Shown piece after piece: positions 1 to 64,000 of a stretch of DNA of 64,000 nucleotides. Position 1 is the stretch's first letter; the number at the start of each line of letters is the position of its first letter. The notes below the pieces were generated by a model. That model did not search any database. It had not been told where the DNA came from and saw only the letters and a list, made by a program, of their open reading frames with translations. This stretch comes from Streptomyces flaveolus. Lineage in GTDB: Bacteria > Actinomycetota > Actinomycetes > Streptomycetales > Streptomycetaceae. A program made the position numbers and the translations under genes. The stretch spans positions 62,001 through 126,000 of the forward strand of contig NZ_JNWV01000015.1 in the NCBI RefSeq assembly GCF_000716535.1. Direction: 5' to 3'.

Positions 1-270
1 GACCAGATCCAGGACCTCACAGGCGACCTGGACGTCGACATCGCTCTGCTCGGATTCGTCGTCAACCTCTACGACGCCCGCAAGGGGTTCGTAGCCACGT
101 CCTCGCTCGAGGAGTGGCACAAGATCGGTGACCCGCCTGTCATCGCTGTCGTGCCGGAGCTGAAGGACCAGCGAGAAGCCGTCCGCGTGAAGCAGCCGCT
201 TCTGGTGCATGCCCCCTACGGCGAGCAGGCGGAGGTCATGCGGACGGTGGCCAGGAGGCTCAGCGCATGA
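1..270 (+). CDS. parA: ParA partition ATPase, C-terminal part (cut by window edge)
   Basis: The first 89 codons read in frame from base 1 and give the end of a ParA/Soj-type ATPase: a hydrophobic strand (ALLGFVVN) followed by the late helical part and ending ...VARRLSA. The P-loop lies outside the window. The stop TGA shares the sequence ATGA with the start of parB, so the two are translationally coupled as in most parAB operons. ParA would bind nucleoid DNA and move ParB-parS complexes. Identification depends largely on the adjacent parB gene. Confidence 0.8.
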   Translation, partial: DQIQDLTGDLDVDIALLGFVVNLYDARKGFVATSSLEEWHKIGDPPVIAVVPELKDQREAVRVKQPLLVHAPYGEQAEVMRTVARRLSA

Positions 271-1568
271 GCAGCATCTCGCAGAAGCTCGGAACCGGAT
301 CGTCGTTCGGTCAGGTGCGACGAGAGCGCAGCGCTCGCGGCAAGGCGAAGGCCATTACCGAGGGCGAGATCCCGGCCTACGAGCTGGTCAAACTGCGCTT
401 GGACGAGGTGTCGCCCACGCCGCTCAATCCGCGCCGTAACTTCGGCACAGACGAGGAGATGACGCGATTCGGGGAGGAGCTGCGCCAGGCGCAGCTGGCG
501 GCCTGCGTGGCAGTCACCCGGGGCGCGTACCTGGCTCTGTGGCCCACCCATGAAGAGGCCATCGGGTCTTGTCTCCACGTCCTGATCAACGGCGAGCGCC
601 GGTTTCGAAGCGCTGTACACGTTGGCCTCGACACGCTCGACTTCGTGATCCGGGACGACCTGGCGTCTTCCCGTGAGCAGTTTATAAAGCACCTGCTGGA
701 GGAGAACCTCAACCGGGAAGACTTCGACGTCATCGAGCGGGCACGCGGTGTTGAGCAGTTGGTGACTGTCTGCGCGGAGGAGAACGAGCGCGGAGCTCGG
801 GCCCGTGCCGCAGAACAGCTGGGCAAGGACCGGTCGTGGGTGACCAATCAGCTGATTCTGCTCACGCTGCCCGTTGAGATTCAAATGATGCTTAGTGCCG
901 GCACGATGTCCGAGCGCGATGGCCGGGCCCTCGCCCGTCACCTCAAGGAGAACCCCGGACTCGACGCTGCTGCCCTGCTGGCGCACCTCCAGCAGATGAA
1001 GGATGCCGCTGCCGAGGCGAAGGCTCTGGAGAAGCAGGCAGTTGCAGCGGCTCGTCAGGGCTTGTTGTCCGCGGACAACGGACCGCAGGAGACTTCACTG
1101 GAGCCGACGGCGTCAGCCAGTTTGTTGTCCGCGGACAACAAGGTGAACGTTCCTGCGCAAGGGCAGCCGAGTCAGGAGAGCCCTGCTCCTGTCCGCTCTA
1201 CTTCCTCTGGCGGAGCAGACGCCCACGAGACGGAGGCCGGCCGTGCGGCGGCTCCCCCGGAAGTGTTGTTGTCCGCGGACAACGACACACGACAAGACAG
1301 AGAGCCCGGTGGCCCCGGCTTTGCGGCAGGTGCTGAGCCAACGGTCGCAGGCGATGACGGCGCGGCGGACACGGCCAAGGACGGCCAGCCACGCCAGCTA
1401 CCGTATGACGACGCCTTGTTCCTGGCCCACCACTTGCACCGGAAGATGAAGCCTGCGGACTTCACCCAGGTCGCCCGGGTCCTCATGAGCATCATGCGGG
1501 AGCAGCACCCCGACGAGTACACCGCCCTCCTTCAGGAGCTGACCGTTCAGGAGCAGCAACTCGCCTGA
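267..1568 (+). CDS. parB: ParB-family centromere-binding protein with in-gene parS-like sites
   Basis: 433 aa. The N-terminal ParB/Srx-type CTPase fold is visible: NPRR (res 54-57), GERRFR (109-114) and ENLNRED (146-152). A helix-turn-helix (AEQLGKDRSWVTNQL) lies near 182-196. Residues 230-380 are a low-complexity linker rich in Ala, Glu and Asp, then a helical C-terminal domain for dimerisation. The linker carries LLSADN three times (266-271, 286-291, 334-339). Each copy is encoded by the same 18 bases, which contain a perfect palindrome. ParB would load on these sites and partner the overlapping parA product. The start is fixed by the ATGA overlap. Confidence 0.92.
   Translation: MSSISQKLGTGSSFGQVRRERSARGKAKAITEGEIPAYELVKLRLDEVSPTPLNPRRNFGTDEEMTRFGEELRQAQLAACVAVTRGAYLALWPTHEEAIGSCLHVLINGERRFRSAVHVGLDTLDFVIRDDLASSREQFIKHLLEENLNREDFDVIERARGVEQLVTVCAEENERGARARAAEQLGKDRSWVTNQLILLTLPVEIQMMLSAGTMSERDGRALARHLKENPGLDAAALLAHLQQMKDAAAEAKALEKQAVAAARQGLLSADNGPQETSLEPTASASLLSADNKVNVPAQGQPSQESPAPVRSTSSGGADAHETEAGRAAAPPEVLLSADNDTRQDREPGGPGFAAGAEPTVAGDDGAADTAKDGQPRQLPYDDALFLAHHLHRKMKPADFTQVARVLMSIMREQHPDEYTALLQELTVQEQQLA
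1064..1079. other. parS-like palindrome 1
   Basis: Perfect 16-bp palindrome GTTGTCCGCGGACAAC inside parB, encoding the core of LLSADN. It is one of four identical cores in the window; a role as centromere is inferred from its repetition and place in the par locus. Confidence 0.7.
1122..1141. other. parS-like palindrome 2
   Basis: The same core extended to a perfect 20-bp palindrome (two further matching bases on each side), 58 bp after copy 1 and in the same reading phase of parB. Confidence 0.72.
1268..1283. other. parS-like palindrome 3
   Basis: Third perfect copy of the 16-bp core within parB, again encoding LLSADN (residues 334-339). Confidence 0.7.
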
Positions 1569-1582
1569 CGCGCAGAAAACCG

Positions 1583-1624
1583 AGGCCCGTCTTCCCCGCG
1601 CTTCTGGCGGGGGAGTGCGGGCCT
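1583..1624 (+). terminator. Hairpin after parB
   Basis: Interrupted inverted repeat starting 15 bp after the parB stop: AGGCCCG..TTCCCCGC pairs with GCGGGGGA..CGGGCCT around a short loop. It is a GC-rich hairpin of the kind used as terminators in Streptomyces, without a clear T-run. Confidence 0.6.
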
Positions 1625-1856
1625 TCGCGTCGCTCAGCTGGGTGCTCAGGCAACTCGAGCGCTTCCCCTGGGCTGGGAAATAGTGCAGATCCCGTGCCGC
1701 GTGAGGCAACGTTCGCCGTGTTGTGAAGCGTGGCCCTGTGCTGATCGGGGCGGCGGTGTGCGTCATGCTGTTTGGCGGAACAGCCACGTCGTGGACAGGC
1801 GCCTCAAAGCCCTCGTGGTCAGGGGCAACTTTTTTGATTCGGCGCGGGATGCGGCG

Positions 1857-2240
1857 TCACCACAGGTGCAGGAAGCTCCGGACATCGTCGTAACCGTCGA
1901 GGGCCCGTCCGTCCACGTCTCTCGGGTCGGCCTCGGCCCGCGCCGCCAGCGACTTGGCGAGCGCGAGGGCCTCATCGCTGAGTCGCCCGAAGCGTCGAGC
2001 GGTGTGGCCCAGGCACAGGCCGGCCAGCCCGAGCAGTGGACTTCCCGACACAGCGCGCGTCCCGACCTGCACGCACCAGTACTCGACAAACTCCGCGTCG
2101 TCGTCGTTCAACGCTGTCCCGACCAGGACGCTCGCTGCCTCGCCCTCCGCCGAACGGTCACGCAGGGCCCGCTCCATCATCTCGACTACCGCCTCGTGCG
2201 GCAGAGCCGGAGGGTTCTCGAAGATCAGGTGGGAATGCAC
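1857..2240 (-). CDS. Small HEAT-repeat-like hypothetical protein
   Basis: 127 aa, convergent with parB. Alternating helices such as SPLLGLAGLCLGHTARRF and DEALALAKSLAARA look like degenerate HEAT repeats, a pattern I know from small Streptomyces proteins often found beside polymorphic toxins; that link is memory, not shown here. The GTG start has no strong ribosome site, so the true start could differ. No catalytic motif is visible. Confidence 0.6.
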   Translation of the reverse strand: MHSHLIFENPPALPHEAVVEMMERALRDRSAEGEAASVLVGTALNDDDAEFVEYWCVQVGTRAVSGSPLLGLAGLCLGHTARRFGRLSDEALALAKSLAARAEADPRDVDGRALDGYDDVRSFLHLW

Positions 2241-2329
2241 TCCACGACACTACGCGGACCGCATCCGACATCTGCCCGCTGCCATCCGTCTCCCGGCTCG
2301 ATGCGCCGGCCGAGCTCACTGAACTGGAG

Positions 2330-2430
2330 GGTGCTCGCTCTTTCCTCTGCCGAAGCGGACGCCCACGAGACCGAAGCTGGCCTTGCGGCTTCCTCCCCGA
2401 AGGCGTTGTTGTCCGCGGACAACAACACCC
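2330..2430 (+). pseudogene. parB linker fossil
   Basis: About 100 bp closely match parB bases 1190-1290. The translation retains ADAHETEAG and LLSADN in the same order as parB residues 312-339. No ParB sequence is recognisable on either side. It looks like a duplicated or recombined parB segment that kept its palindrome while the rest decayed. Confidence 0.7.
2405..2426. other. parS-like palindrome 4 (longest)
   Basis: The 16-bp core lies inside a perfect 22-bp palindrome (three extra matching bases on each side) in the parB fossil, 1.1 kb from copy 3. It is the only copy outside an intact gene and the most perfect of the four. Confidence 0.7.
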
Positions 2431-2531
2431 CACTAGGGCGCGTATCGAGTCGTGATCAATCTGCGGGATTCGCCTCGCAACGAAGGCTGATCACATGGCC
2501 AGCGGGGGATCGGACTGGTTGCACATGCCGG

Positions 2532-3008
2532 TCAGCCTGTGGGTAGGCCGATTTGATGGCGTTCGAGCACGGAGCGGAGCTCCGAAAGGACCTGGACGGC
2601 GGCCAGTCCTGAGGGGCCACCGAGGGCGCCTGCGGTCAACTCGGCCAGCGTTTCAGTGAAGGTCGCCTCCGCCGCCTCGACGAGTTGCAGGCCGTCATCG
2701 GTCAGGTCCAGCAGTGATGAGCGACGATCCGATGGATTGGTTCGCCGCATGACCCATGCCTGCTTCTCCAGACGGTCGATGCCCTTGCTGGTCGCACCGA
2801 TGCCGATGGCGAACTCCGCGGCAAGGTCCGCCACCCGGGACCCAGGGTGGTCGCGCAGGAAGCGCAGGAATTCGAACTGCGAGGTGACGATTCCGTGCCG
2901 CTCGCGAAGACGGTCGTTCAGCGCGTTGTAGAGGCGCGTCTCACAGCGAACGAGGTCGGCGAAGAAACCGGGGAGGTCGACCCGGCCACCGCTTGACTTA
3001 GATGCCAT
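2532..3008 (-). CDS. MarR-family transcriptional regulator
   Basis: 158 aa winged-helix repressor. The recognition part reads SRVADLAAEFAIGIGATSKGIDRLEKQAWVMRR and the wing contains DRRSSLLDLTDDG, the signature of MarR proteins. It starts at the ATG at 3008, back to back with the esterase, so it probably controls that gene and itself from the 70-bp gap. MarR proteins usually release DNA when a small phenolic or similar ligand binds; the ligand here is unknown. Confidence 0.85.
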   Translation of the reverse strand: MASKSSGGRVDLPGFFADLVRCETRLYNALNDRLRERHGIVTSQFEFLRFLRDHPGSRVADLAAEFAIGIGATSKGIDRLEKQAWVMRRTNPSDRRSSLLDLTDDGLQLVEAAEATFTETLAELTAGALGGPSGLAAVQVLSELRSVLERHQIGLPTG

Positions 3009-3021
3009 GGCATATATCTTA

Positions 3022-3037
3022 GCATCCATACAGATGC
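3022..3037. promoter_or_regulatory. Candidate MarR operator
   Basis: Dyad GCATC-N6-GATGC in the AT-rich gap between the marR start and the esterase start, embedded in an otherwise 70% GC sequence. Position and symmetry fit a MarR site; binding is inferred. Confidence 0.5.
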
Positions 3038-3081
3038 CTGGGAATATAGTTCCTTGGCATGCACTCGTGTTGGAGGCGGCA

Positions 3082-4005
3082 GTGAGCAGGCAACAGCGCG
3101 CGGAGATCGACGCGATGGTCCGGCGGCCCCGGCTTGAGGGTCCTCGGTCGGTGGAGGAGCTCCGCGCCGGGTTTAGGGCGATGATGGCCGAAATGATCGT
3201 CCCGGCCGGGATCCGCACCCGGACCGCGACGCTCGGCGACCGGCCCGCGGTGCTCGTCGAGCCGGCCGGCACTGCGAAGGCCGGGACGATCCTCTACTTC
3301 CATGGCGGCTCCTACGTGGTCGGTTCACCGGAGACGGCGATGTCGCTGACGGGGAACCTGGTGACCAGAACAGAATTCAGGGCGTTCTCGTTGGATTACC
3401 GGCTTGCCCCTGAGCACCCGTTCCCGGCCGCGATCGAGGACGGGCTGAGCGCCTACGGCGCACTTCTCGACAGCGGCGAGGACCCTTCGGCGATCGCGTT
3501 CGCCGGGGACTCCGCCGGTGGCGGCCTCGCTGTCGCCACCTGCCTCGCCGCTCGCGGCTCGGGCCTGCCCATGCCCGCCGCGATCGTGGCGTTCTCCCCT
3601 GGACTCGACATGACCCGGACAGGCGGGAGCATGGACAGCAAGGCGGGCATCGATCCGTTCTTCACGCGTGCGGGCCTGGAGCACACCGGGGCCATGTATC
3701 TTGCGGGACAGGACCCACACCAGCCCATGCTCAGTCCCGCCATCCGCGCCGACCTGACCGGTTTTCCTCCGATGCTTCTGCAGGCGGGCACCAACGAAAT
3801 GCTCCTGGACGACTCCACACGCATGGCCACGCGCGCGAGGGAAGCCGGAGTGGACGTCATCCTGGACGTCACCGCTGACGTTCCACATGTCTTCCAGGCG
3901 TTCGCCGGCGTCCTGGACGAAGCCGACGAGGCACTGGAGCGCGCCGCTCTCTTTCTCCGTCAGCACATCCGCACCAAGGGCACGGCACACACGTCGGCAA
4001 GCTGA
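3082..4005 (+). CDS. Alpha/beta hydrolase, HSL (hormone-sensitive lipase-like) esterase
   Basis: 307 aa. It has the oxyanion motif HGGSY, the nucleophile elbow GDSAGGG, the acid region TNEMLLDD and the His in VPHVF, i.e. a complete Ser-Asp-His set of the HSL/family IV esterases, which hydrolyse short-chain esters. I chose the GTG at 3082 because GGAGG sits 5 bp upstream; an ATG at 3007 would overlap the divergent marR start and gives an unlikely N-terminus. Probably regulated by the neighbouring MarR protein. Confidence 0.85.
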   Translation: MSRQQRAEIDAMVRRPRLEGPRSVEELRAGFRAMMAEMIVPAGIRTRTATLGDRPAVLVEPAGTAKAGTILYFHGGSYVVGSPETAMSLTGNLVTRTEFRAFSLDYRLAPEHPFPAAIEDGLSAYGALLDSGEDPSAIAFAGDSAGGGLAVATCLAARGSGLPMPAAIVAFSPGLDMTRTGGSMDSKAGIDPFFTRAGLEHTGAMYLAGQDPHQPMLSPAIRADLTGFPPMLLQAGTNEMLLDDSTRMATRAREAGVDVILDVTADVPHVFQAFAGVLDEADEALERAALFLRQHIRTKGTAHTSAS

Positions 4006-4092
4006 AGACGGCATACGCCCTCATGCACGCCCCGGGCCCTGGCTCGCCGTTCCCCCCTTGCAGCGTGGGCCCCGCCCCGCTCCGAGGGCCAG

Positions 4093-4494
4093 TCATGACC
4101 CCGAGGCCCGTCCGCCGTAAGCAGTCTCCCTCCCGGGGATGAGGTGCCGTAAGAAGACGCCGTGTGTGAGGACGGCGCGCGGGAGGCAGGGGATGAGCGT
4201 CGAGGGGTCGCCGCCGGGGTACAGGTGCAGGCCACGCCAGCCGTGGACCCGGGCCATGTACGCGGCGGCGGCCTCGATGATGTCGGTCCACCGTTGGTGG
4301 CCGAGGACGACGAAGCCGACCGGGTAGAGGTGGTCGTCGGTGGGGTTGTCGATACCGGTGACGAGCAGGGCGCGATGGACGAGGAAGCCGTTCTCCACTG
4401 CGTCCTCGCCGGGTGTCCAGAGTTGTTCGGCGGGGTGCATGGTGCCGTCGTCGCCCTCGCTGGTCACGAGGTGGTACAGGCCAGTGGTCGTCAT
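4093..4494 (-). CDS. Hypothetical protein
   Basis: 133 aa soluble protein with no motif I recognise (MTTTGLYHLVTSEGDD...). It overlaps the RapZ-C-like gene by ATGA and is the last gene of a minus-strand operon running from about 6.8 kb. The overlap supports it being real. Confidence 0.65.
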   Translation of the reverse strand: MTTTGLYHLVTSEGDDGTMHPAEQLWTPGEDAVENGFLVHRALLVTGIDNPTDDHLYPVGFVVLGHQRWTDIIEAAAAYMARVHGWRGLHLYPGGDPSTLIPCLPRAVLTHGVFLRHLIPGRETAYGGRASGS

Positions 4495-4910
4495 GCGCTC
4501 GCTCCGGTGCTGATGTCGGCTGCCTTGAGGACGCGCGGGAGATGGACGTGGAGGTGTTCGACGTCGACCTGGTGGCCGCAGGCGCGCAGTTCGCGGGCCA
4601 GGAGTTCGGCGAGTGCGGATGCCCTGTGCTTGCCGCCTGCACAGCCGATGGCGATGCGGCGGGGGCCGGCGGGCAGGCCGGCGTAGTCGGCGAGGTTGGC
4701 GAGCAGCTCGCGGGCGCCGGGGGTGTTCAGGACGACGTCCTGGACGCGGGGGTTGAGGCCGTCGAGGTTGAGGATGTCGCGGGCGGCGGCCGGGTCACGC
4801 AGCCGGTCGCGGACGTCCTCGATCCGGTCGGCGGCGGGCGGAACGGGGGAGCCGTCGGGGCTGGTGGGCAAGTGCAGGTAGCCGAACGAGATCAGGCGGA
4901 TCGGATGCAC
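4491..4910 (-). CDS. Stand-alone RapZ C-terminal-like domain protein
   Basis: 139 aa from the GTG at 4910, preceded by AGGAGG. The core IAIGCAGGKHRASALAE matches the GCTGGxHRSV loop of the RapZ/YvcJ C-terminal domain, which in enteric bacteria binds small RNA and glucosamine-6-phosphate. The N-terminal P-loop kinase domain of RapZ is absent. Such isolated domains occur on actinobacterial plasmids; the function is unknown. Coupled to the next gene by ATGA. Confidence 0.7.
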   Translation of the reverse strand: MHPIRLISFGYLHLPTSPDGSPVPPAADRIEDVRDRLRDPAAARDILNLDGLNPRVQDVVLNTPGARELLANLADYAGLPAGPRRIAIGCAGGKHRASALAELLARELRACGHQVDVEHLHVHLPRVLKAADISTGASA

Positions 4911-4999
4911 AGGTGCCTCCTGCTCGGTGGCGGGAATGTGAAGCGCCGCGCCTGGCCGGGAAGGGCGGGGCGGGGCGCGACGCTCCAAGGGGGGCGGTG

Positions 5000-5179
5000 C
5001 TACTGGGTGGTGTCGGTGATCACCAGGAACTGGTCGCTGTGCAGGTCCATCACGACCCGGGCGTCCGGCCGTCCTTGGGTGCGCTGTGCGGCGGCGTACT
5101 CTTCGGCCGGCCAGGAGCCGCGGGGGCCTCCGGCGGGGAACCGTTCCAGGACGGTGCGTTGGGGCTGGGTGGGCTTCAA
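5000..5179 (-). CDS. Small conserved-looking hypothetical protein
   Basis: 59 aa from a TTG start at 5179, chosen because AAAGGAGG lies six bases upstream. It ends in a beta-strand-rich segment (ARVVMDLHSDQFLVITDT). Same strand and spacing as the neighbouring operon genes. Function not recognised. Confidence 0.55.
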   Translation of the reverse strand: MKPTQPQRTVLERFPAGGPRGSWPAEEYAAAQRTQGRPDARVVMDLHSDQFLVITDTTQ

Positions 5180-5208
5180 GGTCGCCTCCTTTCGGGGGTG
5201 GCTGGCGG

Positions 5209-5958
5209 TCACGGGTCGGTGTCCTCGGGTGCGGGGATGTCGCCGAACATGTCGTCCATCGCCTGCGTGACGGCGGCCCGGTTTTCGGGGCGGGTCGCGT
5301 TGAGGACGGTGTTGGTGAGGTCGATCAGGTCGATGTCCTCGAACAGCTCGGTCAGGTCCGCGATGGTCTCCGGGTCCAGGACGACACCGTCGGGGCGTTC
5401 GCTGTCCAGGTAGCAGTTCATGGCGTCGACGTAGTCGGCGAGCCGGTGGGCCATGGCCGGGGTGACGTCGAAGCTGTGGCAGTGCTCCAGGCCGGAACCG
5501 AGGGCCCCGGTCGGGCTGATGTGGATGCGGATGCTCTGCCCGGGGCCGGGTGCGGCCTGTCCGAAGCCGGTGAGGGCTTCGGCGAGAGCCGCGATCGCAC
5601 TGTTGCGGTCCGCGTCCGCGTCTATCGATGTCGCGGTGTCCGCGTCGTCTCCGGTCGCGTCCAGTAGCGGCGCTTCCCAGAGGACTTCGAGGGTGTCGGC
5701 GTGCAGCCGGATGACCCCGTCGGCGGTGTCCGGGAGCGTGAGGTGGCCGATGACGCGGAGCAGGTCGCCGGGCTGCCGTTCGGTGAGCATGGCGCGCGCG
5801 ATGCCCGGGTCCATGGTGGTGCAGGGAATGACTGCTTCTTCCACCAGGTGGTCGGTGCCCATGGAGCAGTTCAGCCGCCAGTAGGCGGTGCCGGCGCGGT
5901 CGCCGGGTTCGGGTTCGGCGGCCAGGTAGCCGTCCAGTGCGAGCGGTATGGCGTCCAT
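5209..5958 (-). CDS. Hypothetical protein with OB-fold-like N-terminal half
   Basis: 249 aa. Residues about 10-95 contain alternating strands typical of an OB fold (RAGTAYWRLNCS...GDLLRVIGHLTLPD...VIRLHADTLEVLW), suggesting nucleic-acid binding, but I cannot place it in SSB. The second half is helical and acidic. The ATG shares TGATG with the stop of the Lsr2-like gene, so the two are coupled. Confidence 0.6.
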   Translation of the reverse strand: MDAIPLALDGYLAAEPEPGDRAGTAYWRLNCSMGTDHLVEEAVIPCTTMDPGIARAMLTERQPGDLLRVIGHLTLPDTADGVIRLHADTLEVLWEAPLLDATGDDADTATSIDADADRNSAIAALAEALTGFGQAAPGPGQSIRIHISPTGALGSGLEHCHSFDVTPAMAHRLADYVDAMNCYLDSERPDGVVLDPETIADLTELFEDIDLIDLTNTVLNATRPENRAAVTQAMDDMFGDIPAPEDTDP

Positions 5959-6842
5959 CAGCTCGCCTCCGCCAGGTTGGTGGTGCGGTGGGCGGCGTCG
6001 TAGGCGTCGATGACGACCTTGGCCGGGTTGCCCCGGTCGGCGACCTGGTAGCCGTTGGCGCGGGCCCACGTGCGGATCGCGGCCAGCTCTTCCTTGCTGC
6101 GCTTGCCGGTGGGAGCCGCCGGATCCGGAGCGGGAGCCAGGCGCGGGGCGGCCTGTACCGCCGTGGCGGTGTGGCCGCCGGCCTTCACCGCACGCAGCTG
6201 CGCCTGGGCGGCTTCCAGTTCGGCCTTGGCCTTCGCGACGCGCTCCTCTGCCTGGCGCTGCGCTTCGTCGTCGGCGCGGCGCTCGGTCAGCTCGGCGAGA
6301 TCACTGCGGACGCGGGCGGCCCGGTTGCGGATGCTGGCAGCGGGGTGGTTCTCCGCCCACGCGAGCAGGGCCTCGATGCCGTCGGCGTCCATCGTGCTGT
6401 CGGGCGCCGCGGCCGTCTCCGGGATGCCCGTGCCGGCCCCGGTGTCCGCGCCGGAGGCGGGCAGTCCGGCGTGCCGGACTGCCTCGGCGTGTCGGAGGGC
6501 TTCGGTGAGTTCGTCCTGTGACAGGCCGAGGGTGCCGCGGACGTGCTCGGGGCTGTCGCCGTTGTTCAGCATGGAGACGGCGGTGGCGATGAAGGCGTTG
6601 ACGGTTCCGGTGGGCATCGTCACTCCGGTCGGGGAGTCGTCGGGGGTAGTGAGGTGCGGGAGCAGGCGTACGAGGTCGTCCTCGCCGCAGGGCAGACCGA
6701 GCGCGCCCAGCAGGTCGATGAGGTCGGCCTTGTCGCGGGAGTGGTGAGCGACCGCCAGGGAGGCGGCCGCGTTCTGACCGTCGCCGAGCGGGGTGAGTTC
6801 GAGGTCCTCGGCTGCGAGTGCCTCTTTCATGTAGGTGAACAT
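5958..6842 (-). CDS. Lsr2-type DNA-binding domain fused to a long helical N-terminus
   Basis: 294 aa. The C-terminal 38 residues (KRSKEELAAIRTWARANGYQ...VIDAYDAAH) match the AT-hook-like DNA-binding domain of the nucleoid protein Lsr2, which silences AT-rich foreign genes. Instead of the short Lsr2 dimerisation domain there is a 250-residue helical region, including a coiled-coil-like stretch around 180-220. A plasmid-borne nucleoid or silencing protein is likely. Coupled to the OB-like gene. Confidence 0.75.
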   Translation of the reverse strand: MFTYMKEALAAEDLELTPLGDGQNAAASLAVAHHSRDKADLIDLLGALGLPCGEDDLVRLLPHLTTPDDSPTGVTMPTGTVNAFIATAVSMLNNGDSPEHVRGTLGLSQDELTEALRHAEAVRHAGLPASGADTGAGTGIPETAAAPDSTMDADGIEALLAWAENHPAASIRNRAARVRSDLAELTERRADDEAQRQAEERVAKAKAELEAAQAQLRAVKAGGHTATAVQAAPRLAPAPDPAAPTGKRSKEELAAIRTWARANGYQVADRGNPAKVVIDAYDAAHRTTNLAEAS

Positions 6843-6853
6843 GACCGGCCCTC

Positions 6854-7030
6854 CTACGCGGCCCTGGTGCGGGACGACTTGCGCAGGGCGATGTCCAGCA
6901 GCTCGCGGTTGCGCTTCTGCTGTTCGGGGGTGAGCGGGCGGGCCTTCGCGCTGTGGCGGTGCCAGAGCGGCGAGGCCGGCGGCTCGGGGTAGGCGAGGGC
7001 GTGGTCGACGTCGCGGTCGGTGCTTCTCAT
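6854..7030 (-). CDS. Small hypothetical protein
   Basis: 58 aa basic protein (MRSTDRDVDHALAYPEPPAS...), 11 bp upstream of the Lsr2-like gene and in the same operon. The middle (LTPEQQKRNRELLDIALRK) is helical and charged. Function not recognised. Confidence 0.5.
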   Translation of the reverse strand: MRSTDRDVDHALAYPEPPASPLWHRHSAKARPLTPEQQKRNRELLDIALRKSSRTRAA

Positions 7031-7050
7031 GGAGGTCCCCCAGGTGGAGG

Positions 7051-7341
7051 TCAGGCGTGGTCGCCTTGGCCCTTGGACTTGGATTTCGGCGCGAGGTCGG
7101 AGGCGAACCGCCCGCGGCGGGCCTCCACGGGGTTGGCGGTGATCCAGCCCTCCGCGCATGCCTTGTGCACGGGCTCGCCGGAGTGGGAGCGCATGGGCGT
7201 GGGCTGGCCGCACAGCGTGCAGGGAAGGTCCTGCCAGCGGTCGAAGTGCTGGGCGTCGCGCCAGACGAGAAGCTCGCCGGGAGCCGGGATCAGGCCCGGC
7301 TCGAACGGCGGCTTCTCCTTCGTGCGTCCCTGGCGGGTCAC
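7051..7341 (-). CDS. Putative zinc-binding small protein
   Basis: 96 aa from the GTG at 7341, which overlaps the stop of the ASCH gene by GTGA. It carries CTLCG and a following HKAC, a possible treble-clef or short zinc knuckle, and a Lys-rich tail. Transfer-operon neighbour; function unknown. Confidence 0.55.
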   Translation of the reverse strand: MTRQGRTKEKPPFEPGLIPAPGELLVWRDAQHFDRWQDLPCTLCGQPTPMRSHSGEPVHKACAEGWITANPVEARRGRFASDLAPKSKSKGQGDHA

Positions 7342-7781
7342 GGCCGGAAGGCGGGCAACTGCTGGAACACGCGGTCCAGCAGGCCCTCGGCCGGCTTCCA
7401 CGGCCCGAGCTGCCCAGCGGCGGGGACCGGCAGCGGCAGCTCCTGCACGTCCTCAAGGACCAGGTGCCAGGCGCCGGCCTGTGCCCACGGTGTGCAGGGC
7501 TCGGTGCCTTCGGGGTCCTGGTGGCAGTCGATCAGGCGCGCGATGCCGATCACGGCTCCGGTGGTCAACTCGCGGCCGCGGATGGTGCGGGCGATCAGCG
7601 GGACGCGCAGGGCGGGCCGGTCGATCCGCTGGCCCGCGTGCAGGAGCATCCAGCCGCGCCAGCTCCAGGGGCGGGGGCGGTTTTCGATGCCCTTGGCGCC
7701 GGTCAGGATGCAGGTGGCGTGCGGCTGCTGGACGCTGATGCCGCGGATCCAGTCGCTCTGCGGGAGGGGCGCGGTGCTCAT
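7338..7781 (-). CDS. ASCH-domain protein
   Basis: 147 aa. The N-terminal pattern ISVQQPHATCILTGAKGIENR..WSWRGWMLLHAG is the ASCH fold (PUA-like beta barrel), thought to bind RNA or modified nucleotides. The ATG at 7781 overlaps the stop of the GGDEF gene (ATGA). In related Streptomyces plasmids, as I recall, ASCH and GGDEF genes are also adjacent, so the broken GGDEF gene upstream may reduce its expression. Confidence 0.75.
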   Translation of the reverse strand: MSTAPLPQSDWIRGISVQQPHATCILTGAKGIENRPRPWSWRGWMLLHAGQRIDRPALRVPLIARTIRGRELTTGAVIGIARLIDCHQDPEGTEPCTPWAQAGAWHLVLEDVQELPLPVPAAGQLGPWKPAEGLLDRVFQQLPAFRP

Positions 7782-8227
7782 GCTGCCCGCCCCCAAATGG
7801 CCGTTCCCGGGCGCCCGGCGCGGCGGCCGTTGATGGACGGCACCGTGGTGTGCGCGGGCGAGGCGACGGCGGCGCGGCCCGAGTGCTTGCCGTCGTAGAG
7901 GGCCGCGTCGGCGGCCCGCTGCAGCACGCTCAGGTCGCGGGTGCCGAGGACGTCGGTGGTCGCGGCGCCGACCGAGGCGGCGACGTCGACGGTGCGGCCG
8001 TCCTCGAGGACGACCGGGGTGTGCAGCATGCGGACCAGCTGCGCGAGGCGCTGCTCCGTGCGTGCGGCGGGCAGCGGCAGGACGACGGCGAACTCATCGC
8101 CTCCGAGGCGGCCGACGGATGCGCGGGGGCCCGCCCACGCGGTGAGCCGGGCGGCGGTCGCAGCGAGGACGGCGTCGCCGGCCTGGTGGCCCATCGTGTC
8201 GTTCACGTCCTTGAAGTGGTCCTGGTC
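7778..8227 (-). pseudogene. GGDEF-domain gene, 3' part (split by a 6.4-kb element)
   Basis: Reads DQDHFKDVNDTMGHQAGD...GRLGGDEFAVV..., the second half of a diguanylate cyclase domain including an intact GGDEF active-site motif. The frame is open to 8227, where similarity stops at the edge of the inserted element. The first half lies at 14599-14826 and ends exactly at the preceding residues (AVIII). Rejoined, the product would be about 225 aa with one membrane segment. A GTG at 8206 could start a fragment lacking the first third of the domain. Confidence 0.85.
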
Positions 8228-8244
8228 GGAAGCGCGCGGGTTCC
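8228..8244 (+). repeat. Left end inverted repeat of the element
   Basis: GGAAGCGCGCGGGTTCC, directly after the last GGDEF-homologous codon. It matches the inverse of the right end, with GCGGGTTCC identical. Confidence 0.7.
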
Positions 8245-8262
8245 CGGAATCCTGAACGTTGG

Positions 8263-8323
8263 TAAGCCGGAACCTGCATGCCAGCTGATGGCTGCGGCGG
8301 TCCCACGCGCGTGTTCCGGCCTA
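8263..8323. repeat. Subterminal inverted repeat
   Basis: TAAGCCGGAAC (8263-8273) is matched by GTTCCGGCCTA (8313-8323), 10 of 11 paired. It lies just inside the left end and could be an accessory recombinase-binding site. The rest of 8245-8550 shows no gene. Confidence 0.45.
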
Positions 8324-8550
8324 GCTGACGGGACATGGTGAGCGAAGCCCGGTTCTGCCAGGAGGATTGGGAAGACCACGGCTGATCTGAACGACGCATC
8401 CTGCTTGGGACTTCGACGACGGCGACGAACTCACCCGGCGACCGCCCTGACAGGCTGCTCTGGACGATCACCGAACTGGGCGCTGGTCCGCCTGTCCTGT
8501 GCGGAGATCAGCAAGTGGTGCCTTGTCCGGATAGTTGAGGGAGTTGGCGG

Positions 8551-9069
8551 GTGTCCGCATTGGACTTCTACGCTCACGTCGCCGTTTGCGGTGAGGTCCT
8601 GGGAGTTGGCCTCGGTGCCGACCCCGAAGCCTGGGAAGCCGCCCTGGGGGCGGCATGCCTCGATGTTCCCGGTGGTGGCCTACTGCGGCGGGACTACGGG
8701 CTCGTGGAAGTCAACTTCTCGCCGGACCAGCCAGGGCGGCAAGGGCAGATGTCGTGCTTCGGCTTCGGCGTGAAGATCCAACGACTGCTGTACGACCAGT
8801 CCCCGAGCACCGTGCCGTCCCCGCTCTCGCGGGAATACGGGGAATTCGCACCCAGAGTCCCCTTCAAGGAACTGCAGACCGCCATCCTGGCCCTGGGCCA
8901 CACGATCGAACTCGACAAGCACAACACGTCGAGTGACATGGACTGCTACCGCGTATCCGCGTCCGCCGCCCGCATCCACGTCGTCGCTGACCCTGACCCG
9001 TACGGGTCAGGCGACCCAGATCCAGACGGACATCAGAGGGGCGACGTCTGGTCCGTCGACGTGTGGTGA
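8551..9069 (+). CDS. Hypothetical protein (element cargo)
   Basis: 172 aa from a GTG. It is the only plus-strand gene between 4 and 33 kb, in keeping with foreign origin. The sequence (MSALDFYAHVAVCGEVLGVGLGADP...LRRDYGLVEVNF) resembles small Streptomyces proteins of unknown function that I associate with toxin-immunity loci; I cannot assign a family. No membrane segment. Confidence 0.6.
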   Translation: MSALDFYAHVAVCGEVLGVGLGADPEAWEAALGAACLDVPGGGLLRRDYGLVEVNFSPDQPGRQGQMSCFGFGVKIQRLLYDQSPSTVPSPLSREYGEFAPRVPFKELQTAILALGHTIELDKHNTSSDMDCYRVSASAARIHVVADPDPYGSGDPDPDGHQRGDVWSVDVW

Positions 9070-9221
9070 CCAGCCGGGCGGCCTCCCGGCAGCACCCGTG
9101 ACATCTCTTCGCTACGAGGAGCGCCGGGCAACGATCACCTGCGCGGCGGGCAACGATCTGAAGAGCGCGCGCCACCCAGCTGATCAGCCACACTCAAGCC
9201 CCCCGTGCCGCATCCAACCGG

Positions 9222-9875
9222 CTAGCCCGCAGGCCAATGTGGGTTCGGCATGCCGTCATCGCTCATGTGCGCCCGCTGCCAGATCCCTTTCCAGTTGAAC
9301 GGCGTCTCCGGGACGAACCGGTGCCGCTGCCCGCACGGACATGGCGCCAGCACCCACGCGCACCCACGGCACAGCTCTACCCAGCCGTGCCCGGTCGAGT
9401 TCGACACCAGCGGTCTCTCGTCCCCGCAGGCGGGGCAGCCGGGGAGGTCGGCGCCGTCCAGAATCGCGTTCTGTCGCCGGACGTACTCAGGCAGCCGCAG
9501 CGACGGATGGTGAAACGGGTCTTCATACCAGGCGCGGTTCGGGCCCTCCCACCAGCTCCGCAGCCACCACGGTCGCGGGTTCACTACAGCCCGCCGTCCC
9601 GCCCGCTTTTCCGCCCGGCGTTGCGCGGCGTACTCCTCCGCTCGCGCGAGCCACAGCACCCGCGCCTCATGCAGTTCCTCCACCGCCCGCACCAGCGCGT
9701 CCGGGTCCGCCTCCAGCCGCCGGGGGATCGCGGCGCTGAGCGTGAGGTGGTGGTACGTCGCCCGGAAGCCGTACGGAGCAAAGAGGGTGATGCAGGTCCG
9801 CAGCGCGCTGTGCCGGCGGCGGAGGGGGAGACGGGCGTCGTGCACGTGCGCTCGGTGGGTCAGGAAGCTGGTCAT
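9222..9875 (-). CDS. Hypothetical protein with C-terminal zinc ribbon (cargo)
   Basis: 217 aa. The N-terminal half is helical and Arg/Glu-rich; the C-terminal half has CPAC...CRGC...CPCG, a zinc-ribbon pattern. It overlaps the upstream gene by ATGA, so the two form an operon inside the element. Function unknown. Confidence 0.6.
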   Translation of the reverse strand: MTSFLTHRAHVHDARLPLRRRHSALRTCITLFAPYGFRATYHHLTLSAAIPRRLEADPDALVRAVEELHEARVLWLARAEEYAAQRRAEKRAGRRAVVNPRPWWLRSWWEGPNRAWYEDPFHHPSLRLPEYVRRQNAILDGADLPGCPACGDERPLVSNSTGHGWVELCRGCAWVLAPCPCGQRHRFVPETPFNWKGIWQRAHMSDDGMPNPHWPAG

Positions 9876-10501
9876 TGTATGGGCGCCAGGTCCAGTACCC
9901 GTGCCAGGGCGGCAGTGACGGCGGCGGCGTGTGCTGGCAGGTGTTGTTCAGCCCAGATTCCGGCAAGACCGTGGAAGTCCTGCAAATCCTGCTGGGCACC
10001 CGCGACGAGCCTGCGTGCCTGGTCCACCGACAGATCGATCACCGGGCTGTCGTCCGTCCCGTAAGCGTCGAACGTCAGCCGGACAATGTCGCCAACGCGT
10101 TCGGCCACCGACGACGGATCGTGGCCGAAGTAGGAGCAGCCGGTGCCGTCGAGCACCTCCAGCCAGTCCCGCCAGGTCTCCAGACCGTTGCAGCAGCCCG
10201 GCTCGACGAAGACGGTGTCGGTGGCATTCTTGGTCACCCGGAACCCTCCGGCGGCGAACAGATCAGGCATGGTGAGCAGCCCGTGCAGGAATGTGCCGAG
10301 CGGGTCGGTCGGGCACGGCCCGTGCTCCTCCTCCGGCTCGAAGTCGTTGCAGGCGGCGATCTGCATAACCGCCGTGCCGACCTCCGCCGGAGTGAGCTCC
10401 CCGTTCAGCACGAGGTAGCCATATGACTCGTGCTCGCCAACCGGCCAGAGCGCGAAGTCGTCGGCGGCGGAGATCTCCAGAACGGGTTGCATCACAATCA
10501 C
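9872..10501 (-). CDS. Hypothetical acidic protein (cargo)
   Basis: 209 aa, acidic, with a Cys pair in VEPGCCNGLETWRDW and a central DGTGCSYFGHDP. The start is uncertain: GTG at 10501, GTG at 10495 or ATG at 10492, none with a clear ribosome site. Forms an operon with the zinc-ribbon gene through a 4-bp overlap. Not recognised. Confidence 0.58.
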   Translation of the reverse strand: MIVMQPVLEISAADDFALWPVGEHESYGYLVLNGELTPAEVGTAVMQIAACNDFEPEEEHGPCPTDPLGTFLHGLLTMPDLFAAGGFRVTKNATDTVFVEPGCCNGLETWRDWLEVLDGTGCSYFGHDPSSVAERVGDIVRLTFDAYGTDDSPVIDLSVDQARRLVAGAQQDLQDFHGLAGIWAEQHLPAHAAAVTAALARVLDLAPIQ

Positions 10502-10573
10502 ATGGGGATGATGCCGGACCCACTGCTACACCGCCACGGGCTTTCAGCTGGCATCGGGCTCGGATCGGGCCTG

Positions 10574-12904
10574 CTACCTGGGCAGTTTCGCGGTGCGCTC
10601 CGGGCAGGCGGCGCCGACATAGCGCATGGCGGTCTGCGCGGTGATCCCGAAAAGCCGCATCAGCTTGAGGGGATCACCGGTGGCAAACGCCTCGTTGAGC
10701 ATGCGGTCCTGCCGCAGGCCGACGAGCGTGACGTTCTTGGGGAGGGTTCTGCGAAGCAATGTTCTGCTGACCACCGGATGATCTGGGTCGAGGGCGGTCT
10801 TCTGGCTGACGAGAAGGTAGGGGTTCGCCGATGCCGGCCAGCGGTGGTGGCGATAGGCGAGCCACTCGCTGGCGAGTCGGTGGGTGAATTCCTCCAGGTA
10901 GAGGGTGTGCCGCAGCAAGCCGCGGCGGACTTCAAGAGTGCCGCGAGCAAGGTTGAGGTCGTTCGTCCGAATCGTGCGAAGCTCTTCACCAGGCAGCGCG
11001 TGAATGGCCACCAAGGCGATGACCAGGCGGCTGAGCGGAGACTTTGCCTGATCCATCAGTCCGGCCAGTAGATCGCTGCGCATGGACTTCGGGAGTCCCT
11101 TCAGGTGACCGACCGAAAGCTGGCGGGTCGGGTCCCGGAAAACCATCCGTTCCCGCTTGAGCGCCTTGAACAGGCTGCGCAGGCTCACCGCGACCTGCTG
11201 GCGCTCTTGTCCTGACAGGCCGGAGACTACCGCCTCAATATGGTCAGTCGTGATCTTTCGCAGAGTGGTCACGCCGGCGGCTGTCCACGTGGTGAGGACG
11301 GGTTCAATGTGGGCGAGGTAACGGCGAATGCTGCGGTAATCGCGGACCTCGCCCTCGCGGCGCCCCTGGCTGCGCAGAAGGGTCACCCATGCGTGGATCT
11401 CGCTGGCGAGCGGGTCCGGGAGGACACTGATCGCGACCTGGATCCACGCGAGATTCACGTCCTGGCGGCGGTCCGGATCATCAATGAGCAGACCATGAGA
11501 ACGGAGGAACTGACAGACCGGCTTCGCCGCGAGAGTCGCAGAACAACTGGCCAAATCGTGGACATCGCGCTCCAGGATGGCGTTCTCAGCGCCCAGCCAG
11601 TGCACCAGGATGGTCAGCGTGCGGATGTTCTTGCGGTAGTCAGGCGTCCGACGATCGAGGATGAGCTGGTCGAACTCCTCGACCAGCCGCCGAGCTTCCT
11701 CCGACAGCGGCAACTCGCCAGGACCTCGGCGCCCCAGGCGGGCCAGCACAGGCGACCAGTCGCGTCGGAGATTGAAGAGCGTTTCCTGCCCGCGGGCGGC
11801 GTGAGGCGCCGCTGTCCCGTCGGCTCCACGGAGCGATTGGTCTCCGATCAATGGCTGAACCCCTGCCGTAGTACCGGCGGGCAGGTCGATCTGGAGTTGC
11901 GTGGCTCGCGCTGGGTGAGTCCCTGCCTCGTCGAGGAGGCGATAGGGGTAGCACCCGCGACAGTGACCGCGACGCGAGGGAAGGTCCTCGCGCCGGCAAC
12001 GCAGGCACCGGCTTCGGGCGTACTTCTCGCGCCAGTGCTTGCAGGGGTTGCAGCGGAACCCTCGCCAGCCACCGGGGATCCACGCATGGCAGTCCCGGCA
12101 CTGGCGCGGCGTGAGCGGCGGCTGGGATGCCGGAACGGTGATGTAGGGCGTGCTGGGCTGATCGGCCGGGTAGAACCGCAGAGGCTCCGACGCCTCGGCC
12201 AGCAGCCCAGCGCGCAGGAGGATCACACGGACCGCGTCCCCTCTGCTCGGCAGCTCCCGTAGGGACGCTTCGGGTACCAGGTCGGTGCCCTCGGCCTCAC
12301 TGACTGCCAAGGCGAGACGCACCATCTCGGCGACCCTGTAGTACCACCCTCGGTTGAAACGATGCTCGCTCGCCAATGCGACGAGCGCCTCTCGGGCCCG
12401 ATCCCAGCCGGATACCGGTCGGTCGGCGATCGCCCGGACTGTCGTCACAGTCAGCGTCCTGGGCAGGGTAAACAGCGGAAGCTGCCCCCGAGTCGCCGGC
12501 TTCAATACTTCGGCAGGAGGCTCGTCGAGGTTTGTGCGTGCTTGGTTGAGCTTCCGCTTCCAATCCGCCATCACATCGCGCCCGCCGCCCACACCCCGGC
12601 GCAGGGGCCGTGCCGAAATCGACCCGTCTCGGTAGCTCCCGATCGTCAATTGAAGGGCACGCGGTCGCGCCTCCTCGATGCCCAGGGCCCACTGTGCGTC
12701 GTCCTCGACCCGGATAGCCTGTAGGCAGGAACGGCACAGCCCGTCGGTGTTCAGGTAGCCGTCATGGAGGCAACGCGGGCACACGCCTCGTCCTCGATGC
12801 TTCTGCTGCCAGGCTTTGCACCCAGCGCACACCCAGCTGTGGTGCAACAGGACCCAGCCCAGACACGACTCGCAACTCCGGGCCACACCCCGGTCCGGTC
12901 CCAT
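10574..12904 (-). CDS. Zinc-finger protein with degenerate tyrosine-recombinase C-terminus
   Basis: 776 aa. Two Cys-rich blocks (CESC..CAGC..CPRC..CRSC near the start and CRDC..CNPC..CLRC..CRGC near 265-330) suggest zinc ribbons for DNA binding. The last 200 residues follow the catalytic fold of tyrosine recombinases: a helix with EELRTI, then GLRQDR in place of HxLR, and a terminal TAMRYV with a candidate Tyr. The usual second His is not visible. Likely a partner recombinase of the 423-aa integrase, comparable in role to the second recombinase of Tn554. Confidence 0.7.
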   Translation of the reverse strand: MGPDRGVARSCESCLGWVLLHHSWVCAGCKAWQQKHRGRGVCPRCLHDGYLNTDGLCRSCLQAIRVEDDAQWALGIEEARPRALQLTIGSYRDGSISARPLRRGVGGGRDVMADWKRKLNQARTNLDEPPAEVLKPATRGQLPLFTLPRTLTVTTVRAIADRPVSGWDRAREALVALASEHRFNRGWYYRVAEMVRLALAVSEAEGTDLVPEASLRELPSRGDAVRVILLRAGLLAEASEPLRFYPADQPSTPYITVPASQPPLTPRQCRDCHAWIPGGWRGFRCNPCKHWREKYARSRCLRCRREDLPSRRGHCRGCYPYRLLDEAGTHPARATQLQIDLPAGTTAGVQPLIGDQSLRGADGTAAPHAARGQETLFNLRRDWSPVLARLGRRGPGELPLSEEARRLVEEFDQLILDRRTPDYRKNIRTLTILVHWLGAENAILERDVHDLASCSATLAAKPVCQFLRSHGLLIDDPDRRQDVNLAWIQVAISVLPDPLASEIHAWVTLLRSQGRREGEVRDYRSIRRYLAHIEPVLTTWTAAGVTTLRKITTDHIEAVVSGLSGQERQQVAVSLRSLFKALKRERMVFRDPTRQLSVGHLKGLPKSMRSDLLAGLMDQAKSPLSRLVIALVAIHALPGEELRTIRTNDLNLARGTLEVRRGLLRHTLYLEEFTHRLASEWLAYRHHRWPASANPYLLVSQKTALDPDHPVVSRTLLRRTLPKNVTLVGLRQDRMLNEAFATGDPLKLMRLFGITAQTAMRYVGAACPERTAKLPR

Positions 12905-12910
12905 CGGCTG

Positions 12911-13258
12911 TCAGCTCGGCGGCAGTGAGCGAGGCCCGCTGCCGTGCCGGGTACGCGGCACCGGCCGCAGCGGGCCGGCTGGCAGCTGTGACTCAGCGCC
13001 AACGGCCTGCTGGCCAGACTCCGGCGCTGCCTGCGTGTCTGCGAGCGGCTCCGCCTGAAGCAGATCAGCAACCGTGCAGTTCAGCGCCGTACAGATCTTG
13101 TCGAGGTCATCGAGGCGTACTGTGACCGGGGCACCGCCCCACAACGCGGCGACCTTGCTCAGCGAGGGGTTAAACCCCACCTGCTGGAAGGCCGCCAGCA
13201 CCTCGGTAGGCCGCCACAGGTCACGCTGGGCCGCCACCATCCGCAGATTCCACTTCAC
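12911..13258 (-). CDS. Small XRE/Cro-type HTH protein
   Basis: 115 aa from the GTG at 13258, overlapping the integrase stop (GTGA). Residues 5-70 form an HTH (LSKVAALWGG...VTVRLDDLDKICTALNCTVADLL) typical of the Cro/C1 family. The tail is Gln/Pro-rich. Its place between two recombinase genes suggests a directionality or regulatory factor for the element. Confidence 0.75.
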   Translation of the reverse strand: MKWNLRMVAAQRDLWRPTEVLAAFQQVGFNPSLSKVAALWGGAPVTVRLDDLDKICTALNCTVADLLQAEPLADTQAAPESGQQAVGAESQLPAGPLRPVPRTRHGSGPRSLPPS

Positions 13259-14526
13259 CGCAGGTTCCCCCTGTCCATCACCAGTCGTTGCGCCGCCTGC
13301 GAGCTCGCGGCCAAGTTCGCCACCTCCGGATCGGCGTGCGCGGTCGCCATGTACCGAAGTGTCGTGGTGGCCCAGTCGTGCCCTAGGACCTTCTGCACCT
13401 CCCACAACGTCATCCCGCGCTCGTAGTTATGGGTCGCGCAGGCGTGCCGCAGCAGGTGCGGGAACAGGTCGGCGACCGGGCCCGCGAGGTAGTTCGTAGC
13501 CGCAGCGTGTAGCGACCGCCGGAATGTAGAAGGGACGATCGCCGGGGCGATCGGTAGATTCAGAGCGGCTACCGCAGTCGGCTTGCGTTCCGACGGCCAC
13601 AGAGGCGCCCGTGGGTGTTCGGTGTCGTCCCCGAACTCACCCCGGATCTCTTCGATGTACCACCACAACAGGGCGCGCCCCTCCTGGAACATGTACGCCT
13701 CGCGAGGCCGGGGCCCGGAAGCGCGGGCACCCTTACCTTGGACAACGAAGCGACCCCACTGGCCGTGCTCCCAGTGAATGTCACCCATGCACACCCCGCA
13801 CAGCTCCGCGGCACGGACACCGGACAGGTAGGCGACCTTGGTCATCACATAGTCGCGGCAGGCGACGAAGTACTTCCGTGCGTTCGGCAGGTCCTCGCGC
13901 CAGCGCGAGAAGAAGTCGCGCATCGCCGTCTGTGATGGCGGGATCCGAAGCCCGAAGTCCCCACGGTGCCGGGGCCGGTTGAACAGGTCGATCGGTGACT
14001 CAACTGCAGCACCAAAGCGCCGCATGATCTCGCCGGCATACCGCTGTTCAAGGAAGGCAAAGTACGCGTCGATCTTGTTGATCTTCGCGCGCAAAGTCGA
14101 AGACGCTCGTTTCCCAGGTCCCGCGAAGTACCGGTCGACCTCCCTCGGCGACAGCTGCCAGGGAACCGTGCCGTAGTAGTTGCATACTTCGATGACTGGC
14201 TTGACCAGACCATCAAGGGTGGCCGGTGCCAGCCCTGCCGCGTCCCGGGCCCACTGGTACTCCGAGAGCGTGTCGAGGAAGAAACTCTCCTCATCATGCG
14301 CCGAAACCCGGGCCTGCCGACGGCGCTGTAGCGTCACGACATCCGCCAGCCCGGACTCCACCGCCACGGCTGCCGGGTCCACCGGAGTGGCGGAATCCCC
14401 CGCAGGGCTGAGGAGTCTCAGCAAACGACTTTCGGAATCTGACACGATCACGGAAATTACAGGCATCACTCGTGGAATCTGCGAGTTACTGCGGAGATCC
14501 CACACCTTCGAGTGAAGGCCCGCCAC
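13255..14526 (-). CDS. Tyrosine recombinase / integrase
   Basis: 423 aa. The complete catalytic set is visible: Arg in GVRAAELCG (~238), Lys in VQGKGAR (~265), HLLR (357-360), GH (382-383) and Tyr in TLRYM (~392). The SAM-like core-binding domain precedes it (res 75-170). It would catalyse cutting and joining at the element's ends. The start may be the GTG at 14526 or the ATG at 14466; neither has a strong ribosome site. Confidence 0.9.
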   Translation of the reverse strand: MAGLHSKVWDLRSNSQIPRVMPVISVIVSDSESRLLRLLSPAGDSATPVDPAAVAVESGLADVVTLQRRRQARVSAHDEESFFLDTLSEYQWARDAAGLAPATLDGLVKPVIEVCNYYGTVPWQLSPREVDRYFAGPGKRASSTLRAKINKIDAYFAFLEQRYAGEIMRRFGAAVESPIDLFNRPRHRGDFGLRIPPSQTAMRDFFSRWREDLPNARKYFVACRDYVMTKVAYLSGVRAAELCGVCMGDIHWEHGQWGRFVVQGKGARASGPRPREAYMFQEGRALLWWYIEEIRGEFGDDTEHPRAPLWPSERKPTAVAALNLPIAPAIVPSTFRRSLHAAATNYLAGPVADLFPHLLRHACATHNYERGMTLWEVQKVLGHDWATTTLRYMATAHADPEVANLAASSQAAQRLVMDRGNLR

Positions 14527-14577
14527 AGAGCGATCTAGCTGCTGCGATGCGGATCCACCGTGTCACACAGCCTTGAA

Positions 14578-14595
14578 GGAACCCGCACGTACTCC
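14578..14595 (-). repeat. Right end inverted repeat of the element
   Basis: On the minus strand reads GGAGTACGTGCGGGTTCC, matching the left end repeat with one gap and sharing GCGGGTTCC. Three bases later GGDEF homology resumes. Confidence 0.7.
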
Positions 14596-14598
14596 ACT

Positions 14599-14826
14599 AA
14601 TGATGATCACGGCCGTGTCGTCGCCGTGGCGGGCCAGGAGCCGGCGGGCGCGGGTGGTGTAGGTGTCGCGGCGCAGCAGTCCGGTCAGCGGGTCGCGGCG
14701 GGTGGCGGCGAGCCGCTTATGCAGCGTGACCGCGTGGACTGCCCAGCCGGTCAGTGGCACGGCGGCGGTCGTCAGTAAGAGGGTGCGCTGGCCGATCCGG
14801 CCCTGAACGCGCAGAAGGGACGACAT
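14599..14826 (-). pseudogene. GGDEF-domain gene, 5' part
   Basis: Encodes a single membrane helix (LLLTTAAVPLTGWAVHAV) and the start of a GGDEF domain, RRDPLTGLLRRDTYTTRARRLLARHGDDTAVIII. The frame then runs into element sequence and stops at 14563. The continuation is found at 8227. The intact gene would make a membrane-bound diguanylate cyclase, producing the second messenger c-di-GMP that controls Streptomyces development. Confidence 0.85.
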
Positions 14827-14864
14827 ACTGGGGTTCTCCGTCTCGTCTCGTACGGGATGGATGG

Positions 14865-14912
14865 GCCCCGGGGCAGGCGGTTTGGTTGTCCGCCGTTCGC
14901 CTGTCCCGGGGC
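14865..14912. terminator. Strong GC hairpin
   Basis: Fifteen-base arms GCCCCGGGGCAGGCG / CGCCTGTCCCGGGGC with one G-T pair and an 18-nt loop, directly after the stop of the minus-strand gene at 14917. Confidence 0.6.
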
Positions 14913-14916
14913 GGAT

Positions 14917-15219
14917 CTACAGCGCGAAGTCGCTGCGGCAGCTCCAGCTGACGGGGTTGTGCCAGAGGCCGGCCTTCGCGGCGGGCCACTCCATCTGCCA
15001 GCCGGGCCGAAGCCCGCGCGCTGTCCAGCTGTCCGGCTGTTTGCCGGGGATCTCGAGTCCGGCCGTGTGTGCGGCGAGGGCGGCGTCGTACACCTCGTGG
15101 GCGCGGCGCAGGGCCGCGGCGGGGGAGTCGGCGACGCCGGTGAAGACGTGCACGCCGTGCCGGTCGGGGTGGTTGGTGTCGTGTATCGGGACGTCGACCT
15201 CGTAGATCCGCAGGTGCAT
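14917..15219 (-). CDS. Hypothetical protein
   Basis: 100 aa with a GAGAGGAGC ribosome site. Two short strand-helix units (MHLRIYEVDVPIHDTNHPDRH...AAALRRAHEVYDAAL). It lies between two hairpins, so it is probably a single transcription unit. Not recognised. Confidence 0.6.
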   Translation of the reverse strand: MHLRIYEVDVPIHDTNHPDRHGVHVFTGVADSPAAALRRAHEVYDAALAAHTAGLEIPGKQPDSWTARGLRPGWQMEWPAAKAGLWHNPVSWSCRSDFAL

Positions 15220-15264
15220 GACGTCCAGCTCCTCTCTGTGCTGGGTGGTGAGGGACCACCGCGA

Positions 15265-15302
15265 CCGCCCCGGCCTCCGTCGAGCAGGGAGGGCCGGGGC
15301 GG
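15265..15302. terminator. GC hairpin upstream of the 15.2-kb gene
   Basis: CCGCCCCGGCC and GGCCGGGGCGG form an 11-bp perfect stem between the stop of the gene at 15335 and the next start. Confidence 0.6.
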
Positions 15303-15334
15303 CACGGAACGTCCGTCACGCCGGTGAGGGCGGG

Positions 15335-15535
15335 TCAGAACTCCAGGTGGATCGTGATCGGGCGCCGGGGATCACCGGTGCTGGTGTGGACGGTGCGGCG
15401 GTGCGCGGCGAGGCCGGCGGCACCGCCCTGGATCGGCAGGTGGCACTCGGGGCAGCCGTGCCACCACTCATCTCCGGCCGGGAGTTCGGCCGGGGTGAGC
15501 GGGTGCAGGTGCGGGCCGTCGGCGGCGCGGCTCAC
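15335..15535 (-). CDS. Small C2H2-like zinc-finger protein
   Basis: 66 aa from a GTG overlapping the kinase stop (GTGA). It has CPECHLPIQGGAAGLAAHRRTVH, a C2H2-like finger rare in bacteria but seen in actinobacterial plasmid genes. Coupled to the P-loop kinase gene. Confidence 0.65.
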   Translation of the reverse strand: MSRAADGPHLHPLTPAELPAGDEWWHGCPECHLPIQGGAAGLAAHRRTVHTSTGDPRRPITIHLEF

Positions 15536-16491
15536 GCGACAGCGTCGGCGTACTGCGCTTCCAGGTCCGCGCGGCCCTCGGGGTCGTCGTCCTGGTCGTC
15601 GTCGACGCCGTCGCTGTGGACGGTGCAGACGATGTCCGGGTCGTTGTCCATGGCGCCGGTCAGCGCCTGATGCAAATCGGTGATCGAGTAGACCGGCGCC
15701 CACGCCTGCCCGGCGCACTCCGCATCGAAGGGGCAGGGCAGCAGGACGTCGAAGCCGAAGTCTCCTTCGCCGTCGACGTCGTCGCGGTACGCCAGGGTGA
15801 GGTACTGCTGCCCGAGGCGGATCTCCGCGACGCGGTCCCGGCCGGTCACCAGGTCCGAGCCGGGCCGCCACCGCCACAGCGGCAGGATCTCCGGGCCGAA
15901 GAAGCGGCGGACCAGCAGCAGGTCGCCCAAGCCGGTGCTGCCGTCGCGCCCGAGTTCGGCCTCCCGGGTCTGCGAGAGCCGCTTCAGGAACGGCTCCAGG
16001 CGATACAGGGCGTCGGCGAACACGACGGTGTTGAAGCCTTCGGCGGCCAGCCGCTGATGCGAGTGGACCATGGCCTGGTGCTGGGCGCGGACGGTGTCTT
16101 CGGGCACGCGCCGGTTGTCCGGCCGCGGGCCCTGCCGCTCCAGGCAGACCGGCAGCGGCGTGGCGACGACGACCGCGACGGTTGGCATGCCGTGCCGCTT
16201 GGCGGCCATCACCAGCTCCACCCGCACGGACTGCTCGCAATTAGTCGCGTCGATCACCGTGTTGAGCTTCCGGGCCATCCGGTGCTCCAGGATCAGCTTG
16301 AGGACGTCGGCGGCATCAGCAGTGGCGTCCTGCCGACCGGGGTCATCACTGACCACGCCACGCAGATCATCGAGGGAGAGGACCTGGGAGGCCAGCCAGG
16401 TGCGGGCCAGCGTCGACTTGCCCGCGCCGGAGGCGCCGATCAGCACGATCAGCCCGTTCTCGGGCAGGTCCGGGTACAGCACCGAGGTCAT
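15532..16491 (-). CDS. P-loop kinase-like protein (AAA_33/polynucleotide-kinase type)
   Basis: 319 aa. Walker A GASGAGKST at res 19-27, then SLDDLRG and a VIDATNCEQ strand as in T4 polynucleotide kinase-like enzymes. The C-terminal 140 residues are acidic and of unknown role. The substrate could be RNA or DNA ends or a small molecule. It overlaps genes on both sides (ATGA and GTGA), so it belongs to a four-gene unit with 15335-17344. Confidence 0.78.
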   Translation of the reverse strand: MTSVLYPDLPENGLIVLIGASGAGKSTLARTWLASQVLSLDDLRGVVSDDPGRQDATADAADVLKLILEHRMARKLNTVIDATNCEQSVRVELVMAAKRHGMPTVAVVVATPLPVCLERQGPRPDNRRVPEDTVRAQHQAMVHSHQRLAAEGFNTVVFADALYRLEPFLKRLSQTREAELGRDGSTGLGDLLLVRRFFGPEILPLWRWRPGSDLVTGRDRVAEIRLGQQYLTLAYRDDVDGEGDFGFDVLLPCPFDAECAGQAWAPVYSITDLHQALTGAMDNDPDIVCTVHSDGVDDDQDDDPEGRADLEAQYADAVA

Positions 16492-16838
16492 TTGGGATCT
16501 CCTTGCGGGTCGAGGGAGCGGGCAGCCCAGGTCAGGCGCTGCCCGGCGTTGTCGGTGATCAGCGCGGCGGCCTCGTGCAGCGGGCAGGAGGCGTCGCCGT
16601 CGCGGTCCGGCTCGATCTGCTCCGCCCGGCGCGCTGCGGTGCTGACCACCTGCGCGAGCATCGGGAAGAGACCGCCGGGGACGTCGATGTCCTCCTGGAG
16701 CTCGCGCAGGATCGCGGCGAGCTCGGGGGCGTCGACGTCGTCGGCGTTCAGGTCGTCCTGAACCTGCTGGAGGGCGAGCTGTGCGATGCCGAGCGAGGCG
16801 CGCACCCGGTCCAGGCGGGTGCGGGAACGGCCGGTCAT
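16488..16838 (-). CDS. Helical hypothetical protein
   Basis: 116 aa, predicted all-helical (LGIAQLALQQVQDDLNADD...), overlapping both neighbours by 4 bp. The ATG at 16838 is set by that overlap. Function unknown. Confidence 0.6.
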   Translation of the reverse strand: MTGRSRTRLDRVRASLGIAQLALQQVQDDLNADDVDAPELAAILRELQEDIDVPGGLFPMLAQVVSTAARRAEQIEPDRDGDASCPLHEAAALITDNAGQRLTWAARSLDPQGDPK

Positions 16839-17344
16839 CGGGTGGTCGCCTTGGTGGTGGCGACTACGGCCGCGACCGTTTCCCAGCCGTGGTGCCAGGC
16901 GGAGTCGAGGTGGAAGGCGCCGTTCATGCCGAAGTCGGCGAGCTTGTAGAAGCCGCCCTTGCCGGTCTTGGTGGCGATCTTCTCCAGCAGGCCCTTGCCC
17001 GGGACGCGTCGGTCCGCGGCGTAGTGGGTGCCGAAGGAGATGGCGAGCGCGGCCGCGGCGGCGGCCGGGTGGACCCGGATGCCGAGCGCGCGGGCCCCGG
17101 CCCCGGCGACGATCGCCTGCGTCGCCGTGTAGGTCAGGCAGTGCTGGAGGCATGCCTTGCGGCCGTCGGCCGTGCCGTGGGTCGTCTTCTCCTCGGTGAC
17201 CGGGTCCTGGTAGGTGACCGTGTGGTCGTCGGAGGCGCCCTTCACGCGGGCACAGAAATCCGACTGGATCCAGAAGTCTCCGATCGCGCTCCCGGCGCGG
17301 GTCAGTCCGAGCAGGGCGGCGAAGACGGCGGGACGATGCTGCAT
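16835..17344 (-). CDS. Hypothetical protein with hydrophobic segment
   Basis: 169 aa. A hydrophobic stretch IRVHPAAAAAALAISFGTHYAADRR near residue 95-115 may be one membrane pass with flanking His residues. It leads the four-gene unit down to 15335. Not assigned to a family. Confidence 0.6.
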   Translation of the reverse strand: MQHRPAVFAALLGLTRAGSAIGDFWIQSDFCARVKGASDDHTVTYQDPVTEEKTTHGTADGRKACLQHCLTYTATQAIVAGAGARALGIRVHPAAAAAALAISFGTHYAADRRVPGKGLLEKIATKTGKGGFYKLADFGMNGAFHLDSAWHHGWETVAAVVATTKATTR

Positions 17345-17380
17345 GCTGGATCTCTCCTGATCTCGAAGGGGTGAGGGAGC

Positions 17381-17457
17381 GGGCGGCCGGCCCTTTGCCG
17401 ATGCGCGGCCGCCCTGTTGTGCGGGCCCCGTCCCGGCCTGGACGGTCGGGACGGGGC
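17381..17457. terminator. Two tandem GC hairpins
   Basis: GGGCGGCCG/CGGCCGCCC (17381-17414) and GCCCCGTCCCG/CGGGACGGGGC (17425-17457) lie between the stop of the RRQRL gene and the next start. Confidence 0.55.
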
Positions 17458-17461
17458 TGGC

Positions 17462-17926
17462 TCACGCGGCCAGCCGGTGAACGGCCGGGGCCGGGAGGGT
17501 CATCAGGCTGCTGGGGTCGACGGGCGTGCCGTCGAAGCACTCCAGGCAGCAGCCGAGCTTCTTCGAGAGGCAGATGTAGAACCGCCTCCCGCACTGGCCA
17601 CAGGTCTGCCTCGCTGCCATCGCCCGGTCGAGCGCCCACTCCTGAGCGAGCGTCGGCGTCCGCTTGGGCTTGGCCAGGTCGACGCGGAGCAGGTAGCCGC
17701 GGGTGGGATGACGGCAGGACCACTGCGGGCGGGTCGCGCACAGCCTGCAACGCAGGATCGCGACCGGGCCCTCGTTCTCGCCGGGGCTCAGCCCCATCTC
17801 CCGTAATTGCCGCCGGGTGACCAAGCCTTCGGGCACCGTGCTGCGGTCGTACTCGGGCAGCGTCGCGTCACTGCGCGGCATCCGTTTCACCTCGGGGCGG
17901 CGGCGCTTCTTCTTCGGGCGCGGCAT
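17462..17926 (-). CDS. RRQRL-type zinc-binding protein
   Basis: 154 aa. It has a basic start (MPRPKKKRRRPEVKR), TRRQLREMGLSPGE in the middle, and Cys pairs CRLC, CGQC and CLEC. This matches the Streptomyces group known as RRQRL motif-containing zinc-binding proteins, common on conjugative plasmids and of unknown function. The ATG at 17926 follows GGAG. Confidence 0.72.
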   Translation of the reverse strand: MPRPKKKRRRPEVKRMPRSDATLPEYDRSTVPEGLVTRRQLREMGLSPGENEGPVAILRCRLCATRPQWSCRHPTRGYLLRVDLAKPKRTPTLAQEWALDRAMAARQTCGQCGRRFYICLSKKLGCCLECFDGTPVDPSSLMTLPAPAVHRLAA

Positions 17927-18179
17927 CACCTGCTCCAGGCGCCGGGCAGCCGGTCGGGGCGGTGCGGGTAGCGGGGGCCGGGACGCTGCGGGCGGGGCCG
18001 GCCGATCCGGCGGCGCGGACGGGGAATGAGCACGAGCGGTTCCTCCAGTGGTCGGTGGACAGCGCTGCGCCCCGCCGACGTCGTGCTGGTGTCGGCGGGG
18101 CGCCACGTGCGGCCGGGCGGCCTGTCCGGTCCTCGCCGACCCCGAAGCGGGGCGGGCGAGGGCCAGGCAGGGCGTCAGG

Positions 18180-18440
18180 TCAGCGGGTGGTGCGGGCGCT
18201 GAATAGGCGGGCGGCCCACGACCGCAGCCGGTCGAAGCGGGTCGGGTGGGTGTGCCTCCAGGCGGTGGGCCACACGCCGTGCTCGGTGGGGAAGGAGCGG
18301 GACGCGCCGCAGGTGCATGTCCAGGCGTACGGCTCGTCGCGGGTGTCGTCGCGGGTCGCGGTGACCTTGGCGGGGAGGCCGTCGTGGCTCCCGTGGAAGG
18401 TGCCGACCCAGAACTCGGTCTCCTCCAGATGCGGCTTCAT
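18180..18440 (-). CDS. Hypothetical protein with CTC zinc-knuckle-like motif
   Basis: 86 aa; ribosome site AAGGGA. Contains AWTCTCGASRSFPTEHGVWPTAWRHTH, a possible Cys/His metal site. Function unknown. Confidence 0.58.
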   Translation of the reverse strand: MKPHLEETEFWVGTFHGSHDGLPAKVTATRDDTRDEPYAWTCTCGASRSFPTEHGVWPTAWRHTHPTRFDRLRSWAARLFSARTTR

Positions 18441-18490
18441 CGGATTCCCTTCGGTGCTCGGTGGTGGTGCGGGACGGGGTGGGCGCGAAG

Positions 18491-19306
18491 TCAGCGCTGG
18501 AGCGGGTGGACGTTGTCGGGTTCGTCGTCCAGGTCGTCGTGGTCGGGCGTGGGTTGCGGCGGGAAGTGGAACGCGGGATAGACGTTGACCTGCGGCGCAG
18601 CGGGGGCCGGGTTGTTGATGACCGGGCGCAGGCTCAGGCCGCGCAGGGCGACGATGCTGGCCAGCGCCCACAGGAGGGCGGCGATACCGGCGGCGACGGT
18701 GCGGCCGCCGTCGGGCGTGGCGGACCACACCATGGCGACGCCGGACAGGCCCCACCCGGTCCAGAGGATGCGCGCCCCGGTGCTGCCGGCGAATCCCCCG
18801 ACGAGGCCGATCAGCCCGGCGAGCTGCCAGAAGGCGTAGACGGCGGTCCCGGGGACGTGGAGGCCCCTGCTGTGCTGCCCGATGTAGGAGCGGATCGGGC
18901 CCTCGATCACGCCCCACAGGCCGCTGGTGGTGTCGACGCCGGGCGGCTCGGTCACGGTGCGGGTGGCGGACAGGCGGTGCAGCACGGCGCTGACGATGTC
19001 GCCGGCGGCGTCCAGCAGGACGATGACCGCGCAGACGCCGGCGAGGCTGAGCACGGCCTTGATCCAGGTGGCCATCTCGTGCCAGCCGGCCTTCCGGGCC
19101 TGGAACAGTTCCTCCCACCGCTCGTACAGGAAGCCGCCCTCCTTCCAGGAGGCGTCCCATGCCGCGCGCAGCCGTGCGAGGCGCGTCATGCCGGGCGCGT
19201 GCTGAAGGTCGGGCACCGGCGGCGGGACCGTTTGGTCGAGCAGGTCGAAGAAGCTCGGGCTGTTCGGGTTGCGCTGGCTGTTGATGGGCTTGTCGTCGGG
19301 GTGCAT
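18491..19306 (-). CDS. Multi-pass membrane protein of the transfer cluster
   Basis: 271 aa with about four membrane segments (AVLSLAGVCAVIVLLDAAGDIV, AFWQLAGLIGLVGGFAGS, LWTGWGLSGVAMVW, AAGIAALLWALASIVALRGL) and soluble Pro/Asp-rich ends. Such proteins accompany FtsK-like translocases in Streptomyces and may act in plasmid spread along the mycelium; this role is inferred from position. Confidence 0.65.
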   Translation of the reverse strand: MHPDDKPINSQRNPNSPSFFDLLDQTVPPPVPDLQHAPGMTRLARLRAAWDASWKEGGFLYERWEELFQARKAGWHEMATWIKAVLSLAGVCAVIVLLDAAGDIVSAVLHRLSATRTVTEPPGVDTTSGLWGVIEGPIRSYIGQHSRGLHVPGTAVYAFWQLAGLIGLVGGFAGSTGARILWTGWGLSGVAMVWSATPDGGRTVAAGIAALLWALASIVALRGLSLRPVINNPAPAAPQVNVYPAFHFPPQPTPDHDDLDDEPDNVHPLQR

Positions 19307-19421
19307 GGCGGGGTGTCTCCCTCGCTCGGGTTGGTGTGATGGGTGGGGGTGGGCAGGGCCTGGCCCGCACCCGACCGCGAGGGGTTCGGGTGGGAGGCAG
19401 GTGGCCCGGAGGGCGGTTGGG

Positions 19422-19967
19422 TTACAGGCCGCGGGCGTCGGCGAGGCCGGCGGCCTCACCGACCATGCGGATCGGGACACGGCCTGTGCCGTGCGCGTCG
19501 TTGAAAGACGGCACGGAATCGACGTCGTCACCGAACTTGCGGCGGATCGCATCCAGGAGCACGGCGACCACGCTGGCTTCCAGGCCGCTGTCGCCGCGGG
19601 CCTCGATCCGGATGGCTCCGAGCATGCAGCGGGCGCCGTCCTCGTCGACCAGCGTGTCCTTGCACCAGCCGCCGGTGAGCAGCCGATGGTGGGCGCGCTG
19701 CAGAAGAGCCGCGACCGGCGTCGGGTACAGGTCCGGCAGCGGGGCAGGCCCGGTGTCGACGGGGCCGGTGACGACGCCGGCCAGGTCCATGGGCTCGAGG
19801 TCGATGTGCGCGGTGTTGACCTCGTAGGCGACGGCCGCTTCGTCCAGGCGCGCGGTCATCGCCGCGTCCACGAGGGTGAGGCGTTCCTCGAGGGTCAGTT
19901 CCGCCGGCGGGGCGGGCGCTGCGGTGGTCGGGGCGGTCTGGTCTATGGCGGGGTGGGTCTGGGGCAT
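19422..19967 (-). CDS. DUF6197-like protein
   Basis: 181 aa. The central part LLQRAHHRLLTGGWCKDTLVDEDGARCMLGAI fits the pattern I know from DUF6197 proteins of actinobacteria (WCKG...RCALGAI). A Pro/Ala-rich N-terminus precedes it. The role is unknown; common in plasmid regions. Confidence 0.6.
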   Translation of the reverse strand: MPQTHPAIDQTAPTTAAPAPPAELTLEERLTLVDAAMTARLDEAAVAYEVNTAHIDLEPMDLAGVVTGPVDTGPAPLPDLYPTPVAALLQRAHHRLLTGGWCKDTLVDEDGARCMLGAIRIEARGDSGLEASVVAVLLDAIRRKFGDDVDSVPSFNDAHGTGRVPIRMVGEAAGLADARGL

Positions 19968-20038
19968 CGGGGGCTCCCTGGGGCGTCGAAGGCGCGGGGC
20001 GGGGATGGCGGCTTTCGACGCCGGCGGCCGGGGCGGTG

Positions 20039-20227
20039 TCAGATGCTGGAGATCCAGCCGGTGACGGTGCTGATCGCCGCGTTGATGGCGGGGGCGGCAC
20101 CGGTGGAGGCGAGGAAGAAGCCGAATCCGGCGCAGGCCAGGGCCGGTCCGAGGCGTACGTAGCCGCCCCGGATGAGGACGAAGACGACGATGCCGAGCAG
20201 GACGACGGCGGAGATCGATGCGGCCAC
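20039..20227 (-). CDS. Small two-pass membrane protein
   Basis: 62 aa from a GTG. Two hydrophobic helices (ISAVVLLGIVVFVLI and LGPALACAGFGFFLAST) and a third weaker C-terminal one. Small proteins of this type (Spd-like) sit next to the translocase gene in Streptomyces plasmids. Confidence 0.6.
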   Translation of the reverse strand: MAASISAVVLLGIVVFVLIRGGYVRLGPALACAGFGFFLASTGAAPAINAAISTVTGWISSI

Positions 20228-20309
20228 GAGCGGTGTATCCCTTTCAGGTGTGAGCAGGACCCGGCCTGTTGCGGCCGGGCCCTGCGGGGGTGGTGGGTGC
20301 GGGGGTGGG

Positions 20310-22430
20310 TCAGACGCCGGAGAGGTTCTTGATGGCCTCCAGCGCCTGGCGGGGCGAGGTGACCGCGTCGCGGCGCGCGGCGGACTTCCCGCCGCCACGG
20401 CGCTTGCCGCCGCCCTTCTTGGGATCGCCGTCGTCGCCGTCCTCGTCGTCGCTCGGCTCGGGGCCGAACTCGCCGGGCCGGGGCGGCTCGGTCCAGTCGA
20501 ACCACAGGTCGCGTGCTTCCAGCTCGCGGATCTCGTAGTCGGTCAGGGCGGCGACGGTGTCGGGGAAGTAGCCGTCGATGCCCGCCTTGAAGTCCATGAA
20601 CAGCGTGCGCAGGACTTCAGGCTGCTTACCTTCGACGATCCAGCCGGCGCCACCGGTGTTGGAGTCGGCGGGCGGCTCCGGCTCGCCACGCATGATCCGC
20701 TCGATCCGGCCCTTCTCTTCCGGGGAGAAGGAACGGGGGAGCGGGTCGGGGACGTGCTCGGGCGCGATACCGAGGGCCTTGAACATGTCGCCGACCTTCT
20801 TCGGCGCCACCTTCAGCACGACGGGGATGCAGTTGTCGCGCAGGTTCTCGCACAGAAGCTGCGTGAAACCGTCCTGGACGTAGATGGACTGGCCGGCCAC
20901 CTTCAGGCCGACTCCGTACTTGCGGCCCTTGACCGACACCAGCTCCGCGAGGTCCATGATCTCCGCGCCGTAGTCGCCGTGGCGGGCGGCGGAGAGGAAC
21001 TCATCCAGGTACGCGGACAGCATCCGATACGGGCAGCCCGGCCGGGTCGGGTCCCACTCGTGGACCTGGCCGTCCTCCCACGGCATCTCACCGCGGATCT
21101 CCATGAGCGCGACCATGGCCCGCAGGAGCCGGAGCATGTACAGCGCGCCGACACCGTAGCGGGCGGTGTGCTTACCCAGGGCGGCCGTCTTCTCGTCCGG
21201 CGCCTCCGTGGCCAGCATGACCACGGCCCCCCACAACGCATCGGCCGCGACGTGCAGGCCCATCAGCTGCGTCTTGCCGCCCCCGGAGGGCGCGACGAAG
21301 ATCCCGTGCGCGGCACCCCGGTCGGTGTAGACGCGGTTGCGGGCGGGCTGACCGTTGCCGAGGTAGCCGGTCACCCACCGTCCGTCCTTGTCCGGGGTCA
21401 GCAGCTCGCGGGTGGCGGGGAAGACCTGCGCCAGCGGGCTGGAGTCCCACAGGGAGACCAGGACCTGGCTGCCGTCGACGGTGACGAACAGGCGGCCCTC
21501 GTCGTACTTGGTCTTCAGCGCGGCCGCCAGCGCGTGCAGGTTGACGCGCGCCTCGCCCACCTCGTCGGGGACCTGAGCGATGTAGTGGGTGACCTTGCGC
21601 TTGTTGTCGCGGACCTCCTTGACGAACTGAGAGCCGGGGATGGGGCCGCTTGCGGCTCCGATCCGGTCGGCCCACCACTCGTGGGCGGTGGGGGCCTTAC
21701 GGCGCCGCTCGCTCGCGTCGGGGGTGACGTGGACTTCCTTCCAGCCGGGCCCGCCGCCGCGGCCGTGCTGCCGGGCCACGTCCTCGATCCGCACATCGGT
21801 GACATCGACCTCGAACGCGGCGGCGATGGCCTCCTCGGTGAGGCCGGAGATCGGCCGTCCGGCCTCGGAGGCGCGCAGCAGCAGCGACAGGTCGTTGGGC
21901 ATGCCGGGGTGCGGGGTGGCCTTGACGACGATGGTGCGGCCGGGCATTCCGCGGTTCTCCCACAGCCAGCGGACCTGGCGGGTGAAGTGGTCGGCGCCGT
22001 CGTCCGGCTGCGCCGGCGACGTCTCCGGCTCGAGGACGGCGACGAGCTGCGGGGTGGGGCCGGGGGCGGCGAGGGCGGGCCGGTGGTGGCGGCGGGTGTG
22101 CCGGGAGAACGGCATCACGAGCAGGCCGGCCGCGGCCCATCCGGCGGCGAGCAGCCCGTCCAGCCAGTACGGGCCCCAGCCGGGCGTGTGCCTGGCGGCG
22201 ACGTCAACAGCAGCGGCGAGCACGAGCGGGGACCAGCGAAGGATCTTGCGTCCCGTGCCGGGCTCATCGCTCTTAGCGGCCAGGACCCAGCCGCCGACGC
22301 CGGCCGCGCCCGCCAGCTGCACAACCGTGTTGACGGGGCTGTCCGGGTAGAGGTTCGGGGCCGCGGCGAGGACCGGGGCGGCCAGGGTGTACAGGGTGCG
22401 CTCCACGGCGACGCTGCGCGGCACGGACAC
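20310..22430 (-). CDS. FtsK/SpoIIIE-like DNA translocase of plasmid transfer (TraB-like)
   Basis: 706 aa from the GTG at 22430, which follows AAGGAG. The N-terminus has membrane segments in the first 130 residues. The motor domain shows Walker A APSGGGKT and a Walker B-like MLSAYLDE. The last 90 residues are charged and Gly/Lys-rich and contain SPRQALEAIKNL, possibly the DNA-recognition end. Streptomyces plasmids move double-stranded DNA with a single FtsK-like hexamer, TraB; this is the best candidate in the window. Confidence 0.85.
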   Translation of the reverse strand: MSVPRSVAVERTLYTLAAPVLAAAPNLYPDSPVNTVVQLAGAAGVGGWVLAAKSDEPGTGRKILRWSPLVLAAAVDVAARHTPGWGPYWLDGLLAAGWAAAGLLVMPFSRHTRRHHRPALAAPGPTPQLVAVLEPETSPAQPDDGADHFTRQVRWLWENRGMPGRTIVVKATPHPGMPNDLSLLLRASEAGRPISGLTEEAIAAAFEVDVTDVRIEDVARQHGRGGGPGWKEVHVTPDASERRRKAPTAHEWWADRIGAASGPIPGSQFVKEVRDNKRKVTHYIAQVPDEVGEARVNLHALAAALKTKYDEGRLFVTVDGSQVLVSLWDSSPLAQVFPATRELLTPDKDGRWVTGYLGNGQPARNRVYTDRGAAHGIFVAPSGGGKTQLMGLHVAADALWGAVVMLATEAPDEKTAALGKHTARYGVGALYMLRLLRAMVALMEIRGEMPWEDGQVHEWDPTRPGCPYRMLSAYLDEFLSAARHGDYGAEIMDLAELVSVKGRKYGVGLKVAGQSIYVQDGFTQLLCENLRDNCIPVVLKVAPKKVGDMFKALGIAPEHVPDPLPRSFSPEEKGRIERIMRGEPEPPADSNTGGAGWIVEGKQPEVLRTLFMDFKAGIDGYFPDTVAALTDYEIRELEARDLWFDWTEPPRPGEFGPEPSDDEDGDDGDPKKGGGKRRGGGKSAARRDAVTSPRQALEAIKNLSGV

Positions 22431-22458
22431 GGGGAGTTCTCCTTCGGAAGATGACGAT

Positions 22459-22488
22459 GGGCGGCCCGCGATCGGTGGCGGGCCGCCC
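22459..22488. terminator. GC hairpin between two transfer genes
   Basis: GGGCGGCCCGC pairs perfectly with GCGGGCCGCCC (11 bp, 8-nt loop) between the stop of the gene at 22513 and the translocase start. Confidence 0.6.
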
Positions 22489-22512
22489 ATCAAGGAACTG
22501 GTGTGGGTGGGT

Positions 22513-22932
22513 TCAGCGGGCGAAGAAGCCTGGCTTGGGGGTGCGCTCCTTGCGGCCGGAGCGGACGGCGTCCAGGGCCTCGTACAGTCGCGCGTGTGTA
22601 CGCCGGGCGTCGTGGGCGAGGCCGGAGACGTCCTGCGCCGTCTGGTGGAGCTTTGTGACCTCCACGGCGGCGCCGCCGAGGGCGGTGGCCACCTGCAGAG
22701 TCATCTCGATGAACGTGCGGTCCAGTTCGGCGTTGGCGATGTCGACGGCCAGGTCTCCCGCGCGCCGGGCGTTCATGCGCATGCCGCGCAGCAGCTGCTC
22801 GAGTTCGCTGCTGGCCATGTCCAAGGCCTGGCCCAGCGTCTTGAGCTTGTGCTGGACGGCCTTGTAGCGGTTGTCGCCGTCGGTCGTAGCGGCAGCCCCG
22901 CCGCCGGCGGTGGTGGGCGCGAGGTCGCTCAC
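22513..22932 (-). CDS. Helical hypothetical protein
   Basis: 139 aa, GTG start after GGAAGGAGG. Almost entirely alpha-helical with heptad-like spacing (YKAVQHKLKTLGQALDMASSELEQLL). Close to the large low-complexity protein gene (14-bp gap). Possibly a structural partner in transfer. Confidence 0.6.
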   Translation of the reverse strand: MSDLAPTTAGGGAAATTDGDNRYKAVQHKLKTLGQALDMASSELEQLLRGMRMNARRAGDLAVDIANAELDRTFIEMTLQVATALGGAAVEVTKLHQTAQDVSGLAHDARRTHARLYEALDAVRSGRKERTPKPGFFAR

Positions 22933-22946
22933 GGCGAACCTCCTTC

Positions 22947-25253
22947 CTAGTCGTGGTGAGCGGCGGCAGAGGCGTGGGCCAGACCCGCGTCGTCCATCGC
23001 CTGGACGTCTTCGCCGTAGGTCCGGCCGACCGCGACCGCGGCGAGCCGGGCGGCTTCGTAGGCGATCTCGCACTCGGTGGCGCACCGTTCGGCGATCTGC
23101 TTCATGAGCATCGCGGCGTCGGCCAGGTTGGTGATCTGGTCGACGACCTCGGTGGCGATGTTGTGGTCACCGACCAAGTCGGCCGCCATGTCCCGCAGGG
23201 CATCGGCGACCTTGCCGAGCGCGACGGACAGGTCCTGGGCGCGCGTCCTGTCGTACTCGGCGGACAGCGCGATGTTCGTGATGTCCATCAGGTACTGGTC
23301 GAAGGTGATGTCGGTGCGGTGCTTGGCCGCCATGCCGGTCTGGCCCGACGTGGGCTTGCTGACCTCCGATGCCACGGGGTCCTCCTGTGCGGTGGGTCGG
23401 GTGGTGCCGGGACGCTGGGTGTGGGGCTCCGGGGCAGGCGGCAGACCGGCCCGGTGATGGATGTAGGCGCCGAAGGGGTCGGAGGCGTCGTCGACGACGA
23501 CCGCGTCCACGACGTCCTGCTCGGCCGCTTTCGAATGGCGTGACGGCTCGTCCGGCCGGTCGGGGCGGTACAGCCTGTAACCGAGGTCCTCGGGCCGCGC
23601 GCTGCGAGGCGGTTCCTTCGGGCCGGGGTCGGAGCCCGGGGCTGTGCCGGGCTTGCCGAAACGGTCCTTGAGCCGTTCTTTGAACGACCTCTTGGTGTGG
23701 TCACCGTTCGCTTCGTCGCCCGTCGCGTCGCTCTTACCGGGGGCGTCGGACGGCTTCTCAGCGCCCTTCTTGCCGTCCGTCCCGGTGCCGTCCTTCGCGT
23801 CCGTGTCACTGGAGCCGTCAGAGGGCTTCTCGCCGCTCTTCTTGCCGTTGTCCGGCTCCTTGGTCGCGGTGCCGTCCTTCGGGCCGTCATCCCCCGTTTC
23901 AGGGCCGTCCTTGGGCGTCTTTTTGGTGGTGGCCTCGGAGTCCTTGTCGCTGGTGGTGGCCTTGGCCTTGTCGTCCTTCGCGGCCTTGTCCTTCTCGGCT
24001 GCGCGGCGTTTGTCCCAGCGGCGCTGCGCTTCCTCGGCCACGGCCGCACCGAGGGTGGTGCGGTCGTCTTCGGCCGCCTTGGCGGCCGCCCGCTTCGCCT
24101 TCCTCGCGGCCTTCCGCTCGGCTTTCGCCGCGCGGTGCTGCTCCCGTTCCGCCTGCCGGTTGGCGCGGTCCTGGTCGCGGTCCTTGCTGCGGTCGGCGAG
24201 GTTGGCGGCCTGGTTGGCGCTGCGCCGCTGCTGCCGGGCGGCCTGGCGGGCGGCGGCGCGTTCCTGGCGGCCGCGGGCGCGTTCGGCCCGGGGGCTCGAG
24301 GCCGGCGTGTTGTGCGTCCTGCCGCCGTCGCCCTTCAAGCCGCCCTTGCCGGAGCTCGAGTTGCCCGAGCTGTTCTTGCCCGAGCTGCCCGAACTGCCCT
24401 TGCCTGGGCCGGACTTGCCCGCGCCGGAGCCTCCAGAGCTGTTCTGGCGGCCTTTCGGGCCCCCGGACGACTCATTGCCCTTCGAGGCGCCCCCACGGCC
24501 GCCAGCGGAGCGATCAGAGCCCTTCCCGCCCTTCCCCGTGCCCTTGGGGGAGTTGTTGCCCCCGGAACCGCGACCGGTGCCGCCGGACCCGTTCGTTCCC
24601 GAGCCCCGGCCGCCGCCGCTGCCGCCCCGGCCTGATCCGCCGGCGTTGCCGCCGCCTCCGCGTGAGCCGCCCCCGCCGCCGGCCTTCGAGCGGCCGCCTT
24701 TGTCGGCGCCCATGCCGGAGCTGGAGGACCGCGCCGCGTCGGCCTTGCCGCGCGTCGCCGCCTTGTCGGCCTTCGCCTTCATCTGCGCGGTATGGAGCTT
24801 GGCGTTCTGCTCCATCATCGCGGTTTCCTGGGCGGTGCGGGCTTCCAAAAGCGCGGCCTTGCGCGCTATTTCCGCCTCACGGAACGGCGCTTCGGAGGCA
24901 TGCCGATCCCGCGCCATCTCGATCCGCAGTTCCAGCCAGTCACCGAGCCGATCGGCAAGAGAACGGGGCTGAACATATTCGCCTTCCTCATATTCTCCGT
25001 CGCCGGAATCCGGCGCACCGGGCATTCCCGTTTCCTGTAAAGCCACCTCCGGGGAAATAGGCTCGCGAATGGCCGGGAGTTCCATCGTGGTCTCAGCCGG
25101 GGACTCCAGAGGAGCGGCGGGGGGCTGGGGATAGATGCGATCGAGGTCGGGAATTTCCACCGGCCGGTCGGTGACATCACTTCCGACCGGGAAATTGATG
25201 AGCTGTCCGCCTCCGGCACTGCTGCCGCCGGGGTCGTCCACATCACGGGACAC
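22947..25253 (-). CDS. Large low-complexity Gly/Ser- and Lys/Asp-rich protein
   Basis: 768 aa. The order is: acidic/Pro N-terminus; a coiled coil (res ~100-170); about 130 residues of Gly/Ser/Arg repeats; a long Arg/Ala/Gln helical region; a Lys/Asp-rich segment; and a folded helical C-terminus of about 120 residues. The Gly-rich part is intrinsically disordered and could phase-separate or bind nucleic acid. GTG start at 25253 after GGGAGC. Function unknown. Confidence 0.65.
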   Translation of the reverse strand: MSRDVDDPGGSSAGGGQLINFPVGSDVTDRPVEIPDLDRIYPQPPAAPLESPAETTMELPAIREPISPEVALQETGMPGAPDSGDGEYEEGEYVQPRSLADRLGDWLELRIEMARDRHASEAPFREAEIARKAALLEARTAQETAMMEQNAKLHTAQMKAKADKAATRGKADAARSSSSGMGADKGGRSKAGGGGGSRGGGGNAGGSGRGGSGGGRGSGTNGSGGTGRGSGGNNSPKGTGKGGKGSDRSAGGRGGASKGNESSGGPKGRQNSSGGSGAGKSGPGKGSSGSSGKNSSGNSSSGKGGLKGDGGRTHNTPASSPRAERARGRQERAAARQAARQQRRSANQAANLADRSKDRDQDRANRQAEREQHRAAKAERKAARKAKRAAAKAAEDDRTTLGAAVAEEAQRRWDKRRAAEKDKAAKDDKAKATTSDKDSEATTKKTPKDGPETGDDGPKDGTATKEPDNGKKSGEKPSDGSSDTDAKDGTGTDGKKGAEKPSDAPGKSDATGDEANGDHTKRSFKERLKDRFGKPGTAPGSDPGPKEPPRSARPEDLGYRLYRPDRPDEPSRHSKAAEQDVVDAVVVDDASDPFGAYIHHRAGLPPAPEPHTQRPGTTRPTAQEDPVASEVSKPTSGQTGMAAKHRTDITFDQYLMDITNIALSAEYDRTRAQDLSVALGKVADALRDMAADLVGDHNIATEVVDQITNLADAAMLMKQIAERCATECEIAYEAARLAAVAVGRTYGEDVQAMDDAGLAHASAAAHHD

Positions 25254-25270
25254 TGCTGCCGCTCCCTTGC

Positions 25271-25302
25271 TTGACAGTGGTAGGTCGCCTCGCGTATACG
25301 CG
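25271..25302 (+). promoter_or_regulatory. Consensus-like promoter and palindrome
   Basis: TTGACA (25271-25276) and TATACG (25295-25300) are 18 bp apart on the plus strand. The -10 lies inside the palindrome CGCGTATACGCG (25291-25302). A repressor site over a promoter is likely; it faces away from the gene at 25253. Confidence 0.45.
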
Positions 25303-25307
25303 CGCGT

Positions 25308-25339
25308 GTCCGGGCGTGCGGGCGTCCGGGCGTGCGGGC
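25308..25339. repeat. 16-bp tandem repeat, two copies
   Basis: GTCCGGGCGTGCGGGC occurs twice head to tail beside the CGCGTATACGCG palindrome. Confidence 0.6.
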
Positions 25340-25403
25340 GTTGGGACACCGGAAAGGGCCCGGCCGCGATGAAGGCCGGGCCCTTCGCCCGCGGTGTCGG
25401 GTG

Positions 25404-25640
25404 CTACTGCTGCTGGGTGTACTTGAGGTAGATGCCGTGCAGGTCGTGCGCCATCAGCCGCAGCGCCTGCACATCGCCCCGTTTATGCGCCTTCCTTCCG
25501 TGCGTATGCAGCAGCATCAGGAGGAAATAGAAGGCGCCGAGGTCTTCACCGTGTCTGCGAATGTATTCGTCCCGCTGCTTCATCAGATACTGGCGGGAGT
25601 TCTGGGATCGCAGCTCGCTTTTCGTCAGCGGCCGGTTCAT
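25404..25640 (-). CDS. Small basic helical protein
   Basis: 78 aa (MNRPLTKSELRSQNSRQYLMKQRDEYIRRHG...), overlapping the next gene by ATGA. Not recognised. Confidence 0.6.
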   Translation of the reverse strand: MNRPLTKSELRSQNSRQYLMKQRDEYIRRHGEDLGAFYFLLMLLHTHGRKAHKRGDVQALRLMAHDLHGIYLKYTQQQ

Positions 25641-26128
25641 GCGGACTCACGCCCCCGAAGGTCGTAAATCGACGCGGGACCACCATAGCCGATATCCGAG
25701 CCCTGTGCACCCTGCCGTCCCGTGTTTTCCGGAGCCGCCTGGATCTGCGGATTGTTCTTACGCTCCTTGAGCTGCGCCTTTTCCTTCCGCTGCTTTTTGA
25801 TTTCCTCGATTTTTTCGTCGTGGGCGTGGCGCTTATGGGCGCTCTTTTCGAGTCCCGAGGTGACGCCCTTGAGGTGCTTGATGACGTCGTTCAGGGACTT
25901 TTCTACCGGGAAGGAACGCAGCCGGGCCTGGCCCCACTTGTCGCCCTCCACCCGGGTCTTGCGGCAATGCACGCGGGTCTCGCGCTGGAGGACGTCCAGC
26001 TTGGCAGCCATGTCCAGCACGACCCGGTGGAAGTCCGCGAGGTAGTGCGCGTAGGCGGCGGGGTTCTTCGCGATCTCGCGCAGCGCCTCGTCCGGGTCGT
26101 CGAAGAGAGGCTTGTCTTCGGTGCTCAC
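25637..26128 (-). CDS. Coiled-coil hypothetical protein
   Basis: 163 aa. Central and C-terminal Lys/Glu-rich helix (HAHDEKIEEIKKQRKEKAQLKERK) suggests a coiled coil. Base composition here and in the gene before is less GC-rich than their neighbours. Coupled to the 78-aa gene. Confidence 0.62.
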   Translation of the reverse strand: MSTEDKPLFDDPDEALREIAKNPAAYAHYLADFHRVVLDMAAKLDVLQRETRVHCRKTRVEGDKWGQARLRSFPVEKSLNDVIKHLKGVTSGLEKSAHKRHAHDEKIEEIKKQRKEKAQLKERKNNPQIQAAPENTGRQGAQGSDIGYGGPASIYDLRGRESA

Positions 26129-26251
26129 GGGGGTCCTCCGTTGGTCGGATCTGATGTACTCGGGGTGCTGTGGACTGCTTCCGGCAGTCGCAGCGAGGGC
26201 CAGCCCGATTCGAGCGGGCTGGCCCTCACTGGTGTGTGCCGGACGGCGGGG

Positions 26252-28420
26252 TCAGGTCAGGTATTTGTCCGCGTCCTTGGGCCGCAGCAGGCCGGCCTCC
26301 TTCAGCAGCCGGATCGCGCGGAGCTGGTTGACGCCCAGCTGAGTGCGGACGCGGCTGATGTTGACGAAGCCGTCCGTCTCGCGCGGCAGTTCCTGTACGA
26401 GCGGCAGCAGTTCGGCGTCCGTACGAGCGGGCGTGGCCGTACCGGTACGTCCGGCGGTGGCCGTTCCGCTTGTACGAGGGCGGGCGTCGGTCGTACTGGT
26501 ACGCCCGGACGGAATGCCGTCGGCCGGGGTCGTACGGGCGGTGACCGTCCCTGTACGCGCCCCGCCCTCGTACGCGGCCGGGCTGGTACGGCCGGAGTGC
26601 TCCGTACTAGTACGCGCGGCCCCGTTCGGGGCGGCTTGTACGCCGCTTGTACGGTCGCTGTACGCGCTAGTCAGGCCCGCATTGACTCCCGCCGGGGCGG
26701 GATGGTGTGGGGTGGGGTGTACAGGCTCCGTACGAGCGGTGCCGTGGGCCGTACCAGCGGGAGCTGTTCCGGCTGCCGTGCTGTACGAGTGGGTACCGGA
26801 CGGGCTTGTACGGGCGTGCTGCGTACCAGCGGGGGCGTCCGTACGCGCGGCCGTACCGGTACGTCCGTCCGTTCCGGTTGCCGTGTCCGTACCACCGTGT
26901 CCGTCCGTACCGGCGTCGTGCATGAGGGAGTGGACGCGCCAGATGACGGCCACGAAGATCAGCACGACGAACGTCGTCAGCCACCACGGTGCCGACGCGC
27001 CTTCGGGGACGAGGTGGGCCTGCTCCGAGAGGTGGAAGACGACGTTGGCCGACGCCATCAGCGCCAGCGCCGCCCCGATGTCCTTCTTGGTGCGGAACGC
27101 GGTGACGCAGTAGACGTCGATGCTGACGGGCAGCAGCGGGGCGACGTAGGGGTGGATGCCGACCATGCGGGCCAGCTCGTACTCGCCGGATGCCGCGAGC
27201 CCTACGCCGGCGGCGAGCGCGATCCACGGCGCCGTCTTCCACGCCTTGCGGCTGAGCTTGTGGTGCAGGCCGCGCCAGCGGGAGTTCGCGCGCTTGGCCT
27301 CGCGGGCCTCGTTCAGCAGCCGGCGGGCGCGGGCCTCGTCGGCCTGCGCCCGCTCCGTGATGCCCTTGGCCTTGCGCTCCGCCTCAGCGGTGATACGCCC
27401 GGCCTCCTTCTCGGCGGCCTGACGCAGCTGCGCGGCGACGGTCTTGGCTTCCTCCCGCAGCCGCTCGCGCTGCTTGTCGCACGCGGTCTTGAGCGTGCTG
27501 AGTTCGTCGGCGAGGGCCTTGCGCTTGGCGGCGGCCTGCGCGTCGAACTGGTCGGTGAGCGTGCGCAGCTGCTCACGCAGCTCGGCGCGGGCCTGCTCCG
27601 CCTCGGCGTGCGCGGCGGCGACATGGCCGTCGGCCTCGCGGCGCCGGTCGTCGGCGGCTTTGACCGCGTCCGCGTACAGCGCTTCCGCCTCAGCGCGGCG
27701 GGCGTCGTACTGGCCGGCGGCCGTCTTGGCGAGCTTGGCGAACCGCTCGCGGGCCTGCTCCACCTCGCGCTGCGCCGCGGCCACCAGTTCGTCGGCCTGC
27801 TCCTGCGCGCGGGCGAGGATCGCGCCGGCCTCAGTACGACGCTGCTCGACCAGAGCGGAGATCTCGGTGAGGTCGGCTTCGGCCAGGCGCCGCAGCTCGG
27901 CAACCGCCGTCGCGGTCGCCACGCGATCACTCGCGACCAGCTCGGTCAGGTCGGCGACCTGCGCGCGGGCTTCCTTCACCAGGGCCTCGGCCCGGTCGCG
28001 GGCCTCCGCCAAGAGCCGGTCCGCCTCACCGCGTGCCGTCTCCATCTCCGTCTTGGCTGCCCTGCGCTGGGCGGTGGCCTCCTGGTCCGCGTCGGCGGTG
28101 ATGCCCGCCGCTCGGGTCTGTGCCTCGGTCAGCAGCGCCGTGACCTGCTCGTGAGTGGCGGCGACGGTACGCGCCGCCGCCATCTCGGCTTCCGCCTGGA
28201 GGGCGGCGGCCTGCTCGCGCGCGGTGTCGATGATGTCGGCGGCCCGGTCCCGGGCGTCCGTGACTCCGGCCGGCGCCTCCAGGTTCAGGCTCGCGTCCGT
28301 TGTGTCGGCCGGGGCCGGGAGGGCGTCGGTGGTGGAGGCGGTGGGCTGCGCAGCCGGACGGGACGGGGCCGGCTTCTTCCGGGCGGTCGGCCTCTTGTTG
28401 CGGGTTCGGGTGGCGGCCAC
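26252..28420 (-). CDS. Coiled-coil / DUF2637-like membrane / winged-helix protein
   Basis: 722 aa from a GTG after GGAAGGAGG. The first 380 residues form a long coiled coil rich in Ala, Glu and Arg (KfrA-like appearance). A four-helix membrane block (WIALAAGVGLAASGEYELA..., LLPVSIDVYCVTAF, IGAALALMASANVVFHL, WLTTFVVLIFVAVIW) matches the DUF2637/Spd-type transfer membrane domain. A 170-residue Thr/Gly/Arg linker follows, then a wHTH-like end (FVNISRVRTQLGVNQLRAIRLLKEAG). It may tether plasmid DNA to the membrane during transfer. Confidence 0.75.
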   Translation of the reverse strand: MAATRTRNKRPTARKKPAPSRPAAQPTASTTDALPAPADTTDASLNLEAPAGVTDARDRAADIIDTAREQAAALQAEAEMAAARTVAATHEQVTALLTEAQTRAAGITADADQEATAQRRAAKTEMETARGEADRLLAEARDRAEALVKEARAQVADLTELVASDRVATATAVAELRRLAEADLTEISALVEQRRTEAGAILARAQEQADELVAAAQREVEQARERFAKLAKTAAGQYDARRAEAEALYADAVKAADDRRREADGHVAAAHAEAEQARAELREQLRTLTDQFDAQAAAKRKALADELSTLKTACDKQRERLREEAKTVAAQLRQAAEKEAGRITAEAERKAKGITERAQADEARARRLLNEAREAKRANSRWRGLHHKLSRKAWKTAPWIALAAGVGLAASGEYELARMVGIHPYVAPLLPVSIDVYCVTAFRTKKDIGAALALMASANVVFHLSEQAHLVPEGASAPWWLTTFVVLIFVAVIWRVHSLMHDAGTDGHGGTDTATGTDGRTGTAARTDAPAGTQHARTSPSGTHSYSTAAGTAPAGTAHGTARTEPVHPTPHHPAPAGVNAGLTSAYSDRTSGVQAAPNGAARTSTEHSGRTSPAAYEGGARTGTVTARTTPADGIPSGRTSTTDARPRTSGTATAGRTGTATPARTDAELLPLVQELPRETDGFVNISRVRTQLGVNQLRAIRLLKEAGLLRPKDADKYLT
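26395..26912. repeat. GTAC-dense array inside a coding linker
   Basis: I count about 28 copies of the palindromic tetramer GTAC in roughly 520 bp, where about 2 are expected by chance. On the coding strand they fall across codon boundaries as xGT-ACx (Gly-Thr, Arg-Thr, Ser-Thr), using GGT, CGT and AGT codons that are unusual in this GC-rich genome. Confidence 0.75.
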
Positions 28421-28486
28421 GCCGCCTCCTTCCAGATCGGGTGCCGCCCCGGGTGGGCGGCGCTGTCTCACAGAGGTGGAGCTGAC

Positions 28487-28518
28487 GGGACGGCCTCCAC
28501 GGTGTGGTCGGCCGTCCC
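28487..28518. terminator. GC hairpin
   Basis: GGGACGGCC / GGCCGTCCC (9 bp, 14-nt loop) after the stop of the gene at 28538. Confidence 0.55.
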
Positions 28519-28537
28519 AATGCGTGCTGGAGGCGGG

Positions 28538-29119
28538 TTAGGCCGCCTGCTCCTCGAAGCCGACGGTGCCGGGGCCGTAGGTGCGGGCGAACCGGGCGCC
28601 GGCGGTCAGCAGCGCGGTGACGTCCGCGTGGGTGCGGTGCTGGCGCTCCGACCAGGGCGTGGCGCGGGCGGATTCGGACCCGGTGTGCGCCTGGATCACC
28701 CGGTCCAGGACGCAGCCCGCTACGAACGCGGTGTCCATGTCGCCGTGTCCGCCGTCCTCGCCGACGTGACGCAGGGCGGTGGCCAGGGTCCGCTGTGGAC
28801 CGGTGCCGCTCTCGCTCTCGTCGTGGACGAAGCGCAACAGCGCGCGGAGCATGTCCTTGACCGTCATGGAGTCGTCGGCGGCGACGTCCACGCCGCCGGT
28901 CGACCAGTCCCGGCTGTAGTCGTAGACACGGATCCAGCCGTCCTTGTCGAGCAGGGTGATGGTGGCCTCCAGGTGGCGGGCCACGGCCTCGCCGGAGGAC
29001 TCCTCACCGGACGGGCCGATCCACAGCGGCAGGTAGGAGTCGGCGGCGAGTTCGGCCGCCTTGCTCAGCGTCACGTCGGAGAACACCGCAGCAGCGGGGG
29101 CGGTCGTCGTCTCGGGCAT
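28538..29119 (-). CDS. Hypothetical protein
   Basis: 193 aa, acidic, alpha/beta. Helices such as VKDMLRALLRFVHDESES and AFVAGCVLDRVIQAHTG. No family recognised. It opens a group of short genes (28.5-31.8 kb) each followed by a GC hairpin. Confidence 0.6.
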   Translation of the reverse strand: MPETTTAPAAAVFSDVTLSKAAELAADSYLPLWIGPSGEESSGEAVARHLEATITLLDKDGWIRVYDYSRDWSTGGVDVAADDSMTVKDMLRALLRFVHDESESGTGPQRTLATALRHVGEDGGHGDMDTAFVAGCVLDRVIQAHTGSESARATPWSERQHRTHADVTALLTAGARFARTYGPGTVGFEEQAA

Positions 29120-29145
29120 GTGAGCCTCATCTCGGGGTTCGTTGG

Positions 29146-29231
29146 GTCCGGTCTGTCCGGCTCCCCGTCACCGCCCGACCCGGCCCGCCGGAAGACTCGG
29201 CGGGTCGGGTCGGGCGGATCAGGCAACCGCC
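29146..29231. repeat. 85-bp direct repeat, copy 1
   Basis: Starts GTCCGGTCTGTCCGGCTCC and contains an inverted repeat GCCCGACCCG...CGGGTCGGGC. Nearly the same block recurs at 29437-29520. It probably serves as terminator for the DUF4314-like gene. Confidence 0.6.
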
Positions 29232-29239
29232 AGCCGGGC

Positions 29240-29416
29240 TCACTGCGAGGCGCTGACCCATTCCTCGCTGCCCAGGAAGGTGCGGCGGCCGTCGTCCATG
29301 CGGACGGTGAGGTCGCCGTCGACGTGGACCTCTTCGACGGTGCCCTGGTCCCCGGTGTGGTGCCGGGTGCCGAGCGCCTCGACGTCGGTGGTGAGCGTGA
29401 TACGCGTTCCTCGCAT
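29240..29416 (-). CDS. DUF4314-like small protein
   Basis: 58 aa, starting MRGTRITLTTDVEALGT with ribosome site GAAAGGAC. The pattern GDQGTVEEVHVDGDLTVRMDDGRR is an SH3-like barrel as in DUF4314. It is easy to miss because it lies under longer spurious frames. Flanked by the two copies of an 85-bp repeat. Confidence 0.68.
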   Translation of the reverse strand: MRGTRITLTTDVEALGTRHHTGDQGTVEEVHVDGDLTVRMDDGRRTFLGSEEWVSASQ

Positions 29417-29436
29417 GACCAGTCCTTTCGGTCGTG

Positions 29437-29520
29437 GTCCGGACTGTCCGGCTCCCCGTCACCGCCCGACCCGACCCGCCGGAAAGGCCGGCGGGCTGGT
29501 GCGGGCGGATCAGGCAGCCG
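29437..29520. repeat. 85-bp direct repeat, copy 2
   Basis: Starts GTCCGGACTGTCCGGCTCC; aligns with copy 1 over its whole length with scattered differences, and has its own hairpin. Confidence 0.6.
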
Positions 29521-29778
29521 TCAGGCCGCGGCCGCGAGAGGACGGTGCGGGGCGATGACCCGGCCGTCGGGGAGCAGCTCGCCGGTGTCCTCGAAGAGCA
29601 GGACTCCGTTGCACAGCAGGCTCCAGCCCTGCTCCGGGTGGGTGGCCACCGTGTGCGCGGCCTCCCGGTCCGGGCTCTCGGCGGTCGGGCAGGCCGGCGT
29701 GTGCGTGCACAGGGCTTCCGGTAGCCGGGCGGTGCCGGAGGCGGTCGTGGCGGTGTCGAGCTGGCTGCTGTGGCGCAT
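29521..29778 (-). CDS. DUF5999-like protein
   Basis: 85 aa. CTHTPACPTAESPDREAAH...HPEQGWSLLCNG and FEDTGELLPDG match the short Cys-containing DUF5999 family of actinomycetes, of unknown function, often near whiB genes. Confidence 0.75.
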   Translation of the reverse strand: MRHSSQLDTATTASGTARLPEALCTHTPACPTAESPDREAAHTVATHPEQGWSLLCNGVLLFEDTGELLPDGRVIAPHRPLAAAA

Positions 29779-29919
29779 GTGCTCTCCTGGTGAAGAACGG
29801 CAGGCCCGAGGCGTCCCCGGGCTGAGGTGTGGGGGAGGCCGACCGCCCGTACGGCGGCTGGTCGGCCTGCTCGATCAGCGCGGTACGGGGGGAGGTTCGC
29901 TCTCCGTCCCGTGGCGCGG

Positions 29920-30099
29920 TCAGCCTCGCCTCTGCTTCTGCTTGGCGAGGTAGGCGTCCTGGAGCCGGGCGAACGACTCGAACAGCCGCCTTCCGGCCGG
30001 ACAGTTGGGGGTGTCACGGGTGCAGCCGTCGCAGGATGCGACGTGTACCTGATAGGCACGGTGAGCTGCCTGGTAGCGCTGGTACAGGTCGTCAGGCAC
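29920..30099 (-). CDS. Small Cys-containing protein
   Basis: 59 aa from the GTG at 30099. SCDGCTRDTPNCPAGRRLFESF has a CxxC and a third Cys, a possible metal site. Overlaps the next gene by 8 bp. Confidence 0.55.
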   Translation of the reverse strand: MPDDLYQRYQAAHRAYQVHVASCDGCTRDTPNCPAGRRLFESFARLQDAYLAKQKQRRG

Positions 30100-30304
30100 C
30101 GGCCTGTCTCTCGTGGTGATGCCGGCGGGCAGGGTGAAGGTCGGTGACACGGTGCCCGGCCTCCCACGCCGTGGCAGCCGCCAAAGCGGCGGCCGCCAGC
30201 AGCAGACGTGCCAAGGGATGCCCGGAACCGACAGTGGATGCGGCTCGTGCGGCGCGTTGCTGCGCCGCACGAGCCGCGTCTACGGGATTCAGCAGTGCTG
30301 ACAC
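30092..30304 (-). CDS. Small protein with one hydrophobic helix
   Basis: About 70 aa (…DAARAAQQRAARAASTVGSGHPLARLLLAAAALAAATAWE...). It overlaps both neighbours, and the GTG start is weak because AGGAG touches it. Probably translationally coupled. Confidence 0.4.
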   Translation of the reverse strand: MSALLNPVDAARAAQQRAARAASTVGSGHPLARLLLAAAALAAATAWEAGHRVTDLHPARRHHHERQAGA

Positions 30305-30390
30305 TCCTGCGTGTCGGACCACAGGCCGCACACGGCGCACTGCCACAAGTGCCGCAAGGACCTGGTGCACATGGTCAGGCGGCTGCGCAT
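30289..30390 (-). CDS. 33-aa Cys-rich peptide
   Basis: Ends WQCAVCGLWSDTQECQHC, a four-Cys zinc ribbon. The ATG shares TGATG with the stop of the upstream gene, which argues that it is translated. Too short for standard gene finders. Confidence 0.5.
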   Translation of the reverse strand: MRSRLTMCTRSLRHLWQCAVCGLWSDTQECQHC

Positions 30391-30737
30391 CAGGCGACTG
30401 CCGTTCCGGCTGTCTGGACGCGTCCCTGGGAGCAACGGCACTGCCAGTAACCGCACAGCCCGCACGCGTCCTGCTCGTCCTCGGTCAGCGCGGTGAGCCG
30501 GGCCCGCATCTCGGCGACCGTGCGCGGCGCGCGCCGGCCGGCCGGAATCGTGGCGTCCTGCGCGCGGACGACCACCAGGAGGTGGGCACCAAGCCCGGAA
30601 CCGGGCTCGACGGCGCACGTCCTGCGGTCCGAGCGAGGGGCGCGGTGGGCGTTGACCGCGTCCAGGACCCGGGCGAACCTGTCGTCACCCACCTGTGGTG
30701 CCCGGGTGACCGGGCGTGTGATCATCGTCGTGTTCAA
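30390..30737 (-). CDS. Hypothetical protein with C-terminal Cys motif
   Basis: 115 aa. The end ALTEDEQDACGLCGYWQCRCSQGR contains four Cys. Coupled to the 33-aa peptide. Similar short proteins are frequent in Streptomyces plasmids. Confidence 0.6.
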   Translation of the reverse strand: MNTTMITRPVTRAPQVGDDRFARVLDAVNAHRAPRSDRRTCAVEPGSGLGAHLLVVVRAQDATIPAGRRAPRTVAEMRARLTALTEDEQDACGLCGYWQCRCSQGRVQTAGTAVA

Positions 30738-30882
30738 GAGAGAGTCTCGCTTTCTTGATCACAGACGGCCCCGGAAGGTCAGAGCTCCGGGGCCGTCACC
30801 TTTTGACTGGCCGGACGGCCGGCCACGACCCGTCTCCCGCCCTTGGTGCTCTGGTGGGCGGGAGGCGGACCGTGGCTGGCCG

Positions 30883-31170
30883 TCAGGCGACGGCCGCGAG
30901 GGCGGGCTTGGCGGGGCGGATCAGGTAGTCGCTGTCCGTCCATACCGTGCCGACAGCGAAAGGCTGGGCTTCGGGGCGGAGGGTGTCGCGGACGATGAGC
31001 GCCCACCGGGCAGCGGTCCGGCGCAGCAGCTGCGCGGCGTCTGCCGGGTTGATGACGAGCGCCAGGACCTCGAACCGGCCGTCCACGTTCTGGTAGATGG
31101 CCCCCGGCCGGCGGGGGCCGATCTCGTCCTCGACGCTCGGGCGGATCTGGCGGGATGCGATGCTGGGCAC
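30883..31170 (-). CDS. Hypothetical protein
   Basis: 95 aa, GTG start after GAGAGGAC. Strand-rich (RFEVLALVINPADAAQLLRRTAARWALIVRD). Not recognised. Confidence 0.55.
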   Translation of the reverse strand: MPSIASRQIRPSVEDEIGPRRPGAIYQNVDGRFEVLALVINPADAAQLLRRTAARWALIVRDTLRPEAQPFAVGTVWTDSDYLIRPAKPALAAVA

Positions 31171-31466
31171 GTGGTCTGTCCTCTCTGGTGGGGTGACCGC
31201 GAAAAGAACCCCCAGGGGCGCATCCCTGGCGGTTCGTCGCGTGCGGGCCCCATGGCGGGGCAGTTGCGCTCTGATCCTGCGCACTCCATCGAGCCCGGGG
31301 GCTCGGTCGATGCGGGCAGCGCAGGCTGCGAGGGACGCGGCACAGGTAGCGATGCCGGGTGCAAGGTGGCCGCATCTGGCCCTGCGTAGGGGTGCATCAG
31401 CGCGCGGGTGCTGGGGCGCAGAGATGTCAACGGGAGCCGAAAGCCTGGTCGGCGTTCGTCATCGCC

Positions 31467-31721
31467 TCACTCTGTGGTCCGGGCACGATTGCGGGCGGCA
31501 CGGCGCTTGAGCGAGCGCCGCTCCGCCTCACTCAGACCGCCCCAGACACCGAAGTCCTGGCCGGATTCAAGCGCCCACTGCAGGCACCGCTCGATGACCG
31601 AGCAGCGGGCGCAGACGGCTTTGGCTTCCCGAATTTGGAGCAGGGCCGGGCCGGTGTCCCCGATCGGGAAGAACAGGTCCGGGTCCTCGTCGCGGCAGAC
31701 CGCGTTGTGGCGCCAGTCCAT
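31467..31721 (-). CDS. WhiB-family Fe-S transcription factor
   Basis: 84 aa. All WhiB hallmarks: C in NAVCRDEDPDLFFP, CARC and C in IERCLQWA (four cluster ligands), GVWGG turn, and a basic tail RSLKRRAARNRAR. Wbl proteins sense redox or NO through a 4Fe-4S cluster and bind the main sigma factor. Plasmid-borne copies are common. A 27-aa reading frame directly upstream is likely co-transcribed. Confidence 0.92.
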   Translation of the reverse strand: MDWRHNAVCRDEDPDLFFPIGDTGPALLQIREAKAVCARCSVIERCLQWALESGQDFGVWGGLSEAERRSLKRRAARNRARTTE

Positions 31722-31726
31722 GCCAC

Positions 31727-31810
31727 TCACTTCCCCTGCCGAACGCGGCGCAGGGCCTCGTCCATGTCCGGGTCGGAGTCGGCGGGGTGCTGTGCGATGC
31801 TGGTGTGCAT
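31727..31810 (-). CDS. 27-aa reading frame upstream of whiB
   Basis: Starts MHTSIAQHPADSDPDMDEAL after a good GGAGG ribosome site and ends 5 bp before the whiB start. It could couple or attenuate whiB translation, or be a small acidic protein. Confidence 0.45.
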   Translation of the reverse strand: MHTSIAQHPADSDPDMDEALRRVRQGK

Positions 31811-31868
31811 CGGGTCCTCCAAGCGGGTCCTGGACAGCCCCGGCGGGTCTCAAGTCACCGGGGCTGTC

Positions 31869-31898
31869 GTCGTGTTGGCTCTCGTCGTGTTGGCTCTC
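31869..31898. repeat. 15-bp tandem repeat
   Basis: GTCGTGTTGGCTCTC twice, head to tail, next to a terminator hairpin. Confidence 0.6.
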
Positions 31899-31908
31899 GT
31901 ACGAGCAG

Positions 31909-31952
31909 CCACGGCCCCGGCCGCCCCTTGTGCAGGGTGGCCGGGGCCGTGG
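31909..31952. terminator. 14-bp perfect hairpin
   Basis: CCACGGCCCCGGCC / GGCCGGGGCCGTGG with a 16-nt loop, just after the stop of the minus-strand gene at 31972. Confidence 0.65.
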
Positions 31953-31971
31953 TCGTTCGTCCAGGAGCGGG

Positions 31972-32727
31972 TCAGCGCGCGGGGAGCTTGGGGTGGAGCG
32001 TCTTGAGCGGCACCGGCGGCGCGCCCAGCGGCGTGTCACCGTCAGGCAGCTGCGCACGCCGGGTGTCGGCCTCGCGGACCGCTGACTCGGTCGATGCCCA
32101 CTGCATTTCCCGTAGCAGCCACAGGGTCCGGCCGTCGCCCGGTTCCCCCTCTTCCTTCCGGGCCGCAGCGGCAACGGACGCGTTGCGCAGCTTGTAGAGG
32201 TAGAGACGGGCGAGCGGGCTGCCCTCAGCACAGTGGGTGTGGCCGGACTTCTGGCACACCGTGCACTGCTCGGCGTGAGCCCGGTACAGCCTGAGCGCGC
32301 CCTTGGCGTCCAGGTCCTGGACCACCATGTGAGTAACGGCCGGCGTGGCTGCGACCTTGGGTTTGCGCCGCACGGTGGTCCGGCGACGGGCGGCGGTCTC
32401 GGCACCGCCGTCCTCCAGGCGCTTCTGCCACGCCTCGAACGCGACGTCCACACTGACCAGGCGGTTGCTGCCCTGGCAACGGACCGCTGCATCCTTGCCC
32501 GCGCGGCCCGTGTCATGCGGGACTAACTTCTGCTGCCTGGCCTGGATGCCGGTGATCGGTACCCACGTCTTGCAGTCGGGGCAGATCAGCGAAGCGCAAG
32601 AGGGGCGCAGGTCGTACTGGTGGGGCTTGAGGCTGGAGATGACGAGCGCCGGGCGGGGGCTGACGTTCCGGGAGCGGGTCCGGCTCCTGCGGGCACGTGC
32701 GGTGCGCTCAAGGCGCGAAGCAGACAT
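31972..32727 (-). CDS. Zinc-ribbon hypothetical protein
   Basis: 251 aa. CPDC near res 49 with a later Cys (VRCQG) and a second group CTVCQKSGHTHC suggest two metal sites. A strongly basic N-terminus (RARRSRTRSR) may bind nucleic acid. Unknown family. Confidence 0.6.
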   Translation of the reverse strand: MSASRLERTARARRSRTRSRNVSPRPALVISSLKPHQYDLRPSCASLICPDCKTWVPITGIQARQQKLVPHDTGRAGKDAAVRCQGSNRLVSVDVAFEAWQKRLEDGGAETAARRRTTVRRKPKVAATPAVTHMVVQDLDAKGALRLYRAHAEQCTVCQKSGHTHCAEGSPLARLYLYKLRNASVAAAARKEEGEPGDGRTLWLLREMQWASTESAVREADTRRAQLPDGDTPLGAPPVPLKTLHPKLPAR

Positions 32728-33032
32728 GCGAACTCCTCACGGACGGAGTGACAGGGGCGCGTCGCGGTGCTCTCTCCGCCCTCCGGGCCGCACGGGAAGC
32801 CGGGCGTCCCGCAGGACAGACAGCGCACAGCGCTGCGACGTGCATGCAGGGCGTCGTGCTGTCAGGCCCGGGGGAGTTTGGTGGAGCTCTCGACCCTGGC
32901 CACCCAAGGGGTGGACGACTTCCTGCGATGGTGCTGATAAGGGGACCGTTCGATCCGGCTCCCTCATCCGGCGCCGCCCGCAGGACGGTTCCGGGTGGGG
33001 GAGCCGGGTCCGAAGACCCGGCGGCGGTGGCT

Positions 33033-33422
33033 TCAGGCCGTGCTCGGGAGGGGCGCGGCGGTCGGCAGCGCGGTCCGCAGCTGCGCTGCGTAGGGGAGAA
33101 GCGCGTCGACCAGGTACTCACGGACTCGGGCGCTGATCGTGGGGTCGTCGGCGACGATGTCGCGGGCCGCGTCGACACGAGCCTGGATTTCGGCGCTGTG
33201 GCTGAGCGACAGCTCGTGGCTCTGGCTCGGGGCGGCGGCCACGACGGCGGCGACGTAGGCGCGCATCTTGCGCCGGGTGCTGGCGGGTTCATCCAGCGGC
33301 GTACCGAACGCCGCGTCCAGGTCCAGGTCGGTGAACTCGGGGAGCTGCACCTCAACCGCCTCCTGGAGTGCGAGCGTTTCCGCGTCGAAGTCCTCGGTGG
33401 CGGAATGGTGGGTGACGTTCAT
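33033..33422 (-). CDS. Helical hypothetical protein
   Basis: 129 aa, first gene (upstream end) of the long minus-strand run. Acidic N-terminus then helices. The 300 bp between it and the previous gene hold GC hairpins but no other gene. Confidence 0.58.
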   Translation of the reverse strand: MNVTHHSATEDFDAETLALQEAVEVQLPEFTDLDLDAAFGTPLDEPASTRRKMRAYVAAVVAAAPSQSHELSLSHSAEIQARVDAARDIVADDPTISARVREYLVDALLPYAAQLRTALPTAAPLPSTA

Positions 33423-33551
33423 GCGGGTGGAGCTCCTTGTCGTAGAGGTCCGCCGTGGGGCGGGACACCGTCGTTCAGATGCACTAAGGCAGGCGGAACG
33501 ATTGCCTCCCGGCGGCCTGCCCCTCCGGGTCGGCCTGCATTGAACATAAGG

Positions 33552-33581
33552 CCATAAGCCTTAAGTTGGCAAGGCTTATGG
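33552..33581. promoter_or_regulatory. Operator-like inverted repeat before the UTRA/GntR pair
   Basis: Perfect 11-bp arms CCATAAGCCTT / AAGGCTTATGG with an 8-nt spacer containing a possible -35 TTGGCA. It shares CCTTAAGT with the repeat at 35015, so both are candidate sites for the GntR protein. Confidence 0.6.
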
Positions 33582-33645
33582 TGCACCGTGCTAGGTCAAG
33601 TCGCCGAGCATTAGGGTTCTGGCACAGGCCGGCTGGCTGAAAGGA

Positions 33646-34197
33646 ATGAGCGTGAGCAGCGATAACGCGTGGATCGGGGACGCCCAGCCGTACCTCACGC
33701 CACGCCGGAAGGGGGAACGTGACGCCTGGAGTTCGGAGGCTGCCGCACGTGGACACCGCGGCACCCAGCGGTTGCTCGCAGTGGAGGAGGTTGATCCTCC
33801 GAGCGCGGTGCGCAACTTCTTCGAGATGGGCCCGCAGGAGAAAGCGGTGGTCCGCCGCCGGCTGATCCTGCTTGACGGCGAGCCGGTCGAACTCGCCGAC
33901 TCCTACTACCCGGCACGCGTTGCGCGCGGTACGCAGCTCGCTGAGCCCGGAAAGATCCGGGGCGGTGCCGTCACACTTCTGGCGACCATGGGGCTCATCC
34001 CGGAAGACAGCCCGCTCGAAGATGTCGCTGCCGAAATCGCTTCCCCCAGCCACTGCGACGCGCTGGGCTTGCGACCGGGTTCGCCTGTCCTGATCTTGAC
34101 GCGCTTCACCAGGTCCACCGCTGGAGAGCCCATGGAGGTGAGCGTCATGACGATGACGCGGCACCTCCGCTACCGACAGAGGAAGGAGGCGAGCTGA
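33646..34197 (+). CDS. Stand-alone UTRA (effector-binding) domain protein
   Basis: 183 aa. From about residue 40 it follows the UTRA ligand domain of GntR/HutC regulators (PPSAVRNFFEMG...EKAVVRRRLILLDGEPVELADSYYP...), and parallels residues 110-254 of the next gene. No winged-helix domain precedes it, only about 40 polar residues. It could dimerise with the full GntR protein and act as co-sensor or antagonist; that is inference. Three bases separate its stop from the next ATG. Confidence 0.75.
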   Translation: MSVSSDNAWIGDAQPYLTPRRKGERDAWSSEAAARGHRGTQRLLAVEEVDPPSAVRNFFEMGPQEKAVVRRRLILLDGEPVELADSYYPARVARGTQLAEPGKIRGGAVTLLATMGLIPEDSPLEDVAAEIASPSHCDALGLRPGSPVLILTRFTRSTAGEPMEVSVMTMTRHLRYRQRKEAS

Positions 34198-34200
34198 GAG

Positions 34201-34965
34201 ATGGCGAGGCCGTTCACAGACCTGAGGTCGGCTCACCAGAAGATCGCGGCAAGACTTCGGCGGCAGATCACGCGGGGGGACCTTCGCCCTGGAGATCAGC
34301 TGCCTTCGACGCCGGCCCTGATGGAGGAGTACGGCGTCGCCGGCACCACGGTGCAGAAGGCGCTCCAGATGCTCAAAGAGGAGCAGCTCCTGGTCGGCCA
34401 GCCCGGCAAGGGCGTCTTCGTACAGGGCAGTACCCAGCGATGCATTGCGGCCGAGGTCTACATGGCTCCGGCGGGCGAGGGGCAGCCGTACCGCTGGATC
34501 ACCGAGGCAGAGAACCGCTCCGAGCGGGGCTCCGTGACGTTGCTGGAAGTCGAGACCGTCACGCCACCCTACGAGGTGCGCCAAGCCCTCGGCCTCGACA
34601 ACGACGGCCAGGCCCTGCTCCGCAAGCAGATCCTGTTCTTGGACGACGAGCCCACGGAGCTGACACGGTCGTACTACCCGCTTGAGCTGGCGGAAGGGAC
34701 GGCCATGATGGAACGTCGGAAGATCAAGGGCGGGACCCCAACCCTGCTCGCCGGTCTCGGCTACCCACCTGTCGCCTTTGTCGACGAGGTCTCCTCGGAG
34801 ATCCCCACCGAGGAAGAGGTGGTCGCTCTTGAGCTGCCGAAGGACATGCCGGTGATGATGACGTTCCGCGTTGTCTACTCGAACAACGAGCGCCCGATCG
34901 AAGTCTCCCTGCTGACCAAGGCCGCTCACCGGTACCGAATGCGATACACCGTCAAGATTCCCTGA
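34201..34965 (+). CDS. GntR/HutC-family repressor
   Basis: 254 aa. N-terminal wHTH (KIAARLRRQITRGDLRPGDQLPSTPALMEEYGVAGTTVQKALQML) followed by a full UTRA domain with TELTRSYYPLELAEGT. KorSA, TraR and similar GntR regulators control transfer and copy number in Streptomyces elements. Probable targets are the CTTAAG palindromes on both sides of this operon. Confidence 0.85.
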   Translation: MARPFTDLRSAHQKIAARLRRQITRGDLRPGDQLPSTPALMEEYGVAGTTVQKALQMLKEEQLLVGQPGKGVFVQGSTQRCIAAEVYMAPAGEGQPYRWITEAENRSERGSVTLLEVETVTPPYEVRQALGLDNDGQALLRKQILFLDDEPTELTRSYYPLELAEGTAMMERRKIKGGTPTLLAGLGYPPVAFVDEVSSEIPTEEEVVALELPKDMPVMMTFRVVYSNNERPIEVSLLTKAAHRYRMRYTVKIP

Positions 34966-35014
34966 CGGCACTCCCACCCGGTCTTGCCCATCAGATCGAC
35001 AATCTTCGACCGAA

Positions 35015-35039
35015 ACCTTAAGTGCGTGCGACTTAAGGT
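35015..35039. promoter_or_regulatory. Operator-like inverted repeat before the HTH-kinase gene
   Basis: Perfect ACCTTAAGT-N7-ACTTAAGGT, followed by a possible -10 (TAGCCT). Its half-site resembles the one at 33552. Confidence 0.62.
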
Positions 35040-35153
35040 AGTAGCCTAACGTGGCGCTCGATTGTTCCACCGTGCTGTGCCCTCTCAACGCGTCGGTACG
35101 TGGGGGCCATCACACTCGACCCGGCGGGGACGGAACATCACAGCGACTTGTCG

Positions 35154-35183
35154 AAGCCCGTGCGCAAACGCGTCAACGGGCTT
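35154..35183 (+). promoter_or_regulatory. Leader hairpin
   Basis: AAGCCCGT / ACGGGCTT, 8-bp stem with 14-nt loop, in the 190-bp leader between the operator and the ATG at 35236. A weak attenuator is possible. Confidence 0.35.
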
Positions 35184-35235
35184 TCAACATCCGCGTACAC
35201 ATGGGTTTTCTAAGCTGCGCTTTAGGCTCGCGGCC

Positions 35236-36273
35236 ATGACGACGACGGAGGGGAACAGGGTGGGAAAGCACCGGGCAGGGTGGCGGCCGGACCGGCTACG
35301 CGAGCAGCGTGAGGCCCACGGGCTGACTTTGGAGAAGGCCGGCGAGCGCCTACGTGAGGTCGCGGAGCAGGCCAAGCTCAAGGGCATCCCCGCCGCGAAT
35401 CCCCAGACTTTGTGGCAGCACGAGCAGGGGGAGGTCTACCCGGGCCCGCACTACCGTCGCGCCTACTGTCTCCTCTACAGGGCAACGGAGCCTGACCTCG
35501 GGTTCCGCACTGCTCTGCCGGGGGAGGAGACCTCCTTCAAGCTCACGCCGATGGACGATCGTCTCAACGGCGCGCAAGTGCTGGCGGTTGAGCGTGCAGT
35601 CCACCGCATCGCGCCGGGCAGTGACGACGCCGATCACTTCGGGCTGCAGCAGCGGATCATTGACGCGTGGAAACGCCGACACACCGGCGGTGACCCGCAC
35701 CGGCCGGTCCTCATCCTGGTCGGCGGATACGCGGGCAGCGGGAAGACTGAGCTGGCGAGGTTCTTCGTTCAGCTCACTGGCTGGCCGCTGCTCGACAAGG
35801 ACCCGCTGACCCGTCCGCTGGTGGAGAAGCTGCTGGTCGCGCTCGGTGGTGACTCGAACGACAGGCATACCGATCTGTATCGGACTCAGGTCCGGCCTGT
35901 GGAGTACGACTGCCTGATGCAGTCCGCCATGGCCAACATCAGGTGCGGGATCAGCACGGTGCTCACGGCGCCGTTCATCGCGGAGATGACGGACCAGGCG
36001 TGGATGCAGCGCCTGACCAACCGCGCGGCCTCCATGGGCGTCGATGTCTATCCGGTCTGGGTCCGCTGTGACGAAGAGTCGATGCGCGAGTACATCGGCT
36101 TCCGGGGTGCGGCTCGGGACGCCTGGAAGCTGCAGCGGTGGGACGAGTACATGGCGACGATCGACCTGAACCTGCGGCCTGCGGTGCCGCACTTGGTAGT
36201 AGACAACCGTCTTGGAGCTGCGGTCTCACTCGCGGACCAGGCCCGCCAGGCAATGGGGGCGATGTACGCGTGA
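35236..36273 (+). CDS. HTH (XRE-like) domain fused to a P-loop kinase
   Basis: 345 aa. Residues 15-75 look like an XRE HTH with an insertion (DRLREQREAHGLTLEKAGERLREVAE...NPQTLWQHEQGE). From ~155 a P-loop NTPase of the AAA_33/kinase type starts (LILVGGYAGSGKTELARFF). Such fusions suggest a regulator whose DNA binding depends on a small substrate or nucleotide. ATG at 35236; another start (GTG) is possible a few codons later. Overlaps the next gene by GTGA. Confidence 0.75.
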   Translation: MTTTEGNRVGKHRAGWRPDRLREQREAHGLTLEKAGERLREVAEQAKLKGIPAANPQTLWQHEQGEVYPGPHYRRAYCLLYRATEPDLGFRTALPGEETSFKLTPMDDRLNGAQVLAVERAVHRIAPGSDDADHFGLQQRIIDAWKRRHTGGDPHRPVLILVGGYAGSGKTELARFFVQLTGWPLLDKDPLTRPLVEKLLVALGGDSNDRHTDLYRTQVRPVEYDCLMQSAMANIRCGISTVLTAPFIAEMTDQAWMQRLTNRAASMGVDVYPVWVRCDEESMREYIGFRGAARDAWKLQRWDEYMATIDLNLRPAVPHLVVDNRLGAAVSLADQARQAMGAMYA

Positions 36274-36836
36274 GCCAGCAGAAGGGAGTCGTCCTGTACG
36301 GCCCGCCGGCGGCGGGTAAGGACACCGTGACCGCGGCGCTCGCCCAGTTCGACGAGAGGTACGGACACTTCGCGCGGCTCAAGGTCGGCTCGGGTAGGTC
36401 CGTCGGCTACCGGATGGGCACGGCTGAGCAATTGGCCGACTTGGAGACCGCGGGCGACATCGTCTACGCGAACAGCCGATACGGCAACACCTACGTCATC
36501 GACCGGCCGGGCCTGGACGCGGCGTTCGCGGCCGGAGTGCCCGTGGTGCACCTGGGGCAGATCGACGGCATCCGCGCCGTGGTCGACGGCTACCCGGCTG
36601 ACTGGGCTGTGGTGCTGCTGTGGTGCCCGCGCGAGGTGACCGCACGGCGGTCCGAGGGCCGGGGCGACGCCGACACGACGGCGCGCCTGGCGGTGTGGGA
36701 CGCAACCCGCGACGACCTGGATGCGCACACGGACATGCGCTGGGATCTGACTGTGGACACTGCGGACACTCCGCCGGAGGAGTCGGCGCGCCTCATCGAC
36801 CAGTTGGTCCTGCGGGCTGGAGCGGCGACGGCATGA
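36270..36836 (+). CDS. Nucleotide kinase-like P-loop protein
   Basis: 188 aa. Walker A GPPAAGKDT at residue 11-19. The general shape resembles guanylate kinase-like enzymes (QIDGIRAVVDGYPADWAVVLLWCPRE). No clear GMP-binding signature, so the substrate is open. Coupled to the HTH-kinase gene and convergent with a reductase gene 8 bp away. Confidence 0.7.
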   Translation: MSQQKGVVLYGPPAAGKDTVTAALAQFDERYGHFARLKVGSGRSVGYRMGTAEQLADLETAGDIVYANSRYGNTYVIDRPGLDAAFAAGVPVVHLGQIDGIRAVVDGYPADWAVVLLWCPREVTARRSEGRGDADTTARLAVWDATRDDLDAHTDMRWDLTVDTADTPPEESARLIDQLVLRAGAATA

Positions 36837-36843
36837 CCACGGG

Positions 36844-37683
36844 CTACGGCTGGGCGAGCCGCTCCAGGGCGTCAGCGACACTGAGTGCGCTGTCATCCTT
36901 TGCGTCGTGCCACCGTGTCAGCGTTCGCGCCGCCGCGCGCAGCATCTCCGGCGGGAGGCCGACCCAAGCGAGCGTGTCGGCGGCTTCCTCCAGCTCCGGG
37001 CCCCAGCGCCATGCGCGCGCCGCCACCTTGGGGATGTACTCCGGGTCGGCCAGGTACGACATGCTGCGCCGTGAGGCGACCTCGAGGAGCTCCCGGTCGA
37101 CGTCGTACTGGCGGGCCATCCCGGTCGCGAGCGCTGCTAGCACGCGTGACGCCTTCTGGTACGCGGTGTATGAGACCTTGAGCGCGGACGCCTGCCCCAC
37201 TTCCGTTCCAAGCGCTTTCGTACGGACCGCGGTACCAGCGAAGACTGCTTCCACCATGGTGGTCACCCTGGTCGGCCCGGACAGGTATAGCGTGGGCGTC
37301 TTGCCACCCAGGGGCGGGGAGCCGACCATGGCACCATCCACGACCGTCGCGGCCGGCCCGAGCATACTGGCGATCCGCTCCGCTCTCTCCGGGCTGATGG
37401 CGTTCGCCTCCACGTACGCTCCCGTGAAGGCGTGCCCGGCGACCTCGCGGGCCAGGTCCTCGGCGGCGGCCGGCGGGCAGAGGCTGATTACGACGCCGCT
37501 GCGATCCAGTAGCTCGCGGAGCGTGGAGACCGGGGTCAACCCGGCCTGCTCGGCGCGCGCCGCTGATGCGGGGCTGCGGCCCTGCGAACACCACAGGACC
37601 CCAGCTGCGTTCCTCGCAGCGCAGGCCGCGACGGCGGCGCCCATGCTGCCGGGATGGAGGATGCCGACGGTCGGCTGGTCCAC
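36844..37683 (-). CDS. NAD(P)-dependent reductase, 6-phosphogluconate dehydrogenase-like (DUF1932 type)
   Basis: 279 aa. Rossmann start VGILHPGSMGAAVAACAARN (GxGxxG-like), then VVDGAMVGSPPLGGKTPTLYLSG and an all-helical C-terminus beginning ALKVSYTAYQKASRVLAAL typical of the DUF1932 branch of beta-hydroxyacid dehydrogenases. Probably oxidises or reduces a small acid; substrate unknown. Ends 8 bp from the kinase gene, tail to tail. Confidence 0.8.
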   Translation of the reverse strand: MDQPTVGILHPGSMGAAVAACAARNAAGVLWCSQGRSPASAARAEQAGLTPVSTLRELLDRSGVVISLCPPAAAEDLAREVAGHAFTGAYVEANAISPERAERIASMLGPAATVVDGAMVGSPPLGGKTPTLYLSGPTRVTTMVEAVFAGTAVRTKALGTEVGQASALKVSYTAYQKASRVLAALATGMARQYDVDRELLEVASRRSMSYLADPEYIPKVAARAWRWGPELEEAADTLAWVGLPPEMLRAAARTLTRWHDAKDDSALSVADALERLAQP

Positions 37684-37820
37684 GGTGCTACTCCGTCTCG
37701 TCGGGGTGAAGTGCTCGGTGCCGGGACGTCAGACGCCAGTCCGACACGTCGTCATCTATGGTCTTCCGCTGGTCTGCTGGGAGAGTAGGGTGTCCCTGGA
37801 CCTGATCCACAACTGCAAAG

Positions 37821-37858
37821 AAAAAAGCCCCCGGGACCTTAGGCAAGTCCTGAGGGCT
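37821..37858 (-). terminator. Rho-independent terminator on the minus strand
   Basis: On the minus strand AGCCC..GGAC / GTCC..GGGCT forms a stem directly followed by TTTTTT. No minus-strand gene ends here, so it may end a non-coding antisense RNA from the region upstream of the rep-like gene. Confidence 0.5.
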
Positions 37859-37908
37859 CTCGGCCGGGGTAACCCGGCCCGGCGTACCCCCTTTGGCAAG
37901 AAAGGAGG
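37826..37908 (+). promoter_or_regulatory. Structured leader of the 69-aa ORF
   Basis: Three consecutive plus-strand hairpins: AGCCC/GGGCT (37826-37858); GGCCGGG-GTAA-CCCGGCC with a GUAA tetraloop (37862-37879); and CCCCCTTT (37887-37894) pairing with AAAGGAGG (37901-37908), which hides the ribosome site of the following ORF. Looks like a translational switch. Confidence 0.5.
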
Positions 37909-37912
37909 TCGC

Positions 37913-38122
37913 GTGATGCAGGGTACCCGTACCCGCTCGCGGACACACACCACCCCGCCGTTGAAGCGACGTAAGAACGTCGCTCCGGTGGGGTCTCCGG
38001 CGTTCAGGCGACTGCTTTGTGACCAGTCCGCGTCGGGGCCGTCCGCCCCTTTCGAAACCATCGCCTTCCGTGCCGGCAGCCAGCACGGTCAGTTCTCCAC
38101 CCTGGAGGCTCAATCGTCGTAG
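37913..38122 (+). CDS. Small basic protein behind a structured leader
   Basis: 69 aa from GTG (or ATG three bases later), with an excellent AAAGGAGGT ribosome site. Starts MQGTRTRSRTHTTPPLKRRKN, strongly basic, then a polar tail. Unknown; could be a small DNA- or RNA-binding regulator of the replication genes that follow. Confidence 0.5.
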   Translation: MMQGTRTRSRTHTTPPLKRRKNVAPVGSPAFRRLLCDQSASGPSAPFETIAFRAGSQHGQFSTLEAQSS

Positions 38123-38170
38123 TCGCTTGATGCATGGCGGCGCCCACTCAGGGGTCCGTAGCCGCCGGGA

Positions 38171-38280
38171 CGCTCAGTTCACGAAGTGTTAGCAGCACCT
38201 CGGCTGAGCGCCCCCATCACCGACCGGGTTAGCAGCCCTGGTCGAAGGGGTCATTCGGCCCGGTTAGCAGCCGGATCGAA
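38171..38280 (+). other. Three hairpins with identical TTAGCAG loops
   Basis: Hairpin 1: CGAAGTG-TTAGCAG-CACCTCG, inside an outer stem CGCTCAG/CTGAGCG (38171-38210). Hairpin 2: CGACCGGG-TTAGCAG-CCCTGGTCG with outer CCCC/GGGG (38211-38250). Hairpin 3: TTCGGCCCGG-TTAGCAG-CCGGATCGAA (38254-38280). Each is preceded by TCA. The stems differ in sequence but stay paired, so the fold is conserved, not just the bases. Confidence 0.7.
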
Positions 38281-38307
38281 CGCTCGTTACAGGTTCTCCC
38301 CAGAACC

Positions 38308-38343
38308 ACGAAGCACCACTAGGGGGCTTCGTCATGCCGTTTT
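38308..38343 (+). terminator. Hairpin with T-run
   Basis: ACGAAGC / GCTTCGT stem (38308-38332) followed by CATGCCGTTTT. A smaller hairpin GGTTCT-CCCC-AGAACC (38292-38307) precedes it. Confidence 0.45.
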
Positions 38344-38403
38344 GGCGATGCCTCCACGACAGGAGTCATTGTGCAGCACTGTCATGCCGTTTTCCAGCCC
38401 AGC
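38331..38403 (+). repeat. Iteron-like direct repeats
   Basis: GTCATGCCGTTTT at 38331 and 38391 (60 bp apart). GTCAT recurs at 38376, and CACTGTCAT occurs twice (~38388 and ~38437). Upstream of the rep-like gene they are candidates for an origin. Confidence 0.45.
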
Positions 38404-38811
38404 TACGTCCGTTTGATCCGATTTCACATCTCTTGGGCACTGTCATCTACGGCACTATGTGCCGGCGTTTCCCCCCTAGGCTCGACTCGGAGTTATCTGT
38501 GCGCGGCTGCGGCCGCCCCGCTCATCTACCCGCCCTCAGACGCTGGCGGCGACGGTGTTAGTGAGGGCGTCGCCCCGTGCGGCGGGACGGGTTTCAAGAT
38601 TGTTGCCCACCGTACGGGAGCGCCGGGGGCAATCGGCGCTGAGCAGGCTCTATCCACAGACTGTCCGGTGCAGGGTCGGCAGGTGGATGAGGAAGCGCAG
38701 GTCCTACCTGCTCCGAACGGTGGTGTGCGCTTCGGCGTGTACACCGGCCCGGTAGCAGCACAAGCAGCGCTGGCGGTGCCCACCGCTCCTGTCGGGGCGG
38801 TGGGCCGATGA
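38371..38811 (+). CDS. Possible upstream reading frame overlapping rep
   Basis: Open for 146 codons and overlapping the rep-like start by ATGA, which suggests coupling. The composition of the first half is not convincingly coding; the C-terminal half (ending APVGAVGR) may be real with a later, unseen start. No family recognised. Confidence 0.3.
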   Translation: MQHCHAVFQPSYVRLIRFHISWALSSTALCAGVSPLGSTRSYLCAAAAAPLIYPPSDAGGDGVSEGVAPCGGTGFKIVAHRTGAPGAIGAEQALSTDCPVQGRQVDEEAQVLPAPNGGVRFGVYTGPVAAQAALAVPTAPVGAVGR

Positions 38812-41408
38812 GTGCCATGGCGGCGCCAGCGGAGTTCGCGAGCCCTCGCGCGGAGTCCGTCGACGGTTCACTCGGTAAGGCCCCGGGCGGGCGCTCGCGG
38901 CATCGGCTGCGGTCGGTGCCGCTGCCCGCCGGTCCTGGTTCGGAGTGGTCCGCGGGCCACGCACTGGCGCTCGGCCGGGACACGCGTGCCCGGCTGGGTG
39001 GCGCGGTTCGTGCACTGTTGGACGTCGCCGCCCTGGATGGTGCGTCGGACGCGGTGCGTCTGGCGGTGCTGGTGCTGGCGGCGCGGACGCCGTCGGAGAG
39101 CGGTGTGGTGGAGATCCGCACGGGTGAGCTGGGCCGGTGGCTGGGGCTGTCGGCGTCGTATGTGGCCTCCGCCGTGGTGCCGGTGCTGCGCCGCTCGGGT
39201 GTGGTGTCCATCGACACGGCGGAGGGCGAGTACGGCCAGGACGACGGGCTGAAGTGCAAGGTGCTGCCGCTGTGGGCGGCACAGGGCATGGTCGGTCACC
39301 CCTTGAACTTGACGAAGAAGGAGTACGCGACGCTGCTGCGGCTGCTGGAGGCCGTGATGGCACCGGGTTGGACGCACCGGGACGGCCGAGTCACTCCTGC
39401 CGGGCTGGTCGGTACGCGTACCGGTCGGGGCGCGGCGACGGACCGTCTGGCACTGCTGCTGCTGGTGCTGGAGGCGCGGGAGACTGGGCAGGTGCGCCTG
39501 TGCGGCGGGACGGTGGACACCAAGCGCGGCCGGGCGGCGGCGACGGTGGCCCGGCTGCTCGGGTGCACGGCGTCGGCGGGGGAGCGGGTGTTGGAGCGTC
39601 TGGAGGACCGGGGGTTGGTGCTCCGGGTGCGTCTGCGGACGGGTTCGGGGCTGGCGAGCCGGTCGCGGCTGATGGTGCCGGCGGTTGCCACTGCGCACGG
39701 CCGTACGGTCGCCGATGCCGTCCGGGAGGACCGTGCGGAGGGCCTGAAGCCCGAGTTTTCAGACCCCGACGTTACGGCAGGGCCTGGTGAGGCGCCGAGA
39801 CTGAGGACGAAACCTCAGGTGAGCAGCGTGGCGGTGACCGATGAGGCGGATGTTGCAGAGCCCGCCGTTGCGGCAGACCTTCACACTGATCACCCTCACC
39901 TGGTTACTGCCGTCTTTCCCCCCTCTGTCTCTGGTGGCTTTTCCGGCGAAGGCCGTGGGGGTGAAGGCCGTCCACCGGAGCGCGCGTGCGTGCGCGAGGA
40001 CCAGGCCGCCGACGGCGGGACGGCCGTTGCCGAGTCGGCGCCGCCGGTGGCCGAGGACGGCCCGCTGCGCGGGGAAAAGCAGGAAGAGTCCCCCGTCGAA
40101 GGACGTGATGGGCAGCGTGCTACCAGGGCTGTGGCCGGTGGCCGGCCGAAGGCCGTGTGGTGGGAAAAGGCGCAGCAGCAGCGGAGGATGGGCCTCCCGG
40201 CGGATCTTGGTCTGCGGGTAGCACTGAGTCCGGTCGAGGGGCTGTGGGCGCGGCTGTCGGGCTGGCAGCAGGGCCAGGTGGAGGCGGCGACGCAGGCGGA
40301 GCTGACCCGGCTGGCGGGCATGCTGGAGCGGCCGGAGACGGCGCCGCAGCTGCTGGCGGATCGGTTCACCCACCGGCTGGAGGAGACCGGCGGCGAGGCC
40401 CTGGTCGACCGCCCGTTCCCGTGGCTGATGCGCCGTGGCCTGGTGCAACGTCAGGCATGCTCGGACCGCCGGTGCGATGACGGGATCCGGCTGGACACGG
40501 GGGCTGAGTGCGAGAACTGCGGCAACGTCGTGCACATCCGGCAGGCTAGGCGGGCGAAGATCGCGGCGGAGGTCGACCGGGAGCTGCCCGGCCTGACCGA
40601 GGGCGAGCGCCGCCGGGTCCTCGAGGAGCGGCTGCGGGAGCAGGCGGCCATCGAGGCGGAGGACTTCGTGTGGCGGCGTGAGCAGGCCCGCCGTGATGCG
40701 GCCCGTGCGGCTGCCCAGGAGCGGGCGGCGCGCGAGCGCCAGGCCGCGGCCGCCGCCGACGCGGTGCGCCAAGCCCTGCCGTGCGAGGACTGCGGGCTTC
40801 AGCGGTCGGCCGGCCTATGCGAGGCGTGCGGTTTCCGGCGCCGGACCGAGGCGGCGATCGTGGAGGCCGGGCTCATCGCCGCGACCTGGTCGGCCGACCT
40901 GAACGACCCGAGCGACGTCGCCGCCGTCGCCGCCCACGTCCGGGCATCGCTCGAGGCCGACATCGAGCGGGCCCGCGCAGAGTTCCTCAAGCTCATGGAG
41001 CCGGGCGCGCTGGACGCGGACGCGGTCCTGGCGGCGTCCGCGCTCGCCTTCACCGCGCTCCAGGCCGTGGAGCAGGCCCTGCCCAAGTACCGCAGCAGCG
41101 CCCTCGGACGGCTCGGACGGACCCAGGAAGCCGAGGCGGAGGCCCGGCGCGCATACAAGACCGAGCAGGGGCGCCGCTGGTACAAGCACAACCCGTACGG
41201 CGCAGACGCCGTCGCGGCCGCGACCAAGGCCGCCGACGCGGCCCGGGAGCGCACCGCCCAGTACCTGCTGGCGACGCGGCTGGAGCAGCTGCGCGAGCGG
41301 ACGGCAGCCCGGACCGAGACGGCCGCGCCCGCACCGTGGACGGACCGGCTGCCCGAGCTCGCCGCCCGCCCGCTGGACGGCGACACGACCGGGGCGGTGA
41401 TCGCGTGA
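38808..41408 (+). CDS. Putative plasmid replication initiator (winged-helix and zinc-ribbon protein)
   Basis: 866 aa. Residues 50-300 contain two wHTH-like units (GVVEIRTGELGRWLGLSASYVASAVVPVLRRSG and RAAATVARLLGCTASAGERVLERLEDRG). A variable acidic linker follows (300-430). Then two Cys clusters, CSDRRCDD..CENCG and CEDCG..CEACG, flank a long Arg/Glu/Ala helix. The combination, and the dciA-like gene overlapping its stop, suggest an origin-binding initiator for linear-plasmid replication. No direct homology to a characterised Rep could be verified by eye. Confidence 0.6.
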   Translation: MSAMAAPAEFASPRAESVDGSLGKAPGGRSRHRLRSVPLPAGPGSEWSAGHALALGRDTRARLGGAVRALLDVAALDGASDAVRLAVLVLAARTPSESGVVEIRTGELGRWLGLSASYVASAVVPVLRRSGVVSIDTAEGEYGQDDGLKCKVLPLWAAQGMVGHPLNLTKKEYATLLRLLEAVMAPGWTHRDGRVTPAGLVGTRTGRGAATDRLALLLLVLEARETGQVRLCGGTVDTKRGRAAATVARLLGCTASAGERVLERLEDRGLVLRVRLRTGSGLASRSRLMVPAVATAHGRTVADAVREDRAEGLKPEFSDPDVTAGPGEAPRLRTKPQVSSVAVTDEADVAEPAVAADLHTDHPHLVTAVFPPSVSGGFSGEGRGGEGRPPERACVREDQAADGGTAVAESAPPVAEDGPLRGEKQEESPVEGRDGQRATRAVAGGRPKAVWWEKAQQQRRMGLPADLGLRVALSPVEGLWARLSGWQQGQVEAATQAELTRLAGMLERPETAPQLLADRFTHRLEETGGEALVDRPFPWLMRRGLVQRQACSDRRCDDGIRLDTGAECENCGNVVHIRQARRAKIAAEVDRELPGLTEGERRRVLEERLREQAAIEAEDFVWRREQARRDAARAAAQERAARERQAAAAADAVRQALPCEDCGLQRSAGLCEACGFRRRTEAAIVEAGLIAATWSADLNDPSDVAAVAAHVRASLEADIERARAEFLKLMEPGALDADAVLAASALAFTALQAVEQALPKYRSSALGRLGRTQEAEAEARRAYKTEQGRRWYKHNPYGADAVAAATKAADAARERTAQYLLATRLEQLRERTAARTETAAPAPWTDRLPELAARPLDGDTTGAVIA

Positions 41409-41660
41409 GCACCGAGCCGAGTGGCGTCGACCTCGCGCGCCAGGCCCTGGTCGCCGCCCGGGAAGTAGCGAGGAGGAACGGGGCCGCCCGGAAAGAGAAG
41501 CCGAAGCGGCGCACCGGGACGGTCATACGCCGCGACGGCCGCGAGCCGCTCGGGCTCGGCGACGCGATCAGCATGATGATGACCGAGCGCGGCATGGTCG
41601 CCCCGGCCGTCGGCGGCAGCGTCCTCGCCCAGTTCGATGACATCCTCGCCGCTGCGTGCC
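41405..41660 (+). pseudogene. dciA-like gene, truncated copy
   Basis: Begins at a GTG overlapping the rep-like stop. Residues 5-80 (GVDLARQALVAAREVARRNGAA...RRDGREPLGLGDAI...VGGSVLAQFDDILAAA) match the DciA/DUF721 N-terminus and the intact copy at 51430. Homology then stops and antisense tcmP sequence begins. DciA is the ancestral bacterial loader of the DnaB helicase. The open frame continues to 42064 but is not DciA-like. Confidence 0.75.
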
Positions 41661-41689
41661 GGAACTCGCCGGGCGCCCGCCGTCTCGGC

Positions 41690-42325
41690 GGAGGCGCCCT
41701 GACCGCTGTAGTGGTCCAGCTTCCACGTCACGGGAGCCCAGCACTTCAGGCCAGCTTCGCTGTGAGTGGCCAGGATCAGGTGGTAGCGGGCACTTTGGCT
41801 GCTCACCTTGATGCCGAAGCCGCCGGTGAACAGACCCTGGTCCTTCAGGCCCTGCTGATAGGCCGCAGCGAAGGCCTCTCTGCGGCCGCGCCGCTCGCGC
41901 ACGCCGGCCTGCCAGTGGGTGCCGCCAAAGTACGGAGTCATCGTCTTGTCGTAGCCCTCGCGCTGGCAGAAGCGGTGCAGCTCGTTCGTGAAGAGGGTGA
42001 ACAGCACCTCGTCACGGGGGCCGGTGAGGCACTGCCTGATCAGCGAGAAGGGTGCGCTCTTTAGGTCGAACGGGTCGATTAGCCACAGCACCGGGGTCTC
42101 GGCGCGGCCGCGGTGGGCGAGCGCGGACAGCTGGGGCTGCTGCTCGGCGAAAACGCCGGGCGGCTGCACGTTGATGTTCAGCTGCGGCGACGGAGGCAGC
42201 TTGGCGAATTGGCGCCGCAGTTCCTCAACTCGGTCGGACTTCTCCTCAAGGCAGATCAGGTTCAGTTTGTTGAAGCGCCGGTATGGCTCCTTCTGTGCAC
42301 CGCCGGACGCGCTTCCCGTAGGTCA
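41690..42325 (-). pseudogene. tcmP-like gene, remnant lacking both ends
   Basis: The minus strand encodes NKLNLICLEEKSDRVEELRRQF, VLWLIDPFDLKSAPFSLIRQC and SARYHLILATHSEAGLKCW, matching the middle of TcmP (three-Cys-motif partner). The N-terminal glycine-rich DGYAGxGR segment and the C-terminus are missing; an in-frame stop lies just upstream. It joins the truncated dciA copy tail to tail. Confidence 0.7.
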
Positions 42326-42865
42326 AATGGCATTTCTCCTGTGGGGCAATCATCTGCTCGACAGGCGGGGCTCAACCCCTCGCATTCGACTCGCGTTCCG
42401 CTTCATCGCAGAGAGTGCCTTCGTGGTGTGACCCGCCATCCGCCAGTGACATCCCTTGATACCACGTTTGCACAGGTAGGGCCGGTTGCCGTGTGACGAA
42501 TAGGCGTTTGTCCGCGGCGACCGCGTCGGGCCGGGTGCGAGGACAGCGGCCCATGAACCCGCACCCTCTTGAGTACGAGGATGAACTGCGGACTGTCGGC
42601 AGCCTGCCCCTCGGCGAGAACGAGCACCAGCGGGCGGCACTTGCGCTCGCCGCAAATGTGGATCTTTATGATCCACCTCGTATCCTCGCTGTTCAGATCG
42701 ACCTCGCAATGCCGCAGGGCAATGCCGCCACGCTTGGTTTGCTGTATCTGGGCGAGCGGGTGGGACCTACCCGCGTGTGGGGCCGACATGGTGCGCTGGC
42801 AAGCCTGCTGCCTCAAGACCGGGGCTGCGGCTTGTCGATCAGACCGCAGTCCCGGGTGGCTGGGG
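42326..42865. other. Gap without a supported gene
   Basis: Open frames exist on both strands (for example 42493-42876 plus, 42403-42816 minus), but none has convincing composition, start signals or recognisable motifs. Probably rearranged sequence beside the tcmP remnant. Confidence 0.5.
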
Positions 42866-43255
42866 TCAACCGGTAGCAGTCGGCCCGTTCAGTTCGGGGG
42901 ATACCGCGTCGAGAGTCTCGTTTACGGCGATGCTGACGATCCGCGCGTGCTCTTCAGCGGTGAGTGAGGCCGGAAAGGCGTCCGTCTGCTCCAGCTGGAC
43001 CAGGACGGTCCGGACGACAACTTCACGGCTCGGTTCGGCGGTCCGCTTCCGGAGGTCCTGGTAGACGCTCCACCCGAAGGCGGCAGCGCTGACGATGAGC
43101 GAGCCAGCGGCGATCGGGTCGAGGTACCGGTCGGGGAGACGGGTGGACCCGCGGGACTGCAGCACGGCCTCGACGTCGGCGGTGAGGGAGGGTGTGCGAG
43201 GGGTGGTGAGGCGTCGGGCCGCGGCCCGTGCGCCAGCTTCGATCGGGTCGGTCAT
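42866..43255 (-). CDS. Small single-pass membrane protein downstream of the CHAT gene
   Basis: 129 aa from the ATG at 43255. Cytoplasmic N-terminal helix (RAAARRLTTPRTPSLTADVEAVLQ), one membrane helix (IAAGSLIVSAAAFGWSVYQDL, res ~55-75), then a charged helical tail. It lies 60 bp downstream of the CHAT-STAND-TPR gene on the same strand, so it is probably in the same operon and may be its partner or substrate. Confidence 0.68.
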   Translation of the reverse strand: MTDPIEAGARAAARRLTTPRTPSLTADVEAVLQSRGSTRLPDRYLDPIAAGSLIVSAAAFGWSVYQDLRKRTAEPSREVVVRTVLVQLEQTDAFPASLTAEEHARIVSIAVNETLDAVSPELNGPTATG

Positions 43256-43315
43256 GGTGCGCGAACTCCTCTGGTGGCGCGCGGCGGCCGGTTTGGCCCC
43301 TCGCATGGTAGGTGG

Positions 43316-46300
43316 TCAGGACTTGGCGTACTTCCGGACCGCTCTGGGCAGCCGGCGGCCGGTGACGGACCGCCAGGCCCGCTCCAAGGCCGGGACACCG
43401 AGGCTGCGGGTCTGCAAGCGGAGGATGAAGGCGGCGTGGGCGGTGGCGGGGTGCGGGAACTCCTCGAAGGTGGTGATGCTGGCCACCACGTGGGTGAGGG
43501 CCTCTTCGTCGCGGCGCTGCATCTCGGCAAGCAGGCCGAGCTGAAGCAGCGATCGGGATTTCGCGAGCGGGTTCCCGACCTCATGGGCGAGTTCGAGGGC
43601 TTTGCGGCACCACCACTCGGCCGCGTCCGAGCGGCCTCCCCGGAAGGCGGCAATGCACCGTAAGTGGTAGATGGACCACAGGCCCGGCCGATCGCCGATG
43701 GCCATCAGGGTGTCCACGGCCTGGGCGTACCATTTCTCGGCCCTGTCCTGGTCTCCACGCTGACTGGCCACGGCGCCAAGTTGCTGGTAGACGGCGGAGG
43801 CGCAGTGGTCGTCATTGGTGGTCTGGCAGATCTCCAGGGATTTGTTGAGCCATGCATCGGCTTCGGGAAGCCGTCCGCGCATGCGTGCCAGCGTACCCAG
43901 ATGCTGGTAGCTGTGGGCTGTCTGCGGGCGGCTGCCCAGCTCCTCAAAGATGGCCAGCGCCTTCATCGACCACGTCTCGGCCGCCGCGAATTTGCGGGTC
44001 TCGAGGGCCACGATCGCGAGTTGTTGGTACAACGTGCCGATGGCGCTGCGATCGTTCATCTCCATGGCGATGGCCATCCCGCGCAGGTAATGCTCATACG
44101 CCTGCGCGAAGTGCCCGTGCTCGCGGGCGAGGACGCCAAGTTGCTGCTCGGTGGTAGCGATCCGCTGCGAGTCACCGAGTTGCTCGAACGCGCTCCGAGT
44201 CTGCCCGAGCAGCAGTTCCGCCTCCTCCCGTCGGCCGAGCGGGTTGGCGACGATGCTGAGGTCCGCTCGGACGAGGGTGATCCGCTTCTCCAGCTTCAGC
44301 CACTCCAGCAGTTCGAGCGCCCGGAGGTACCAGGTCCTGGCCTCCGTCCACTGCCCCCGCTCCATGGCGACCCTGCCGAACTGGTGGTACGAGGTGGCGC
44401 GGTGGTCGGCCCGGTCGCGGCCCGGCGGCAGCGCTTCGACAGCTCGGTGGATGTCCTGGAAAGTCCGCTCGGCCTGATCGCACAGACCTTGGCGGAGTTC
44501 CCGGTGCCCCTCCGCGCTGACCAGCACCACCCACAGCTTCCCGGCGTCGGTGAGGAGCCCGGGGGCGGTGCCGTCGGGCTCCTCGAGAAGCAGCCGGACC
44601 CGGTCGACCCAGCCCCGTGCTTCGGCGTAGAGGCCGCAGAGGCTCCAGTAGTCGTCGAGCGGGCAGACGATGTCGTACGCCTGCTCCCAGAGGCCGTGGT
44701 CCAGCGCGTGTCCGAGCAGGTGGCCCATTGTCGGCCGCAGCTTTTCGAGCGAGGAGACGGCTTCCCCGGAGTCGCCCTCGTAAAGTTCGGCTTTGAGGGT
44801 CTCGCAGTAGTAGGCCACGACGTCGACCGCGGCACGCAGGGCGGCCGCCCGCTGGTCGGTGAAGTCCGACTCCTCAGCACGCCATTGGGCGAGCAGGTAG
44901 GCCGGAAGCGAGGGGTGGTAGCGGAAGGACCCGGCGGTCTCGGTGAGCAGACCGACGCCGGCGGCCCGTTCCAGCAACTTCCGCCAGTCCATCCCGGTGC
45001 GGTCCTCGAAGCGGGCGGGGACGTCCTTGTGCACGGACAGGAGCGCCAGCAGCACGGTGTCGATCGTGCCGTGGAGCAGCGTGATGACGGCCAGCGCGCG
45101 TCGGTCCGGCTCGGGCAGCTGGGAGAGCGAGTAGGCGATGCTCGCCGCGAGCGAGTCGCCGCGTGCTCCTGCCCCGTCGCCCAGGAAGCCGCCTCCGGCC
45201 GGGAGCTGCGCCGCTCCCTCGGTGAGCGCGTGGAGCATCTCCCTCGGCTCCCGGGTGTCGAGCATGGGGAGGATGAGGCGCATGCTCAGCGGATGCCCGT
45301 CCAGCCACGTCATCAGGTCACCGAAGACGCGCTGCTCGCGCTTGCGTGCGGTGCCGGGATAGGCGGCGAGGAGCTGGTCGGCGTACTCCACCGCCTCTTC
45401 CGGCTCCAGGCACGGGACCTCGATCCGCAGCGGGACGGGGCCGAGCCAGTCTTCGGAGGTGCGGCTGGTGAGGACGATCGCGCTGCGTCCGCGGGCGGCG
45501 ACACCTTCGAGGAAGCTGCGGAGTTCGGCGCGCTCGGCCTCGGAGAGCCTCGGAACGGCTCCCTCGGGGTCGGGCATCGTGTAGGCGGACTCCACGTTGT
45601 CCCACAGGAGCAGCAGGTCGCGCTGCGCGAGCGCATCCTCGACGGCAGCTCTGCGCTCGGCTGGGCCCAGCACGCCGAACCGGTCGGCGTCGAACAGGCG
45701 CCGCCCGATCCGGTCGATCACGCCCGGAAGGCCGAAGGAGGCGAGACCGGGTTCGAAGGAGTGCATGATCACCTCCTCCGGTCCGGCCACTGCCCCGGTG
45801 TCCCGGCACCATCGGCCGAATGCCTTCGCCAATTCCGTTTTGCCCACGCCCGCGGTGCCGTGAAGGACGACCACGTGGCGCAGTCGGGCAGCCACGTCCA
45901 GACGGAGCAGCAGACCGTCGCGCCCGATGAACTCTCCTACCAGCGCTGTCCCGTCGGCATCCTCGTGGGCCGGGGGATGTGTCTTGGCGTCGGAGACGGT
46001 TGCCCTGGCGGCAGCCCGGGTGACGCGGTCCACGGCGCGGTCCAGGATCCGGGCGTAGGGGTCCGGGTTCGCTCCAGCGGCCGGGCGGCCGGCTTGCATG
46101 TCCGGCAGGACGACCTCGCTGCTGCTGTACAGGACGGGCACCATCCAGTCGGCAAGCGGAAGTTGGCCCACAGGGGACGGACGCCCGTCCCGCACCGCGA
46201 GTTGTCGGCGACCGACCGCCACGGCCTCGGACACCCGGTCCCCGGTGAAAAGGCGTTCGTAGAACGCTGCCATGAATTCCGCGGCGGCCACCGTGTACAC

Positions 46301-47296
46301 GGTGTACGCCATGGCCAGCACCGCGCCGGCGCCCTCTTGCAGCAGGCGGGTCGCCACCGTGGCCTCCACCTGTGCCGCTAAGGTGGCCGACTGGCAGGCG
46401 TTGAGGACCACCAGCGGCACCTGGGCGGCAGCCAGCACTCTGGCGACCCGTTCTGCCGACACCAGTTCCGCGCCGCCACCGGGCCGCTCAAAGGTGAGCA
46501 GGCCACGCGGCCCCGGGCCGTGGAACGTCAGCGGGCTCCGACGGCCACTCCTCGGGCCAGCGGAGATGGTCCGCGCACCACCCGCGTCAGCCTCTCCGAG
46601 AGAGCCGTGGCCGTCGAAGTGCACGATGTGATACGGGCGGCCCTCGTCGTGCGCCTGGCGCAGCACCTGCCCTAGCCGATCGAGTGTCGGAGGCCGCAGA
46701 ACCACCAGTTCCACCCGGTCGCGTACCGGCGCGAGCCGCTCCAGCAGGGGACGAGCGATGGTCCGGTAGCCGACGTCGGCCGGGCCGTCCGGCCGCGCGA
46801 TGACCATCAGCACACGCAAGCGTGAACCGCCGATCTCGACGACCCGGCCCAGCCGTTCCGTCAGCAGGCTGCGGGTCACGGCCACCCCGTCTAGCACCAG
46901 CGGCGACGGCCGCCCTGGATCTGTCATCAGTTCCCAGGGCAAGGCGAGCAGCTGCGCGGAGTCAGAGCGGACCACGATCTCCAGAGCGCCTCCCGAGGAG
47001 AGGGCGCGGAGGTAGAAGTCCCTGGCGGGCCCGGAACCGAGCAGTGCGGCGAACACCTCGATGCCCCACCCGCGTAGCCGCTCGGCGATGTCCGGTCCGC
47101 GTTCGCCGTAGACCCCGAAGGGAGCCCGCAAGTAGTCCTCCAAGTACCAGCGCAGCTCCTCCAGTTCCTCGGCAACCAGCGGCCAGCGCAATGGGTCCGT
47201 CTGGACGGCGGGTGCTGGGTGCGGTTCACCGGCGGGCCATCGCGCCACGGACATGCGGCCATTGGCGCACAGGTCCAGCACCAGACGTTCGACCAT
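43316..47296 (-). CDS. CHAT protease - STAND NTPase - TPR protein
   Basis: 1326 aa from the ATG at 47296 (GGAGGGGG upstream). Residues 50-395 are a CHAT caspase-like domain with catalytic His in FDGHG (~230) and Cys in LNACQS (~301). Then a STAND/NB-ARC-like NTPase: Walker A LHGTAGVGKT (~478-487) and Walker B-like DLLLLWDN. From about 850 to 1300 there are TPR repeats (e.g. AYEHYLRGMAIAMEMNDRSAIGTLYQQLAIVAL). This is the NLR-like layout protease-switch-sensor known from bacterial conflict and antiphage proteins. Confidence 0.88.
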   Translation of the reverse strand: MVERLVLDLCANGRMSVARWPAGEPHPAPAVQTDPLRWPLVAEELEELRWYLEDYLRAPFGVYGERGPDIAERLRGWGIEVFAALLGSGPARDFYLRALSSGGALEIVVRSDSAQLLALPWELMTDPGRPSPLVLDGVAVTRSLLTERLGRVVEIGGSRLRVLMVIARPDGPADVGYRTIARPLLERLAPVRDRVELVVLRPPTLDRLGQVLRQAHDEGRPYHIVHFDGHGSLGEADAGGARTISAGPRSGRRSPLTFHGPGPRGLLTFERPGGGAELVSAERVARVLAAAQVPLVVLNACQSATLAAQVEATVATRLLQEGAGAVLAMAYTVYTVAAAEFMAAFYERLFTGDRVSEAVAVGRRQLAVRDGRPSPVGQLPLADWMVPVLYSSSEVVLPDMQAGRPAAGANPDPYARILDRAVDRVTRAAARATVSDAKTHPPAHEDADGTALVGEFIGRDGLLLRLDVAARLRHVVVLHGTAGVGKTELAKAFGRWCRDTGAVAGPEEVIMHSFEPGLASFGLPGVIDRIGRRLFDADRFGVLGPAERRAAVEDALAQRDLLLLWDNVESAYTMPDPEGAVPRLSEAERAELRSFLEGVAARGRSAIVLTSRTSEDWLGPVPLRIEVPCLEPEEAVEYADQLLAAYPGTARKREQRVFGDLMTWLDGHPLSMRLILPMLDTREPREMLHALTEGAAQLPAGGGFLGDGAGARGDSLAASIAYSLSQLPEPDRRALAVITLLHGTIDTVLLALLSVHKDVPARFEDRTGMDWRKLLERAAGVGLLTETAGSFRYHPSLPAYLLAQWRAEESDFTDQRAAALRAAVDVVAYYCETLKAELYEGDSGEAVSSLEKLRPTMGHLLGHALDHGLWEQAYDIVCPLDDYWSLCGLYAEARGWVDRVRLLLEEPDGTAPGLLTDAGKLWVVLVSAEGHRELRQGLCDQAERTFQDIHRAVEALPPGRDRADHRATSYHQFGRVAMERGQWTEARTWYLRALELLEWLKLEKRITLVRADLSIVANPLGRREEAELLLGQTRSAFEQLGDSQRIATTEQQLGVLAREHGHFAQAYEHYLRGMAIAMEMNDRSAIGTLYQQLAIVALETRKFAAAETWSMKALAIFEELGSRPQTAHSYQHLGTLARMRGRLPEADAWLNKSLEICQTTNDDHCASAVYQQLGAVASQRGDQDRAEKWYAQAVDTLMAIGDRPGLWSIYHLRCIAAFRGGRSDAAEWWCRKALELAHEVGNPLAKSRSLLQLGLLAEMQRRDEEALTHVVASITTFEEFPHPATAHAAFILRLQTRSLGVPALERAWRSVTGRRLPRAVRKYAKS

Positions 47297-47406
47297 GGTC
47301 ACCCCCTCCATGGGAAACGGCCTGCTGGCCGCTCTTGTTCCGCAGCGGAGGATAGGCGAGCACTGCTCGGCCGCGCGCCGGATTGACTGGGCACTCGACC
47401 CGCAGA

Positions 47407-47580
47407 TCATCGACGTAAGGTTTCTCCTTCCGTCTCCTTCAGGGTGCCCATCACCAGATGGAGCTGGGTGATGGGCAGCCCGGTCAGCGTGAGCGTCGCC
47501 TCCGCCATGCCGTCCCGGTACTCCACCTTCGCATGGGCTTTGCCTCGATCGGATAGCCGCAGGTGGACCGTCAGCCCCTC
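47407..47580 (-). pseudogene. C-terminal fragment of an unknown protein
   Basis: The frame ending at 47407 reads LSDRGKAHAKVEYRDGMAEATLTLTGLPITQLHLVMGTL, which looks like a genuine beta-rich C-terminus, but upstream it runs antisense into the gre gene and no start is visible. It may be a small gene ahead of the CHAT gene that lost its 5' end. Confidence 0.35.
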
Positions 47581-47655
47581 GCGGGGCTGATCCTGGAAGT
47601 GCCCGTCCGGGTGCGGGAACTGCCGCAGCAGTGCGAGTTGGCAGAGAAGATCCTG

Positions 47656-47949
47656 ATGACGACCAAGGGCGCGGAGCGCCTGCGCGAGCAGCTGAAGTCC
47701 CTCAAGAGCCACGGGGATGGCGAAGACGAGGAGGCGCGGGATGTCATCGACGCCGAGATCTCCCGGCTTGAAGGAACCCTCGCCCTCGCGGAGGTCGTCG
47801 ATCCGGCGCAGCTGACCGGGAGCAGGGTGCAGTTCGGCTCCACGGTCGTCCTGGTGGACCACGAAGGCGGCCGCACGCAGCGCCTGCAGATCGTCGGCGA
47901 ACACGAGGCCGACGCCAAGAACGGCCTCGTCTCGCTGAGTGCCCGCCTA
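47656..47949 (+). pseudogene. GreA/GreB-family elongation factor-like gene, 3' end lost
   Basis: From ATG 47656: coiled-coil N-terminus (GAERLREQLKSL...AEISRLEGTLALAEVVDP) and the start of the FKBP-like C-domain (VQFGSTVVLVDHEGGRTQRLQIVGEHEAD). Similarity ends about where the IS5-like sequence starts; the final 30-40 residues are replaced. Gre factors rescue backtracked RNA polymerase. Confidence 0.72.
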
Positions 47950-48276
47950 GGGTCTGTTGCGAAAGTGGATCTTGTTCGTTGATGATCACGTGCTGTGAGA
48001 CGTGGGGATCTGACGAACGGCCAGTGGCCCGGCTTGAGCCGTTGCTGCTGCGGGGCATCAAGCCGGGTCGGCCGCAGGTGTGGACGCGGCGGCAGCTGAT
48101 AGACGGCATACGGTGGCGGACCCGGACCGGTGCTCCTTGGCGGGACGTGCCCGAACGTTATGGACCGTGGGACCGGGTCTATGACCTGTTCCGGCGCTGG
48201 CAGCGGGATGGCACCTGGGCGAGGATCCTCGCCCAGCTCCAGGCCGAGGCGGACGCGGAGGGTCTGATCATTCGGA
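47950..48276 (+). mobile_element. IS5-family insertion sequence remnant (5' end only)
   Basis: Begins GGGTCTGTTGCGAAAGTGG after CTAG, like an IS5-group end. The ORF from 47982 encodes the DUF4096 part of the transposase (LEPLLLRGIKPGRPQVWTRRQLIDGIRWRTRTGAPWRDVPERYGPW). It breaks off after about 95 residues, and the right half and its terminal repeat are missing. Confidence 0.78.
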
Positions 48277-48444
48277 TTTGAGTCTGTTCGAAGACCTCAT
48301 GGCGGAAGCCGGAACTGCAGTGATCCTGCACCGCCCCGACCGTAACGGGACGGTCCCGCAACGGCGTGGAGAAGTGGATCTCATCGCCGTCCGCAACTGG
48401 CAGGACCCCGGCAGCGCCGACCGTGCGCTTCGAGCCCGAGTACT

Positions 48445-48473
48445 GGGGACCATCCCCGCACGCGCGGGGAGCA
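48445..48473 (-). CRISPR. Isolated type I-E-like CRISPR repeat
   Basis: 29 nt. On the minus strand it reads GTGCTCCCCGCGCG then TGCGGGGATGGTCCC, with the CCCCGCG..CGGGG stem and length of actinobacterial type I-E repeats. No neighbouring repeat at a 61-bp period and no cas gene in the window, so it is a relic. Confidence 0.6.
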
Positions 48474-48650
48474 CACTCACTGACCTGCATTCTTACCGTG
48501 CCAGCGACTCCTCTTCCATAACTTTCACCGAATCCGGCATACCACCCAAAGCGTGCTTCAGAGACGGACTGCCGTCCCCCGTCAATGCGGCAAGGACCCC
48601 GCGGCAGCCTCCACGGGCGCAGCCGGCACAGGCGTCGAGACCTGGCGGTC

Positions 48651-48679
48651 GGGACCATCCCCGCGGGCGCGGTGCAGAC
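48651..48679 (-). CRISPR. Degenerate second CRISPR-like repeat
   Basis: Shares its first 14 plus-strand bases (GGGACCATCCCCGC) and much of the middle with the copy at 48445, then diverges, as terminal repeats do. It is 206 bp from the first copy. The sequence between holds no clear gene. Confidence 0.45.
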
Positions 48680-48778
48680 GGGACCAGAGCCCGAGCCAGC
48701 GGCGGTGCAGCCAGGAAGTCACCGGGCCATTTGCCGACGCCCATCGTGAGAGGCGCGCACTTCCCCGTACGGAACCGG

Positions 48779-49024
48779 TCAGCGTACGCGTCCGAGGTGG
48801 ATGACGCTGACGCGGATCTGCTGATCGCTGATCTCGAACATCACGCGGTAGCGGGCCACATGGATGCGCAGCAGGTCGGCGCTGCCGAAGGCGCCATCGG
48901 GGCGGGGATTGTCAGCGAGGCGGTCGACTGCGGTGAACACCTGCCGTAACCCGTCGGGGTCGTCCTTGGCGAACCGCTCCGCCTGAGCGAGGGACTCAGG
49001 CTCCCAGATGACCTCGTACCTCAC
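48779..49024 (-). CDS. RelE/ParE-family toxin
   Basis: 81 aa, RelE fold: MRYEVIWEPESLAQAERFAKDDPDGLRQVFTAVDRL...RIHVARYRVMFEISDQQIRVSVIHLGRVR. RelE toxins cut mRNA at the ribosome. It overlaps the antitoxin gene by ATGA. Confidence 0.88.
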   Translation of the reverse strand: MRYEVIWEPESLAQAERFAKDDPDGLRQVFTAVDRLADNPRPDGAFGSADLLRIHVARYRVMFEISDQQIRVSVIHLGRVR

Positions 49025-49281
49025 GCCTCAGTACCGCCGAACACACGCCGGTAAGCCTCAGCGTGGGAGACGCCGGCGTCCTCGCCACGGGCCTGGCGGG
49101 CACGGTAGGCAGCCAGCGCCCGCAGCTCCTGCAGCTCCAGGGCATCGGCGGGGCTGACCAGTATCGCCACGGTCTGGCCATGGTCGGTGATAGCGACCGG
49201 CTCACGGGTGGCGCTGACCTCGCGGGCGATCGTGCCCAAGCGGGCGCGGGCCTCCACGATCGAGTACGTCGTCTCCGTCAT
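49021..49281 (-). CDS. Phd/YefM-family antitoxin
   Basis: 86 aa. N-terminal Phd fold TTYSIVEARARLGTIAREVSATREPVAITDHGQTVAILVSPADA binds the operator; the helical C-terminus covers the toxin. First gene of the pair, as is usual, allowing autoregulation. Confidence 0.88.
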   Translation of the reverse strand: MTETTYSIVEARARLGTIAREVSATREPVAITDHGQTVAILVSPADALELQELRALAAYRARQARGEDAGVSHAEAYRRVFGGTEA

Positions 49282-49613
49282 GCACACCAGATTACAGAAG
49301 TGTGCACTTTTACAGCCACTGGTTGCGCTGTCCAAGTCGTGCGGTGCTCCCGTGTTGGTCCCTCCGCAGGTCATTCCGGTTCGGCTTCCTGTCCGGCCGG
49401 CGACCTCCGGGCTGAGGCCCGTTGCCCAGGCCGCACGCCCACGCCAGCTCCTCATCAAGTCAAGCCTCACTACGGTGCCGAGCGGGGCCACTACAGCGCG
49501 CCTAGTACGCCTGGCCGATTCCCGGCTGTGTGGACGACGCGCACCCTGCCGGTTGTCAGCGCCTCCTCCTACTGTCCCTTTGCTGGGGCTTCACGGCAGA
49601 AGGGTGGTTGTGA
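49282..49613. other. Intergenic region between antitoxin and CoiA-like gene
   Basis: AT-rich just upstream of the antitoxin start (ATTACAGAAGTGTGCACTTT on the plus strand), containing GTGCAC and a possible minus-strand -10 TAATCT; a likely promoter-operator for the pair. The rest shows no gene. Confidence 0.4.
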
Positions 49614-50957
49614 GTGGCCAATATCGTCTGGCACACGAAGTTGCGGATCTACTTGGACCTCACACGGGAGGATCTGGGGCATCCGGAGTTTCCTGACCTG
49701 TGGGAGACCGTCTACCGCACCGACCGGCTGTTGGCCGCGCGTGGTGTGCCGGTGGCCGAACGGGACCTGCAGTGCGGTGGTGTATGCCAGGAGGCGGGAG
49801 TGGAAGCCTGGATGCACCTACGGCTACGGGCCGGGCGTCGGGAGGCCGTCCACGAGAAGGCCGAAGACGAAGAACGCCACACCCTGCCCATGAGCGACGA
49901 GCACAAGGCATACCAGGAGCGCATTGTGCGGGTCGCGGAGGAGGACGGCTTCCGGGCCGATAGCGAAGTACGCACCCGTGTGGGACGCAGTTGGATCCAG
50001 ACCGACACGCTTGTCGAAGGAGCCGACGGACGCCGTATCGGCTGGGAGGTGCAGCTGTCGTCAGCAGGTGTGCACGGGCCCCGGAGCGTGCGAGCCCGCG
50101 CGGCGAAGGCCGAGAAGAACGGGATCACTCCCGCCTGGCACACCGATCGGGCCGACTACGCGCGCCGCAACGACACCCAGTGGACCCGCAGCGACAACCT
50201 GCCCGCCTATGTGATCGCCAAGACCGGAGACCTCCGCGTCGTCTCCGGCTTCCGCGCCATGGACTTCTGGCGCTGCGACATCCACGCCGTGTACCCCTGT
50301 CCGAACGGCGTGCGCCGATGCGGCCGCTTCCACGCCACGCCCAAGCCGCGCGACGTCCTGTTCGACGACCTGGTGCGCCAGACAGCGGCCGGCACCATCG
50401 TGCCGGTGCAGTTCCGTGTCGGCGGTACGACGCACCGCTTCTGGGTCACGGATGCCGACGGTGATCGCCTCAAAGATCTCCGCAGCGACGACACACGGCT
50501 GCCGCCCGTCCCGGAACCCGGCCAGTCTGCTCCGGCCAGCCGAAACCGGCCGACCTGCAAGCCGTCCGTTCCCGCCCCCCAGGTTCCGGTTTCGGGCCTG
50601 GGGCTCCCCGCGGCCTGGGGCCCGGCCCAGCCTGCTCCTTTGGCTCCTGAGACGGCAGCGGTCCCGTCCATGCCAGGTGATCAGCACGGCTCCCACTCAA
50701 CGCTGCCTCCAAGCGGCCTCCCTCATGAGCTCGTGATGCTGCAGCAGGCAGCGGACGGTGCTCATCTCCAGCTGCAACAGCTCGATGACATTGATGAACG
50801 GGCTCGACAGCGCCGGGTGTGGCTGGACGCTGCTGTGGTGGTCCAGGCCGCCGTGACCCAGTACGCAACGTCGAAAGGTCTCAACCGGCACGAAGTGGAA
50901 AATCGGCTGCGACAGGTCGTCCGGCATCCAAAGACACAGCCGGGCACGCCGCAGTAA
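49614..50957 (+). CDS. CoiA-like predicted nuclease
   Basis: 447 aa from a GTG. The segment SWIQTDTLVEGADGRRIGWEVQLSSAG fits the D..ExQ variant of the PD-(D/E)xK fold in CoiA-type competence proteins. It is preceded by a helical N-terminus with two Cys (CGGVC) and followed by a CPNGVRRCGRFH motif and a Pro-rich linker. CoiA is linked to incoming DNA processing; here defence or plasmid handling is equally possible. Confidence 0.65.
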   Translation: MANIVWHTKLRIYLDLTREDLGHPEFPDLWETVYRTDRLLAARGVPVAERDLQCGGVCQEAGVEAWMHLRLRAGRREAVHEKAEDEERHTLPMSDEHKAYQERIVRVAEEDGFRADSEVRTRVGRSWIQTDTLVEGADGRRIGWEVQLSSAGVHGPRSVRARAAKAEKNGITPAWHTDRADYARRNDTQWTRSDNLPAYVIAKTGDLRVVSGFRAMDFWRCDIHAVYPCPNGVRRCGRFHATPKPRDVLFDDLVRQTAAGTIVPVQFRVGGTTHRFWVTDADGDRLKDLRSDDTRLPPVPEPGQSAPASRNRPTCKPSVPAPQVPVSGLGLPAAWGPAQPAPLAPETAAVPSMPGDQHGSHSTLPPSGLPHELVMLQQAADGAHLQLQQLDDIDERARQRRVWLDAAVVVQAAVTQYATSKGLNRHEVENRLRQVVRHPKTQPGTPQ

Positions 50958-51130
50958 CCGCCTTCGGCATTTCCGACCGCACGGTCGGCTGCAGCTGTGG
51001 CGCGGGCTGAGCTGCAGCCGAACGATGCGACAGAGCTGTAGACAGGCTGATCGCTGACAAGGGGCAGGGCCCACGCCGCGCTGTAGCTGCGCGGTGCCAT
51101 GAGATTGCGTCACCGTTGGATACGGAGGTG

Positions 51131-51430
51131 ATGACGGCGGGCGGTGACCAGGGCGCGCGAGTTGGCGGGTTGCTGGTTCGCCATCGATCCACTGGGCGTT
51201 GGGCGCGTGTGGAAGAGGCCGGCCTGTGCAAGCTCTGCCGCGAGGAAGCTGCCGCGCTGGCCGCTGCCTCGGCACCCGCGGCCGCGCCCCGCCAGGCGGG
51301 CCCCGCGACGGCTGAGCCGCAGACCTGCTCGGGCCGGGACGGAGACGTGCCGTGCGTCCGTATGCCTCTGCCCAACCGCAGTGTCTGCGGTGTCCACCGT
51401 GTCCAGGAGCTGGCCGGGGAGGTCGCGTGA
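51131..51430 (+). CDS. Small Cys-rich protein before dciA
   Basis: 99 aa; GGAGG lies just ahead of the ATG. CKLC, then CSGRDGDVPCVR and VCGVH suggest a zinc ribbon. Its stop overlaps the dciA-like start (GTGATG). Confidence 0.55.
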   Translation: MTAGGDQGARVGGLLVRHRSTGRWARVEEAGLCKLCREEAAALAAASAPAAAPRQAGPATAEPQTCSGRDGDVPCVRMPLPNRSVCGVHRVQELAGEVA

Positions 51431-52236
51431 TGATCCAGAACCCGCAGCCCAGTGGCGTCTACCTGGCCCGCGTCGCACTGCGCGCCGCCAAGGCGGCAGC
51501 GCAGAAGAACGGCGGCGGCCGTACGGCACAGCCCAAGCCGCGTACGACCCGGGTGGTCCGGCGTGACGGGCGCGAGCCGATGGGGCTCGGTGCCGCGATC
51601 GGCGCGCTGGTGACCGAGCGGGCCTGGGAGCTCCCGGCCTCCGGCGCGACGCTGCAGGACCGCTGGGCGGCCATCGCCCCCGAGCTCGCCGGGCACGTTG
51701 CCGCCGTGCCGTACGACGCCGACTCAGGCCAGCTCACCGTGTGCCCGGAGTCGACGGCCTGGGCGACGAAGGCGCGCCTGGAGCAGATCCGCATCGTCAA
51801 CGCCGCCAACAAGTCAGCGGGCCGAACGGTCGTCCGCACCTTGCGAATCCTGACGCCCGGCTCCGTCCACGCGCCTGAGCCGGCCGATACCGCCCCGGAG
51901 TCCCCAGCAGCGCCCACGGGCCCGGCGAGGACCAGCAAGACGGCGTGCGAGGGCTACCGCCGCGCGCTCGCCGCGCACCAGGAGGCCGTGCCGCCACGCC
52001 GGGTGGATCAGGGCATCGCGGAAGCGGTGGAGCGGCAGACCGCCGCGATGCGGGAGCTGAGCCGCCGCGCGTTTCCCGAATCGGACGTCGTCCGGGACGA
52101 CGCGCCAGCCCCGCTCGAGGTCATCCGCGCCCAGCGCCGCCGCGAAGTCGCCGCTACCCACGCGGCCGCGCTTCGCCGTGCCCATTCCGAGTGCGCTCAG
52201 CAGGCCGAAGCGCAGCCGCTGGGGCGTACAGCGTGA
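51430..52236 (+). CDS. DciA/DUF721-like helicase-loader protein, intact copy
   Basis: 268 aa, ATG 7 bp after GGGGAGG. Residues 5-135 follow DciA (YLARVALRAAKAAAQKNG..., REPMGLGAAIGALVTERAWELPASGATLQDRWAAIAPELAGHVAAVPYDADSGQLTVCPESTAWATKARLEQ). A 130-residue helical tail is added, longer than chromosomal DciA. It would help load DnaB at the plasmid origin. Paralogous to the truncated copy at 41405. Confidence 0.8.
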   Translation: MIQNPQPSGVYLARVALRAAKAAAQKNGGGRTAQPKPRTTRVVRRDGREPMGLGAAIGALVTERAWELPASGATLQDRWAAIAPELAGHVAAVPYDADSGQLTVCPESTAWATKARLEQIRIVNAANKSAGRTVVRTLRILTPGSVHAPEPADTAPESPAAPTGPARTSKTACEGYRRALAAHQEAVPPRRVDQGIAEAVERQTAAMRELSRRAFPESDVVRDDAPAPLEVIRAQRRREVAATHAAALRRAHSECAQQAEAQPLGRTA

Positions 52237-52472
52237 GGCCGTCGAGGCTGCCAAGAAGAGCGCGGGTGCTCCCGATGGCCAGGGTGGGCCATGGGACACG
52301 CGGTGCGCGCGGCCCGCCGACGGTCTTCCTGGGTGATGTCCGCAGGTCGGAGATAGCCGATGGACAGACGGTGTCGGGGTGGTTGGATGGCCAGGTGTCA
52401 ACGCCCGCTCTGGTTCGTTGAACATGCCGTCCCGCGTCTGGTGGGAGCGGTTGGACGGCGGGGAGGTAACTG

Positions 52473-53219
52473 ATGAGCGATCGAAGCGCAATTGAATGGA
52501 CTGAGGCAACGTGGAATCCGACAACGGGATGTGACCGGGTTTCCTCCGGGTGCGACAACTGCTACGCGCTGACGTTGGCCAAGCGGTTAAAGGCGATGGG
52601 GGCGGCGAAGTATCAGAATGACGGGGATCCGCGGACGTCGGGGCCGGGGTTCGATCTGACGGTGCATCCCGATGCGCTGGATGTTCCGTATGGGTGGAAG
52701 AACCCGCGGACGGTGTTCGTGAACTCCATGTCGGATCTGTTCCATGCCCGCGTGCCGCTGGACTTCGTACGGCAGGTCTTCGAGGTCATGGCGGACACGC
52801 CGCAGCATACATACCAGGTGCTGACCAAGCGGGCCAGGCGCCTGCGGCAGGTCGCAGACCAACTGGTGTGGCCGGGGAACCTCTGGATGGGTGTCTCGGT
52901 GGAAACAGCGAAGGAACTTCACCGGGTTGATGATCTGCGGCAGGTGCCCGCCGCGGTCCGGTTCCTGTCCTGTGAGCCGCTGCTCGGTCCGCTGGAGGGG
53001 CTGAACCTGGACGGCATCCACTGGGTGATCGCCGGCGGTGAGTCCGGCCCGCGGCATCGGCCGATGGAAGAAGCCTGGGTGACACAGATCCGTGATCTGT
53101 GCCTCGAGGAGCGTGTCGCGTTCTTCTTCAAGCAGTGGGGCGGCCACACGCCTAAGGCCGGCGGCCGCACCCTGCAAGGCCGTACCTGGGATCAGATGCC
53201 TGCGTTTACCGGCGCCTGA
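52473..53219 (+). CDS. DUF5131 (phage Gp37-like, three-Cys motif) protein
   Basis: 248 aa with a GGGGAGG ribosome site. The N-terminus IEWTEATWNPTTGCDRVSSGCDNCYA carries Cys 20, 27 and 30, resembling a radical-SAM-like metal site. Later motifs are VFVNSMSDLFH, YQVLTKRARRL, WMGVSVE, FLSCEPLLGPL and WVIAGGESG. DUF5131 proteins are typically encoded beside TcmP, as here. The reaction is not known. Confidence 0.9.
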   Translation: MSDRSAIEWTEATWNPTTGCDRVSSGCDNCYALTLAKRLKAMGAAKYQNDGDPRTSGPGFDLTVHPDALDVPYGWKNPRTVFVNSMSDLFHARVPLDFVRQVFEVMADTPQHTYQVLTKRARRLRQVADQLVWPGNLWMGVSVETAKELHRVDDLRQVPAAVRFLSCEPLLGPLEGLNLDGIHWVIAGGESGPRHRPMEEAWVTQIRDLCLEERVAFFFKQWGGHTPKAGGRTLQGRTWDQMPAFTGA

Positions 53220-53225
53220 TGGACT

Positions 53226-54389
53226 TCACCGAGGGGGCTGCACGATGAGTTCGTGGGTTTTCCCTCCGATGCCCGTGCTGGCCGTCCGGCCGCTGCTGTG
53301 CAGCAGCTTGACGGCTTTGCGCGCGGCGGGTTCGGTGACCTGCCCGTAGTAGTCGCCGAACACGTCCAACGTGTGGTTGAGCAGTTTGAAGGCCCGTTTC
53401 TGCTGGTGCAGGATCCGTTCCATGTTGTCGGCCATGGCGGGCACGGCCGCGTCGATAACCTCCTGCGGGTCCGGGCGGACCACCGAGGTAGCGGAGAAAA
53501 GAGTGTTCGGGTCTTCCCGTTCCTCCTTGATCTCAAGTCCCTCCCACCATGCATCGCGAGCCCGGGCGACGGCGTCGCCGAAGAACCACAGGCCGTGTTC
53601 GCTGCGGGTGCCGAAGACCAGGTGGTACACCGCCTTCTGCCCGTTCTTTCTGGCGACCGGCACCGACTGCACGAACATGCCGGTCTTCTCCCTCAGCCGC
53701 TGGGCGTACTGAGCGGCCACGATCTCGTCCACGTCCGCTTCGACCGGCTCGTCCGGCCGGAAGTACTCACGCCACCACCGGCCGCCGCACGCCTCATCGA
53801 AGCGCTCGGAGGAGCGTTCCAGACCGCGGGCGGACCTGGCATTGCCTCCCAGGCGGCGTACCGCGTCCATGCTGAAGTTCATCAAGAACTCGGTCGGCTG
53901 CCAGAGCCGCGGAGTACTGCGCCGCTGGTTCAGCGTCTGAACGATCCGGTCGAATGGCAGCCCCAGGCCGCACGGATCAAGGAAAAGGAACAGCGGGAGC
54001 CCTTCGGCAACCCGCAGAACCTCGCCCAGAACTCCGTCCACGTCGCCGTGATGCACCCTCGCGTCCACGCCCAAGGGGCGGTAGTGGGCAGCGACCTGGT
54101 CCAGACGGGCAACGGAATCGGGTTTCTGCTCCACGAAGAAGCAGTTCCATAACAACGCGTTCTTCTCCAGGTGATGAGCAGCCACCTGCATCGCGATCTC
54201 CGCAGAGCCGGGGTCGCCGCTCTCGTACCGTCCCTCGCCCGCATAGCCGTCGAGGTACACGACCTGGCGACGACCACGCGAGCCGGTCATGCCGCCGAAG
54301 CGGGGAATGTACTGGCCCAGCAGCTTGTGCTTGAGGACGCTCGGCAGCGCCTGTGAGGCCCAATAATCCTTGTCCGTGCCCGTCGACAT
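53226..54389 (-). CDS. tcmP: TcmP, three-Cys-motif partner protein
   Basis: 387 aa. YLDGYAGEGRYESGDPGSAEIA and LFLFLDPCGLGLPFDRI are the TcmP signatures; the fold resembles a methyltransferase-like Rossmann domain with a glycine-rich loop. It ends 6 bp from the DUF5131 stop, convergent. The two families co-occur widely, probably as a biochemical pair. ATG 54389 follows GGGGGGAAGG. Confidence 0.87.
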   Translation of the reverse strand: MSTGTDKDYWASQALPSVLKHKLLGQYIPRFGGMTGSRGRRQVVYLDGYAGEGRYESGDPGSAEIAMQVAAHHLEKNALLWNCFFVEQKPDSVARLDQVAAHYRPLGVDARVHHGDVDGVLGEVLRVAEGLPLFLFLDPCGLGLPFDRIVQTLNQRRSTPRLWQPTEFLMNFSMDAVRRLGGNARSARGLERSSERFDEACGGRWWREYFRPDEPVEADVDEIVAAQYAQRLREKTGMFVQSVPVARKNGQKAVYHLVFGTRSEHGLWFFGDAVARARDAWWEGLEIKEEREDPNTLFSATSVVRPDPQEVIDAAVPAMADNMERILHQQKRAFKLLNHTLDVFGDYYGQVTEPAARKAVKLLHSSGRTASTGIGGKTHELIVQPPR

Positions 54390-54775
54390 GGCCTTCCCCC
54401 CACCCCAGAATCCACTGTGATAATCGATATTGAGGTAAGCATCACGCACCGTAAAGAGGGCGGCAGCGCCGGGAACACAGGCCGCTGAGGGCTACCGCAT
54501 GGCGCGCAGAAGGTCGCGCCGGGCGGTAAAGATCTCGCGCCACCGAGCGCAGGTGGCCTCGCCGTCAAGCTATTGCGGCGCCGCGAGGTGTTGACGGACG
54601 ACCTGGCGGCTGTCGCGGCCCGGCAGACGCTCACCGAGAGCCAGGACGAGCGACTCCTCCATGTCCGGCTCGCACGCCCGAGGGGAGTGGCGGCCGTAGC
54701 GCTGCGCGCGCCCAAGCCTCCGTCTCGCGGGTCGAGGCGAGGGCTTCGCTACGCCGACACGTAGGATCCCTGCAC
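54390..54775. other. Gap with possible gene debris
   Basis: An AT-rich stretch (54419-54445) before the tcmP start may hold its promoter. At about 54575-54700 the plus strand reads LTDDLAAVAARQTLTESQDERLLHVRLARP without a proper start or end, possibly a broken coding fragment. Confidence 0.4.
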
Positions 54776-55012
54776 GTGGCACACACCTTCGAAGAACTTG
54801 TGGAGAAACAACGCGCCGCCGACCAGGCACACGCGACCGTCCAGGCCCTACGCGACCAAGACGACCCGCCCGCGTACGAGACTGCATGGCAGGCGTGGCG
54901 CGACCTCGCCCAAGACGTACAAGCCGCAATCACCGAGCACGCGAAAGAGCAGAGCACGATGCGGGCTGGCGTAGAGCTTGACGTGAAGAAGGCGGTCCGG
55001 CACACCGAGTAG
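54776..55012 (+). CDS. Small coiled-coil-like hypothetical protein
   Basis: 78 aa from a GTG. Charged helices (HTFEELVEKQRAADQAHATVQALRDQDD). No family recognised. Confidence 0.55.
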   Translation: MAHTFEELVEKQRAADQAHATVQALRDQDDPPAYETAWQAWRDLAQDVQAAITEHAKEQSTMRAGVELDVKKAVRHTE

Positions 55013-55188
55013 CCAGTTCATGCGGCGTCCCGGGCAAAGGTGACGGCGTGGCCCACGCTGCTGCGATCGCCTGGCACGCGGTGAAGGCGGGAGAGCCACG
55101 CACGGTCCTGTCGCTGGAACCCGAACTGTACGCGGGTACCGGCATCACTCCGCTGAACCCCACCCGAACCGCGCCGCCTCGGACGATC

Positions 55189-55221
55189 GGGGGGCCATTT
55201 CCCGCCGGGAAATGGCCCCCC
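55189..55221. terminator. Perfect 15-bp hairpin, bidirectional
   Basis: GGGGGGCCATTTCCC-GCC-GGGAAATGGCCCCCC, between the minus-strand gene ending at 55227 and a short plus-strand frame beginning near 55048 (MAHAAAIAWHAVKAGEPRT, unsupported as a gene). Confidence 0.7.
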
Positions 55222-55226
55222 GTTCG

Positions 55227-55634
55227 TCAGCGCCTGGCGTGCAGGTGCGCCTGTCGGGCGATGACCAGGCCGCGCCAGCGGCTGCGGGTGTGCTGTTCGC
55301 CGTCGAGCCACCGGGCTCCGGAAGCCTGCTCGAGGGGCAGGTCGGCCATGAAGTGGGCGATGTCGACGAAGTAGACGTGATCTTCGTCGGAAGTCTGTTC
55401 TCGTAGCCGGGTGAGGGTGGCGTGCAGTGCGGTGTGGTCATTGAGGACGGCCTGGTGGAAGGTGTCGGCCAGCTCGATCGCGGGTGTCAGCGAGGCGAGG
55501 CCCGCGATATCGAGTTCGCGCGTGTCCGGGCGCACCTTCACGCCGGCGGTGCGGACGTCGTCGGTCAGGACGGACCCGGTGCCCTCCACGTTCACCGGCC
55601 AGCCCGCCCCGACGACAGCGCGGACTCCGTCCAC
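55227..55634 (-). CDS. Hypothetical protein divergent from tap
   Basis: 135 aa from a GTG with GGAGG 8 bp upstream. Helical centre (IELADTFHQAVLNDHTALHATLTRLREQ) and an acidic motif EDHVYFVDIAHFMADLP. Starts only 25 bp from the tap start, back to back. Confidence 0.6.
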   Translation of the reverse strand: MDGVRAVVGAGWPVNVEGTGSVLTDDVRTAGVKVRPDTRELDIAGLASLTPAIELADTFHQAVLNDHTALHATLTRLREQTSDEDHVYFVDIAHFMADLPLEQASGARWLDGEQHTRSRWRGLVIARQAHLHARR

Positions 55635-55659
55635 AGGCCCGGCCTCCGAGGCTGCAGCC

Positions 55660-57531
55660 ATGGACGCAACCGAGAACACCCAGGCCCCTGCCCCTGTCGC
55701 CGCTGCTCCGGCCGCCGTGACCCGCCCGGCGCGCACCACCAGGACGTCGTCGACGTCGCGCCGTCCGGGTGCGAAGAAGGCGGCCCCGGCCGACACTCCG
55801 GCGGGCGGCACCGACCCGCGGTTCGAGAACGGGCCGCTGGCGGTCGTCGACGTCGATGCAGACGGGCAGATGCTGGCGTACTGCACCGGCGGCCTGGTCC
55901 TGGACGTGCCCGCCAAGTCCCTTCCGTCCCTGGTGGACTGGACGCTCAAGGAGGCGAAGCTCGGGGCGCCGAAGCTCTCCGGCCCCGGCAAGGACGCCGA
56001 CCCGCTGCTCGTGCTCACCGAGGCCGCGCTGGAGCGCTACGGCCTTCCGGCCACGCTCACGGAGGAGGAGCGGCTCGCCGGGCGCATCCCGGAGGGCCAC
56101 AAGGTCATTAAGCAGCTGACCCGCGCGCAGTGGCAGCTGACCAAGCGCGGCTTCGGCCCGTGGGCGAGGATCTACCGGCCCGCGCAGGGCTCGGAGCGGG
56201 CCTGCGTGCAGCTGTGCATTCCGTCGTGGAACGCGCTGGACACCCGGCACTGGGGCGCGGCCGGGCAGCTGGCACCGGCCGAACTCGCCCGGCTCCTGGG
56301 CGTGTACGCCTCGAGGGTGATGACGCCGCGCGGATCGACCGCCGTGACCGGCCTGGAGCTGATGACCGCGCTGCACCCGCCGACGCGGGCCTCCGAGCCG
56401 GAGCGACGGGTAAGCGGCACTCCGAGCACAACCCCGGCTCCCTGGGCAAGGACCCGGTCGACCCTGCGCCGTGCGAGGTCCCTGACGGGCATCCACCTGC
56501 CTCGGTTCCACGTGCGGGGACCTGCGGAGAAGCTGTTCGAGGAGGCGTACGACTGGGCGCGGCCGATGACCGACGCGGAGTTCACCCTGCGCCACTTGGT
56601 CGGCATCGACGTCAACATGGCTTTCGCCGCCGGAGCGAACGGCCTGAACGTCGGCCTCGGAGCCCCGACGCAGGTCACGAACCCGGTGTTCGACCCGAAG
56701 CTGCCCGGCAGCTGGCTGGTGGACCTGAGCCACGTGGACCTGTCGAAGGTGAAGGTCGGCAAGGAGTGGGTGGAGCTGGACGGCTCGCTGCTGCCCTCCC
56801 CGTTCACGCCGAAGGGCGAGCGCCCCGAGGGGCCGGCCTGGTACGCGACGCCCACCGTGGCGTACGCGGTGGAGCTCGGCTACGAGCTGCGCCCGCTGGA
56901 GGCGTGGGTGCGGCGGGAGAACGGCCGCTACCTGGACGGCTGGTACAACCGGCTCCGCGACGCCTACCTCGCCACGATGGCCGACCTCGGTGTGCACGCG
57001 GACATGGAGCCGGCCGACTTCCTCGCGGCGATGGACGGCTACAAGGACCGCGACCCGGACCTCGCGATCGTCGTCTCAGCGATCAAAGCGACCGTAAAGG
57101 GCGGTATCGGCAAGCTCCGCGAGCGGCCCCGGGGTGAAGGCTGGCGGCCCGGGCAGCCGTGGCGGGCGCTGACCCGTCCGACGTGGCGCCCGGACATCCG
57201 CGCGGCCGTCATCTCCCGCACCCGGATCAACCTCCACCGCAAGATCGTCAAGCACGCCGCATTCACCGGGCAGTACCCCATCGCGATCCTGTCCGACTGC
57301 GTCGTCTACGCGGCCAACGGCACCACCCCGCTGGACTTCCTGCCCTACCGGGACGGCAAGCCGCTGCCCGGCGGCTTCAAACTCGGCATCAACCCCGGCC
57401 TGGTCAAGCACGAAGGCACCCAGACGGTTCTGTGGGGGGAAGAGGTCCGCGAGCGGTTCAACGCCCCGGAACTCAACCTCGCCCGCTACATCAAGGACGG
57501 CACCGTCACCGACATCGACAACGGAGAGTAG
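55660..57531 (+). CDS. tap: Telomere-associated protein Tap
   Basis: 623 aa. Sequences such as RFHVRGPAEKLFEEAYDWARP, HLVGIDVNMAFAAGANGL, DLSHVDLSKVKVGKEWVELDG and RTRINLHRKIVKHAAFTGQ are those I know from Streptomyces Tap, which binds the single-stranded 3' ends of linear replicons and recruits the terminal protein. Codons 249-281 read in a different frame from the conserved sequence, with frame restored afterwards. It has the usual position two genes ahead of tpg. Confidence 0.85.
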   Translation: MDATENTQAPAPVAAAPAAVTRPARTTRTSSTSRRPGAKKAAPADTPAGGTDPRFENGPLAVVDVDADGQMLAYCTGGLVLDVPAKSLPSLVDWTLKEAKLGAPKLSGPGKDADPLLVLTEAALERYGLPATLTEEERLAGRIPEGHKVIKQLTRAQWQLTKRGFGPWARIYRPAQGSERACVQLCIPSWNALDTRHWGAAGQLAPAELARLLGVYASRVMTPRGSTAVTGLELMTALHPPTRASEPERRVSGTPSTTPAPWARTRSTLRRARSLTGIHLPRFHVRGPAEKLFEEAYDWARPMTDAEFTLRHLVGIDVNMAFAAGANGLNVGLGAPTQVTNPVFDPKLPGSWLVDLSHVDLSKVKVGKEWVELDGSLLPSPFTPKGERPEGPAWYATPTVAYAVELGYELRPLEAWVRRENGRYLDGWYNRLRDAYLATMADLGVHADMEPADFLAAMDGYKDRDPDLAIVVSAIKATVKGGIGKLRERPRGEGWRPGQPWRALTRPTWRPDIRAAVISRTRINLHRKIVKHAAFTGQYPIAILSDCVVYAANGTTPLDFLPYRDGKPLPGGFKLGINPGLVKHEGTQTVLWGEEVRERFNAPELNLARYIKDGTVTDIDNGE

Positions 57532-57539
57532 GAGACGAG

Positions 57540-57874
57540 ATGCGAGGCAGGGACGCAACCATGCAGGCCGACACACGCTCCTGGGCGGCCCGCTGGTCGT
57601 TCACCACGGCATCCGGCGTCACCACCGGAACCGCCCGCGCCACCTCCTTCCAGAAACTCGCCTCCACCGTCTCCAAGGCCGCCGAGCGGTCGCTGGCCAA
57701 CCTGACCGAGGACGAAGGCGACGCCCTGGACGGCCGCTGGAACCGCTTCCTGGCCCGCCTGGAACTCCTCGCCGAACGCCAGGCCGCAGCGCCGGAAGCT
57801 GGCACAACACCGCCGACGGATGGGCCGACATCGAGATCACCCACATCACCGACCACCAGAGCAGCGGGGAGTAG
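57540..57874 (+). pseudogene. Small gene between tap and tpg, frameshifted
   Basis: Starts 8 bp after the tap stop with GGAG at the right distance. Reads MRGRDATMQADTRSWAARWSF... to about residue 86 (AAPEA). From 57800 the sensible continuation WHNTADGWADIEITHITDHQ is in another frame, ending TAG at 57874, 6 bp before tpg. One missing C explains it. Confidence 0.65.
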
Positions 57875-57880
57875 GCCGCC

Positions 57881-58437
57881 GTGAGCCTGTTCGGGGACGG
57901 CCTCGACGCCGCAGTGCAAAAGGCATTCACTCGCCCGGCACCCAAGAGCGCGGTCGCTCAGATGCGCTACCTGGTCAGCAGCTCAAGGGCACCAAGCCGG
58001 TCGCCCAGATGCTGCGCATCTCCCAGCGCACCGTCGAACGCTACGTGAAGGACCAGATCGAAAAGCCCCGCCCGGACCTCGCCGCGCGCCTGGAGCGTGA
58101 GGTGAAAAAGCGGTGGCAGCCGCAGATCCCCGCCCGCGCCCGGCAGCAGGCGGCAACAACCGGCGGCATCGTCATCGACACCCGCGCCCGGCTCGGCTAC
58201 ACCGCGCCGATCGGCTCCACCGACGAGTCCCGGCTCCGGCACCTGACCGTGGCGCTGCCTCCGCAGTACGCCGCCCGTCTCTTCGACGCCCAGGAGGCCG
58301 GCGCCACCGAACAGCAGCTCCAGCAGATCGCTGCCGAAGCACTCAAGGAGGTCTACTTTCAGGACGGCGGCCGCCGCGCCGGCTCCCTGGAAGATGTCCG
58401 CTTCACGGACATCGAGTACCTCGAGTTCGAGCTGTAG
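57881..58437 (+). pseudogene. tpg: Terminal protein gene tpg, frameshifted near the start
   Basis: The GTG at 57881 opens SLFGDGLDAAVQKAFTRPAPKSAVAQMRYLVS, the Tpg N-terminus. Near 57979 the frame shifts, and the rest (QLKGTKPVAQMLRISQRTVERYVKDQ..., TGGIVIDTRARLGYTAPIGSTDE..., FDAQEAGATEQQLQQIAAEALKEVYF) follows in the next frame to 58437. It includes the HTH and the reverse-transcriptase-like body. Tpg is covalently bound to telomere 5' ends and primes end patching. A 1-nt deletion of C would explain the break. Confidence 0.82.
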
Positions 58438-58513
58438 CGACCGCGCCCCGAACAGCCCGCGAGCCCCGGTGTGGTCGAGCTGCCGAGGGGCCAGGCGTTT
58501 CGCATCCTCCGCG

Positions 58514-59827
58514 CTACGTCCTCGACCGGGCCGCGGTCCGGTACTGCTCGACCAGGTTCTCCATGCCGGTCAGGCCGGCGTCCAGGCCGAGCTGGCGGAG
58601 CCAGTCGTCCACCTGCTCCTGGCGGTCGGCAGTGTCGCGCAGGTCCAGGGCTGGGTTGGCGCGGAAAACGCCGCCGGCCGACGCCCCGGCGTCCGGGATC
58701 TCCTCCAAGCCGTCGGTGCGGAGGAGATCCTTGACCTGCCGATCCGCGACGAGATGGAGCTCGCGCGGCTGCGCTGCCAGAGCGGGGTCGATGTCGATGA
58801 TGCGGGCGATCTCCGCGACGACCTTGGGGTCGACGGCGGTCTTCAGGATTCCTTCAAGCAGGTCCAACAGATTCGGTACCGGGTACCGGTACTCCTCGTT
58901 GACGGTGCCTGCGTACCGCCGAACCCGAGCGATAACGTCGATAGTGACCGTCGCCATCGCCGCCGTGGAAGAGCCGTAGACCTCGGGCAAGGCGACCGTC
59001 ACGACGGCCTCCACAGGGTGCGGCACTGCGGACCTGCTGAGGGCTCGGTACACCAGCCGGGCCGTGCGCGACCTGTTGTACCCGTGCTGACGGAAGCCCG
59101 TGGACGAGACGTACGACGAATGCCCAAGGGTCACCAGCGCGGCAGGGAAGGCCGAGTTGTTCAACGCCTGGGCGAGAGCGGCGACGGACCTCTCCGACAG
59201 CGGGCGCCAGGCGCCAGCCTCTCCCATCGGGAGGTTGATGCCAGTACGGAGGATGAAGTCCGCAGTGAAGTTGCCCTCGGTGTCCCGCTCCAGGTGCGGG
59301 GACATAACGTTCTGCCCCATGGGCAGCACCCCAGCGAACGGCTCCTCACGGGCGAGCTTGAGAAGCCGATCGCGGTCAGCGGTGGAATTCTGGCCGCTCA
59401 GTCGTATCGGCGCCTTCAGGTCTATCAGCAGGGGTCGGGGCGCGGCGTTGGCGTCGACCCGGACTACCACCACACTGCGCCCGGTCCCGTCATCGAACGG
59501 AACGGGGATGAAGGTCGGCTCCCAGGGCGGGTCGAACTTCTCGCGGCACCCGCTGGCGATCTTGTCGATCGTGTCCTGGGCGTCGACACCGACGACGCGC
59601 TCGGTACCCGGCTCCACCTTGTCGCTGATGCCCACCAGGATCATGCCGCCATAGGTGTTGGCCATCGCCGCGATGGTCGTCACCAGGCTCTTGGAGTACT
59701 CGCGCTTGAACTCCAGCGTCAGGCTCTCCACCTGGTCCGGACGCGCGGCGAGGGCGCGGATGCGCTCGATCGTCAGGTCCGCCGCCGCCGCGGCGAACAA
59801 AGTGTTGTTCATCCCTCCATAATCCAT
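58514..59827 (-). CDS. Schlafen-type AlbA_2 domain protein
   Basis: 437 aa. Residues 25-150 match the AlbA_2 domain (VESLTLEFKREYSKSLVTTIAAMANTYGGMILVGISDK, then VVVVRVDANAAPRPLLID), a putative DNA- or RNA-binding/ATPase core shared with Schlafen proteins. The rest is alpha/beta and unassigned. Schlafen-like proteins occur in antiphage contexts. A GTG 18 bp further upstream is an alternative start. Confidence 0.8.
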   Translation of the reverse strand: MDYGGMNNTLFAAAAADLTIERIRALAARPDQVESLTLEFKREYSKSLVTTIAAMANTYGGMILVGISDKVEPGTERVVGVDAQDTIDKIASGCREKFDPPWEPTFIPVPFDDGTGRSVVVVRVDANAAPRPLLIDLKAPIRLSGQNSTADRDRLLKLAREEPFAGVLPMGQNVMSPHLERDTEGNFTADFILRTGINLPMGEAGAWRPLSERSVAALAQALNNSAFPAALVTLGHSSYVSSTGFRQHGYNRSRTARLVYRALSRSAVPHPVEAVVTVALPEVYGSSTAAMATVTIDVIARVRRYAGTVNEEYRYPVPNLLDLLEGILKTAVDPKVVAEIARIIDIDPALAAQPRELHLVADRQVKDLLRTDGLEEIPDAGASAGGVFRANPALDLRDTADRQEQVDDWLRQLGLDAGLTGMENLVEQYRTAARSRT

Positions 59828-60371
59828 CAACGACCCTATCCCCACGCCGAATTACTGCGTCGGTTCTGGGCTCCTGTACCGGCTCGAGAATTGGCATGCA
59901 CACGCGCCGGTCCAACACCGCCCAGATCCAGGTACGCTTCGCCTGACGGTACTTCGACGCCTCAGCCGCGGCCGACCGGCTCGCGCAGAGCGTGGCGTCG
60001 TATGAGGAGAGCAGCAACGAGAAGGGCGTCGGGCAGGCCCCAATGCCGCCGATCGACACCCCGGAGCTCGCCCTGGTCCTCGTCGGGGTGCCGGACTCCC
60101 TGGCTCAGACTGGCATGGATCCGTACGCGGTCATCATTAGCTTGGCCGTCAACAGGACGGCTGCACCGGCTGCGACGGCAGCCGCGGCCCGGCCGGACAC
60201 GACTGGGAAGCCGACTGCGACGTGTGGACCCGCGCCGTCAAGGCACCGGCTATACCGTCACCCGCCGCTAACCCGCCATCGGCGCCGCAAGTCGAACCCG
60301 TACGCTCATCACACGACGCGGTGTCCGACGGCCGGGCCCCAAGCGGGTCGCTGGTGGGTGATGATGTCGCT
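59828..60371. other. Gap without a supported gene
   Basis: One plus-strand frame (from 59992, PPIDTPELALVLVGVPDSL...) has mildly protein-like sequence but lacks a ribosome site and a plausible end. No RNA gene or repeat was seen. Confidence 0.45.
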
Positions 60372-60878
60372 GTGAGTCTGGACTTGAATAACTACGAACT
60401 GCTCTGGCCCACCGGGCTGTTCGTGACCGAGGGCGAGCGCATCCTCCGCGTCACGGGCCGCGCCTGGGAAGAGCAGGCGACGTGGCTGCTGACGGAGGCC
60501 TTCGCCGGTACTACGGCTGTAGCGGACTTCGAGGAAAGGCCCGACCACAACGACGATCCCTTTGCATCCACCGGGGTCTGGGGTAGCAGCCACGCCGGCG
60601 CGCGAGTCGACTGGTTTACTGAACTCGTCAACCGGGCCTCCGAACTCCGGCACGCGGCTGCGCCCAGGCCATACTGGCCGCAGCGACGCGGCAGCGGCCT
60701 GTCCTCTGACGACCGTACGACGCGTGATGCCCGGCAGGACTTCGCCCGGCTCATCGGTGACTTCGCCAGGGACGGCTACCTCGTCGAGGTGTTCGGCGAG
60801 TACTGCGTCGATGACCACGACGACCTTCCCGACGCCCCGGAAGTCATTGAGCGCCGTCTGGGCATACCCGACCTGTGA
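60372..60878 (+). CDS. Hypothetical protein, N-terminal part of a TGA-split frame
   Basis: 168 aa from a GTG, starting MSLDLNNYELLWPTGLFVTEGERILRVTGRAWEEQ. It ends at a TGA (60876-60878) followed by C, and the same frame stays open and coding-like through to 61514. Short repeats of aromatic and acidic residues; an AbiJ-type N-terminal domain is possible but unproven. Confidence 0.6.
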   Translation: MSLDLNNYELLWPTGLFVTEGERILRVTGRAWEEQATWLLTEAFAGTTAVADFEERPDHNDDPFASTGVWGSSHAGARVDWFTELVNRASELRHAAAPRPYWPQRRGSGLSSDDRTTRDARQDFARLIGDFARDGYLVEVFGEYCVDDHDDLPDAPEVIERRLGIPDL

Positions 60879-60929
60879 CCCCTGGCCCCAGAGACGTGGG
60901 ATGAAGACACCTTCTACGGCCTCATCGAG

Positions 60930-61514
60930 GTGTTCCACGACCTGGTCAGCCGCCCCCGCAAGCGATGGTTCCACTCCTACAGCAACTGCGGCTGGCACCA
61001 CTCGGAGTTCCACAATGGTCCCGCACGCATCCTCTACCGGTGGAAGGTCAACAGACTGCTGCGCGAGGCAAGCATCGACTATGAGGTGGCCGCGGAGGGC
61101 GAGGACCTCGGGCGCCTGGTCGCCGTCACCGACGACGCCCGCGGTCATCTAGTGCACCGCGCCCTCGATGACAGCCCGCCCGACATCTGCTCCGGCGTTC
61201 GCCATGCCATCGCCCTCTTCCGGGGCCGCGACGCATCAGCCGACAGCAAGAGGTCGGCGATCTTTAACCTTGCCCGGATTCTGGAGGAACGCCGGGCCCT
61301 GATCAAGGAGCACCTTAAAAAGGACGAAGGCGCCCTGTTCGAGATCGCTAACCGCTTTGACCTGCGTCACCGCCGGGCCGACCAGCAGAGCGACTACGAC
61401 GAAGCATTCCTCGACTGGATCTTCTGGTGGTACCTGGGCACGGTCGAACTGACGAACCGGCTGATTGCATCCCGCGGCGCCGAAACCGAAAGCCGACCCA
61501 CTCCCGGCATGTGA
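60930..61514 (+). CDS. Hypothetical protein, C-terminal part of a TGA-split frame
   Basis: 194 aa if started at GTG 60930. However the sequence PETWDEDTFYGLIEV upstream of it, directly after the TGA, is in frame and looks coding. The region KRWFHSYSNCGWHHSEF...YRWKVNRLL and the helical end (LEERRALIKEHLKKDEGALFEIANRFDLRHRR) suggest one protein of about 380 aa with the preceding gene. Confidence 0.6.
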   Translation: MFHDLVSRPRKRWFHSYSNCGWHHSEFHNGPARILYRWKVNRLLREASIDYEVAAEGEDLGRLVAVTDDARGHLVHRALDDSPPDICSGVRHAIALFRGRDASADSKRSAIFNLARILEERRALIKEHLKKDEGALFEIANRFDLRHRRADQQSDYDEAFLDWIFWWYLGTVELTNRLIASRGAETESRPTPGM

Positions 61515-61543
61515 TGCGCCGCAGCGATGACGGAAGGAGACCC

Positions 61544-61816
61544 GTGCAAGACGTTGAGGTGCACTGCACCAGGTGCGGAAGCGCCGACACCCTGATCGAG
61601 CCAGGACACAGCGAGGTGCAGCAGGGCCGATGTCTGCGATGCGACAAGCACTTCCAGGCAACGCCTTGCCCAATCTGCGGGAGCTACCGCATCGAGGGCA
61701 CCTACGGAATATCCGGGATCCGTTTCACGACACTGCCCCAGACCGTTGAATGCAAGGACTGCCGCAACGAGATCCCCGCCCGCGACCCTGGGCCCGAGGG
61801 ACCATCGGAGCGCTAG
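61544..61816 (+). CDS. Zinc-ribbon protein
   Basis: 90 aa, GTG start after GGAAGGAG. Four CxxC pairs: CTRC, CLRC, CPIC, CKDC, forming two zinc ribbons. Its TAG stop lies inside the CTAG target duplicated by the IS481-type element, so the gene was left intact. Confidence 0.7.
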   Translation: MQDVEVHCTRCGSADTLIEPGHSEVQQGRCLRCDKHFQATPCPICGSYRIEGTYGISGIRFTTLPQTVECKDCRNEIPARDPGPEGPSER

Positions 61817-62886
61817 TTGTTCTGTCCGGGGAGGTTGGGGACGGGTGAGCCAGGTCTCGTCTGAGGAATCTTGAACAGGTGAGGGCCTTCCGGTTCGGTG
61901 TGGATTGCGACGTCTACACCAACCAGAAAGGCCCTCGTGGTCCACCGTAATGCACCCCTGACTGAGACCGGCCGTCTGCGTCTGGCCCTCTGCGTGGTCG
62001 AGGACCGTTGGCCCCTGCGCCGGGCCGCGGAACGCTTCCAGGTTTCACCCACCACGGCCCAGCGGTGGGCTGAGCGCTACCGGCAGTCCGGCGAGGCGGG
62101 CATGAGCGACCGCTGCAGCCGCCCGCGCACCAGCCCGCACCGGACCCCGACCCGCACCGAACGCCGGATTATCAAGGTCCGCGTCCTGCGCCGCTGGGGA
62201 CCGGCCCGCATCGCACACCTGCTGCACCTGGTGCCCTCGACCGTGCACCGGGTACTGACCCGCTTCGGCCTGGCCCGCCTCACGCATCTGGACCGGGCCA
62301 CCGGCCGGGTAATACGCCGCTACGAACGCGCCAAGCCGGGCGAGCTGGTCCACGTCGACATCAAGAAGCTCGGCAATATCCCCGACGGCGGCGGTCACAA
62401 GGTCCTCGGCCGGCAAGCGGGCCGAAAGACCCGCGCCAACGCCGGCTACAGCTACCTGCACACCGCCGTCGACGACCACTCCCGCCTCGCCTACAGCGAG
62501 ATCCACACGGACGAGAAGAAAGAGACCGCCACCGGCTTCTGGACCCGGGCCCAGGCGTTCTTCGCCCAGGCCGGAGTCACCGTCGAGCGGGTGCTGACCG
62601 ACAACGGCGCCTGCTACCGCTCACGCGACTGGCGCGAGCTGCTGGCAGCGGCCCAGATCGCCCACAAGCGGACCCGTCCCTACCGGCCCCAGACGAACGG
62701 CAAGGTCGAACGCTTCAACCGCACCCTGCTCGACGAGTGGGCCTACGCCCGCCCCTACCGCTCCGAACAGGAACGACGTGAAGCCTTCCCAGGCTGGCTG
62801 CACACCTACAATCACCACCGCGGACACACCGCGCTGAAGGGCCAGCCACCCGCAAGCCGCGTCCCCAACCTCCCAGGGCAATACAG
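61817..62886 (+). mobile_element. IS481-family insertion sequence, apparently complete
   Basis: 1070 bp bounded by direct CTAG repeats (61813-61816 and 62887-62890), the preferred IS481-type target. Terminal inverted repeats of 27 bp: left starts TTGTTCTGTCCGGGGAGG; the right end reversed is CTGTATTGCCCTGGGAGG, ending with the shared GGGAGGTTGGGGACG. One transposase gene fills it. Confidence 0.85.
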
Positions 62887-62890
62887 CTAG
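61937..62890 (+). CDS. IS481-family transposase
   Basis: 317 aa from the GTG at 61937. N-terminal HTH pair (WPLRRAAERFQVSPTTAQRWAERYRQ), then the rve integrase core with DDE: D in HVDIKKLG and AVDDHSRLAY, D in VLTDNGACYRS, E in TNGKVERFNRTLLDEW. The last residue's codon and the TAG stop lie at the right end and target repeat. Confidence 0.9.
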   Translation: MVHRNAPLTETGRLRLALCVVEDRWPLRRAAERFQVSPTTAQRWAERYRQSGEAGMSDRCSRPRTSPHRTPTRTERRIIKVRVLRRWGPARIAHLLHLVPSTVHRVLTRFGLARLTHLDRATGRVIRRYERAKPGELVHVDIKKLGNIPDGGGHKVLGRQAGRKTRANAGYSYLHTAVDDHSRLAYSEIHTDEKKETATGFWTRAQAFFAQAGVTVERVLTDNGACYRSRDWRELLAAAQIAHKRTRPYRPQTNGKVERFNRTLLDEWAYARPYRSEQERREAFPGWLHTYNHHRGHTALKGQPPASRVPNLPGQYS

Positions 62891-63363
62891 TCCTCACCGC
62901 AGAAGCCGTGGTCGAACCCCGCGAGCACGCAGTCGAGTTCGGCCGCCGCACTGCACAGAGAGCACAACTGGGTGCCGGGGCGCTCCGCGGCGTCCAGCGC
63001 CTTGCCCAGGGCCAGCACCGGCGCCCCGGCGGGCGCTTCCTCGCAGTCGACGACATGGATGATGCTGCGACCGCGCTCCAGCTACTGCAGCACCCAGCCC
63101 GACGGCTGGCGCGGCCCGAGGATCTCGCGCTCCGCCGGCGATGCGGGCAGCCGGGTCGTGGGAACGTCGTCGTAGGAAACGCCAGGCACGGGCTCCACCC
63201 GGCCTTCAGGCCTGTTCTGCCAGGCCGGGACGGCCACCTTGTACAGCCAGGCTTCCGGAACTTGCTGGCGCTCCTGGAGACGGCCAGTGACCTCCTGGCC
63301 GCCAGGCAGGAGGACCCGCACGGGCACCGGGGCCTGGTCAGGGGGCGGAGGAGACGTCGACAT
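62887..63363 (-). pseudogene. DUF6233-like gene with an in-frame TAG
   Basis: ATG 63363 starts MSTSPPPPDQAPVPVRVLLPGG and runs to a TAG at 63082-63084 after SGWVLQ. The frame then continues with LERGRSIIHVVDCEEAPAG...PGTQLCSLCSAAAELDCVL to a second TAG at 62887, the CTAG copy at the IS end. Together 158 codons, resembling short Streptomyces proteins (DUF6233-like, from memory). Either a nonsense mutation or a sequencing error. Confidence 0.65.
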
Positions 63364-63450
63364 GCCTCCACCGTACATACCGCCGCCAGCAGCACCCGCC
63401 ATGAATGACCGCGGACTCTGTCCACAGGGGAGACGGCCGAGGCTGCGGCC

Positions 63451-64000
63451 ATGACGATCAACGACTCGCAGCCGGCCCCGCGCCGCGGCAAGGTCCTGGA
63501 GGCCCTCGCACGGGCGGAGCGGAAGGTGTTCACCCGGCCCGCGCCGAAATCCGCGAAGGCTCAGGTGCAATTCCTTCTCACGCGGGCGAAGGGGTCGACG
63601 CAGGCCCTGGCGGAGCGCTTGGGTGTCTCGCGCCGCACGGTGGAGCGCTACCGCGCCGGGACGCTGACGACCCCGCAGAAGCGCCTCCGGGCCGCCCTGG
63701 TGGAGGAGACGGAATCCGAGTGGCAGCCGCAGGTCAGAGCACAGGCACGGCACCAGGCGGCCACCTCCAGCGGCATGATGGTGGATGTCACCGCGTACTT
63801 CGGATTCACCTGCACGGGCAGCTCGGACGACGGCCGCGAGCGCACCATCACCACGGCGATCTCGCCCCACTACGCGAAGCAGATCCTCGAACTCCAGGAG
63901 GCCGGTGCGACGGAGGAAGACCTGCATCCGATCGTCGCTGAGGCCATCACCGAGTCGTATTTCACGGAATGGGGCACCCGTGCCGCTGGCCTGCGCGCGG
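63451..64000 (+). CDS. Second terminal-protein-like (Tpg) gene, 3' end beyond window
   Basis: 183 codons open to the window edge, from ATG 63451. VFTRPAPKSAKAQVQFLL, the HTH ALAERLGVSRRTVERYRAG, EWQPQVRAQARHQAATSSGMMVDVTAYFGF and LELQEAGATEEDLHPIVAEAITESYF follow Tpg along its whole length. It is diverged from the tpg at 57881 but has no frame break. It could substitute for the damaged copy. Confidence 0.8.
   Translation, partial: MTINDSQPAPRRGKVLEALARAERKVFTRPAPKSAKAQVQFLLTRAKGSTQALAERLGVSRRTVERYRAGTLTTPQKRLRAALVEETESEWQPQVRAQARHQAATSSGMMVDVTAYFGFTCTGSSDDGRERTITTAISPHYAKQILELQEAGATEEDLHPIVAEAITESYFTEWGTRAAGLRA

Follow-up and report, generated by a model that had tools for sequence, protein, structure and literature searches.

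A tyrosine-recombinase element with a zinc-ribbon pseudo-recombinase in a plasmid-type GGDEF gene of Streptomyces flaveolus

In S. flaveolus, a 6.4-kb element with one apparently working recombinase has entered, precisely to the base pair, a signalling gene that is typical of Streptomyces plasmids. Relatives of the element have hit the same base in other plasmids, which points to a bacterial transposon with precise targeting of a kind not described before. From sequence comparison, the element is probably (at about 0.75) a site-specific transposon, one of an actinobacterial family whose mark is the operon tnpA-HTH-third gene. The stretch of DNA analysed (the window) comprises 64,000 nucleotides, positions 62,001 to 126,000 of the forward strand of NZ_JNWV01000015.1 (assembly GCF_000716535.1).

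The element and the interrupted GGDEF gene

The gene halves and the element ends lie in the window as follows.

14599..14826, minus strand: GGDEF (diguanylate cyclase-like) gene, 5' half, residues 1-76 (from intact relatives)
8229..14599, minus strand: inserted element, 6371 bp (from ends common to relatives and the empty site; accurate to about 1 bp)
14579..14599, minus strand: left terminus TAGTGGAGTACGTGCGGGTTC (from ends common to relatives)
8228..8251, minus strand: right terminus GATTCCGGGAACCCGCGCGCTTC and a further base, possibly part of the target
7778..8227, minus strand: GGDEF gene, 3' half, residues 77-225, including the GGDEF motif

Direct reading of the sequence shows that GTGCGGGTTCC, within the left terminus, forms an imperfect inverted repeat with the right end (10 of 11 positions). 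The split separates the N-terminal half of this one enzyme from its GGDEF motif, and a diguanylate cyclase-like protein is predicted to be cut short ahead of that motif. The inactivated c-di-GMP synthesis suggested by the initial annotation is a possible consequence for the cell. The initial annotation had described two GGDEF half-genes parted by a 6.4-kb recombinase insert, and this observation is confirmed. It had suggested looking for an uninterrupted gene in related plasmids, and intact copies are indeed present there. The further claim of a clean split by a tyrosine-recombinase element agrees with the full catalytic set of TnpA and with the empty site: the two halves rejoin with zero gap and without visible target duplication, leaving a 1-bp ambiguity. 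The transfer operon of the initial annotation is not a proven setting: in the nearest intact plasmid the gene is part of the backbone, flanked by TraB- and ParAB-annotated genes. A Pfam scan of nine long ORFs of the window, made for its gene context, gave matches for three.

The three-gene module and its neighbours

13255..14526, minus strand: tnpA, tyrosine recombinase (Pfam scan and alignment)
12911..13258, minus strand: 115-aa HTH protein, HTH_26 (PF13443), whose start overlaps the tnpA stop
10574..12904, minus strand: third gene, 776-aa zinc-ribbon pseudo-recombinase (alignments, profiles and structure model)
12140..12883, minus strand: third protein residues 8-255, first zinc-ribbon and helical repeat (hhalign between repeats)
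11435..12121, minus strand: third protein residues 262-490, second zinc-ribbon and helical repeat
10586..11425, minus strand: third protein residues 494-773, tyrosine-recombinase fold (model and alignment)
10676..10684, minus strand: third-gene codons 741-743, intact in the window; right ends of relatives fall here inside third genes (L119/L121, L124)
9872..10501, minus strand: 209-aa ORF, function not assigned, paired with the 217-aa ORF (ORF list)
9222..9875, minus strand: 217-aa ORF containing CxxC pairs (with relatives from 19 plasmid records)
8551..9069, plus strand: 172-aa ORF, perhaps cargo (matching no family)

TnpA residues R238, K265, H357, R360, H383, and Y392 are invariant in all 12 aligned sequences (the window and 11 others), and just one recombinase gene between the element ends has the full catalytic set. 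The third protein begins with a tandem duplication (repeat 1 against repeat 2, hhalign 98.8%, E 4.4e-17), and each of the eight Cys of the second repeat is conserved in 63-65 of 66 aligned rows. Its C-terminal part is assigned to the recombinases because of its fold, which comes from a structure model of moderate confidence (pLDDT 71.1, pTM 0.30); the direct Pfam match is not significant (E 0.24). P638 stands at the R-I position. Arg occurs in that column in 5 of 66 rows and is replaced in 59 of the 64 rows with a residue there. R731 (R-II) is retained in 62/62 and Y762 in 61/62 such rows, and His is absent at 728 or 754 in every aligned row. The earlier description of the 776-aa protein as a zinc-finger fusion with a recombinase fold and a degraded active site is borne out. 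The third and TnpA profiles match each other at an hhalign probability of just 1.8%, so neither protein is a close duplicate of the other. The third protein also diverges faster than TnpA (roughly 60% vs 88% identity in many pairs).

The retained residues bear on two alternatives. The third protein may be a DNA-binding regulator outside strand exchange, comparable to SroF, MrpR, and YopR, repressors with a recombinase fold. This is unlikely, since R731 and Y762 would hardly be needed by a pure repressor, and since the third gene, in its order and its constant pairing with tnpA, is reminiscent of the GInt and SE modules, where the partner GinC is reported to be essential and Tfp is suspected to be (PMC5385486, PMC10214605). 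A slimmer chance still is given to a third protein whose catalysis persists in an unusual form, with R731 and Y762 its own and the rest supplied by TnpA in trans; the near-universal retention of these two residues speaks for it, and the replaced R-I and missing His speak against it.

As a site-specific transposon, the element would be mobilized by TnpA, which would cut and join the DNA, probably through a circular intermediate whose junction would bring the right end ...CGCGCTTC to the left end TAGTGGAG... The third protein may bind core sites beside TnpA and aid synapsis or target choice, the role in targeting being suggested by its anatomy. The HTH protein may stand in for TnpC or GinD as a directionality or regulatory factor.

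Toward the right end, relatives of the 217-aa ORF adjoin a right end in all seven loci that were read, and 621-bp ORFs occupy the place of the 209-aa ORF in seven plasmid loci (matched by place). A defence-gene search of the element proteins found nothing.

Relatives and target sites

The trio tnpA-HTH-third gene is found in unchanged order in ten fetched loci (L018-L024, L128-L130) and forms an adjacent unit across four genera. Beyond it, differing genes follow in the relatives. This, together with a single canonical integrase at one end, would be expected of an ordinary integrative element or satellite in which the HTH and third genes are cargo. Such an element is very unlikely given that the trio stays adjacent in four genera and that in L088 the two ends are about 4.7 kb apart with little besides the trio. 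The fetched loci, with the window counted as one (L096) and up to 4 mismatches allowed, gave 37 distinct left-end-like matches. For 25 of these a tnpA match followed within 1.9 kb; for the other 12 it did not. A genus scan (up to 2 mismatches) matched the left end in 23 of 295 genomes; the reversed control pattern matched in 12, so part of the 23 are chance.

Elements of three diverged right-end types enter plasmid GGDEF genes between GT and CGAC. The set examined, selected in part for its split GGDEF genes, has 26 distinct right ends; 11 lie at this one base and 15 elsewhere. An identical base in all GGDEF insertions might reflect a single ancient insertion inherited by many plasmids with no site-specific reinsertion. 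This is hardly credible. Elements of one right-end type share 83-97% identity over their last 330 bp, against 58-80% on the GGDEF side; between the three types, the same 330 bp are just 52-64% identical while GGDEF sides reach 88% (NBC464 and G169). Because element-side and gene-side identities do not agree, the insertions at this base are very probably independent.

Target choice is not absolute, as shown by the 15 right ends outside GGDEF genes and by near-identical elements in different host genes: L018 and L019 (TnpA 98.8%, third protein 94.9% identical) and L089 and L091 (96.6% and 94.2%). Third proteins and target genes were compared to see whether the protein tracks the target; given these pairs, no claim is made that it sets the target.

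Some loci depart from the common arrangement. The trio was not found within the 12 kb read upstream of the GGDEF-B loci L118, L120, and L122, and no element end was recognisable at the split or truncated GGDEF pieces L011, L083, L084, and L121. In L088 the GGDEF 5' half runs into third-gene codon 742, with some ambiguity over the exact join. In L118 and in one copy of L119, however, the break falls at codons 726-731. Recombination at codon 742 as the origin of trio-less right ends is thus a lead. Read from both sides where possible, the flanks with PGG in L061, L072, and L091 look like Nudix boxes and not, as first supposed, like RRQRL genes.

Comparison with known transposon systems

The Tn554 gene order is tnpA-tnpB-tnpC. 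The present element shares with that family site preference, two recombinase-fold genes with a small gene, and the lack of a visible target duplication, and at about 6 kb it could be a plain actinobacterial Tn554-type transposon with a zinc-finger-fused TnpB. It differs in its order tnpA-HTH-third gene, its zinc-ribbon duplication, probably its HTH_26 small protein, and in having a full catalytic set in one recombinase only, whereas actinobacterial Tn554-type pairs of the 2012 survey carry the catalytic motif on both (Van Houdt et al. 2012, PMC3414803). One example of the long-recombinase class given there is SCP1 (NC_003903, AL589148; PMC3414803). pREL1 stood in for it, four of its genes being taken as published pairs from position, size, and order. 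The TnpA profile (15-sequence set) scores all four, two at E 6.2e-11 and 8.1e-11 (hhalign 96%) and the weakest at 3.3e-7, but these matches look superfamily-level beside the distant second trio of pSHJG1 (5.5e-27) and the trio relatives (8.5e-158 or better; these belong to the sequences from which the profile was made). With the third profile (15-sequence set), the short pREL1 proteins, two in number, reach E 0.0024 and 0.0032 and one long protein 0.7, with no score for the other (hhalign probabilities of the long ones 0.4 and 3.8%), vs 1.4e-23 for the pREL1 trio copy, which lies outside the profile. Moreover, both kinds coexist on pREL1 at separate places. Plain membership in Tn554 is therefore a remote prospect. 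Of the initial annotation's comparison with Tn554, the likeness in behaviour stands and the membership does not, the third protein lacking the full catalytic set; its proposed profile search gave matches for TnpA and none that is confident for the third protein.

GInt elements likewise have an operon at one end, a fixed target gene, and a partner, GinC, without the first arginine. They have two catalytic recombinases (ginA, ginB), GinC, and GinD, where the present element has one catalytic recombinase gene between its ends, and imperfect direct repeats of 10-11 nt; no direct repeat of this sort was recognised at the element. SEs also show site preference and a recombinase-fold partner, Tfp, without the RHRY motif, but comprise IntA, Tfp, IntB, and Srap and leave a 6-bp footprint, where the present element has no second catalytic recombinase. 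By eye, no 6-bp block of the SE or Tn554-type donor footprint was recognised at the right-end junctions, where the base ahead of the GAC codon varies (C, A, G). A recombinase-fold partner without a full catalytic set is common to GInt, SE, and the present element, GinC and Tfp being compared by description. RITs are also three-gene modules of adjoining genes, with three recombinases that each have a possible catalytic motif (PMC3414803); the present trio has one, beside an HTH protein and a degenerate third protein.

Somewhat short of even odds are given to a broader reading, taken as a whole: that ICE/IME, SE, GInt, RIT, and Tn554 may be joined by one more class of tyrosine-recombinase transposon, in which a catalytic recombinase would work with a site-selecting zinc-ribbon pseudo-recombinase. 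The element would ride the conserved backbone of Streptomyces plasmids and switch off plasmid signalling. Its sites would be codons of conserved motifs in plasmid and mobile genes, namely the diguanylate cyclase active-site strand, the Nudix box, an RRQRL protein, transposases, and its own third gene.

Why some tyrosine-recombinase transposons need recombinase-fold partners without a full active site, such as GinC and Tfp, is a standing question. The family described here offers many natural variants, one catalytic enzyme, defined ends, and mapped targets, so that laboratory Streptomyces could be used to test directly what the inactive partner and its zinc fingers do. Actinobacterial plasmid genes that are listed as 'hypothetical protein' would gain a name, and one element family is seen to have interrupted a plasmid-borne diguanylate cyclase-like gene at a single base more than once.

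A split GGDEF gene and its empty site

The initial annotation proposed that a plasmid GGDEF (diguanylate cyclase-like) gene had been split by a recombinase element, and the two pieces, half A (5') and half B (3'), bear this out.

Element, GGDEF halves and neighboring genes in the window
267-1568, strand opposite to the GGDEF halves: ParB-like protein (annotation scan)
8227, minus strand: GGDEF half B, beginning DQDHFKDVND (sequence reading)
14599 to 8229, genes mostly minus: inserted element (comparison with relatives)
14599, minus strand: GGDEF half A, ending ...DDTAVIII (sequence reading)
17462-18106, same strand as the GGDEF halves: RRQRL protein (NF041638, E 3.6e-33)

Past 14599, the half A reading frame continues for 11 foreign codons and then stops. 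Half A retains residues 1-76 only and lacks the GGDEF motif. The uninterrupted gene expected in relatives also exists: the joined halves form a 225-residue protein that aligns in one piece and at full length with intact plasmid proteins (best match 88%, NZ_CP109216.1; also 85%, CP003276.1). A GGDEF match of any kind is found in 3148 plasmid records, and in 196 a single place covers at least 80% of the query. At the DNA level, the joined flanks share 107 of 120 nt with a Streptomyces althioticus plasmid with zero gap. The bases at the insertion point are (G/A)T|CGA(C/T) in 17 of the 21 intact loci compared and GT|TGAC or GT|GGAC in four. An empty site therefore does exist. No close intact GGDEF copy is found in the window's own genome; at E 1e-25 the two halves alone matched (10 candidates scored).

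In the S. althioticus plasmid, the stretch with the intact gene encodes TraB-annotated, RRQRL zinc-binding and ATP-binding proteins, Lsr2, ParA, and ParB. The RRQRL gene of the window lies 2.6 kb past the GGDEF 5' half, and the strand of its ParB-like gene differs from the S. althioticus arrangement. Also in the window, a 319-aa protein (15532-16491, minus) is similar over residues 9-160 to the kinase portion of bacterial polynucleotide kinase-phosphatase, with a TIGR04075 match (E 5.4e-38) that falls short of the model cut-off. A 1364-aa CHAT protease-like and TPR protein (43316-47410, minus; CHAT E 5.6e-23, weak SAVED_CHAT match) has a possible role in defense or signaling.

Element genes and known recombinase transposons

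The element carries, in order on the minus strand, tnpA, an HTH gene, a third gene (these three forming the trio), and 209-aa and 217-aa ORFs; close to the right end, the plus strand has an ORF of 172 aa. TnpA (423 aa as called, with shorter annotated starts in most relatives) matches Phage_integrase (E 2.6e-15). Its residues R238, K265, H357, R360, H383, and Y392, which we take to be the tyrosine-recombinase catalytic set, are invariant in 12 of 12 aligned sequences, and because of them TnpA is likely to carry out strand exchange. The HTH protein (115 aa; HTH_26, E 6.4e-10) has a start overlapping the tnpA stop. The third gene encodes a 776-aa zinc-ribbon pseudo-recombinase. The element would move through a circular intermediate, in which movement the HTH and third proteins may each have a role.

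Van Houdt 2012 (PMC3414803) describes actinobacterial Tn554-related pairs in which a short recombinase accompanies a long one of 611-828 aa, both with a catalytic motif and most with a TnpC relative, plasmid pREL1 being an example. The pREL1 recombinases at 87.5-90.7 kb and 264.8-267.7 kb are taken to be these pairs. In a 15-sequence set, the third-protein profile gives E 0.0024 and 0.0032 for their short members; of the long members, one has E 0.7 and the second has no score. A degraded trio copy in pREL1 (186-188 kb) reaches E 1.4e-23; by these scores the pairs are not trio members. Five groups of tyrosine-recombinase transposons (ICE/IME, SE, GInt, RIT, and Tn554) are listed in PMC10214605 and PMC5385486. 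There, GInts and SEs have a recombinase-fold protein without catalytic residues, the nearest precedent for the third protein. The TnpA subgroup in PMC8138268 is that of Tn554.

Element ends and target sites

Comparison of relatives defines the left end, beside tnpA, as TAGTGGAGTACGNGCGGGTTC and the right end as GAATCYGCGAACCCGCGCGYTTC. Matches to tnpA that include its N-terminal part start about 74-140 bp inward of the left end, and tnpA lies downstream of 25 of 37 distinct left-end-like matches (absent in 12). With up to 2 mismatches, the left end matches 23 of 295 genus genomes (25 places, 7 mismatch-free), part of which is chance since a reversed control pattern also matches 12 of 295. Five loci (L118, L120, L122, L123, and L124) have a module of 621-bp and 654-bp ORFs plus the right end, with no annotated trio in the stretches read; a third-gene tail also occurs in L118, L120, and L122. 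These modules are possibly non-autonomous derivatives.

Among 26 distinct right ends (fetched loci, up to 4 mismatches), a set biased because a split GGDEF gene was the reason for fetching some of the loci, 11 are at GGDEF, 2 in RRQRL genes, 3 before a PGG motif (Nudix-like), and 10 at other sequences. All 11 GGDEF right ends are at one identical base. Other targets, named from their motifs, include a Nudix box, a Tn3-type transposase, and an IS transposase. A less biased search with the right end plus four GGDEF bases gives 10 plasmid records; the eight read (L079 included on the basis of equal record length; the two left out are further S. californicus records) comprise GGDEF (5), an RRQRL gene, a third gene, and one other. 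Three left ends (window, L016, and L119) are preceded by the GGDEF 5' half at the same codon, the G160 locus being identical to L016 and taken as the same strain. GGDEF pieces in L011, L083, L084, and L121 end near this codon with no recognizable element end.

Codon 742 of the third gene is also a target, of two right ends of different kinds (L119/L121 and L124) outside the count of 26. At this site GA(T/C)CC(C/G)CTCAAG takes the place that GACCACTTCAAG has in GGDEF, with six or seven bases between it and the junction. The resemblance is suggestive of a motif read at the target, but it is absent from the other targets. Strict specificity is counted against by L018 and L019 (TnpA 98.8%, third protein 94.9% identical) and by L089 and L091 (both proteins near-identical), each pair lying in different genes. 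The GGDEF pieces that lack an element end also count against it. At L124:12087 the right end of one element is inside the third gene of a second, whose own right end is at GGDEF; by this arrangement L124 is a nested insertion. At L088:410-691 a GGDEF 5' half continues into third-gene codon 742, which may be a scar left when an element was excised at a pseudo-site within it.

Among ten GGDEF right junctions compared (the eleventh, L120, left out), three types can be told apart. Members of one type share 83-97% identity across the final 330 bp of the element and 58-80% on the GGDEF side. For members of different types the values are 52-64% on the element side and as much as 88% on the GGDEF side (NBC464 and G169). 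If one insertion had been inherited by all, element identity would not be high and flank identity low within types, with the reverse between them. Because the two sides disagree in this way, the GGDEF insertions look independent of one another.

Spread and possible cargo of the trio family

The trio forms a family: copies were read at seven loci on Streptomyces plasmids and also on plasmids of Nocardia, Pseudonocardia, and Rhodococcus. Third-protein matches occur in 114 of 295 genus genomes at E 0.001, short and distant ones counted in, and at E 1e-15 in 6 of 346 phylum genomes, two of them outside the genus. The window's own genome has third-gene fragments or distant relatives at C63:23645-24510, C62:17789-18022, and C89:5830-6177. 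Genes following the third gene vary among relatives (arsenic-related in L022, sulfur-related in L018, polyketide synthase in L020); in these three loci, where no right end was located, they may be cargo. L020 (S. rimosus pSRP1.2) has one tnpA and HTH gene, then two tandem third genes (56% identical) upstream of the polyketide synthase. In pSHJG1 (CP003276.1; L125:10250-13952), a very distant second trio (recombinase, small HTH-like protein, and zinc-finger-rich third protein) adjoins a main-type trio, and the main third profile fails to recognize its third protein (E 15).

Titles and abstract starts in an open-license library gave no prior description of the trio or of the GGDEF target. The trio elements are a real, site-preferring transposon family.
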